Positions 1 to 33,276 of a stretch of DNA of 33,276 bases are shown here, one piece after another. Each line of letters starts with the position of its first letter. Positions within the stretch are counted from its first letter, which is position 1. The notes under the pieces are model-generated. The model worked only from the letters and a program-made list of their open reading frames with translations. It was not told the origin of the DNA and did no database searches. The stretch spans positions 1-33,276 of the forward strand of contig JAJDZM010000307.1 in the NCBI GenBank assembly GCA_022824615.1, written 5' to 3'. The translations under genes were made by a program, and so were the position numbers. This DNA comes from Candidatus Binatia bacterium. Its GTDB lineage: Bacteria > Desulfobacterota > Binatia > Bin18.

Positions 1-129
1 CGCCATTTGATTGAAAACTTCTTCGCCAAACTCAAGCAATACCGCGCGCTTGCCACTCGCTACGACAAACGCGCTGTCAGCTTTCTCGGAGCCATCCACC
101 TCGCCGCTTCGGTTATCCTCCTTAACTGA
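1..129 (+). mobile_element. 3' end of an IS5-like transposase gene (partial)
   Basis: Frame 1 is open from the window edge to a TGA at 127-129 and encodes 42 residues that begin RHLIENFFAKLKQYRALATR and continue with YDKR. The N-x-F-x-x-L-K/R...R-x-A-x-R-Y-[DE]K pattern is the familiar C-terminal end of IS5/IS4-superfamily (DDE) transposases, including the final catalytic glutamate region (IENFF). The rest of the gene lies outside the window. The coding end overlaps the stop codon of the next, oppositely oriented gene by 8 bp. I see no terminal inverted repeat directly after it, so the right end of the element may be degenerate or lost. Family assignment is by motif recognition only. Confidence 0.75.
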
Positions 130-400
130 TGACACCCCCTAAGCTAGCCATGATGCGGAGCATCAGGTCAGTCGAGACATCGTGGGTATTGCGGTTGAGA
201 ATCGCTGTCATACGGGAGCGGGAAGTCCGAGCCAGTTTGGCCACCTGAGCATGGGTGAGTCCGCTTTTCTCCACAACCTCAATAATTTTGTCATTCAAGT
301 CGCTCCGCAACTGGATTTCCGCGCCATCAACGGGAGTCAGTCCTAAAATTTCTGCCAGCGCAGTTGCATCTTCTGCAACGGCAGGTTTCGCTGAGTGCAT
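122..400 (-). CDS. XRE/HigA-like helix-turn-helix protein, possible orphan antitoxin
   Basis: A 92-aa protein starting MHSAKPAVAEDA. Residues from about 40 to 90 (GLTHAQVAKLARTSRSRMTA followed by ILNR) form a helix-turn-helix of the XRE/HigA type, preceded by an 'LGLTPVDGAEIQLRSDL' segment like that of HigA-2 family antitoxins. Such proteins bind their own promoter and neutralise a RelE/HigB-like toxin, but no toxin gene is next to it. I chose the ATG at 398-400. An upstream start is possible but would be read through the neighbouring antitoxin-like frame. The gene's 5' end overlaps the 3' end of the ribbon-helix-helix ORF, and its stop overlaps the transposase end. The C-terminus is a little shorter than in related antitoxins, which may reflect the IS junction. 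Function is inferred. Confidence 0.6.
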   Translation of the reverse strand: MHSAKPAVAEDATALAEILGLTPVDGAEIQLRSDLNDKIIEVVEKSGLTHAQVAKLARTSRSRMTAILNRNTHDVSTDLMLRIMASLGGVIS

Positions 401-639
401 GGAGCATCTTCCATCGCCCGGCAGAGCGTTTCGCGGCTGTCGATATCGACCCGGAATCCGCCGCTTCGCCAAGTCGGCAGCGGTGGCAGAGCAGCGGGCT
501 GACCATCAGCGGGCTTCCCTTCGACAAGGACCTGCCTGAGACCAGATTCGACGAGGGCGGACACAGGGACCCCACGCCGTGCCGCTTCTTCTTGCAGCTT
601 TTGCATCACCGTTTGGTCTATGTCGAAGGGCGTTTTCAT
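343..639 (-). CDS. VapB-like ribbon-helix-helix antitoxin, C-terminally extended
   Basis: The start MKTPFDIDQTVMQKLQEEAA, followed by a basic stretch and SALVESGLRQVL, is the usual ribbon-helix-helix N-terminus of VapB-family antitoxins. The middle (LPPLPTWRSGGFRVDIDSRE) also matches this family, in which proteins normally end just after a 'LYRAM' element. Here that element reads LCRAMED and the frame continues for about 20 more residues, into the next gene. This suggests that the original stop was lost. No PIN-domain VapC follows. Instead the frame overlaps the HTH gene at 122-400 by 58 bp on the same strand. Start chosen at the ATG at 637-639, directly before the conserved RHH strand. Family is recognised; present function is uncertain. 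Confidence 0.6.
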   Translation of the reverse strand: MKTPFDIDQTVMQKLQEEAARRGVPVSALVESGLRQVLVEGKPADGQPAALPPLPTWRSGGFRVDIDSRETLCRAMEDAPCTQRNLPLQKMQLRWQKF

Positions 640-681
640 AGGGCAAGCATACAAGCACTACGCCATTACATCAATGCGAGG

Positions 682-711
682 ATAGTAAGGACCGTAGCGT
701 ATAAGGCTCAA
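682..711 (-). promoter_or_regulatory. Candidate promoter of the antitoxin-like pair
   Basis: Read on the minus strand, TTGAGC (complement of 706-711) and TACTAT (complement of 682-687) are separated by 18 bp and lie 43 bp upstream of the ATG at 639. The spacer holds GTAGCGTATA, a string that also occurs just upstream of the HigBA module near 6260. Consensus match only. Confidence 0.3.
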
Positions 712-764
712 CAGGACAGAACGAAGCAGGTGACACTAGGTGAATCCGACCTACTATCTGTCCC

Positions 765-1328
765 TCACTGCTTACGGTGTTGCCACCGCTTGTGCCGTAT
801 TCGAGCCCCGCTGGTGTTCAGACGGTAACGAAGCATCTCCAAGCTGACGCCGTAGCGGTTGCAAGCAGCATCCTCCGTACAACCAGACCGGACGATCTTC
901 ATCGCGGCAGCGTTAGGAATAAGGATGTGACCGGCTAGGCAGTTCGCCTCGTCCTCTATGTCCTTGTTGAAGCGACGGCCTCTAAGATGGTCGAATGTTT
1001 GCGGGGCATGTGCAAGAAGCGCATGCGCGATCTCATGGGCTATGTTGCTGTTTCTACGGCGGAAACTGTGCCCATCGTTTACGAGGATAATACTGCCAGG
1101 GTTTAGCTGAAGCAGTGATGCCGAAAAAGCGCCGGTGTCGCCCTCGACAAGTTGCGCAACGTGTTCCGGGGATACATCGGCAAACGTCGAGATCGGGACA
1201 ATAGGGAATCCTAGCTTGGTAGCCAAGGCGTCAAGGTCCATCGGTGCCTCATCAGGAAGGCACATCTGACGACGGAGCCCGATGGCGATTCGGTCTGCAC
1301 CTGCCTTGAATCCTCGCGGAAAGCCCAC
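765..1328 (-). CDS. ImmA/IrrE-family metallopeptidase
   Basis: A 187-aa protein with the zinc protease motif HEIAH at residues 98-102 and a downstream IEDEANCLAGHIL segment (about 124-135) supplying the third ligand, the standard layout of ImmA/IrrE peptidases (COG2856). Known members cleave a partner XRE-type repressor in response to stress or intercellular signals, as in ICEBs1 ImmA/ImmR and Deinococcus IrrE/DdrO. The gene begins 4 bp after the XRE gene at 1333-1671 and is surely co-transcribed with it, so that repressor is the expected substrate. Both are divergent from the ubiquitin-like operon. The start shown gives a normal-length N-terminal domain. Length is typical of the family. Family assignment is strong; the substrate is inferred from position. 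Confidence 0.88.
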   Translation of the reverse strand: MGFPRGFKAGADRIAIGLRRQMCLPDEAPMDLDALATKLGFPIVPISTFADVSPEHVAQLVEGDTGAFSASLLQLNPGSIILVNDGHSFRRRNSNIAHEIAHALLAHAPQTFDHLRGRRFNKDIEDEANCLAGHILIPNAAAMKIVRSGCTEDAACNRYGVSLEMLRYRLNTSGARIRHKRWQHRKQ

Positions 1329-1332
1329 CCTA

Positions 1333-1671
1333 TCACTTCTCCCTAAAGCGCTCGTAGGCTACCTTAATGATCTCTTCGAGCGCCTTGGCACTCTCCGGCT
1401 TCAGATTTTTGTCCGTTCTCAAGGTGGCCGTGATCTGCGCCAAGGGTTCCGGCTTGTTGGCCTGGGGAAGGAAGTCTGAGGCGTCCAAACCGGACCATGC
1501 GAGCAGGAGGGCGAGGCCGTCGACCCCAGGGCGGCGGCCCTGAGACAGCCGCGTCAGAGTAGAGGCACTGACACCGCATTGTGCCGAAACTTCCTTCCAA
1601 TTCAAGCCCTTAGAAACTCGCTGGGCGTCGAGTGCCGCATAGAAGCCAGCTATGTTGAATTCGTCCATCAT
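1333..1671 (-). CDS. XRE-family repressor, partner of ImmA/IrrE protease
   Basis: A 112-aa DNA-binding protein. Residues 14-57 (NWKEVSAQCGVSASTLTRLS followed by QGRRP) form a clear XRE helix-turn-helix. The C-terminal half (about 65-112) is charged and helical, with no recognised domain. Two adjacent ATGs (1671 and 1668) follow an AGGAGG ribosome site at the right distance. The gene is directly followed by the ImmA/IrrE peptidase, and 112 bp separate its start from the divergent ubiquitin-like gene. That gap carries an inverted repeat (1735-1754), so it probably represses the ubiquitin-like operon, itself, or both. Repressor class is seen in the sequence; the target is inference. Confidence 0.85.
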   Translation of the reverse strand: MMDEFNIAGFYAALDAQRVSKGLNWKEVSAQCGVSASTLTRLSQGRRPGVDGLALLLAWSGLDASDFLPQANKPEPLAQITATLRTDKNLKPESAKALEEIIKVAYERFREK

Positions 1672-1734
1672 TAGCCCCTCCTTTTTTTATTTCACTATTG
1701 CAATTAAAAACCTAATATACAATTATCGTTCTGG

Positions 1735-1754
1735 CAGTTGCTTCATAGCAACTG
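1735..1754. promoter_or_regulatory. Perfect inverted repeat, candidate operator
   Basis: CAGTTGC-TTCATA-GCAACTG is a perfect 7-bp inverted repeat with a 6-bp spacer. It lies in the AT-rich gap between the divergent XRE gene and the ubiquitin-like gene, 30 bp upstream of the latter's ATG. Size and symmetry fit a dimeric XRE repressor site. Placed here, bound repressor would overlap the probable transcription start of the ubiquitin-like operon. TACAAT (1718-1723) upstream is a possible -10 element, but no well-spaced -35 was found. Confidence 0.45.
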
Positions 1755-1783
1755 ACTATCGTTTGAGCAACAGGAGAAATCCG

Positions 1784-2050
1784 ATGGATCAAGACCAGAC
1801 CAACACTGAGGAAACCGCTGTGGAATGCAATATCCACGTCAACGAGCAAGTTGTCACTCTCGTCAGCGGACCGTACAAGGCGACGGACATCAAGCGGAAA
1901 GCCATAGAACAAAACGTGTCTATCGAGATGGACTTTGTACTGAGCATTGAGGAGGAGCCGCGGAAGACCAGGGTCATTGACGACGAAGAGGTGATCGTTG
2001 TCGAGGCGGATATCTGTTTCATCGCGGTGCCTGACGATGACAACTCCTGA
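1784..2050 (+). CDS. Ubiquitin-like modifier protein (single multiubiquitin-type domain)
   Basis: An 88-aa protein, MDQDQTNTEETAVECNIHVN and onward. A short polar N-terminus (about 1-14) precedes one beta-grasp-like domain: strand IHVNEQVVTLVSGPYKATDI, a helix, then DFVLSIEE and a last strand EADICFIAV. The pattern V-N-x2-V-x-L...T-x2-D-I-K...F-x-L...V matches bacterial ubiquitin-like proteins of the multiubiquitin group, found in operons with E1, E2 and JAB proteins (Iyer, Burroughs and Aravind). The C-terminus is VPDDDNS, without the diglycine of ubiquitin, so processing or a different conjugation chemistry must be considered. An AGGAG site 8 bp upstream fixes the start at 1784. The next gene starts inside this one. 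The protein is probably the modifier of the operon. Assignment rests on fold pattern plus neighbours. Confidence 0.75.
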   Translation: MDQDQTNTEETAVECNIHVNEQVVTLVSGPYKATDIKRKAIEQNVSIEMDFVLSIEEEPRKTRVIDDEEVIVVEADICFIAVPDDDNS

Positions 2051-2444
2051 CGTTATCAATGTAAAGCCGGAGGTCGGCCAAGCGATACGGGACATCGCCG
2101 CCGCCTTCCCTGACGCAACGGTTAGTGCTGATGGGGATAGCGCTGGGGGAGCATACGTCTTCGTCAGGGACGTGCCGCTTGCCTCAATCTACCAGCAGCA
2201 CAAGACCTGGGTGGGTTTCCACATTACCTACATGTACCCGGAAGCCGACGTCTACCCGCACTTCGTGCGAGCAGACCTCTGTCGGGCGGACGGTGCTCCC
2301 CTTGGGGATGGTACGTCACCGGCCTCATTTCAAGGTCAAGCCGCGGTGCAGCTTTCACGGCGCTCCAACCGCCTGAATCCAGCGACTGACACCGCGCTGC
2401 TCAAACTACAGAAGGTACTCCGGTGGCTCAACAACCGTCCATGA
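2037..2444 (+). CDS. E2-like (UBC-related) protein of the ubiquitin-like operon
   Basis: A 135-aa protein whose ATG lies inside the end of the modifier gene (14-bp overlap) and whose stop overlaps the next start as ATGA. The centre (WVGFHITYMYPEADVYPHFV at 58-77) resembles the E2-fold signature of a strand followed by YP-x3-x-YP and a further strand. The C-terminal part has a conserved-looking QLSRRSNRLNPATDTALLKL segment. There is a single cysteine, C82 (RADLCRAD), in the region after the YP motif, so it is the only candidate for a thioester. The classical HPN tripeptide is absent. In bacterial ubiquitin-like operons, proteins of this size between modifier and E1 are E2-family members. I assign it mainly by context, and an adaptor without catalysis remains possible. 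Confidence 0.6.
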   Translation: MTTPDVINVKPEVGQAIRDIAAAFPDATVSADGDSAGGAYVFVRDVPLASIYQQHKTWVGFHITYMYPEADVYPHFVRADLCRADGAPLGDGTSPASFQGQAAVQLSRRSNRLNPATDTALLKLQKVLRWLNNRP

Positions 2445-3898
2445 ACAAGCCATGGCGCATCCTCATACCAGAAGGACTCTACGCCAAGCTCCATGCGCAC
2501 CTCTTCCCAGATGACAGAGACGAACACGGAGCTGTCATCCTTGCAGGCGTCGCTGAGACAGAACACGAAGTTCGAATCCTTGCGCGAGAACTACATCTGG
2601 CGACAGATGGCCGTGACTATGTGCCCGGCAAGCGCGGCTACCGTATGTTGAGGGCCGAGTTCATCAATGACAGGGTGTTGAAGGCCCGCGATGAGCGTTT
2701 GGTCTACCTTGCCATCCACAATCATGCTGGTACCAATGCAGTAGCCTTCTCTGGCGACGATCTCCACTCACACGAGCGGGGCTATCCGGCACTGCTACAG
2801 ATCGCCCGAGGTATGCCCGTCGGGGCGCTAGTTTTCGCAAAAGGTGCCATCGCTGGCGATATCTGGATATCGGATAGTTGCCGAGTACCACTTGTCGGGG
2901 CCACCATCGTCGGTCGCCGCCGACAACTTCTTACACCAAGGCCGTCCACTGACTCACTGCGAACCGACCCATGTTACGACCGTCAGGTGCGGCTATTTGG
3001 AGACCGTGGGCAAGATATTCTGACTAAGGCGAAGGTAGCCATTGTTGGACTTGGTGGAGTCGGCTCGCTGTTGGCCGAGATTCTCGCACGTCTAGGGGTA
3101 GGGCATTTTGTGCTCATTGACCCAGACCGCACGGAGTCGTCAAACTTGCCGCGATTGATCGGAGCGACACGATGGGACGTTGCTCCAAAGTTCTTGGAAG
3201 AAACCTCTTGGGGTTGGCTTCGTCCGATAGAGCGACTACTGTCACGGCGCAAAACTTCCCTCGCCCGACGCAATATCCGACGCGCTAATCGAGGCGCGCG
3301 GGTGCAGGCTTTTGCTACCGATATCGTTGAACCAGATGTAGTAGAACACCTGAAGGACTGCGATTACATCTTCTTGGCGGCAGACACCATGAGAGCACGA
3401 CGTATTTTCAACGCTATCGTCCATCAATACCTGATCCCCGGTGTTCAAATTGGTGCAAAAGTCAACAGTGACAAGACGGGCACTGTGGGTGATGTGTATG
3501 CTGTCACTCGTCCGGTCACGCCGGAATCGGGTTGTCTTTTATGCAGCCGGTTCATCAATCCGGCCAAGCTACAGGAAGAATTGTCGTCCGAGGAAGAGCG
3601 GCGCGTGCAACGATACGTGAACGATGAGGACGTCGTCGCGCCAAGTGTGATTACTCTCAATGCCCTTGCTAGTGCTCAAGCGGCTAACGACTTCCTCTTT
3701 TACATGACCGGGCTTACTAAGGAGAACGCTTCGCTCAGCTACATGTATTTTCGACCCCTGCACCGCGAAGTCTCGTGGGATCAACCGCCTGCTCGCAACG
3801 ACTGTCTTGATTGTGGTCGCTCTGAGCGCAGTCGCTTCGCAAGGGGTGGTGGAAAGAGTCTGCCTGTGAAATTACCGCGGCCTCGGTTTCATTCGTGA
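2441..3898 (+). CDS. JAB deubiquitinase-like / ThiF-E1 fusion protein
   Basis: A 485-aa two-domain protein. Residues 1-145 form a JAB/JAMM metalloprotease: E28, HNH at 93-95, S104 and D107 (AFSGDDLHSHERGYPAL), the pattern that binds zinc and hydrolyses isopeptide bonds in AMSH/Rpn11 relatives. Residues 180-460 form a ThiF/E1 adenylyltransferase: GLGGVG at 203-208 for ATP, D227, SSNLPR at 233-238 and D315. Two CxxC pairs (365/368 and 455/458) probably hold the usual structural zinc. No cysteine lies between 316 and 364, so no E1 active-site cysteine is evident. Start chosen at the ATG at 2441, which overlaps the previous stop as ATGA; a GTG at 2423 is in frame. The 3' end overlaps hsdS tail to tail by 10 bp. 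The protein would both activate the modifier and remove or mature it. Confidence 0.88.
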   Translation: MNKPWRILIPEGLYAKLHAHLFPDDRDEHGAVILAGVAETEHEVRILARELHLATDGRDYVPGKRGYRMLRAEFINDRVLKARDERLVYLAIHNHAGTNAVAFSGDDLHSHERGYPALLQIARGMPVGALVFAKGAIAGDIWISDSCRVPLVGATIVGRRRQLLTPRPSTDSLRTDPCYDRQVRLFGDRGQDILTKAKVAIVGLGGVGSLLAEILARLGVGHFVLIDPDRTESSNLPRLIGATRWDVAPKFLEETSWGWLRPIERLLSRRKTSLARRNIRRANRGARVQAFATDIVEPDVVEHLKDCDYIFLAADTMRARRIFNAIVHQYLIPGVQIGAKVNSDKTGTVGDVYAVTRPVTPESGCLLCSRFINPAKLQEELSSEEERRVQRYVNDEDVVAPSVITLNALASAQAANDFLFYMTGLTKENASLSYMYFRPLHREVSWDQPPARNDCLDCGRSERSRFARGGGKSLPVKLPRPRFHS

Positions 3899-5574
3899 TA
3901 AGCCTCCTGAGGTCCTGAGTTCAGTCGCGACACCTCTTCTCCATCTACGCCTAACACCCCGTGCAACACCGCCCCCACCAACCGCCCCCGCGTCTCCTCA
4001 CCCGCAGCAAGGCCCGCCTCCAGCCGGTCACACACCGCCATCAGTTCATCGACCTTAGCGACAATACGGCGCTGTTCGGCAAGTGGTGGGAGGGGAAATA
4101 AATACGACGCAAGCCCTTTGCCGGTGAAATGTTTGATACCAGTGCCAGTGAAATACTCGGCCAAACGCCCGTCATCGGCGCTCGCCCGAAGAGCCTTCAC
4201 GAAAAATTCACTATCTACGAAGTCCAAAAAACGGACGCGATGAATTGCTTTCTGAAAGTAGATGTCGGTCTCGCGGGCATCCCACACCGCCGCCCGGCCC
4301 GGCTCGCCCCCCTCGCATATCATTACATCGCCGAATCGGAGTGCGAACTCTGGAAGCTCCGAATCCTCAAACCGCATTTCCAGCAAGTCTGATAGATCGA
4401 AGTCGAACCATCTCACATTGATATTGCGGAGGTATTTGCGGGGTGTTCCTTTGTTCTTGGCCTTATCGAGCATCTTCCCGAGTCGAGCGTGAGCTACCGC
4501 GCTCACGTTTACCCACGCCCAAGATTCGGGGAGGTCGAATGGTCCTGCACTTGGAACTGCAATCTTTCGGTGTTTCAACAATTCTCCCGCTGGCTCGTCC
4601 TCCGGGTTCTGCTCCACCAGCTTCCCCCGTACCGCCAAGTTGAGAATGGTCTGGCGGAGAGCCTGAATCTGGTCTGGGCGGGTGGTAAGAGAGGTGAGGT
4701 CGTTGAAGGCAAAAGCCGCGTGGTTCTGAAAGACCGCCGGGTCGGGGTCAGGCGTGCTGAGGCGGGCAAGGCTTGCCGTTACCAGCCGGTCGCGCGTGGC
4801 TTCCTGCTCCTTCCACGCTGTTTCTAGCCGGTCACAGAGGGCCATCAATTCATCGACTTTGGCGACGATACGGTGTTGTTCGGCAAGGGGTGGAAGGGGA
4901 AAGGGAGCGACTACGGCATCGTCCGTCCTCAATCGCGGCATCTTCGTTCCCTGACCAAGTTGCGTCACGTAATGCACAAAGTCAGGCCGTCGCAAAGCCA
5001 GTGCGCAGTACTTGGAACAGAGAGGGATATAAGGACGGAGAGCCACGATTTCGGTCGTCGAATATCCGGGCTTATCCGCAACAAGGACCTTGTTGAGATA
5101 CGGTCGCAGCTTTCCGTAGAGAATGTCGTCAACTCGAAACTCTGACTTGGTGCTCTTTGATTCTCGTTCAGTAGCAGTAATCCGAGCAAGCAATCTCCCC
5201 GTGTCTCTCTCAATGTCTTCAAGTTCCAGCAGCCACAATTCCGAGTTTAGGGCTATAGGTTCTCGTTTGATGCCAGCATCGTATAAAAAGAGGTTGCCGA
5301 GCGCAGCCCACTGCCATGAATCTGGCAAATCAAAGGGTAGGTCCGCGACCTTGACCCACTCAGCTTTGCTTTTCTTGACCTCCCCCGCCTCCACCATCCG
5401 CCTTTTTTCCGCCGCAATCCGTTTCAACAACTCCGACGCCGGCTCGTCGTTCGGGTCCTGCTCTACCAGCTTCCCGCGTACCGCCAAGTCAAGAATAAAC
5501 CTGCGTAAACGCGGAACAGCGTCCGGCGCGTCGGTGAGGCGGTCGAAGTGGGTGAGCAGGTGTTCGGTGTTCAT
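3889..5574 (-). CDS. hsdS: Type I restriction-modification specificity subunit
   Basis: A 561-aa HsdS with the usual two-fold layout. A conserved spacer begins each half (LAVRGKLVEQDPNDEPASEL near residue 30 and LAVRGKLVEQNPEDEPAGEL near 315). Each target-recognition domain (about 85-245 and 330-500) ends in PLPPLAEQ(H/R)RIVAKVDELM plus a helical conserved region. The two recognition domains differ, as expected for a bipartite DNA target. It would direct the HsdM and HsdR proteins encoded upstream at 6463-10314. A HigBA toxin-antitoxin pair separates it from hsdM by about 0.9 kb, so it is either at the end of one long operon or separately expressed. Length is normal and no frame disruption is visible. 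Confidence 0.93.
   Translation of the reverse strand: MNTEHLLTHFDRLTDAPDAVPRLRRFILDLAVRGKLVEQDPNDEPASELLKRIAAEKRRMVEAGEVKKSKAEWVKVADLPFDLPDSWQWAALGNLFLYDAGIKREPIALNSELWLLELEDIERDTGRLLARITATERESKSTKSEFRVDDILYGKLRPYLNKVLVADKPGYSTTEIVALRPYIPLCSKYCALALRRPDFVHYVTQLGQGTKMPRLRTDDAVVAPFPLPPLAEQHRIVAKVDELMALCDRLETAWKEQEATRDRLVTASLARLSTPDPDPAVFQNHAAFAFNDLTSLTTRPDQIQALRQTILNLAVRGKLVEQNPEDEPAGELLKHRKIAVPSAGPFDLPESWAWVNVSAVAHARLGKMLDKAKNKGTPRKYLRNINVRWFDFDLSDLLEMRFEDSELPEFALRFGDVMICEGGEPGRAAVWDARETDIYFQKAIHRVRFLDFVDSEFFVKALRASADDGRLAEYFTGTGIKHFTGKGLASYLFPLPPLAEQRRIVAKVDELMAVCDRLEAGLAAGEETRGRLVGAVLHGVLGVDGEEVSRLNSGPQEAYHE
4023..4098 (-). repeat. Direct repeat copy A inside hsdS
   Basis: This 76-bp stretch matches 4827-4902 (offset 804 bp) with only scattered differences. 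It encodes the PPLAEQ-RIVAKVDELMAVCD region that ends the second half of HsdS. Such repeats are a natural substrate for recombination that exchanges target-recognition domains. Confidence 0.7.
4827..4902 (-). repeat. Direct repeat copy B inside hsdS
   Basis: Partner of the repeat at 4023-4098, encoding the conserved segment that ends the first half of HsdS. Same orientation, same length. Confidence 0.7.
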
Positions 5575-5593
5575 TGGAGAGGCGACGAGGAGG

Positions 5594-5914
5594 TCAGGCA
5601 GCCTTTGTTTCCGGGGGCTTGGTCGTCACGCTCAGTTTCAGCCCAAGACTCTTCAACACGGCCTCAAGCGTAGAAAAGCGAGGGTTGCCCTTGCGGGACA
5701 ATGTGCGGTACAAGCTCTCCCGACTCAAGTGCGTATCCTGAGCGAGTTGTTTCATGCCATGTGCCTTGGCGACATCACGCAGGGCTAACAGAAAGACCTC
5801 TGACCCCTGTGCGTATTCGTCATCCAGGGCCGCGTTCAGATACGCTACAGCCTCTTCGGGGTCTTGGAGGTCCTGATAGAGGAGGTCTTCGTATGGAATA
5901 GTGCGCCTTGCCAT
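5594..5914 (-). CDS. higA: HigA-like antitoxin (addiction module antidote, TIGR02684 type)
   Basis: A 106-aa protein starting MARRTIPYEDLLYQDLQDPE, with the order typical of this antidote family: an acidic DLQDPEEAVAYLNAALDD stretch, then VFLLALRDVAKAHGMKQLAQ, then the HTH (THLSRESLYRTLSRKGNPRF) and the closing STLEAVLKSLGL. It would bind and neutralise the toxin encoded just upstream and repress the pair. The toxin stop (5919-5921) is 4 bp before this ATG, and GGGAGA at the end of the toxin gene serves as ribosome site, so the two are co-translated. An in-frame upstream ATG at 5929 is less likely. The gene sits between hsdM and hsdS on the same strand. Confidence 0.88.
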   Translation of the reverse strand: MARRTIPYEDLLYQDLQDPEEAVAYLNAALDDEYAQGSEVFLLALRDVAKAHGMKQLAQDTHLSRESLYRTLSRKGNPRFSTLEAVLKSLGLKLSVTTKPPETKAA

Positions 5915-5918
5915 ATTC

Positions 5919-6251
5919 TCATCTCCCAATATAGTCAGCCCAATACTCTTGGGCCTTTCTGATATCCACCGCTTGGGTCCGTTTCGTTCCCCCGCACAAA
6001 AGGAGGATGAAACGTGCGCCGTCTTGTCCGATATACACCCGATAGCCTGGACCGATATCTACGCGGAGTTCCAACACCCCATGCCCGACGGATTTGTAAT
6101 CTCCGAGGTTGCCGAGGCGGAGTCGCGCTAGCCTGACACGGATGTGATTACGCGCTTTCCGATCTTTCAGCGTACGCAGCCATTCCGCGAATGGCGTGCT
6201 CCCGTCGTTCGCGACATACGCGACAACCTGTCGATATCGACTCTCAGGCAT
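5919..6251 (-). CDS. higB: HigB/RelE-like toxin (addiction module killer, TIGR02683 type)
   Basis: A 110-aa basic protein, with the pattern of TIGR02683 toxins: PFAEWLRTLKDRKARNHIRV near the N-terminus, then LARLRLGNLGDYKSVGHGVLE, ELRVDIGPGYRVYIGQDG and LLLCGGTKRTQAVDIRKAQE. Members have the RelE/HigB fold and cleave mRNA at the ribosome. The gene appears intact. It precedes its antitoxin, the usual order in this family. GGAGG lies 4-8 bp before the ATG, and a 6-bp inverted repeat lies just upstream. Position between hsdM and hsdS suggests that it acts as a retention element for the restriction operon, which is inference. Confidence 0.9.
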   Translation of the reverse strand: MPESRYRQVVAYVANDGSTPFAEWLRTLKDRKARNHIRVRLARLRLGNLGDYKSVGHGVLELRVDIGPGYRVYIGQDGARFILLLCGGTKRTQAVDIRKAQEYWADYIGR

Positions 6252-6258
6252 AGCCTCC

Positions 6259-6276
6259 AGTAGCGTATAGGCTACT
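6259..6276. promoter_or_regulatory. Inverted repeat upstream of higB, candidate HigA operator
   Basis: AGTAGC-GTATAG-GCTACT is a perfect 6-bp inverted repeat with a 6-bp centre, ending 8 bp before the higB start codon. Autoregulatory operators of toxin-antitoxin pairs are usually found in this position. A related string, GTAGCGTATA, lies at 694-703 upstream of the antitoxin-like pair. Confidence 0.45.
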
Positions 6277-6332
6277 TTTTGGCAATGCTTTGGGAGTGTA
6301 ACCGACCCTTAGCCTCAATCTATAGCTATATC

Positions 6333-6371
6333 GTTCTGCTCTCGTCATGCCGGACGTGATCCGGCATCCAG
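6333..6371. repeat. Dispersed palindromic repeat, copy 1
   Basis: This 39-bp sequence recurs in inverted orientation at 16801-16839 with two differences. Its core ATGCCGGA-CGTGA-TCCGGCAT is an 8-bp inverted repeat. It lies in the gap between hsdM and higB. REP-like intergenic elements look like this. The following 40 bp (CTTCGACTTCGC...GCTCAGGACGAAC) look like a second common intergenic repeat type. Confidence 0.75.
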
Positions 6372-6462
6372 TCCTTCGACTTCGCTTTGCTACGCTCAGG
6401 ACGAACGGGGGGTCGCTACATAGCATTGTTATTTGCTCTAGGGAGAGCTATCCCCTACGCAC

Positions 6463-7917
6463 CTAACGCAGCAGCGCTTCCGCCAATATCGCCTTCAACT
6501 GGTCCCGCAAGTCCGAGACCTCAGCCTCGATTGCGCTGAGCTTGGCCAGCAGCTCTTGCGGGTCGCCCAAGTCGTCTGCCTGGGGGTGGGGGTTCTTGAT
6601 GTCCAGATTGTAGCCGCACGCCTTGACCTCTTCGGCGGTCACCTTCCAGGCGCGTTCCGTTTCTGTGCGGCCCGTGCGGTCCGTTCCGCCCCACCAGTCC
6701 ATGCAGTCTTGTAGATGTTCCAGCCGAATCGGCCTGGTCATGGAATAGGCTTTTTGGCCCTCGGGTACGCAGTGTTCGTAGAACCAGATATCCATGGTTG
6801 GCGCGCCCTTCTCGAAGAACAGCAGATTGGTGCCGATGGAGGCGTATGGCCGGAACACGGAATTGGGCAGGCGCACGATGGTGTGCAGGTTGCATTCTTC
6901 CATCAGGTGTTCCTTGAGTCGGGTCTTGACGCCCTCACCAAACAGCGAGCCGTCGGGCAGGACCACGGCGGCGCGTCCGCCCGGCTTCAGCAGGCGGATA
7001 ATAAGGGCCAGGAACAGGTCTGCCGTTTCCTTGGTCCGAAACTCTTTCGGGAAGTTGGCTTCAATGCCGTCTTCCTCCCTGCCACCAAAGGGCGGGTTGG
7101 TCAGGACAATATCCACCCGGTGCTTTTGCTCCCAGCTAATATAGGGTCGCGCCAGGGTGTTGTCGTGGCGCACAAAGCTCGGGTCTTCAACGCTATGCAG
7201 CAGCATATTGGTCACGCACAGCATGTGAGGGAGCTGTTTCTTCTCCACGGCCCGCAGTCCGGCCTGTATGGTCGGTTCATCCTCGGGTCGCTTAACATAG
7301 CGCTCGCGCATGTGGCGCAGCGCACAGGTCAGAAATCCTCCGGTGCCGCAGGCCGGGTCGAAAACGGTCTCGTCCGGCTTCGGGTCGGTCCGATCAACCA
7401 TAAAGGCGGTTACGGCGCGGGGCGTATAATACTCGCCGGCATTGCCCGCGGATTGCAGGTCGTTGAGAATCTGCTCGTAGATGTCGCCGAAATGCTGACG
7501 CTCGGTCAGGTCATTGAAGTCAATATCGTTGATCTTGTTGACTACCTGACGCACCAACTGGCCGGACTTCATGTAGTTGTAGGCATCCTCAAAAACATCG
7601 CGCACAACGCGGCCACGGGCTCCTGCCTGGTCAATTTCCAGGTTCTTCAGCGACGGGAACAAGTCGGCGTTGAGAAAGTTCAACAGTTCCTCACCGGTCA
7701 TGCCCTCGGGGTCGGCCGCCCAGGTCCGCCATCGGAACCGCTCGGGTATCGGAAACGTGTAGTCGTCTCCCATCACCTCCACTTCCCGGTCCTTATCGTC
7801 AATAATCTTGAGAAAAAACATCCAGCACAACTGACTGATGCGCTGGGCGTCGCCGTCTACGCCCGTGTCCTTGCGCATGATGTCCTGAATGGATTTAACC
7901 AGAGTGCGGACGGACAT
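6463..7917 (-). CDS. hsdM: Type I restriction-modification DNA methyltransferase subunit
   Basis: A 484-aa N6-adenine methyltransferase. An N-terminal HsdM helical domain (1-150) is followed by the SAM-binding motif DPACGTGGF at 187-195 and the catalytic motif NPPFGG at 274-279. A coiled C-terminal helix (about 455-484, EAEVSDLRDQLKAILAEALL) probably packs against HsdS. It modifies the host's recognition sites and, with HsdS and HsdR, forms the restriction complex. The start lies 3 bp after the hsdR stop, so the two are co-transcribed. Length and motifs are normal, with no disruption. Confidence 0.95.
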   Translation of the reverse strand: MSVRTLVKSIQDIMRKDTGVDGDAQRISQLCWMFFLKIIDDKDREVEVMGDDYTFPIPERFRWRTWAADPEGMTGEELLNFLNADLFPSLKNLEIDQAGARGRVVRDVFEDAYNYMKSGQLVRQVVNKINDIDFNDLTERQHFGDIYEQILNDLQSAGNAGEYYTPRAVTAFMVDRTDPKPDETVFDPACGTGGFLTCALRHMRERYVKRPEDEPTIQAGLRAVEKKQLPHMLCVTNMLLHSVEDPSFVRHDNTLARPYISWEQKHRVDIVLTNPPFGGREEDGIEANFPKEFRTKETADLFLALIIRLLKPGGRAAVVLPDGSLFGEGVKTRLKEHLMEECNLHTIVRLPNSVFRPYASIGTNLLFFEKGAPTMDIWFYEHCVPEGQKAYSMTRPIRLEHLQDCMDWWGGTDRTGRTETERAWKVTAEEVKACGYNLDIKNPHPQADDLGDPQELLAKLSAIEAEVSDLRDQLKAILAEALLR

Positions 7918-7920
7918 GGT

Positions 7921-10314
7921 CTACGCGGTCTCCTGATACAATGCGGCTTGCAGGTCGTGGACGGCCTGGACGAATCCTCCCTTGCCGCCAAAGGCCCTGA
8001 CCAACTGCACCGGGGTGCCCAGGTCGCTCAAGGGCGGGATGCGCAGCACGTTGGTATCGTCCAGATTCAGCACACCCTCGTCGGCGTATTTGGCCAGCAG
8101 CGCATCGAGCACGGCGCGGGCTTGGTCTCCGTACTTGGCGAACACATCGCGCTTCTTGACGTTTTCGGCGCGCTCGCGCCGGGTCAGCGGCTTGGCGTCA
8201 AAGGCCACATGACAAATCAGGTCAAAAGGGTCGAGATCCTTGCCCAGTTCCTCGACAATCGTGTCGAGCGCCAGCCCCTCGGCCTCCAACTCCTCAAGAA
8301 TGGCCTGCTTGCGTTCGGCCGCCTTCCAGCGGCGGAGAAAATCATCCAGGCTGGCAAAGCGCCGTTTCAGCGCCTTTCGGGTAAAGTCACGCAAGGACTC
8401 GGTGACCAGCTTGCCGTATTGGTCCAGATACTCAACCCGCTCGGCAACGATGCTGACGCTCACATTGTCCACATACACCTTGCGCGGTTTCTCCGGTGGA
8501 GGCCCTGGAGGAGGATCACCAATGATTGTTTCCTCTTCTTCATCGGGCGGCGCGATGGGGTCGTCCTCGCCGGGCTCGTATATCTGCACGGGCTCGCCGT
8601 CAAAGTCCGGGTCGGCAAAATGGCTGGTCGCGCCCCGGAAATCCATCAGGCTAAAGTAGAACTTGCGCGTGTCTTCGTGCACGCGGGTGCCGCGGCCGAC
8701 AATCTGCTTGAACTCGGTCATGGAGCCCACCTCGCGGTCAAGCGCGATGAGCCGACAGGTCTGGACATCCACCCCGGTCGAGAGCAGGCGCGAGGTCGTG
8801 ACCAAAACCGGGTATGTGGATTCCGGGTCAATGAAGTTGTCCAGTTGGGCCTGCCCCTCATTATCGCCACCAGTGATACGTATGACGTAACGGTGATTCT
8901 CGGCCACCAGGTCGGCGTTCTCGTTGATGAGGGCCTGGCGCATCCGGGCCGCGTGCTCCCGGTCAACGCAGAAGACCATCGTTTTCTGGAAGCGATCGCC
9001 GCTTTCCTTCAGAAATTGGGTGATCTTGCGGGCCACCAGCTTGGTCCGTTCGTCCAATACCAGATTGCGGTCAAAATCTTTAGTGTTGTAGAGGCGATCC
9101 TCGACCTCGTGCCCGTCCCGGTCCAACTGGCCGGGTTCGGGTCGGTAGCCCTCCACATCGCGGTCGATATGCACCTTAATGACTTTATAGGGGGCCAGAA
9201 ATCCGTCGTGGATACCCTGTTTGAGCGAGTAGGTATAGACCGGCTCGCCGAAGTATTCGATGTTGGACACGTAGGCCGTTTCCTTGGGTGTGGCCGTCAG
9301 ACCGATATGGGTGGCGGACGAGAAATAGTCCAGGATTTCCCGCCAGGCCGAATCCTCGGCCGCGCTGCCGCGGTGGCATTCGTCGATCACAATCAGGTCG
9401 AAGAAACCGGGCGAAAGCTCACGAAAGACTTTCTGACGGTCCTCCGGCCCGGTCAGGGCTTGATACAGACCCAGATAGATTTCATACGAGGTGTCAATCC
9501 GCCGCTTGCGGTCAATCGCGGCGCTCAGGTCCTCGGAGGAGCCGTCCGCGCGTTCGATGGTCCCGGCCCTGGGTGACAGCTTGGCCATGGCCGGACCGAA
9601 AGGCCGGAAGTCGTTGACCATGGTCTGGTCAACCAGGACGTTGCGGTCGGCCAGAAACAGGATGCGCTTCTTGCGGCCGGCCTTCCACAGCCGCCAGATA
9701 ATCTGAAAGGCGGTGTAGGTCTTACCCGTTCCGGTGGCCATGACCAGCAGGAGACGTTCGCGGCCCTTGGCAATAGCCTCGATGGCGGCGTTGATGGCGT
9801 TGAGCTGATAGTAGCGCGGGGTCTTCCCGCTGCCATCGCTGAAATAATCCTGCGTGACAACATTCTCAGTCTCGGGTTTTAGATCCTTCCAGGCACGATA
9901 GCGCGCCCACAGCTCGGACGGCGCGGGAAAGGTGTTCAGGCTGAGGTTGGTTTCCCGTTCAGGACTCAGACCGGTCCGGTCGTGGAACACAAAGCCCTCG
10001 CCATTGGAGGAAAACACAAAGGGGGTATGCAACGCCTCGGCATAGCCTAGGGACTGCTGCATGCCGTCGCCCACCGCGTGGGTGTTGTCCTTGGCTTCAA
10101 TCACCGCAATGGGGAGATTGGGCTTGTGGTACAGGACGTAATCGGCCCGCCTTCCCTCACCCCGGCTGACCAGCTTGCCGCGTACGATGATACGGCCCTT
10201 GGTGAAGCTGACCTCGCGGCGAATCTGCGTCGCCTCGTCCCAGCCGGCTTGGTATAGGGCTGGATTGATATACTTGGTGCAAACATCGCTTTCGCTGAGA
10301 CGTGTCTTTTGCAT
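7921..10314 (-). CDS. hsdR: Type I restriction endonuclease subunit (SF2 helicase-nuclease)
   Basis: A 797-aa HsdR. The N-terminal nuclease has D58 and EAK (73-75) of a PD-(D/E)XK site. The helicase motor has Walker A ATGTGKT (193-199), DECH (311-314), GLTATP (338-343) and a later VGRGTRVH motif VI. A proline- and acid-rich linker (about 595-640, with DDPIAPPDEEEE and PPPGPPPEKP) leads to the C-terminal domain (about 650-780) that joins the complex. It translocates DNA and cuts unmodified molecules. It is the first gene of the operon and reads directly into hsdM. It is intact. A very long open frame exists on the opposite strand, but its translation has no family resemblance. Confidence 0.95.
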   Translation of the reverse strand: MQKTRLSESDVCTKYINPALYQAGWDEATQIRREVSFTKGRIIVRGKLVSRGEGRRADYVLYHKPNLPIAVIEAKDNTHAVGDGMQQSLGYAEALHTPFVFSSNGEGFVFHDRTGLSPERETNLSLNTFPAPSELWARYRAWKDLKPETENVVTQDYFSDGSGKTPRYYQLNAINAAIEAIAKGRERLLLVMATGTGKTYTAFQIIWRLWKAGRKKRILFLADRNVLVDQTMVNDFRPFGPAMAKLSPRAGTIERADGSSEDLSAAIDRKRRIDTSYEIYLGLYQALTGPEDRQKVFRELSPGFFDLIVIDECHRGSAAEDSAWREILDYFSSATHIGLTATPKETAYVSNIEYFGEPVYTYSLKQGIHDGFLAPYKVIKVHIDRDVEGYRPEPGQLDRDGHEVEDRLYNTKDFDRNLVLDERTKLVARKITQFLKESGDRFQKTMVFCVDREHAARMRQALINENADLVAENHRYVIRITGGDNEGQAQLDNFIDPESTYPVLVTTSRLLSTGVDVQTCRLIALDREVGSMTEFKQIVGRGTRVHEDTRKFYFSLMDFRGATSHFADPDFDGEPVQIYEPGEDDPIAPPDEEEETIIGDPPPGPPPEKPRKVYVDNVSVSIVAERVEYLDQYGKLVTESLRDFTRKALKRRFASLDDFLRRWKAAERKQAILEELEAEGLALDTIVEELGKDLDPFDLICHVAFDAKPLTRRERAENVKKRDVFAKYGDQARAVLDALLAKYADEGVLNLDDTNVLRIPPLSDLGTPVQLVRAFGGKGGFVQAVHDLQAALYQETA

Positions 10315-10416
10315 GGCGAGCTTCTTTCATTCATCACATCTCACCCCCGTTCGCTAGCGCGCCGCCTCCCCATTCCCTTGCCCCTTGAGGCGTGTCCGCA
10401 CAACGGGCGTGTTCGA

Positions 10417-10458
10417 TTGACATGTGATTCACATGTAAGTAGGTTTTTCACATGTCAA
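10417..10458 (+). promoter_or_regulatory. Palindromic promoter/operator of the FitA-like antitoxin
   Basis: TTGACATGTGA (10417-10427) and TCACATGTCAA (10448-10458) are perfect 11-bp inverted repeats. A third half-site, CACATGT, sits at 10430-10436. TTGACA (10417-10422) is a consensus -35 element and TAGGTT (10440-10445) a weak -10 at 17 bp, so the operator covers the promoter. The right arm includes the start codon, as expected for autoregulation by a ribbon-helix-helix antitoxin. Transcription would begin at or very near the ATG. Confidence 0.65.
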
Positions 10459-10682
10459 AAATGATTCAGTTGCGAAACGTTCCCGATGCACTGCATAGGG
10501 TCCTCAAGTCCAGGGCTGCGTTGGCGGGGAAGTCGCTGTCTGACTATCTCATTGCGGAGATGCAGCGCCACGCCGAGTATCCGACCGTAGACGAGATCCG
10601 CCAGCGGCTCCACGCCCGCACCCCGGTGCGCTCCACCCTTCCACCGGCCCACATAGTCCGAGAAGAACGGGACGGCCGGTGA
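10452..10682 (+). CDS. FitA/VapB-like ribbon-helix-helix antitoxin
   Basis: A 76-aa protein. MIQLRNVPDALHRVLKSRAA, then LAGKSLSDYLIAEM, is the RHH DNA-binding domain of FitA-like antitoxins; the tail (about 48-76) would wrap a PIN-domain toxin. The start is the ATG at 10452, within the palindromic operator. An ATG at 10461 would also give a full domain, but ribosome-site spacing favours neither strongly. The stop overlaps a GTG start of a PIN-type reading frame, the normal coupling for fitAB/vapBC pairs. That toxin frame is truncated, so the antitoxin may now be an orphan regulator. Confidence 0.85.
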   Translation: MSKMIQLRNVPDALHRVLKSRAALAGKSLSDYLIAEMQRHAEYPTVDEIRQRLHARTPVRSTLPPAHIVREERDGR

Positions 10683-10783
10683 TCGTTGTTGACGCTTCGG
10701 CAATCCTGGAATTGCTCTTGGATACACCTGCCGCGCCCGGCCATCGGGCGAGCGTCAAGCTTGTTCAGACCAACCGGGCATAA
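10679..10783 (+). pseudogene. Truncated VapC/FitB-like PIN-domain toxin
   Basis: A GTG overlapping the antitoxin stop (GTGA) opens a frame that reads VIVVDASAILELLLDTPA before diverging and stopping at TAA 10781-10783, 34 residues in all. The (V)IVVDASA-x-L-E-L-L-L start with its first catalytic aspartate is characteristic of PIN ribonucleases, which are normally about 130 residues. The remaining acidic residues are absent and I do not find them in other frames downstream, so this is a remnant and not a simple frameshift. It would be inactive. Confidence 0.8.
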
Positions 10784-10907
10784 GTCTGGCAGGGCGGATG
10801 AGCCGGGGGAGGAATACGACACTACTGGCTATCAATCAGACAGTCGTTGTCGATAGGCGGTCAGGTCTTCGGCGGTTACGCCGTCCGATGACAGCGGCAA
10901 CAGTTGC

Positions 10908-11258
10908 TTAGGCCAAGGGAATAAACAGCGACTTTCTGGGCTTGCCGTTGACCGCCCGGCTGATATGTCCCTGGCCGGTGGTATCTTCGGCCAGCAGAAT
11001 CTCACCCGTGCCCAGGATGCGTTTCGTACCGTCGCTAGTCTCGATCTCGACCTCACCCTCAAGCATGACCACATACTGACGACGCGGTGCGTTGTGAAAA
11101 TCGAGATCATAGTCGCCGCCCGTTTCTCGAAAGATGACGCCGGTTGCCGGAATAAGCTCGGAGAGCCGTCCCACTCCACCCCCGTCTTTGAGCGGAATCT
11201 CGACATCCTCAAAGTGCGACTGATTATCCGGACCCGTATAGATGCGGGTGACTTTCAT
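10908..11258 (-). CDS. Cupin-domain protein
   Basis: A 116-aa protein starting MKVTRIYTGPDNQSHFEDVE. It has a single cupin barrel: DYDLDFHNAPRRQYVVMLEG contains the first cupin motif in degenerate form, and TSDGTKRILGTGEILLAEDT with GQGHIS the second. The usual HxH pair is reduced to HNAPRRQ, so metal binding is uncertain. AGGAGG lies 6 bp before the ATG at 11256-11258, which decides the start. Proteins of this size are often involved in small-molecule metabolism, but no substrate can be named. It is divergent from the alcohol dehydrogenase gene; the two may share a regulatory gap of about 130 bp. Confidence 0.75.
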   Translation of the reverse strand: MKVTRIYTGPDNQSHFEDVEIPLKDGGGVGRLSELIPATGVIFRETGGDYDLDFHNAPRRQYVVMLEGEVEIETSDGTKRILGTGEILLAEDTTGQGHISRAVNGKPRKSLFIPLA

Positions 11259-11336
11259 GCTGAGCCTCCTTTCCACAGGTTCTGAACTGTATGACACAGC
11301 CCCGTTGAGTGTCAAATGATACCGGTTGCGTCTAAC

Positions 11337-11366
11337 TGGACAGCCCTATCGCCCATGACTTATAGT
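11337..11366 (+). promoter_or_regulatory. Candidate promoter of the alcohol dehydrogenase gene
   Basis: TGGACA (11337-11342) and TATAGT (11361-11366) are separated by 18 bp and lie 27 bp upstream of the start codon, with GAGAGGAGAA as the ribosome site. Each hexamer differs from consensus at one position. Confidence 0.4.
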
Positions 11367-11392
11367 GATGCGGCTAAAGAGAGGAGAACACG

Positions 11393-12475
11393 ATGCGTGC
11401 CGTAGTGATGCTGAACCATGAACTGACAGTGGAAGATATTCCTGTTCCAGAGCCCGGACCGGGCGAAGTCCTGGTCAAAACCCTGGCCTGTGGGATTTGC
11501 GGCTCGGACCTGCATGCGCTGAAGCATACGGAAAAGCTGGTTGAGGTTTCGGAGCGCTCCAACGGCGTGTTTAATATGGACCTCAGCCGGGGCATCGTCA
11601 TGGGCCACGAGTTCTGTTTCGAGGTGGTTGACCACGGGCCGAACACGGATCGCAGCCTTAAAGCTGGCACCCGCGCGGTTTCCATGCCGGTCCTCATTCG
11701 ACCGACCGGTGTCGAGACGGTTGGCTACTCAAATGACAATCCAGGCGGCTATGGGGAGTATATGCGCCTGAGTGAAAAGCTGTTGCTTGCAGTCCCGAAC
11801 GGCCTGCCGACGCACAAAGCCGCCCTGACCGAACCCATGGCGGTCGGCCTGCACGCGGTTGAAATGGCGCGGATGACACAAGACGACGTGCCGCTGGTCA
11901 TCGGTTGCGGGCCGGTCGGTCTGGCCGTTATTGCGTCGCTACGGATGAAAGGCGTGCAGCCCATTATAGCCGCGGATTTCTCCCCCCGCCGCCGTCAGCT
12001 CGCACAGGCCGTGGGCGCGGATATCGTCATCGACCCCGCCGAGCAGTCGCCGTATACCAGTTGGCAGGAGGCTGCGGTCTGGGCCGACCCGAGTACGGCT
12101 CCGCCTCAGCCGCCTTGGGCTTCGGGTCCGCCGTTGCGACCGGCCGTCATATTCGAGTGCGTCGGTGTCCCTGGGGTCATTGACCAGATCATGGCCGCGG
12201 CCCCCCAGGGCACCCGGATTGTGGTGGTGGGCGTGTGTATGGAAAAGGACAGCTTTGAACCCATGTTCGGGATCAACAAAGAGCTGAATCTGCAATTCGT
12301 CCTCGGCTATAGCGGGGAAGAATACGCCTCCACCCTGCGACACATTGCTGAAGGCCAGATTATTACCGACCCCTTAATTACGGGGACCGTGGGGATAGAG
12401 GGAGTCCCCCAGGCATTCAAAGACCTGCACTCGCCTGAGCAGCACGCAAAAATTATTGTGGAACCCTGGCACTGA
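11393..12475 (+). CDS. Zinc-dependent alcohol dehydrogenase family protein (MDR)
   Basis: A 360-aa medium-chain dehydrogenase. The catalytic zinc site is visible as GICGSDLH (C36) and GHEF (H72, E73). The NAD(P) Rossmann motif GCGPVGLAVI follows at about 168-177. The four closely spaced cysteines of the structural zinc loop are absent. A proline-rich insert (AVWADPSTAPPQPPWASGPP, about 229-248) is unusual and occupies a surface position in the nucleotide-binding domain. The substrate is unknown. A DUF1326 protein follows after 10 bp and is probably co-transcribed. The start is fixed by the ribosome site GAGAGGAG. Confidence 0.9.
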   Translation: MRAVVMLNHELTVEDIPVPEPGPGEVLVKTLACGICGSDLHALKHTEKLVEVSERSNGVFNMDLSRGIVMGHEFCFEVVDHGPNTDRSLKAGTRAVSMPVLIRPTGVETVGYSNDNPGGYGEYMRLSEKLLLAVPNGLPTHKAALTEPMAVGLHAVEMARMTQDDVPLVIGCGPVGLAVIASLRMKGVQPIIAADFSPRRRQLAQAVGADIVIDPAEQSPYTSWQEAAVWADPSTAPPQPPWASGPPLRPAVIFECVGVPGVIDQIMAAAPQGTRIVVVGVCMEKDSFEPMFGINKELNLQFVLGYSGEEYASTLRHIAEGQIITDPLITGTVGIEGVPQAFKDLHSPEQHAKIIVEPWH

Positions 12476-12485
12476 GGAGGACAGT

Positions 12486-13124
12486 ATGGCTGATATACAG
12501 GATTGGACCCTTCAGGGCGACTGGTTCGATGTGTGCAGTTGCGATATCGCCTGTCCGTGTGAATTTGCCCAGCCCCCTACAAACAATCACTGCGAGGGCG
12601 TCTTGGCCTACCATGTCCGAGAAGGGCTGTACGGCTCAACCCGTCTCGATGGGCTGAATGTCCTTGCCGTGGCCAGCTTTAGCGGTAATGTCTGGGCCGG
12701 TGAGGCCAAAATCTCACTGGGGCTGTTTATTGACGAACAGGCAGATACGCAACAGCGTGAGGCACTTCAACTCATCTTTTCCGGGCAGGCCGGCGGATTC
12801 ATGGCCGGGTTTGCGCGCTCGATTGGTGAGGTGCGCGGGATTGAGTTTGTGCCAATCACCTTTGATATTGCCGACGACTTGGCCTTTTGGAAAGCGGAGA
12901 TTCCCGATCGCGTCACGGCCTCTGCCGAGGCGCTGACCGGACCGACCACCCCGAAAGGGAAACGGGTGCAGTTGCTGAATCCGCCCGGTTCCGAAGTGGG
13001 GCCCGGCCAGGTCGCGACCTGGGGCAAAACGGTTGACAATCGGGTCAACGCCTACGGTCTTGAGTGGGATTGGGCCGGGAAATCGAGCAAACACATCCCT
13101 TTTGACTGGAGTGGACCCGCATAG
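12486..13124 (+). CDS. DUF1326-domain protein
   Basis: A 212-aa protein starting MADIQDWTLQGDWFDVCSCD. The N-terminal cysteine cluster C17, C19, C23, C25 and C36 (CSCDIACPCEF...HC) is the hallmark of the DUF1326 family. It suggests metal or redox chemistry, but the function is not established. The ATG at 12486 has GAGGAGG upstream, overlapping the end of the dehydrogenase gene. The two genes are therefore coupled and could act on one substrate. The rest of the protein is a mixed alpha/beta domain without motifs that I recognise. Confidence 0.85.
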   Translation: MADIQDWTLQGDWFDVCSCDIACPCEFAQPPTNNHCEGVLAYHVREGLYGSTRLDGLNVLAVASFSGNVWAGEAKISLGLFIDEQADTQQREALQLIFSGQAGGFMAGFARSIGEVRGIEFVPITFDIADDLAFWKAEIPDRVTASAEALTGPTTPKGKRVQLLNPPGSEVGPGQVATWGKTVDNRVNAYGLEWDWAGKSSKHIPFDWSGPA

Positions 13125-13176
13125 CCCGGCCCCTGGCGCTGCTCAGGAACTGCAAAAAATAAGACTAAAACCGAAA

Positions 13177-13222
13177 TGGCGGGAGAAGACTCATGCAAGG
13201 GGCTCATGAGCTTCCCCCGCCA
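13177..13222. repeat. Long imperfect hairpin between DUF1326 and the secreted protein
   Basis: TGGCGGGAGAAGACTCATG (13177-13195) pairs with CATGAGCTTCCCCCGCCA (13205-13222), with one mismatch and one bulge and a 9-nt loop. There is no T tract on either side, so it is not a standard intrinsic terminator, although it lies between two convergent genes. A purine-rich tract (13224-13250) follows. It may be a bidirectional transcript end or a REP-like element. The rest of the 173-bp gap shows nothing else. Confidence 0.55.
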
Positions 13223-13297
13223 CTGGAAGGAGGAAGAAAGAAGGAAAGCTATTGGTCAGACGGGGCAACACCCGTCAGTATTCAACCTGTCCGCCAA

Positions 13298-13993
13298 TTA
13301 TTCGGATAAATATTCAACTTTCTCCAGAAAAGCCTTGGCCCCCCCGGACGTCCCTCTGGTATTCATCTGAAAGCCGAATCGGCTAATCGGGGGCACAACC
13401 GTCTGACCAAACTGCGTACGGAAGGCCTGGTCCAAATCAAATTCCGTCACCACCCGCTCGCCCACCGGTACCCCGCAGGGAGTACAGAAATAGCGTCCGC
13501 CGGTTTTATAGTAATTCCCCGTATACGCCTGATTTGCCTGCTCTTTTTCCCCTAAGAAGAGGCCGATAAAATACGGGGCATTGGGGACGAAGAGCGATCC
13601 GCTCTTTATCTTTTTTGTCCCAAACGTGGTCATCACCGCAATAGGAACCGCAGTAATCCCCTGGCTCCAATCCGCCCCGTGCGGATAGCGTTCGACTCCC
13701 CAATGAATACGAATCCGCTTGACCGGGGACACATGCAGGGGCAACTCGAACAGGCCGGCCTTTCGTCGGGCAGTATGTAAGACGAGTCGATTATTTTTGA
13801 AGTGCGGCTGTAAATCGTCTGCGTCCAGACGAAAGGTAAATCCCTGCTGCTTCAACCATTCCTCCGCCGGACCATCCGGATGGCCAGAGAAATCAATTGT
13901 ATGCAGCGGGGCCGCCGTTGCCCCAGGAGTGCCCAACCACAGCAGACACACGCTCAGAATGCTGAAAAGAAGAAACGTGTCCTCCAACAGCAT
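13298..13993 (-). CDS. Secreted protein of unknown function
   Basis: A 231-aa protein starting at the ATG at 13991-13993. The hydrophobic stretch FLLFSILSVCLLWLGTPGAT followed by AAP is a probable Sec signal peptide with cleavage near TAA. The mature part reads like a compact beta-rich domain (HTIDFSGHPDGPAEEWLKQQ; RIRIHWGVERYPHGADWSQG; PYFIGLFLGEKEQANQAYTG) and has one CTPC pair. It ends FLEKVEYLS. This recalls periplasmic proteins with a carbohydrate-binding-like layout, such as DUF3047, but I cannot assign it. A longer frame extends upstream to 14062 but adds no sensible N-terminus. Neighbours give no clue. Confidence 0.6.
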   Translation of the reverse strand: MLLEDTFLLFSILSVCLLWLGTPGATAAPLHTIDFSGHPDGPAEEWLKQQGFTFRLDADDLQPHFKNNRLVLHTARRKAGLFELPLHVSPVKRIRIHWGVERYPHGADWSQGITAVPIAVMTTFGTKKIKSGSLFVPNAPYFIGLFLGEKEQANQAYTGNYYKTGGRYFCTPCGVPVGERVVTEFDLDQAFRTQFGQTVVPPISRFGFQMNTRGTSGGAKAFLEKVEYLSE

Positions 13994-14158
13994 GTAGATG
14001 CCGGACGCGTTTATTCTTCGAGTCCACACCACACCGTAACGACGAAGGCTCCGTGTCTGCATAATTCCCCATGCGCGGTCGAGCCGTCTATTTTGCTGAC
14101 GAGCGGAGCCGAGTGCAAGGTCGCCCTCCAGACCGGTCTTCCGCCTCTCTTTTCGAGC

Positions 14159-14187
14159 TTGACGCTGTTCGCATTCCGGCCGAAAAT
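14159..14187 (+). promoter_or_regulatory. Candidate promoter of the LLM-family gene
   Basis: TTGACG (14159-14164), a 17-bp spacer and GAAAAT (14182-14187) lie 59 bp before the start codon. The -10 match is weak. The preceding part of the 252-bp gap shows no other structure. Confidence 0.3.
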
Positions 14188-14245
14188 GGCTCGCGGCGTA
14201 TCACAAAAACCCCCATCCCACGTGTCAATAGAGAGGAGAACACAT

Positions 14246-15238
14246 ATGGCTCAAATCGGGCTCGCTTTGGCCGGTGGCATGTCGCCCACCGATGTTGTTG
14301 ACTGTGTCAAATATGCAGAAGAACAGGGCTATACCTCAGCCTGGTTTGCGGAAGGGCATGGCGGAGACCAGTTCTCTATTCTGACCGCCTGTGCTCTCGC
14401 AACTCAGCGCATCCAGCTCGGCACGAGTATCAGCAGTATTTTCGTCCGCAGCGCACCGACCATTGCCATGGCGGCCGCGTGTGTCGATCATTATTCTCAG
14501 CAGCGCTTTATTTTGGGGCTCGGCTCCAGCCATAAGGTTCAGGTCGAGCCGGAACACGGCATCCCGTATGGTCAGCCGGTCCAGCGCATGCGGGAAACGG
14601 TCGAGATTATCCGCACGCTGCTACGCGAGGGAGCGGTGTCCTATCAGGGTGAGGTGGTGACCATTGAGCAGTTTGATCTCTGGTTTCAGCCCGCCCGCCC
14701 GGAGCTGCCGATCTATATTTCAGCCGTTTTTCCGCAGATGCTCCAAGCCTGTGGTGAACTCGCCCAGGGGACCATTCTGGTATGGAGTGCCCCGGAGGCG
14801 GGTAAGCTGGCCGCTGAAAATATCGCGATTGGTGCGCGCCGAGCCGGACGCCAAGCCGAAGAAGTTGACATTGTCTCGCTCCTGCCGATGAGTGTAGCCC
14901 AGGATCATCAAGAAGCTCTGGCGCGCCTTCGGCCCCTGGTCGCTTTCTACGCCGGATTCTTTCCGCGCTATAATCGCGTCATGGCCGAGCAGGGATTTCC
15001 CGAGGAAGCACAAGCCATTCGAGCGGCATGGCAGCAGGGGGACCGGCAAAAGGCGGTCCAGCTTGTTCCTGACCCCTTGATTGAAACGGTCAGTGTCGTG
15101 GGGACACCGGCCAAATGCCGGGAGCGGGTCGAAGCCTATCGCGACTCCGGCATCGTGCATCCGGTTATTTTTCCAGTGAGCGACGGCCCAAGCGGGAAAC
15201 AGCACGTTCTGGATGCCGTCCGGGCTTGTGCGCCCTAA
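14246..15238 (+). CDS. LLM-class flavin-dependent oxidoreductase
   Basis: A 330-aa luciferase-like TIM-barrel protein. Typical segments are the N-terminal strand MAQIGLALAGGMSPTDVVDC, then EEQGYTSAWFAEGHGGDQFS, LATQRIQLGTSIS, HYSQQRFILGLGSS and the C-terminal SVVGTPAKCRERVEAYRDSG. F420- or FMN-dependent members (N10-methylene-H4MPT reductase-like and dehydrogenase-like) share this pattern, so the cofactor could be F420 or FMN. The start is fixed by GAGAGGAGAA 5 bp upstream of the ATG. It is convergent with the methyltransferase gene, 21 bp apart. The substrate is unknown. A second family member is at 28840-29850. Confidence 0.9.
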   Translation: MAQIGLALAGGMSPTDVVDCVKYAEEQGYTSAWFAEGHGGDQFSILTACALATQRIQLGTSISSIFVRSAPTIAMAAACVDHYSQQRFILGLGSSHKVQVEPEHGIPYGQPVQRMRETVEIIRTLLREGAVSYQGEVVTIEQFDLWFQPARPELPIYISAVFPQMLQACGELAQGTILVWSAPEAGKLAAENIAIGARRAGRQAEEVDIVSLLPMSVAQDHQEALARLRPLVAFYAGFFPRYNRVMAEQGFPEEAQAIRAAWQQGDRQKAVQLVPDPLIETVSVVGTPAKCRERVEAYRDSGIVHPVIFPVSDGPSGKQHVLDAVRACAP

Positions 15239-15259
15239 GCTGTGGCGAACACGTATGAC

Positions 15260-16393
15260 TCATCCCTTGTCAATCAGAAACAGAAATTCACGGTTCGGGC
15301 GTTCTGCATCGCGTAGCCATTCGTTCGTCCACTTCATTCCCGCCATAACATTGCGCTTGTAGTCCACCTCGACAATATCAACGACTTCGCCCTTGACAGA
15401 TAAAATGTGGTGTAATTCGTCTGCCGTTGCCCGGCCGCCCGAACTGTAAGAGAGGATAACCCACCGCGCCGCCGTTGATTGTATTAGTCGTTCAATTGCC
15501 TCAACTGCAATGAATCGGCCCGTGCTGGGGTTCCTTTTGAATTCCTCAAACACCGACCCCGAAAGAGTATCAGACGTGTCTCTTCTTCTCTTTGCCTTAC
15601 CGAATAATTCCGGGAAGTCATTGAGACAGATAGTCGTCCAGAGATGATAATAGGACGCATACCGAACACGCGACGGAGGCATCTTTTCGTTATTTGACCC
15701 ATAGGGAGGATCGAAATAGGCAAGATCAACATCGTAATTGGCGATGTCAAATATATTGCCCCGGTGAACATCGTGCTCGCACTCGTAAGAAACCAAATCC
15801 GGCACTTCAAGATATAAATCGTTGAACGATCTTGGAGACCACTTTTGGAGATAGGAGACAAAATGACCAAGCGTACTATCCACACGGTCTAACCCTAGAA
15901 TGAGGCTCGTCAGCGCCACTGCCCTCTCAATTGGGGACAAAGAAAGACGGTCAATTTCTTGACGAATCCCGTCCAATTTTCGCGTATTATGAATCTGCCA
16001 CGGTCTTTTTAGGCCGTCACTCTGAACAGAACTGCCGGTATTTGGCTTGCCGCCATAGTGCTCGGTAAACCAGCCGTCTCTTGGCTGAACCTTGTTCAGG
16101 CTGCGAATCAGTGTCGAATAGCTTTCTTTTGGCCGGTCGCTGAGTAAATAGCATTGACCGAAAATCTCTGACCATACCGCAATATCATTACTGACAACTC
16201 GATACCCTGACTGGGCGAATGCCTGGGATACCCGCGTTGATCCTGAGAAGCCATCAAGGACACTCTTCGCATCAGTTCGACGTGCCAAATCGAGAATGTA
16301 TGGGAGTAACTTCAGCTTTGAACCGGCATATTTTATGCCCTCCGTGGTTGGTCTATCGACTACGATGTCACTGAACAGCGATAAATTGTTCAT
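15260..16393 (-). CDS. DNA adenine methyltransferase (D12 class)
   Basis: A 377-aa enzyme with the D12-class order of motifs: KYAGSKLKLLPYI (21-33), DGFSGSTRVSQAFA (47-60) for SAM binding, and the catalytic DPPYGS at 228-233. The C-terminal part has the conserved aromatic elements of adenine methylases (WVILSYSSGGRATADEL; NREFLFLID). It methylates N6 of adenine within an unknown site. Its start overlaps the stop of an upstream ORF as ATGA. That ORF looks like the tail of a type II restriction enzyme, so this is probably the methylase of a decayed restriction-modification pair. The enzyme itself appears intact. The region is lower in GC than its neighbours, in keeping with transfer. Confidence 0.88.
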   Translation of the reverse strand: MNNLSLFSDIVVDRPTTEGIKYAGSKLKLLPYILDLARRTDAKSVLDGFSGSTRVSQAFAQSGYRVVSNDIAVWSEIFGQCYLLSDRPKESYSTLIRSLNKVQPRDGWFTEHYGGKPNTGSSVQSDGLKRPWQIHNTRKLDGIRQEIDRLSLSPIERAVALTSLILGLDRVDSTLGHFVSYLQKWSPRSFNDLYLEVPDLVSYECEHDVHRGNIFDIANYDVDLAYFDPPYGSNNEKMPPSRVRYASYYHLWTTICLNDFPELFGKAKRRRDTSDTLSGSVFEEFKRNPSTGRFIAVEAIERLIQSTAARWVILSYSSGGRATADELHHILSVKGEVVDIVEVDYKRNVMAGMKWTNEWLRDAERPNREFLFLIDKG

Positions 16394-16656
16394 CGAACAA
16401 GACCCGCACGTTCTTTCAATAAGAGGATATCTTCTTTGATCTTCCTGAGCGCAGTTGCATGACCATTTATAGACGAGACAAGCGCATGTGAGAAAAGTTG
16501 CACCAAAACGTTATTGTGCGAATAGTTAATCCAGCCGTTAGTAACGCTGTCAAAAAATTTAAGACCGTTTTTAGTGTGCGTCCAAAGACCGCGCTGAAGC
16601 GCGTTTGCAGCAGCATCGCCATAACGCACCTCACAGATATAATCGGAATAACAACT
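16390..16656 (-). pseudogene. 3' remnant of a probable type II restriction endonuclease
   Basis: The open stretch begins after a stop at 16657-16659 and reads YICEVRYGDAAANALQRGLW, then THTKNGLKFFDSVTNGWINY, ending LLLKERAGLVR. It has no natural N-terminus; a GTG at 16629 could serve as a start for 79 residues. The conserved look of EVRYG...ANALQRGLWTHT and its ATGA overlap with the methylase suggest the C-terminal end of the cognate restriction enzyme, with the catalytic part lost. The family is inferred from position and style, not from a database match. Confidence 0.5.
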
Positions 16657-16679
16657 CTAATCATTAAGAGGTCGGCGTG

Positions 16680-16775
16680 ATGGACAAGCAGACGCTGAAG
16701 GGGTTCGATGAGATGTATCTGACGCCGGTCGAACAACTGACGTCAGATCAGAGCCAGCGACAGGAACGTCCTTAG
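16680..16775 (+). CDS. Very small ORF, 31 residues, unknown
   Basis: The ATG at 16680 follows AAGAGG 9 bp upstream and opens MDKQTLKGFDEMYLTPVEQL, ending in TAG at 16773-16775. It could be a small protein, or the broken 5' end of a gene whose body was lost when the restriction enzyme fragment was joined here. No family recognised. Its end abuts the dispersed palindromic repeat. Weakly supported. Confidence 0.25.
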   Translation: MDKQTLKGFDEMYLTPVEQLTSDQSQRQERP

Positions 16776-16800
16776 CCGAGGAACCCAGCCCCCCCCGCTT

Positions 16801-16839
16801 CTGGATGCCGGATCAAGTCCGGCATGACGAGAGCGGAAC
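16801..16839. repeat. Dispersed palindromic repeat, copy 2
   Basis: Inverted copy of 6333-6371 with two differences, centred on ATGCCGGA-TCAAG-TCCGGCAT (16805-16825). It ends 8 bp from the CaiB-like gene stop at 16847. As a hairpin at a gene 3' end it could stabilise or end the minus-strand CoA-transferase transcript. Confidence 0.75.
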
Positions 16840-16846
16840 GGCAGGG

Positions 16847-18085
16847 CTACCGTGTCAGCGCTGGGAAAAGCGGCTCGGTGCTGATGATGCCCTCGTCGGA
16901 GAGCCGCTGCATCTCCTCTTTCGATAAGCCGAGCAGGCTACCGAATATCCGCTCATTGTGTTTGCCAAAGCTTGGGGCGGGCCGCCGGACGACCGAGGGC
17001 GTATCGGAAAATCGGGGGACAAAGCCCGGATAGAAGTGCGGCCCGGTTTCCTCTTTCTCAATTGTTAACAGAAACTCACGCGCAGCAAGGTGCGGGTCAC
17101 TCAGCACCCCGGCACCGGACAGCACGACTCCAGCGGCGACGCCTGCCTCTTGCAGGCGTTCCATCAGTGCCGTTGCTTCCTGCTCCTGTGTCCAGACGCT
17201 GATGTATTGGTCGAGTTCATCCTCGGCCGCCTTTCTCCCCTGCGCCGTATCGAACTGACCGTTTTGCGTCCACTCCGGATTCCCCAGCACGTGACAGAAA
17301 CTGCGCCAGTCCTCGTCCGACGTGACGGCAAGCGTGAGCCACTCGTCTTCGCCCTGACAGGGATAACACCCGTGAGGTGCCATAGTGGGGTGCCGATTGC
17401 CCAGGCGCTCCTGAGAGCGGCCATTGATGGTGTATTCAAGCAGGGCGGCGGCGTTGAAGGGTAAGAGTCCCTCAACGTGGGACAGGTCAATCGAGACCCC
17501 GGCGGCGCGCCGTTCCTGTTCAAATGTCCCAACCAGTGCAGCGAAGCAGGCGTTGAGCGCCGACACCGGGTCGCCGATGGCGTTGCTGAGCATCTGGGGT
17601 GGACCGTCTTCATAGCCGCTGACCCCGGTTATCCCGGCCATGGCTTCGGTGGTTGTCCCAAAACCGAGATATTCGCTCTCCGGGCCGCTGTTGCCAAAGG
17701 CGGGCAGGGTGACCATTACGAGTTGCGGGTTGACCGCTTTCAGGGTGTCAAACTCAATGCCGAATTTGCGCAAACTGCGCGGCGGATAGTTGGCCACCAA
17801 GACATCGCTGATCCGGACCAGGTCGCGAAACAGCTCTCGCCCCCGCGGGTGGGTAAGTTCGAGCGCGATGCCGTACTTATTCCGATTGACCGTATTAAAC
17901 ATTGGCGACTGCTCATAGGGCCGGCCCCCATCTTCCGTGACCTCGGGGGCGGCTCCGCGCCACCAGTCCATATGCGATGGAGATTCGACCTTGATGACTT
18001 CTGCGCCAAAGTCAGCCAGCAGGCAGGTCGCCAACGGGCCGGCCCAGCCATTGGTTAAATCCACGACGCGTAGCGGCTGTGTCAT
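16847..18085 (-). CDS. CaiB/BaiF (class III) CoA transferase, subunit with catalytic Asp
   Basis: A 412-aa protein with the class III signature: LRVVDLTNGWAGPLATCLLA then DFGAEVIKVE at the N-terminus, NRNKYGIALEL, and VLVANYPPRSLRKFGIEFDT. AIGDPVSALNACFAALVG (169-186) contains D172 at the position of the aspartate that forms the acyl-enzyme intermediate in formyl-CoA transferase. It transfers CoA between carboxylic acids; the acids are not identifiable. It starts 27 bp after the stop of a second, distinct family member on the same strand, so the two are co-transcribed and may form a hetero-oligomer. Confidence 0.92.
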   Translation of the reverse strand: MTQPLRVVDLTNGWAGPLATCLLADFGAEVIKVESPSHMDWWRGAAPEVTEDGGRPYEQSPMFNTVNRNKYGIALELTHPRGRELFRDLVRISDVLVANYPPRSLRKFGIEFDTLKAVNPQLVMVTLPAFGNSGPESEYLGFGTTTEAMAGITGVSGYEDGPPQMLSNAIGDPVSALNACFAALVGTFEQERRAAGVSIDLSHVEGLLPFNAAALLEYTINGRSQERLGNRHPTMAPHGCYPCQGEDEWLTLAVTSDEDWRSFCHVLGNPEWTQNGQFDTAQGRKAAEDELDQYISVWTQEQEATALMERLQEAGVAAGVVLSGAGVLSDPHLAAREFLLTIEKEETGPHFYPGFVPRFSDTPSVVRRPAPSFGKHNERIFGSLLGLSKEEMQRLSDEGIISTEPLFPALTR

Positions 18086-18112
18086 ACGCTTGCTCCTGTG
18101 TCCTGCTCTTCT

Positions 18113-19327
18113 TCAGTGAATGGCGCCGGCGGCCCGAAGGTGCTGTAAATCGGCGTTGCTATAACCCAGCTTCTCGCCCAGCACGCTCGTCGTGTGCTCC
18201 CCGACACGGGGGGCGCGACGGAGGCGGAGGATGGGCTGCTCGCTTTCGCGGGACGGCGGGCCAGGGATGGTGACGGTTCCTCCTCCGGGACCCTCGACCT
18301 CGATAAACGCCTGACGCTCTTTGAGTTGGACCCACTCGACAACTTCTTGGGCAGAAGGAATAGGCGACAACGGAATCCCGCGGGCTTGCGCGGCATGGTA
18401 GATGTCCCACTTCTTGCGGTCGCGCATCCACGGAATAAGCGCGCCGTGCAGTTCCTCGGCGCAGAGTGCCAGGGTTGTGATGTTCTGAAAGCGTGGATCA
18501 CCTGCCAGGTCGGGCCGTTCGATCAGTTCGAGCAGCGCAACGATTTGATGCGGCAGGCCGGCATGCACGCCAACATAGCCGTCCGCGCACGGCAGCGTGA
18601 CCAGGTTCGGAAACGCCGCGTGAAACTGCTTGCCCGAACGCTGACGAACAAAGCCCGAATAGGAAAACGCCACAAAGTCGTACAGGGACGTGGCAATCAG
18701 AGCCTCCTGAATGGAGACCTCAACGTGCTGCGCGGCGTGGGTCGCGTTCCGGTTCCGCACGGCCTGCAGGGTGCCAATGGCGGCGTATAACCCGGCCAGG
18801 TATTGGCCGAACGCGCCCCCAGGCTGGACCGGAGGGCGGTCCAGTTCGCCCATGGGATAGGTCCAACTGCCCAGGGCAAAGGCGACGCTGTCGGTCGTAC
18901 GATAGTCGCGGTAGGGGCCGGATGCGCCGAAGTTCGAGATGGCCACACTCACGACCCGTGGGTTGACAGCCCGCAGCGCCTCCTGCCCCAAACCCAGACG
19001 CTCAAGAGTTCCCGGACGGAAATTCTCAACCACCACATCGGCGCGTTCAATCAAGCCTAAGACCACCTCGCGACCGGATTGACTCGTGAGGTCAACCGCC
19101 ACCGACTGTTTGCTGGTATTCAAGAAACAAAAGAGGCCGCTCTTTTCCTGTTCAGGTTGGTCGTCAAAAAATGGCGGCAGGGTCCGCCCCCCTTCGCCAC
19201 CCGCCGGTGGTTCAATCTTGATGACCTCAGCCCCATAGTCGCCGAGCAATTTTGTACAATAGGGCCCCGCAATATAATGGGTAAGGTCAATAACGCGAAT
19301 GCCGCTCAAGGCCCGTTCCAGGGACAT
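18113..19327 (-). CDS. CaiB/BaiF (class III) CoA transferase-like protein lacking the usual Asp
   Basis: A 404-aa protein: GIRVIDLTHYIAGPYCTKLL then GDYGAEVIKIEPP, LNTSKQSVAVDL and VVVENFRPGTLERLGL are clear class III features. In the segment that normally carries the catalytic aspartate it reads GGAFGQYLAGLYAAIGTLQA, with Q175 where GDP or ADY would be expected. Either the intermediate forms on another residue or this subunit is structural. The start is the ATG at 19325-19327, preceded by AGGAGG; a longer in-frame extension to 19495 has no matching sequence. It is upstream of and paired with the CoA transferase at 16847-18085, which keeps the aspartate. Confidence 0.9.
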   Translation of the reverse strand: MSLERALSGIRVIDLTHYIAGPYCTKLLGDYGAEVIKIEPPAGGEGGRTLPPFFDDQPEQEKSGLFCFLNTSKQSVAVDLTSQSGREVVLGLIERADVVVENFRPGTLERLGLGQEALRAVNPRVVSVAISNFGASGPYRDYRTTDSVAFALGSWTYPMGELDRPPVQPGGAFGQYLAGLYAAIGTLQAVRNRNATHAAQHVEVSIQEALIATSLYDFVAFSYSGFVRQRSGKQFHAAFPNLVTLPCADGYVGVHAGLPHQIVALLELIERPDLAGDPRFQNITTLALCAEELHGALIPWMRDRKKWDIYHAAQARGIPLSPIPSAQEVVEWVQLKERQAFIEVEGPGGGTVTIPGPPSRESEQPILRLRRAPRVGEHTTSVLGEKLGYSNADLQHLRAAGAIH

Positions 19328-19365
19328 GCCGAACCTCCTGTCTTCCAACACTTCAGGAAGATGTG

Positions 19366-19395
19366 AGTATTGGCTATCTGCAATGCGGCTGTCAA
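19366..19395 (-). promoter_or_regulatory. Candidate promoter of the CoA transferase pair
   Basis: On the minus strand TTGACA (complement of 19390-19395) and AATACT (complement of 19366-19371) are 18 bp apart and lie 39 bp before the start codon at 19327. The -35 is a perfect match. Confidence 0.45.
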
Positions 19396-19466
19396 GATTG
19401 ACCTTCAGGTGGGACAACCTCCTCCTGTCGTTCTGCCGGGGACATCCCAAGCGCGGGCCGAGCGGA

Positions 19467-19494
19467 TTGACGAAGGGGGAGTTCTCTCTATACA
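19467..19494 (+). promoter_or_regulatory. Candidate promoter of the 78-residue ORF
   Basis: TTGACG (19467-19472), a 16-bp spacer and TATACA (19489-19494) lie 65 bp before the ATG at 19559. Both hexamers are close to consensus. It is divergent from the CoA-transferase promoter. Confidence 0.4.
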
Positions 19495-19558
19495 TTGCCG
19501 GGATGAACGTACACCTGTACGATGAGTCACGAGGTTAAAGCGCGCAGAGAGGACTCGC

Positions 19559-19795
19559 ATGATTATTGACTCAGAAACCTTCGGCGAAATAGAAAGCGCC
19601 GTCACCCAGGCGACCCAGGGGATAGGTTCCGCCACTCAGCTTGTCAAAGGACTCGGTCCCCAAACCGAAGAAGCTCGTACCTATATTGGCCGCCTGCTCA
19701 ATCAGATCCTCGAAGTCCAGGTCTATGTTCAGCGCGCGGGCGCCGTCCTTGATGCGGTCAAAGAAGCCAATCAAGAAGAGTCGTCCCGCCAGTAA
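19559..19795 (+). CDS. Small protein of unknown function
   Basis: A 78-aa protein with GAGAGGACTC as ribosome site upstream of ATG 19559. It reads MIIDSETFGEIESAVTQATQ and continues mostly helical and amphipathic (LNQILEVQVYVQRAGAVLDA), without cysteines, signal peptide or membrane segment. It resembles no family that I can name. It has its own plausible promoter, and an 11-bp inverted repeat lies downstream, which favours a real single gene. The Nudix gene follows after 114 bp. Confidence 0.55.
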   Translation: MIIDSETFGEIESAVTQATQGIGSATQLVKGLGPQTEEARTYIGRLLNQILEVQVYVQRAGAVLDAVKEANQEESSRQ

Positions 19796-19840
19796 GAGGA
19801 GCACACGAGTCGCCTCACTCTCGGGCGCGTCCTTCTTCCT

Positions 19841-19883
19841 GCCTCAGACAAGGGTATCTCACCCCCTGAGGATTGTCTGAGGC
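19841..19883. repeat. Perfect 11-bp inverted repeat with 21-nt loop
   Basis: GCCTCAGACAA (19841-19851) pairs exactly with TTGTCTGAGGC (19873-19883). The loop contains GGG...CCC that could extend the structure. No T run follows. It lies between the 78-residue ORF and the Nudix gene and could end the first transcript or act on the second, whose start is 27 bp away. Confidence 0.55.
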
Positions 19884-19909
19884 ATTGAGACTGAGATTCA
19901 GCACCCGCT

Positions 19910-20500
19910 ATGAACAGTAGCATTTTGCACATTCGTGATCGGCTCTCGAAGCATGACCCCGCTCTGGTCGATATTGACGCGCCGATGCGGGCAGCGGTTG
20001 CGCTGCTGCTGCAACCCCGCCCTGACGATGTGTACGTGTTCTTCATCCACCGTGCCCACCATCCCCACGATCCCTGGTCCGGACATATGGCCTTTCCCGG
20101 GGGGCGTCAGGAGCCGGAAGACCCCGATCTGTTCGTCACCATCCAGCGCGAGACCTATGAAGAGGTGGGGATTGATCTTGCCGAGTATGGCGAATACCTC
20201 GGCCGTCTGGCCGAAGTGCAAGCCTCGGCGCGCGGAAAACAGATTGGCATGGTAGTGTCCCCGTTTGTCTATCTCGTCTCTCGGGACGCCAGTCTGGTAC
20301 TCGATCCGGTTGAAGTCCAGGACGTCATTTGGGTCCCGCTGTCATTCATGCAACAGGACGGCGTAGAACAGATCGTTCAGCGCACGCTCCAGACCGGGTC
20401 GACCATTCAGGTGCCCGCGCTCCTCTACGGCGGGAAAACGATCTGGGGTCTGACCTATCGGATGCTACAGGGATTTCTGGAGCTTATTACCGAGCCGTAG
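19910..20500 (+). CDS. Nudix hydrolase, CoA pyrophosphatase type
   Basis: A 196-aa protein. The Nudix box is at 64-88: GGRQEPEDPDLFVTIQRETY followed by EEVGI. It is preceded by HDPWSGHMAFPGG, the typical lead-in of the NudL/YeaB CoA-pyrophosphatase group (UPF0035), with the same two-residue expansion between the first glutamate and RE. Members cleave CoA or acyl-CoA to 3'-phosphoadenosine phosphate and phosphopantetheine. This fits the CoA-transferase genes next door, although a link is inference. Convergent with the large-subunit gene, 16 bp apart. No strong ribosome site is seen at the ATG at 19910. Confidence 0.88.
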   Translation: MNSSILHIRDRLSKHDPALVDIDAPMRAAVALLLQPRPDDVYVFFIHRAHHPHDPWSGHMAFPGGRQEPEDPDLFVTIQRETYEEVGIDLAEYGEYLGRLAEVQASARGKQIGMVVSPFVYLVSRDASLVLDPVEVQDVIWVPLSFMQQDGVEQIVQRTLQTGSTIQVPALLYGGKTIWGLTYRMLQGFLELITEP

Positions 20501-20516
20501 GAAGTAGCGGGCTTTC

Positions 20517-22799
20517 CTATGGCCCGTTCTTCTCCAGCATCGCCTTTACTACTTTGGCTGGGGACATGGGCAGCTCGGTCATCCGCACCCCGGTTGCCCG
20601 GTAAATGGCATTGGCAATCGCGGCGGGTGGCGGGACGATCGGCACCTCGCCAACGCCACGAATGCCGATGGGATGGCCGGGATTGGCCACTTCGACCAGG
20701 ATGGTTTCGATCATGGGCAGGTCGAGACAGGTGGGCATGCGATAATCCAGAAAGCCGGTATTCCGCATGGTCCCATCCTCAGCGTAAAAATACTCTTCGT
20801 TGAGCGCCCAGCCGACCCCTTGGGCCACGCCGCCCTGAATCTGCCCCTCGACATAGCTGGGATGGACGGCTTTGCCGACATCCTGGGCGGCCGTGTAGCG
20901 GAGAATATCGACTTTCCCGGTCTCGGGATCGACTTCCACATCAACCACGTGCGCGGCAAAGGCGGGCCCTACCCCGCGTGGCCGGACAGACGCGCGACCC
21001 ATAACCGGACCACCGGCACGGGGAAACTTGGGAGCGATTTCCTTCAAGCTCAGGGATTCGTGGCCATTAGTCAGACAGGAGAGCACCCCGTCCTGGTAGG
21101 TGACGTCTTCCGGCTTGACCTTCCAGACCATGGCGGCCCGCTGCTTCAGTTGTCCGACAGCGTCTTGGGCCGCTTCATACACGGCCAGACCAGTGGCGAA
21201 GGTCACCCGACTGCCGCCGGTCGTATCGGTATGGCCAATGGATTCCGTGTCTGCGACAACCGGGTGCATGTCTTCCGCCCTGAGTCCCAGGACCTCGGCC
21301 GCAATCATGGCGCACGAGGCCCGGCTGCCGCCGATATCGGGTGAGCCGGTCACCACATTGGCGCTGCCATCGGTGTTAATGCTCACCGTGGCGCTCGACT
21401 GAAACGCGGCATTAAACCAAAAGCCAGTGGCAACTCCCCGCCCGCGGAGTTTTCCGTTTTCACTCCGGGGCGGTGGCGACTGATAGTGCTCGCTGTTGTG
21501 AATGGCCTCAACCGTTTCGAGATAACCGATCCGTTTGAATTGAGGCCCGGCGGGTTGGGCCGTTCCTTCTTTGGCGCCGTTGAGACGGCGTATTTCGAGC
21601 GGATCGAGACCAAGCTTTTCCGCCATCTCGTCAAGAATCGTTTCAGCCGCCAGAGCGGGGTTGGTGGCACCGGGAGCGCGGTAAGCGCACGTCTTGGGCT
21701 TGTTTAGCACAACATCGTAGCCGTCGATCTGAAAATTTTCCAAGTCGTACGGAGCCAGAACGGTCATACAGCCAGCCGCTACCGGTGAACCGGGAAAGGC
21801 GCCCGCTTCAAACGAGAGTTGGAGTTCGGCTGCCGTGATTTTGCCCTCAAGGTTGACGCCGATCTTGGCGCGGATATGCGACCCTGGCGTCGGGCCGGTT
21901 GCGCGCAGCACCTCGCTCCGAGACATGACCATTTTCACGGGTCGGCCGGTGAGTTTGGACAGGAGCAGGGCCACCGGTTCCAAATACACCGTGGTCTTGC
22001 CGCCAAAGCCACCCCCGATCTCAGCCGGCACGACTTTGATATCCCCGCGGTTTATTTGCAGCATGGTGCCGCACAACTCGCGCACGGCAAATGGCCCCTG
22101 AGTGCTGACCCAGACCGTCGCCTTACCGTCCTGGTTATACTGCGCTACCGCGTTATGGGGCTCGATATAGCCCTGATGGACCATGGTGGTTGCAAACTCG
22201 CGGTCAATCACGATCTCGGCAGCGGCAAACCCGGCAGCGAGATTGCCCCGCGAGAACTGAATATGGTTCGCAATATTGGTTTCTGTGTCATCCCCTGCAT
22301 CGACTCCGGCTGTCCGCAGGTCCGGGTGTAGAATAACTGCGTCGTCCCGCATGGCTTCGAGCACGTTCTGGACAAAGGGCAGCGGTTCGTATTCTACTCT
22401 GATGAGCTTGAGCGCCTCCTCGGCAACGTGGGGGCTGGTCGCCGCAACGGCCGCGACCGCATGACCGTCGTACAGAACTTTGTCGCGGGCCATAATGTTC
22501 GCAGCCAGGTGACGCGGGTTGACAAAGTTCTCGCCGATTTGCAGCATCCCCGGTTCAATCTCAGGAAAGTCGGTACCGGTAATGACCGCTTTGACGCCTG
22601 GCAGGGCTTGCGCCTCGGAAGTCTCGATGGATTTGATCCGCGCGTGGGGGTGTGGACTGCGCAGCACTTTCCCGTGCAAGAGACCCGGCAGGGTAATATC
22701 CGCTCCATAGCGGGCGCGTCCCGTAACTTTATCAACCCCGTCGTGCCGAATGGGACGGGTGCCAATCACCTTGAACTGATGCTCGTGTTGCGATCCCAT
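20517..22799 (-). CDS. Molybdenum hydroxylase large subunit, copy 1 (xanthine dehydrogenase family)
   Basis: A 760-aa molybdopterin-binding subunit. It begins MGSQHEHQFKVIGTRPIRHD. Cofactor-contacting stretches are QGYIEPHNAVAQYN, PAEIGGGFGGKTTVYLEPVA, AYRAPGATNPALAAE and near the end GIRGVGEVPIVPPPAAIANA, whose glutamate is the expected catalytic base. AYRAPGA is of the xanthine/aldehyde dehydrogenase type, not the cysteine loop of CO dehydrogenase. The closest sequence in the window is the second copy at 23220-25490, very similar along its length. GGGAGGTGG precedes ATG 22799. A terminator-like hairpin precedes the gene, so it may be expressed at a different level from copy 2. Substrate unknown. 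Confidence 0.92.
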   Translation of the reverse strand: MGSQHEHQFKVIGTRPIRHDGVDKVTGRARYGADITLPGLLHGKVLRSPHPHARIKSIETSEAQALPGVKAVITGTDFPEIEPGMLQIGENFVNPRHLAANIMARDKVLYDGHAVAAVAATSPHVAEEALKLIRVEYEPLPFVQNVLEAMRDDAVILHPDLRTAGVDAGDDTETNIANHIQFSRGNLAAGFAAAEIVIDREFATTMVHQGYIEPHNAVAQYNQDGKATVWVSTQGPFAVRELCGTMLQINRGDIKVVPAEIGGGFGGKTTVYLEPVALLLSKLTGRPVKMVMSRSEVLRATGPTPGSHIRAKIGVNLEGKITAAELQLSFEAGAFPGSPVAAGCMTVLAPYDLENFQIDGYDVVLNKPKTCAYRAPGATNPALAAETILDEMAEKLGLDPLEIRRLNGAKEGTAQPAGPQFKRIGYLETVEAIHNSEHYQSPPPRSENGKLRGRGVATGFWFNAAFQSSATVSINTDGSANVVTGSPDIGGSRASCAMIAAEVLGLRAEDMHPVVADTESIGHTDTTGGSRVTFATGLAVYEAAQDAVGQLKQRAAMVWKVKPEDVTYQDGVLSCLTNGHESLSLKEIAPKFPRAGGPVMGRASVRPRGVGPAFAAHVVDVEVDPETGKVDILRYTAAQDVGKAVHPSYVEGQIQGGVAQGVGWALNEEYFYAEDGTMRNTGFLDYRMPTCLDLPMIETILVEVANPGHPIGIRGVGEVPIVPPPAAIANAIYRATGVRMTELPMSPAKVVKAMLEKNGP

Positions 22800-22816
22800 A
22801 TCCACCTCCCGTACAC

Positions 22817-22850
22817 AAAAACGGGGAAGAGCTGACCGCCCTTCCCCGTT
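22817..22850 (-). terminator. Intrinsic-terminator-like hairpin upstream of large subunit copy 1
   Basis: On the minus strand AACGGGGAAG (complement of 22841-22850) and CTTCCCCGTT (complement of 22820-22829) form a perfect 10-bp GC-rich stem with an 11-nt loop. It is followed by further Ts, making a run of five. It sits between the ThiS/MoaD-like gene and the large subunit gene of the same operon, so it would act as an internal attenuator. Confidence 0.6.
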
Positions 22851-22872
22851 CAAGAGTTATCGTAATAGCGGT

Positions 22873-23136
22873 TTACCCGCCTCCAATAGCAGGCACAAAA
22901 TGGATTTCGCCTTCATCTGGAACCGATTCGGTCAACCCTTCCGTCCCGATCTCTCCGTTGATCGAAACCGCAATGGAGCCGACCAAGTCTCCGTCCTCAA
23001 CCACACGACTCCGAAAACCGGGGAACTGGCGTTCGAGGTCTTCGACTATTTCCCCCACTGTTTTCCCGGTGGCAATCGTGCGATCTTTGCCACCGGTTAA
23101 TTTCCGCAGGAGCGAAGGAATATAGACGGTTGCCAT
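22873..23136 (-). CDS. ThiS/MoaD-family ubiquitin-like sulfur carrier protein
   Basis: An 87-aa beta-grasp protein: MATVYIPSLLRKLTGGKDRT, a helix (VGEIVEDLERQFPG), SIAVSINGEIG and the C-terminus IHFVPAIGGG. The ending is the MoaD/ThiS type, where the terminal GG is adenylated by an E1-like enzyme and converted to a thiocarboxylate; here there is one extra glycine. It lies between the two molybdenum hydroxylase large-subunit genes. A role in molybdopterin synthesis or sulfuration for these enzymes is a reasonable inference. No ribosome site is evident, since a G-rich hairpin runs almost to the ATG. Confidence 0.88.
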   Translation of the reverse strand: MATVYIPSLLRKLTGGKDRTIATGKTVGEIVEDLERQFPGFRSRVVEDGDLVGSIAVSINGEIGTEGLTESVPDEGEIHFVPAIGGG

Positions 23137-23140
23137 TTTT

Positions 23141-23219
23141 TTGGGGATTGGGGAGCGGGTGTTGGGGATTAGGGAGTTGCGGTCTTCCTAACCCCCAGTC
23201 CCCAATCCCTGATCCCCCA
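23141..23219. repeat. G-rich, self-complementary intergenic segment
   Basis: The gap between copy 2 and the ThiS/MoaD-like gene is filled by units of the type GGGGATTGGGGA on the left and their complement on the right (for example CCCCAATCCCTGATCCCCC, 23200-23218). It can fold into a long imperfect hairpin. The left arm holds four or more runs of three to four Gs on the plus strand, giving G-quadruplex potential. It leaves little room for a ribosome site of the following gene. Confidence 0.65.
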
Positions 23220-25490
23220 TTATCCGTTTTTCTCCAGAATCGCCTTGGTCACGCGTGGGGGTGACATGGGCAGGTCCAACATGCGCACGCCGGTTGCGTT
23301 ATAAATCGCGTTGGCGATGGCAGCCGGCGGCGGAACAATAGGCACTTCGCCCACACCGCGCACACCCACCGGATGACCGGGGTTCGGGACCTCAACCAAG
23401 ACGGTTTCAATCATGGGTAAATCCAGGCAGGTCGGCATCCGATAGTCCAGGAAGCCGGTGTTCTGCATACACCCGTCTTCGCCGTAGACGTATTCCTCGT
23501 TGAGTGCCCAGCCGACCCCTTGGGCCACGCCGCCCTGCATCTGGCCTTCCACGTAACTGGGATGGACGGCCTTTCCGACGTCTTGGACAGCCGTGTAGCG
23601 CAGCACGTCCACCTTGCCGGTTTCCTCGTCCACGGCCACGTCAACCACATGGGTGGCGAAGCCTGGCCCCACCCCGCGTGGGTTGACGGACGCGCGACCG
23701 GCGACCGGACCGCCGGTCCGGGGCAGCTTGCCGGCGAGTTCTTTGAGGCCCATGGATTCGTTGCCGTTCTCGGTACAGGTGAAGACACCATCCTGAAACA
23801 CGACTTTATCCGCATCGACCTTCCAGGATTTGGCCGCCCGCTCCTTGAGTTGCTTCAGTACATCTTGCGCGGCTTCGTACACGGCCGTCCCGGTAGCAAA
23901 GGTGACCCGGCTACCGCCGGTCATATCCGTATGACCAATGGACTCGGTATCGGCCACGACCGGATGGACTTCTTCTGCCTTGAGGCAGAGCACCTCCGCC
24001 GCAATCATGGCGCAGGACGCCCGCGTGCCACCAATATCGGTCGAACCGGTCACCACATTAGCGGTGCCGTCAGTATTAATGGCAACGGTCGCGCTGGACT
24101 GAAAACCGGCGTTGAACCAGAAGCCCGAGGCCAGGCCCCGACCAACCCGGCGGCCTTCAACCTGAGGCAGCTCGGACTTGAAGTGGTCGCTGTCCTTGGC
24201 GGCTTCGAGCGTTTCAAGAAAGCCGATCTGGCCAAACTTTGGACCCGCAGGCTGTGCCGTGCCCTCTTTGGCGCCGTTGATGCGACGGAACTCCAGGGGA
24301 TCAATCCCCAACTTTTCCGCGAGTTCATCGATCACCGTCTCTGAGCCCATGGCCGCGTTGGTTGCGCCCGGAGCCCGGTAGGCCGCGGTCTTGGGCTTGT
24401 TGACCAACACGTCGTAGCCGTCGATTTGGAGATTCTCGATGTCATACGGAGCAATAACGCACATACAGCCCGCGCCAACCGGAGAGCCCGGAAAGCCACC
24501 GGCTTCATAGGCCATCCAGACTTCGGCCGCCGTAATCTTGCCGTCCTTGTCCGCCCCCATCTTCACCTTGATGTGTGAACCAGGGGTCGGTCCGGTAGCT
24601 TTGAGCACATCGGCTCGGCTCATGACCATCTTGACCGGCTTGCCCGTATGCTTTGACAGCATGAGCGCAATCGGCTCGTAATAAATGGGAATCTTGCCCC
24701 CAAAGCCGCCGCCGATCTCTGCGGGAATGACCTTGATCTTGCTCGGCGGCATGTCGAGCACAAAAGCCGTTTGATCCCGGGCCGTAAACGCGCCCTGGGT
24801 ACTCACCCATATTGTACTCTGCCCGTCCGAACTGTACTGCGCCACGGCGTTGTGCGGCTCAATATAGCCCTGGTGGACCATGGAGGTGTCAAATTCACGC
24901 TCAATGACCACTTCGGCAGCGGCAAAGCCCTCGGCCAAGTCTCCACGCGCGAACTGAAGGTGGTTGGCGACGTTTGTATCCGTGGGCTCTCCGTCCTCGC
25001 CCTTGCCCAGGCCGGGGATCAGGATAGGGGCCTTATCATCCATGGCCTCAACAACGCTCTGCACGTGCGGCAAGACTTCATAGTCAACCTTGATCAGCTT
25101 TGCGGCTTCTTCGGCGATATGCGGGCTGGTGGCGGCGACTGCGGCCACCACATGGCCGTCGTACAGGACCTTGTCTCGGGCGATACAGTTTAGGGACATA
25201 TGCTGCGGGTTGATTGGCAGTTCTCCCATTGCCGCCATACCGGGCCCAATCTCCGGAAAGTCCTGGGCGGTGAGGACCGCTTTCACCCCAGGCATGGCCG
25301 CGGCGGCTGAGGTGTCGATCGATTTGATTCTGGCGTGAGCGTGGGGGCTGCGCAGAACCTTGCCGTGCAAGAGGCCGGCCAGACTGATATCGGCACCATA
25401 CTGGGCCCGACCGGTGACTTTATCGACCCCATCGTGCCGAATCGGACGCGTCCCGATGACCTTGAATTTATGTTCTTGTTGGGCTGCCAT
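23220..25490 (-). CDS. Molybdenum hydroxylase large subunit, copy 2 (xanthine dehydrogenase family)
   Basis: A 756-aa molybdopterin-binding subunit, paralogous to 20517-22799 with the same cofactor-binding stretches: QGYIEPHNAVAQYS, PAEIGGGFGGKIPIYYEPIA, AYRAPGATNAAMGSE and GVRGVGEVPIVPPPAAIANA. It starts MAAQQEHKFKVIGTRPIRHD, 2 bp after the 2Fe-2S subunit stop, with GGGAGG as ribosome site inside that gene. This position, directly after the FAD and 2Fe-2S subunits, makes it the likely original catalytic partner. Copy 1 differs in scattered residues, mostly outside the cofactor stretches, and could have another substrate. Confidence 0.93.
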   Translation of the reverse strand: MAAQQEHKFKVIGTRPIRHDGVDKVTGRAQYGADISLAGLLHGKVLRSPHAHARIKSIDTSAAAAMPGVKAVLTAQDFPEIGPGMAAMGELPINPQHMSLNCIARDKVLYDGHVVAAVAATSPHIAEEAAKLIKVDYEVLPHVQSVVEAMDDKAPILIPGLGKGEDGEPTDTNVANHLQFARGDLAEGFAAAEVVIEREFDTSMVHQGYIEPHNAVAQYSSDGQSTIWVSTQGAFTARDQTAFVLDMPPSKIKVIPAEIGGGFGGKIPIYYEPIALMLSKHTGKPVKMVMSRADVLKATGPTPGSHIKVKMGADKDGKITAAEVWMAYEAGGFPGSPVGAGCMCVIAPYDIENLQIDGYDVLVNKPKTAAYRAPGATNAAMGSETVIDELAEKLGIDPLEFRRINGAKEGTAQPAGPKFGQIGFLETLEAAKDSDHFKSELPQVEGRRVGRGLASGFWFNAGFQSSATVAINTDGTANVVTGSTDIGGTRASCAMIAAEVLCLKAEEVHPVVADTESIGHTDMTGGSRVTFATGTAVYEAAQDVLKQLKERAAKSWKVDADKVVFQDGVFTCTENGNESMGLKELAGKLPRTGGPVAGRASVNPRGVGPGFATHVVDVAVDEETGKVDVLRYTAVQDVGKAVHPSYVEGQMQGGVAQGVGWALNEEYVYGEDGCMQNTGFLDYRMPTCLDLPMIETVLVEVPNPGHPVGVRGVGEVPIVPPPAAIANAIYNATGVRMLDLPMSPPRVTKAILEKNG

Positions 25491-25492
25491 GT

Positions 25493-25969
25493 TTACCTCC
25501 CTTGCATTTCAGCAGCGGCGTCTTGCACCGCTCTCACGATCTTGTCATAGCCCGTGCAGCGGCAGAGATTGCCAGCCAGGGCATAGCGAATTTCATGCTC
25601 AGTCGGGTTGGGGTTCCGGTCCAACAGCGCTTTGGACGTGACTAAAAAGCCGGGGGTGCAGATGCCGCACTGGAGGGCCGCATGCTCCAGGAATTTCTTT
25701 TGGAGCGGATGCAGGGTATCTCCGTCGGCCAAGCCTTCGACCGTGGTGATGTCTTTGCCCTCGGCTTCAACACCGAGCACGAGACAGGAGTCTGTGGGGC
25801 GTCCGTCCAGAATGACGCTGCACGCGCCGCAGTCGCCCGTCAGACAGCCTTCTTTCGTGCCGGTATAGCCCACGACATCCCGTAGCACTTCAAGCAGGCT
25901 CTGACGTGGCTCACACAGGAACTCGGTCTCTTCCCCATTAACTGTTGTTTGCACATGTACTTTCTTCAT
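25493..25969 (-). CDS. Molybdenum hydroxylase 2Fe-2S subunit
   Basis: A 158-aa protein with the two [2Fe-2S] clusters of this family. The plant-type ferredoxin cluster is at CLTGDCGACSVILDG with a later cysteine (DSCLVLG). The second, helical cluster is at QCGICTPGF and LCRCTGY. It passes electrons between the molybdenum centre and FAD. It lies between the FAD subunit gene (23 bp upstream) and large subunit copy 2 (2 bp downstream). Length is typical. Confidence 0.95.
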   Translation of the reverse strand: MKKVHVQTTVNGEETEFLCEPRQSLLEVLRDVVGYTGTKEGCLTGDCGACSVILDGRPTDSCLVLGVEAEGKDITTVEGLADGDTLHPLQKKFLEHAALQCGICTPGFLVTSKALLDRNPNPTEHEIRYALAGNLCRCTGYDKIVRAVQDAAAEMQGR

Positions 25970-25992
25970 GTATGTCCTGCCTTCCCAATAAC

Positions 25993-26862
25993 CTAGCGTG
26001 CCCGCGCCCGCGCGGCTGCTTCCTTTAAAGTGCGGCGGGTGAGAACACCGACCAGATGCGTCCGAAATTCTGCCGTGCCGCGCATATCACTAATGGGTGA
26101 GGCGGCTTGCTGAGCGAGCTGTGCCGCAGCCTCGATAGCGGCATCGTCCAGCGTTTTCCCGACCAGAGAATCGCCCGCCTCTTTGGCCAACAGGGGCCGG
26201 GCGGCAACCGCACCCAGACCGATACGGGCCGTGGTGCAGGTATCGCCATCGAGCGCCACGCACGAGCCCACGCCCACGACAGCGATATCCATCTCGTTAC
26301 GCGGGATAAAACGTTGGTAACAGTCAGACACCTGTCCTTGCGGGGCGGGAATCTGGAATGCCACCAGCAACTCGTTCGGGGCGAGTACCGTCTGGCCGGG
26401 CGCGGTGACAAAGTCTTCCACCGCCACCTCCCGCGTGCCGTTGGGTCCGGCGATCTGACAGACCGCGCCCAAAGCAATCAGGGCCGGGGTCGTATCTGCG
26501 GCGGGGGAGCCGTTACACACATTCCCACCCACCGAGGCCCGTGCCAGGATCTGATCGGAGCCGATCAGCGCGGCAGCCTCAGCCAGCCCCGGATAGTGCT
26601 GCTGCACGGTCGCGTCGGCAATAATCTCGCAGCACGCCCGCGCGGCTCCGAGTTGGAGTCCGCTTTGCGCGTCAAAAGACAATGCCTGGAGTTCTGGGAT
26701 CTTTTTGGCGTCAATCACCTGTCCCGGTTGTCGTACACCGGCACGCATCTGGATAATCAGATCCGTACCTCCTGCCAGCATACGCCCATTTTCGCCCGCC
26801 GCCGCCAAAACACTAATGGCCTGATCGAGCGAAGTCGGCGCTTCATAATTCAGTTCGTGCAA
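25993..26862 (-). CDS. Molybdenum hydroxylase FAD-binding subunit
   Basis: About 289 residues from a probable TTG start at 26860-26862, preceded by AAGGAGG. The protein then begins (M)HELNYEAPTSLDQAISVLA, the usual start of this subunit. GRMLAGGTDLIIQMRAGVRQ and ARASVGGNVCNGSPAADTTP are the FAD pyrophosphate-binding motifs. An ATG at 26922 would add about 20 unrelated residues. It accepts electrons from the 2Fe-2S subunit and passes them to an acceptor, NAD or other. Together with the two following genes it forms a complete three-subunit enzyme. Confidence 0.92.
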   Translation of the reverse strand: MHELNYEAPTSLDQAISVLAAAGENGRMLAGGTDLIIQMRAGVRQPGQVIDAKKIPELQALSFDAQSGLQLGAARACCEIIADATVQQHYPGLAEAAALIGSDQILARASVGGNVCNGSPAADTTPALIALGAVCQIAGPNGTREVAVEDFVTAPGQTVLAPNELLVAFQIPAPQGQVSDCYQRFIPRNEMDIAVVGVGSCVALDGDTCTTARIGLGAVAARPLLAKEAGDSLVGKTLDDAAIEAAAQLAQQAASPISDMRGTAEFRTHLVGVLTRRTLKEAAARARAR

Positions 26863-26927
26863 GGTCGCCTCCTTTTTGATTTTTATTCGTCTTCCGTCGT
26901 CTTCCTGTCCCTTCGCAGGCACCTAGA

Positions 26928-26956
26928 TTGCTATATAAAAGCGCCAGGAAGTGCAA
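26928..26956 (-). promoter_or_regulatory. Possible internal promoter before the FAD subunit gene
   Basis: On the minus strand TTGCAC (complement of 26951-26956) and TAGCAA (complement of 26928-26933) are 17 bp apart in the 114-bp gap between mocA and the FAD subunit gene. TATATA (26932-26937) is also available but poorly spaced. Weak. Confidence 0.25.
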
Positions 26957-26976
26957 GGGTTCCCAAACATTCTGTC

Positions 26977-27576
26977 TTATGTTTTTCGTCCGCCAACCCA
27001 CCGGGCGTACTCCTCAGGCGTATCAATATCGACGCGAATACCGGGGTCGTTGAGCGCAAGCTCACGCACCCGCTCCGGGTCTTTGCGGACCACCACCTTT
27101 GCCCCTCTATCCAGCGGGGCCGCCAGAAGCTCTCCGTAGACACCCTTTGAGAACAGCACCGGATGGCCGCGGCGGCCCTGGTAGGACGCAATGATAATGG
27201 GAAGGGGATCGGTTGCATACGACGCCATGAGGGCCTGTATGGTCTCAGCTTGGATAAGGGGGTGGTCAACCAGATTGACCACTGCGGCCTCGCTCTCGGG
27301 CGACAGGGTCTGAATCCCCACTTGCAGAGAAGAGAGTTGGCCCAGTCGATACTGCGGGTTTACCACGGTCCGCAGAGCCGGATGGTTCGGGACGACCGCC
27401 CGAATCGGTTCTTCGTGCTCATGCGCGCCGAGTACAACGATGAGTTCATCGACTCCGGCGCTCAAAAAGCTGGTGCAAATGTTTTCAATAAAGGTTCGTC
27501 CCTGGTAGTCGAGCAGCGCTTTGGGAGATCCCATCCGCCGGGACTCACCAGCGGCCAGGACAATACCAGAAATCAT
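26977..27576 (-). CDS. mocA: MocA-like molybdenum cofactor nucleotidyltransferase
   Basis: A 199-aa GT-A fold nucleotidyltransferase. LAAGESRRMGSPKALLDYQG (7-26) is the nucleotide-binding signature. NLVDHPLI carries the metal-binding aspartate and RRGHPVLF is the conserved downstream element of MocA/MobA-like proteins. MocA adds CMP to molybdopterin to make the cytosine dinucleotide form used by many hydroxylases of this class. It lies between xdhC and the FAD subunit, consistent with that role. The DNA around the ATG holds a 13-bp tandem duplication (GGTATGATTTCTG twice), creating a second, out-of-frame ATG upstream. Confidence 0.88.
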   Translation of the reverse strand: MISGIVLAAGESRRMGSPKALLDYQGRTFIENICTSFLSAGVDELIVVLGAHEHEEPIRAVVPNHPALRTVVNPQYRLGQLSSLQVGIQTLSPESEAAVVNLVDHPLIQAETIQALMASYATDPLPIIIASYQGRRGHPVLFSKGVYGELLAAPLDRGAKVVVRKDPERVRELALNDPGIRVDIDTPEEYARWVGGRKT

Positions 27577-27617
27577 ACCCAGAAATCATACCGCGTGTTC
27601 GTTGAGAAAGAGCGGAC

Positions 27618-28778
27618 TTAGGGCGTAAATTTGAGCGGTCCGTCAGGCCGGACTTTGGCCGCCAGTGACAGCGTATCCGCCGGGCCCTTGCGCCGGGCGC
27701 GAACGATCTCGGCCGTAATGGCGACGGCAATCTCCGCCGGTGTTTCTGCCGCAATATCAAGCCCTAGGGGCGTATGTACGCGGGCGACGTCTTCAGGGCT
27801 ATAGCCTTGTTCAACCAAGCGTTCGAGGGTCCTTTTTGAGCGCCGCCGGCTGCCGATCATGCCAATATAGGCCGGATTCTTCTTGAGTGCGGCCTTGACC
27901 GAGGTCTCGTCCCACACATGGCCGCGTGTGACCACAACGACAAAGGTCTGCCGGTTGATATTCAGGCTGTTCAGGACATCCTCAAACGGTCCGACTCGAA
28001 CCTCGGCGGCGCGAGGAAAGCGTTCCCGATTGGCAAAGGCCCATCGATCGTCCACCACAACGGTATGAAAGCCGAGCATCGCTCCTATTTCGCACAGCGG
28101 CTGCGCAATATGGCCGGCCCCAACAATGAGCAAGGTCTGCACCCCGGTCTGCACGTCAACGAAAACACGCGGCCAATCCTCTTTTCGGACAAGCGCGTCT
28201 TCCTGGACTTCACCCTGGGGTGACACGGCAAACAGTTGGGGTTTGCCTGAGGAGACAGATGAGGAAAATGTCTCGACTGTTTCTGCGGTAATTGAGACGG
28301 ATGGAGTCAGAGACGCCCCGCCGTTCCCATCCTGGCCAAGAGACAGGCAGCTCTTTGTTCCGGGTTGGACTCCGCTGAGCGGGTCGAGTGCCGTGACCAG
28401 AGCCGCGGGCTGGTGAGCACGCGTCGCCTCGGCCAAGGTCTGCGCTAATGCGCGGTGTTCCTCCGGCTGCCAGAGGTCAAGCGCGACATCCATCACCCCG
28501 CCACAGACCTGGATCTCGTCCTGATCAAAGTCGCCGGTTAGATCGACCTGCACAATACGCGGGGGGAGTTTCTGGTCCAGCACCGGATAGGCCCGGCGGA
28601 GCACCTCCCCTTCGCCACAGCCCCCGCCAATAGTCCCAAACGGCTGGCCTTCGGGAGGCACGACCATTTTCGCTCCGACCTCACGCGGCACAGAGCCGCG
28701 CGTGCGGATAATCGTCGCCAACACAAAAGGCTTGCCAGCCGCCAAAATTTCTTCAGCACGTTCCCAGAGATCTTCCAC
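27618..28778 (-). CDS. xdhC: XdhC/CoxI-family molybdenum cofactor insertion protein
   Basis: A 386-aa protein. The N-terminal XdhC domain has VLATIIRTRGSVPREVGAKM and GTIGGGCGEGEV (about 20-60). The C-terminal XdhC_C Rossmann domain has LLIVGAGHIAQPLCEIGAML and VVVVTRGHVWDE. Members bind and sulfurate the cofactor and hand it to the hydroxylase. A linker of some 50 residues rich in Ser, Thr and Gly (about 150-200) separates the two, longer than usual. The start is a GTG at 28776-28778. It is the first gene of the operon and reads 41 bp before mocA. Confidence 0.9.
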   Translation of the reverse strand: MEDLWERAEEILAAGKPFVLATIIRTRGSVPREVGAKMVVPPEGQPFGTIGGGCGEGEVLRRAYPVLDQKLPPRIVQVDLTGDFDQDEIQVCGGVMDVALDLWQPEEHRALAQTLAEATRAHQPAALVTALDPLSGVQPGTKSCLSLGQDGNGGASLTPSVSITAETVETFSSSVSSGKPQLFAVSPQGEVQEDALVRKEDWPRVFVDVQTGVQTLLIVGAGHIAQPLCEIGAMLGFHTVVVDDRWAFANRERFPRAAEVRVGPFEDVLNSLNINRQTFVVVVTRGHVWDETSVKAALKKNPAYIGMIGSRRRSKRTLERLVEQGYSPEDVARVHTPLGLDIAAETPAEIAVAITAEIVRARRKGPADTLSLAAKVRPDGPLKFTP

Positions 28779-28839
28779 GGCACGAATCCTATCTGAACAG
28801 TTGGGGGGAAAGCAATGGAATACTGTCCGTTTTGCGAGC

Positions 28840-29850
28840 TTATTGGAAACGGGGCATAATTTCTTGGGCGAAGGTCCGCAACACCTGGGCCGGGTCGCCG
28901 GTCAGCGGTCCAAGAAAAATTTTCTTGACCCCGGCCTCGGCTGCGCGCTCGACCTGATCGAGACAGTCCTGGGGCGTCCCAACAATGGCAAAGCGTTCGG
29001 CCAGATAGTCCTTCAGCCCCAATTCGTCAACCATCCTGGCATGAAATCGCTCGGCGCCGAGCAGTTCGTGTTCATGCGGACGGTAGGCGGCCTTGAGTTT
29101 TTCAATCGGTTCCCACAGTTCGGCCGGAATACGCTTGCCCTCCAAGGTTCGCCGAAAGGCGTGGTTGGCACTCGCGGCCAGGGCCATGCGGATTTCATCC
29201 ACTGCGGCCTGCGTGGTCTCGGCCATATTGGTCTTGGCAAAAAACCAGATATCCAAGTCGTCAAGTTTCCGTCCGGCAGCCTTGGCTCCAGCCTCGATAC
29301 GGTTATAGGCGTCCTGCACCACCGCGGGGCTCAGTCCGCTGCCCACGATCACCCCATCGGCCAACTCTCCCGCCAACTGGAGGGTCTTTGGCCCCTCGGC
29401 ACAGACGTACACGGGAACCGGCCTTTGCACCCAGACTTGGCGAACAGTTTTGCCCTGGAAGCGGGTTTCGCCAGTATAAAACCCTTTGATTGCTTCGAGC
29501 GCTTCGCGAAACTCGGCGAGTCGAGCGGCCTTGAGACCCACGTTATACACGGCACTGTCACCCGTCCCAATGCCAAGAAAAGCGCGGCCGTCCGACAGCT
29601 CGTTGATCGAGGCAATGGCTCCTGCCGTGACCGCGGGATGGCGGGTCAGAGGGTTGGTCACAAACGTTCCCATCCGCAGCCGCTGACTGTTCAGCGCGCA
29701 TTGGGTCAAGGTCACATAGCAGTCCGGCCATAGCCAGTGTGCGTCCGGTACGCCTACCATCTCAAAGCCCCAGGCTTCAATCTGGCGCACCAGCCCCGGC
29801 AGGTCAGGATAGCTGTGCGCAAGGGGAATGGTGGCGAATTGGACGCTCAT
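28840..29850 (-). CDS. LLM-class flavin-dependent oxidoreductase (F420 type possible)
   Basis: A 336-aa luciferase-like protein starting MSVQFATIPLAHSYPDLPGL. Further family segments are FEMVGVPDAHWLWPDCYVTL, RLRMGTFVTNPLTRHPAVTA, GRAFLGIGTGDSAVYNVG and FAIVGTPQDCLDQVERAAEA. These are typical of the 5,10-methylenetetrahydromethanopterin reductase-like branch, whose cofactor is often F420. No strong ribosome site is seen; an inverted repeat (29860-29905) lies 10 bp before the ATG. A longer in-frame start at 29898 would read through that repeat and is unlikely. It is upstream of the molybdenum operon by 62 bp and may be co-transcribed with it. Confidence 0.9.
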   Translation of the reverse strand: MSVQFATIPLAHSYPDLPGLVRQIEAWGFEMVGVPDAHWLWPDCYVTLTQCALNSQRLRMGTFVTNPLTRHPAVTAGAIASINELSDGRAFLGIGTGDSAVYNVGLKAARLAEFREALEAIKGFYTGETRFQGKTVRQVWVQRPVPVYVCAEGPKTLQLAGELADGVIVGSGLSPAVVQDAYNRIEAGAKAAGRKLDDLDIWFFAKTNMAETTQAAVDEIRMALAASANHAFRRTLEGKRIPAELWEPIEKLKAAYRPHEHELLGAERFHARMVDELGLKDYLAERFAIVGTPQDCLDQVERAAEAGVKKIFLGPLTGDPAQVLRTFAQEIMPRFQ

Positions 29851-29859
29851 CAGCTTACA

Positions 29860-29905
29860 GCGTAAACGTGCCAACAGCTTTATACCAGAGGAGGACACGT
29901 TTACC
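29860..29905. repeat. GTAAACGTG inverted repeat element
   Basis: GTAAACGTG (29862-29870) pairs with CACGTTTAC (29896-29904) as a perfect 9-bp inverted repeat, with a short loop between. The same motif occurs at 31030-31045 and twice at 31398-31449. It lies in the 5' leader of the LLM gene. Confidence 0.6.
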
Positions 29906-29991
29906 CTTTCCTCTCTTCTGGGAGTAGCCTATCCGCTTCAGTTCAAGAGCACCATTGCTGCGGGTTCCCGCCTGACTTATGCTGCGTTCTC

Positions 29992-31056
29992 ATGCAGGTT
30001 CGTTTGCTCACCCAATCCGATACGACCCCGCTCCAGAGCGTGGCAACGGACCAGTATTTTCTTCACACCGTCGTTGAGACACAGCTCCCAATCTTGCGCG
30101 TCTATACATACCCGGAGGATGTGCTGCTGCTCGGTCGGTATCACGCTGCCGGCGCACTCGGCCAAGACCCAGGTCCGACAATCGCTCGGCGTCTGAGTGG
30201 CGGACGAGCCTTTCCGAGCGGTAACGGGTTTGTCCAGTTCTCGCTCATTGTCCCGCACCGTTCGTTCTTCTTCTCCGCCGACCCGCACCACATCGCGCCG
30301 TTTCAGATCCTCAATCGTTACGTTCGCGGGGTGCTGCGCGGCCTCAAAACCGGTGGGGTTGAAGTCTTCTATCCGGGACAAGATTTTCTAACGGTCCAGC
30401 GGCTGCCGGTTGGCTGGCACTCTTTTGTGACAGCAGACAGCGGAGCCGTGCTGTACGAAGGCGGCGTGTTTGTCCAACGGGATATGAGCCTCCTGCCCCA
30501 TTTTCTTGACCGGGCCGACCCGCAGGGGACTCTTCCCTGTCAGATCTTTATGCCGGACCAGGTTCACAATTTGGATAAAGTCCTCGGGCGGTCTCTTGCG
30601 TCGGACCAAGTTGTTCATCTACTCCGGAACGGCTTTACCCAGCAGTTCGAACTGGAATGCCTCGACCGCGACCTGGACAAAAACGAGCGGGCATCCATTC
30701 TGGGAAAACAGGCTCAGTCCGGCCTCGTGCCGAACAGCCGCCCGCTGCGATCCGACCTCCCCTATGCAGCAACGAGGCAAACTCCACTTGGAGAACTTCG
30801 AGTCCGCTTCTCTCTCACTCCCGAACGGACAATCGAGACGATCCAGTTCTCGGGTGATTTTCTTGCCAACCCGGCAGGGATACAGGCGTTGGAGCACAAT
30901 CTCGAAGGCTGTCCGCTGGAGAAAGCCTCACTTTGGCAGGTCATTGACCAGACCTTTCTTGAGCCGGAGCACTATTTGATTGGGGCCGGGAAGTTAGCCG
31001 ACTTGCCCGGAGTGATGATAAGCGCCTCGAAGAGTAAACGTGTCCAGCATCAATAA
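29992..31056 (+). CDS. Lipoate-protein ligase-like protein, atypical active site
   Basis: A 354-aa protein of the LplA/LipB/biotin ligase superfamily with a C-terminal accessory domain (about 220-350, LGELRVRFSLTPERTIETIQ; EHYLIGAGKLADLPG). RRLSGGRAFPSGNGFVQFSL at 66-85 matches the lipoate-binding RR-x-SGG-G...GN..hSl motif. However, DFLTVQRLPVGWHSF (131-145) stands where ligases have a catalytic lysine in R-K-x-S/A-G. No lysine is present from 120 to 195. It may therefore bind lipoate or an acyl group without the usual adenylate chemistry, or be a transferase. The HEAT-repeat gene starts 3 bp after its stop. A copy of the AAGAGTAAACGTGTCC repeat lies in its last codons. Confidence 0.8.
   Translation: MQVRLLTQSDTTPLQSVATDQYFLHTVVETQLPILRVYTYPEDVLLLGRYHAAGALGQDPGPTIARRLSGGRAFPSGNGFVQFSLIVPHRSFFFSADPHHIAPFQILNRYVRGVLRGLKTGGVEVFYPGQDFLTVQRLPVGWHSFVTADSGAVLYEGGVFVQRDMSLLPHFLDRADPQGTLPCQIFMPDQVHNLDKVLGRSLASDQVVHLLRNGFTQQFELECLDRDLDKNERASILGKQAQSGLVPNSRPLRSDLPYAATRQTPLGELRVRFSLTPERTIETIQFSGDFLANPAGIQALEHNLEGCPLEKASLWQVIDQTFLEPEHYLIGAGKLADLPGVMISASKSKRVQHQ
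31030..31045 (+). repeat. Single copy of the AAGAGTAAACGTGTCC repeat
   Basis: An exact copy of the 16-bp arm of the element at 31398-31449. It lies in the 3' end of the lipoate ligase-like gene and encodes part of the tail ISASKSKRVQHQ. No matching inverted arm is adjacent. Confidence 0.7.
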
Positions 31057-31059
31057 GCT

Positions 31060-31944
31060 ATGAAGCAGAGCCACAACGCCCCTCTCCAACTCGGTCAGCT
31101 TGCCGCCGGACTGCTCGCCGACGATGACCTCACGCGGCTTTCAGCGTTGGCTCTGCTTGAGTCGGAGAGAACACTAACGTCTCTCTCGGACGACGTGGTC
31201 CGTAACCTTCTCACGTGTCTGGGGCATCGTACCAAAAAAATACAACGTGGCGCGGCGACCGTCCTCGTCCGCTTCGCCTCCCAACAGCCTGACATTATCG
31301 CGGCGCTGACACACAAGCTGACGCATCCGGACGCGCGGCTGCGCTGGACTGCGGCTTTTACCCTCTCCCAGCTTGAACTGCCGAGCCCCTCGCCTCAAAG
31401 AGTAAACGTGTCCTCCAATCAGACACAACTGCCGGACACGTTTACTCTTCTTCCTGTTTTAATCGAAAACCTGGGACATCAGGAAAGCGACCTGCGCTGG
31501 GCCGCGGCAACTGCGGTCTTGCAGCTCGCCCGGCACTATTCTCAAGACGTTGCTCAGGCCATGATCCAGCTCGTGTATAAGGGCAATGCCGTACAACGCC
31601 GTATGGCCCTCTACTGTCTCCGCGACCTGAAGCAAACGGATCACACAGCCCAGGACGCCTATCTCGCCAGCCTGCGTGACGAGGACCCTATGGTCCGCCT
31701 GGGCGGTTTGTCCTGTCTGGGTAAGCTCCGACTGAGGAGTGGAGCAATGCGAGCAGCGATTCCCCGGCTTTTAGAACACGACCCTGACATGGGTGTCCGC
31801 CGTGCGGCTGCCGTAACCTGCGGGCAGATCGGCGACACGGACACACATATCATTGAGGCGTTGCAGCGAACGGCTCAAGCGGCTGACACCAGCCTCAGCA
31901 AAGCATCGGCCGGAGCACTCAAGAAACTGCTATACCGGACGTAA
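31060..31944 (+). CDS. HEAT-repeat protein
   Basis: A 294-aa protein made of HEAT/PBS-lyase-like helical repeats, for example DDVVRNLLTCLGHRTKKIQR, DARLRWTAAFTLSQLELP, ESDLRWAAATAVLQLARH, DPMVRLGGLSCLGKL and MGVRRAAAVTCGQIGD. Such proteins are protein-binding scaffolds; some act as lyases or adaptors for chromophore or cofactor attachment. It starts 3 bp after the lipoate ligase-like gene and has no own ribosome site, so it is translationally coupled. Residues 113-130 (QRVNVSSNQTQLPDTFTL) are encoded by an inserted inverted repeat and interrupt the repeat array without breaking the frame. Confidence 0.85.
   Translation: MKQSHNAPLQLGQLAAGLLADDDLTRLSALALLESERTLTSLSDDVVRNLLTCLGHRTKKIQRGAATVLVRFASQQPDIIAALTHKLTHPDARLRWTAAFTLSQLELPSPSPQRVNVSSNQTQLPDTFTLLPVLIENLGHQESDLRWAAATAVLQLARHYSQDVAQAMIQLVYKGNAVQRRMALYCLRDLKQTDHTAQDAYLASLRDEDPMVRLGGLSCLGKLRLRSGAMRAAIPRLLEHDPDMGVRRAAAVTCGQIGDTDTHIIEALQRTAQAADTSLSKASAGALKKLLYRT
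31398..31449. repeat. 52-bp perfect inverted repeat element inside the HEAT-repeat gene
   Basis: AAGAGTAAACGTGTCC (31398-31413) and GGACACGTTTACTCTT (31434-31449) are perfect 16-bp inverted arms around a 20-bp spacer. The full unit lies in the coding region and keeps the frame. The same arm is found alone at 31030-31045, and a shorter version flanks a loop at 29860-29905. This is a small dispersed element, perhaps mobilised in trans like REP or MITE units. Confidence 0.8.
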
Positions 31945-31962
31945 AATACGGGTGATGAAGCT

Positions 31963-32172
31963 TTACGACAGGTAGCCCATCGGCTCGTTTTTCAGCAGTT
32001 CAACAATCACCTGCTGCCGGGTCTTGGGCCGTGTTTGGTTTTGTCCCTTCCCATCCAAGACAAACAGACCGCGCTTATACGTTCCACCGCCGTGCTGACA
32101 CGTGTCCCACAACCGCTGCCACCGTTCGGGCGAGCGGACCCACTGTCTGAGAATTTTCTCTTGGTTGGTCAT
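31963..32172 (-). CDS. Small protein of unknown function
   Basis: A 69-aa protein starting MTNQEKILRQWVRSPERWQR, with GGAAGG as ribosome site 2-7 bp before the ATG at 32170-32172. It is basic and contains HGGGTYKRGLFVLDGKG and KTRQQVIVELLKNEPMGYLS. No cysteine pair or membrane segment. I do not recognise the family. It is convergent with the HEAT gene, 18 bp apart. Codon pattern and ribosome site support a real gene, but only moderately. Confidence 0.5.
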   Translation of the reverse strand: MTNQEKILRQWVRSPERWQRLWDTCQHGGGTYKRGLFVLDGKGQNQTRPKTRQQVIVELLKNEPMGYLS

Positions 32173-32270
32173 CCTTCCGTCTTGACTGAATTCTGACAAG
32201 AGCGCAAGAGCCGTACCTGGAAAGTCAGGGTATGCGACGGAAGACCGCTTCCATTATGAGCAGGCTTTCC

Positions 32271-32300
32271 TTCCCCGTATTAAACCAGGCTTACGGGGAA
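32271..32300 (-). terminator. Hairpin at the 3' end of the MMPL/RND gene
   Basis: TTCCCCGTA (32271-32279) and TACGGGGAA (32292-32300) form a perfect 9-bp inverted repeat with a 12-nt loop, 8 bp past the stop of the transporter gene at 32308. No T run follows on the minus strand, so termination is likely but not certain. The remaining bases of this 135-bp gap show nothing else. Confidence 0.45.
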
Positions 32301-32307
32301 ACCGGAC

Positions 32308-33276
32308 TTACGCGGTCTGCCCCTCTACGCTCGGCTGTAGCGTTCCGACCAAAGCCGTTTTTCCCCCGTATACGAAGCGAGGTTTGAACGTATTCAGGAT
32401 CGCCGGCAGGACGGTCATCGAAACCAAGAGACAGGCGCCCATATTCAGCGACAGCATGGCGCCCAGATAAAAATTGGGCCGAAAATTCGAGGTGAGGAAG
32501 ACCAAGAAGCTCGCCGTCACAACGAGTGCATTAAAAAAGATCGCTTTGCCCGACGTCGCCATGGTGGCGGCGGTAATCTCTTCCGGGTCAGTCAATCCAG
32601 AGCGGATTTTAATCCGGTATTTATTCAGGAAATGGATCGTATAGTCGATGCCAATGCCAATCACCATGGAAGCGGTCAACGATTTACCAACCTCAAGGGG
32701 AATGCCAAGCAGCCCGAGCAGTCCAAAACTGAAGACCATGACTAAACTAATCGGGATGATATTAATCAGCCCAGCGACCCAGGAGCGAAACATAAACGCC
32801 GTCAATAAAAAGACGGCCACGAGTGAGACGACGAGACTGGCCAACTGCCCAGACACCACCAGTTCGCTGAAACGGGTGGTCAGATAGCCATTGCCGGCAA
32901 TCCCAAGCCGAAAACCGCTGTTGGTTTCCCAACCAATAACCGTCGGATCAATGCCAGCCAGCCAGCGTCCAAAGCGGATAGACCACGGATCCTGTGAGCC
33001 AGTATCGGCTGTACCGCTATCCCCTGTCTGCCCAAACTCACGTACGGCAAAGTCTTGCACAATCCCAACCACGCGTTCGATGTCCTGGGTGCTATCCGAC
33101 CGCAAAAATACGGTCATGTTGGCGTGCTGATAGTCATAATCCACGATTTCATCAAAATCGTCCGGGTCGCCAGAGAAGGAGTAGAGCAACAGGTACTGGG
33201 CGATGAGGTCTTGCGAGTCCGGAATCACTTCCATTTCGGGCTGATCCTCGTTCATGACCCGGTTCATGCGTTTGAT
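32308..33276 (-). CDS. MMPL/RND-family transporter, C-terminal part (runs off the window)
   Basis: The open frame enters from the right edge (ATC AAA CGC at 33268-33276) and ends at 32308, giving at least 322 residues. After a periplasmic loop (about 1-160) come five or more membrane segments: LASLVVSLVAVFLLTAFMF, LINIIPISLVMVFSFGLLGL, SLTASMVIGIGIDYTIHFL, AIFFNALVVTASFLVFLTS and GAMLSLNMGACLLVSMTVLP. G-x-G-I-D-Y-x-I-H-F is the charged motif of the MMPL/RND superfamily, used for proton-driven export of lipids or other hydrophobic compounds, as in HpnN. The N-terminal half is outside the window. The substrate is unknown. Confidence 0.88.
   Translation of the reverse strand: MKRMNRVMNEDQPEMEVIPDSQDLIAQYLLLYSFSGDPDDFDEIVDYDYQHANMTVFLRSDSTQDIERVVGIVQDFAVREFGQTGDSGTADTGSQDPWSIRFGRWLAGIDPTVIGWETNSGFRLGIAGNGYLTTRFSELVVSGQLASLVVSLVAVFLLTAFMFRSWVAGLINIIPISLVMVFSFGLLGLLGIPLEVGKSLTASMVIGIGIDYTIHFLNKYRIKIRSGLTDPEEITAATMATSGKAIFFNALVVTASFLVFLTSNFRPNFYLGAMLSLNMGACLLVSMTVLPAILNTFKPRFVYGGKTALVGTLQPSVEGQTA

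Follow-up and report, generated by a model that had tools for sequence, protein, structure and literature searches.

In Bil systems, a modifier, an E2, an E1 and a JAB protein are encoded in one operon, the JAB being a separate protein and the E2 having a catalytic cysteine, and in type II CBASS, Cap2 is an E2 fused to an E1 while the JAB protein (Cap3) is separate. For Bub, Ye et al. are said to have reported an oxyester mechanism in 2026. Structures of Bub parts are public, namely those of Citrobacter BubA, BubB and BubCD (PDB 9ea4, 9eae, 9eav and 9ea8). The passages on type 6e in Iyer et al. 2006 (PMC1779556) describe, for this fifth type of operon, a JAB domain that 'in most cases' precedes E1 in one fused protein, and an E2-like domain that is likely catalytically inactive. 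A section of PMC4963859 places 70% of PF14452 proteins next to pairs that include a COG2856/DUF955 protein, and according to a section of PMC13373217, CapW or CapH+CapP is found beside 219 of 544 Bub operons, CapP being the protease that cuts CapH, a repressor. Thus, going by these sections, the adjacency of such pairs to multiubiquitin/Bub operons is already published (PMC4963859, PMC13373217). Phage protection by Bub is presented as undemonstrated in the same section of PMC13373217, and its authors leave a wider stress role open.

We analyzed a stretch of 33,276 nucleotides from a Candidatus Binatia bacterium (contig JAJDZM010000307.1; hereafter the window), which contains an operon that is a new member of the Bub/type 6e (multiubiquitin) group and thus a good further instance of an established type, not a novel system. 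It consists of three uninterrupted, overlapping ORFs on the + strand, encoding a BubA-like ubiquitin-like modifier of 88 aa (1784–2050; identified by ORF, fold model and family profile), a BubB-like, E2-like protein of 135 aa (2037–2444; ORF and fold model), and a BubCD-like JAB–E1 fusion (2423, GTG, or 2441, ATG, to 3898; ORF, ThiF and BubCD matches). ORF inspection agreed with an initial annotation, made from the letters of the sequence, on the place and strand of the three genes and on the first overlap of 14 bp (2037–2050). The second overlap, given there as 4 bp, has this length with ATG 2441 as the start codon of the fusion, but measures 22 bp with GTG 2423. The latter start appears likelier, because the resulting N-terminus, MAQQPSMNKPWR, resembles those of P0002, P0003, P0006 and P0011, and because AGAAGG sits 7 nt upstream, although another relative, P0004, is annotated from the position equivalent to the ATG. 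Gene overlaps alone do not imply the stoichiometric co-translation that was read from them.

One scan of contigs of one genome per species yielded 97 candidate stretches encoding relatives. The best 80 were used, and the taxa in their titles include Proteobacteria, Actinobacteria, Cyanobacteria, Chloroflexi, Acidobacteria and others. The order modifier, E2, fusion on one strand recurred in 73 of these best 80 of 97 loci, in addition to the window, indicating that the three-gene arrangement is not due to chance. Five of the other loci were ended by a contig edge (L020, L023, L029, L043 and L061), and the two exceptions were a locus with the flank present and no match to modifier or E2 (L019) and one with a partial fusion (L082). 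Split genes were seen twice, the E2 extending over two ORFs in L031 and the modifier over two in L078. When we inspected by eye, for each locus, the longest ORF of 60 aa or more on the + strand downstream of the operon, no conserved fourth gene recurred, except for an XRE homolog in four loci. The genome from which the window comes (4.98 Mb, 89.6% complete) has a single full copy; two further matches in it are short, spanning no more than a portion of the nucleotide-binding region.

The fusion protein matched ThiF (E = 2.3e-35), and its best solved relative was Citrobacter BubCD (9ea4, E = 3.7e-22, residues 6–419 in ATG numbering), which is a JAB–E1 fusion too; the match to Prok-JAB (E = 0.0027) was below its cut-off. 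The JAB domain is N-terminal to the E1/ThiF domain in one protein, as is characteristic of the group. Hence, the fusion proposed in the initial annotation was confirmed, but not its presentation as a departure from relatives: the JAB–E1 fusion was described in 2006 for type 6e, in the passages of PMC1779556 cited above, and has since been solved in Citrobacter BubCD (9ea4), which rules out novelty on this ground. Among 79 fusions, the JAB residues E28, H93, H95, S104 and D107 were at least 97% conserved. The E1 cysteines 365, 368, 455 and 458 were present in 79/79 and are probably zinc ligands, since they form two CxxC pairs. C307 was a cysteine in 71/79, and one more column held a cysteine in 47/79 and alanine in the window. 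Short ORFs (2 fusions, 5 E2s and 1 modifier) were omitted from these and the following conservation counts.

The two invariant CxxC pairs resemble the zinc site of MoeB. Together with the matches of the E1 half to ThiF/MoeB models, though these were below the NCBIfam cut-offs, this resemblance would suit a sulfur-carrier or cofactor cluster (a MoaD/ThiS-like protein, ThiF/MoeB and JAB) that serves sulfur transfer and not protein tagging. We regard such a function as very improbable: an E2-like gene or its fragment was found in 77 of the best 80 of 97 loci, the modifier lacks a terminal GG, none of the direct neighbours in the window was recognisable as a biosynthetic gene, and among solved structures the three proteins are best matched by BubCD, BubB and multi-ubiquitin proteins.

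Plasmids also carry relatives: 89 of 72,556 plasmid records contained at least 80% of the fusion, and among the 25 plasmid matches listed, 8 had at least 42% identity and most others 25–30%. No phage record out of 50,697 covered 80% of the fusion, and six matched it partially.

The AlphaFold2 model of the modifier (mean pLDDT 81.3) has a single predicted beta-grasp domain, whose best matches in a structure search were, by a small lead, bacterial multi-ubiquitin proteins. This model supports the beta-grasp fold expected in the initial annotation, and places the protein among multi-ubiquitin-type modifiers, which have one to three such domains. The Multi_ubiq family matched 65 of 73 aligned modifiers, the window modifier itself being unmatched. 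A single-sequence PDB search with the modifier gave nothing significant, and a profile from 10 sequences gave nothing at E ≤ 10; a profile from 73 sequences matched 9cd2 at 0.0017, with an unrelated plant protein close by at 0.0037. The window modifier ends in -DDNS, without a terminal GG, as do 66 of 74 modifiers, the window counted in. Other ends were -HEDS (2; L018 and L021), -DDHS (2), -DENS, -EDDS and -DDNA (L078), and the reading in L075 continues beyond -DDNS. Of the 73 loci with a modifier, the modifier row set comprised 65, omitting L018, L021, L041, L044, L073, L075, L077 and L078.

The only Foldseek match of the E2 model at E ≤ 0.001 was Citrobacter BubB, so that the predicted fold agrees with the earlier assignment of the 135-aa protein as E2-like; its single-sequence PDB search gave nothing significant, and a Prok-E2_E profile match in the operon was below its cut-off. 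The only cysteine of the window protein is a cysteine in just 5/72 (73 E2 sequences), while S107 and R108 were at least 97% conserved in these 73 sequences. This E2-like family has no conserved cysteine, and Ser107-Arg108 is near-invariant. In the model, S107 follows strand 101–106 and precedes helix 120–132, about where the E2 cysteine sits in classical enzymes. The 135-aa protein, whose gene lies between those of the modifier and the fusion, thus has the predicted BubB-like fold and lacks the E2 cysteine, as in the Bub group, and the suggestion of a multiubiquitin-type cluster in the initial annotation proved apt, with multi-ubiquitin modifier folds, BubB and BubCD as relatives.

The same annotation had also pointed to Bil and type II CBASS, so that the operon would be related to these and differ from them by a new gene fusion. 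The parts lists are alike, and PADLOC 'E1-E2' models matched the E1 half (best E = 5e-16). However, the best PADLOC stretches fell mostly at about residues 190–250, whereas BubCD aligns over 6–419; moreover, the E2 family is devoid of a conserved cysteine and is encoded by a separate gene, not fused to E1 as in Cap2. Such a relationship is therefore extremely unlikely, and membership in Bil or CBASS proper is ruled out by the fusion pattern and the lack of a conserved E2 cysteine.

Upstream of the operon and outside the region 1784–3898 covered by the initial annotation, which does not include them, lie a pair of genes on the − strand and a palindrome. The gene divergent from the operon encodes an XRE/HTH protein (1333–1671; HTH_3 E = 2.3e-4, below its cut-off), and the other an ImmA/IrrE-type, CapP-like metallopeptidase (765–1328; Peptidase_M78 E = 7.6e-16). 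In an alignment of 22 of the 25 sequences from loci with a divergent XRE and a same-strand ImmA, H98-E99-x-x-H102 and E125 were invariant. The ImmA profile matched CapP best in PDB (7t5t, E = 5.6e-14), followed by IrrE proteins from 8.4e-13; hence, an ImmA/IrrE-type metallopeptidase with a conserved metal-site motif adjoins the operon, and CapP and IrrE score nearly alike. Single-sequence PDB searches with ImmA and XRE gave nothing significant, and the XRE protein, with its HTH_3 match below cut-off and no significant PDB match, is CapH-like by position. We infer that the XRE protein is a repressor, and the product of 765–1328 is predicted to be the sensor protease for it.

By domain position in 81 loci (the best 80 of 97 and the window), a divergent XRE homolog was found in 53, window included, accompanied by an ImmA protein on the same strand in 25 of the 53. 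In the remaining 28 (L006 and others) no ImmA was detected, and another signal would therefore be needed to relieve repression there. Eight of the 81 had only a + strand ImmA protein, one only a − strand ImmA, four a downstream XRE, and nine neither XRE nor ImmA; six had no usable upstream sequence. In two loci (L018 and L021, + strand, about 3431–6796), very long proteins that carry an ImmA-like match and measure about 1,120 aa are encoded upstream of the operon, in the place that the XRE and ImmA pair occupies in other loci.

The palindrome is an operator-like inverted repeat without strand, CAGTTGCT-TCAT-AGCAACTG (1735–1754), with perfect 8-bp arms and the core TTGC-N6-GCAA at 1738–1751, and it stops 29 bp short of the modifier start. 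The core was present in 25 of 49 divergent XRE–operon intergenic regions, 4 of the 53 having been omitted as longer than 500 bp. When every palindrome having 4-bp arms and a spacer of 0–14 was counted and the counts were compared with 100 dinucleotide shuffles, TTGC-N6-GCAA ranked first both with ImmA (8/22 regions) and without it (17/27), while the best palindrome in any shuffle reached 3 and 4 regions, respectively. With 5-bp arms, ATTGC-N6-GCAAT was first in the group without ImmA (14/27) and TTCGA-N4-TCGAA in the ImmA group (4/22). After the removal of BLASTN-similar regions, the core was retained in 16/30 (7/16 with and 9/14 without ImmA). Inside the 49 regions we counted 31 core sites in 9,027 bp versus 12 in the 700,711 bp outside them, an enrichment of about 200-fold over the rest of the same loci. 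In the 400 bp preceding the modifier, the core was absent from the 8 loci with + strand ImmA and from L024, and present in 3/4 loci with a downstream XRE and in 2/9 loci with neither; it therefore tends to accompany the XRE type. The XRE protein would bind the palindrome as a repressor.

The pair has also been viewed in a different way. In a section of PMC4963859, the Synechocystis study of 2016, the DUF955 protein is given as a toxin and HTH-Xre as its antitoxin, with stabilisation of the cassette as their suggested effect, so that the XRE and ImmA genes could be an independent toxin–antitoxin pair that merely stabilises the cassette. This seems unlikely here, given the 28 of 53 divergent loci with an XRE homolog and no detected ImmA, the location of the palindrome in the intergenic region common to XRE and the operon, and the description of CapP as a CapH-cleaving protease in the cited section of PMC13373217. 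On the − strand of the window, overlapping small ORFs lie at its left edge (122–654), one with HTH_37 as in antitoxins and the other without a Pfam match, and an HI1420-type addiction-module antidote and a RelE-type toxin-like gene (Gp49-like match, below cut-off) lie at 5594–6251, between hsdS and hsdM.

The end of the operon overlaps by 10 bp a convergent type I restriction specificity gene (hsdS, 3889–5574), beyond which are HsdM and HsdR. An ORF of 953 aa on the + strand (6715–9576), antisense to hsdM and hsdR, is probably spurious in this GC-rich DNA. Farther away on the − strand, a D12-class adenine DNA methyltransferase gene (15260–16393) is separate from the restriction cluster, and two similar adjacent genes (20517–22853 and 23220–25490) were read as molybdenum-hydroxylase large subunits; small-subunit, FAD-subunit, MobA-like and XdhC-like genes, also named by reading, follow them.

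The defence context of relatives was assessed by comparing 95 ORFs flanking 9 loci with 111 ORFs of 9 control regions in the same genomes, selected from 166 flanking and 197 control ORFs. At E ≤ 1e-15, 169 PADLOC families were matched in the flanks versus 1 in the controls, a strong contrast, the 169 being families and not distinct proteins or systems, as PADLOC models are redundant and many were GajB. The flanks include ImmA proteins and one extra E1-like protein. The same flanks had restriction-type Pfam domains, HSDR_N in 2 and ResIII in 2. Homologs of the window HsdM occurred in 4 of the best 80 of 97 loci (1.10 Mb in total) versus about 0.4 expected from the N6_Mtase density in 19 of these genomes (45 matches over about 113 Mb). 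The comparison is rough, because the two kinds of detection are not the same and the density covers no genome for 61 of the loci. One Bradyrhizobium macuxiense locus (L010) encodes, at a distance of about 3 kb from its Bub operon, a second, distant E1-like protein of 575 aa (12652–14379, − strand), which the fusion profile matched at E = 2e-6. Neither ground on which the initial annotation could have been abandoned, proteins that are not beta-grasp and E2-like or homologous loci never found in defence contexts, applies, because a predicted beta-grasp, a predicted E2-like fold and relatives in defence contexts were all found.

An anti-phage role, as suggested in the initial annotation, or a stress role of the operon is plausible. 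General stress-response tagging, with the same chemistry and DNA-damage switch and a benefit in repair or growth control instead of phage defence, would fit the wider stress role left open for Bub in the cited section of PMC13373217, where phage protection is undemonstrated. It is a possible but doubtful reading in view of the 169 PADLOC families in 95 flanking ORFs against 1 in 111 control ORFs, and of the relatives on plasmids.

Taken together, these results lead us to propose, with a probability of about 0.8, a Bub/6e operon that conjugates its modifier to targets and is likely switched on by DNA damage via the neighbouring XRE–metallopeptidase pair. The XRE protein would bind TTGC-N6-GCAA in the divergent promoter region and repress both directions. 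DNA damage or invading DNA would generate single-stranded DNA, activating the ImmA/CapP-like protease, which would cut the repressor. The E1 half may then adenylate the C-terminus of the modifier (-DDNS) and pass the modifier to the E2-like protein. As the E2 family has no conserved cysteine, the most plausible intermediate at this point would be an oxyester on Ser107. The modifier would be joined to target proteins, and the JAB half, with its conserved metal-site residues, could trim or remove it.

More tentatively, the operon may represent a separate Bub lineage, with a lone beta-grasp modifier carrying an unprocessed, conserved -DDNS, a zinc-bound E1 without a catalytic cysteine, a Ser107 oxyester on a cysteine-less E2, and expression only once a protease activated by single-stranded DNA frees the TTGC-N6-GCAA operator. 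If so, the single-domain modifier would act without the filaments solved for its multi-ubiquitin relatives. For the Bub/6e operon as proposed, the present analysis brings out Ser107-Arg108 of the E2, the four invariant E1 cysteines, the -DDNS tail and the TTGC-N6-GCAA palindrome. The compact family, with three genes and a predicted one-domain modifier, would be a simple Bub model, in which Ser107-Arg108 and the mostly conserved -DDNS tail are targets for point mutations and the operator-like palindrome would allow a direct test of whether DNA damage is connected to protein tagging.

As in Bil, modifier, E2, E1 and JAB share one operon, but in the window JAB is fused to E1 and the E2 family has no conserved cysteine. 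Unlike in type II CBASS Cap2/Cap3, the E2 has its own gene and JAB is fused to E1. The HTH and ImmA/IrrE-type protease genes beside an immune-type operon are similar to the CapH+CapP control described in the section of PMC13373217 cited above, with the difference that XRE occurs without a detected protease in 28 of 53 relatives and is CapH-like by position. The Synechocystis pSYSX multiubiquitin cassette likewise has an XRE and COG2856/DUF955 pair alongside, which the cited section of PMC4963859 reads as a stabilising toxin–antitoxin and which we read in the window as a repressor and its protease. The operon agrees with type 6e, as described in the passages of PMC1779556, in one to three Ub-like domains, an E2/RWD-like domain without the cysteine and a JAB–E1 fusion, whereas the extra metal-binding protein mentioned there was not recognised downstream in the window. 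The window modifier has one predicted beta-grasp, unlike Citrobacter BubA, of which the piece titled in 9ea8 comprises residues 155–229, and the two CxxC pairs are invariant in the window E1 family, whereas the first is missing from Citrobacter BubCD in the alignment. Despite these differences and low identity to the Citrobacter Bub proteins, the operon shares with them the JAB–E1 fusion, the separate small E2-like protein, the multi-ubiquitin-type modifier and the JAB metal-site residues.
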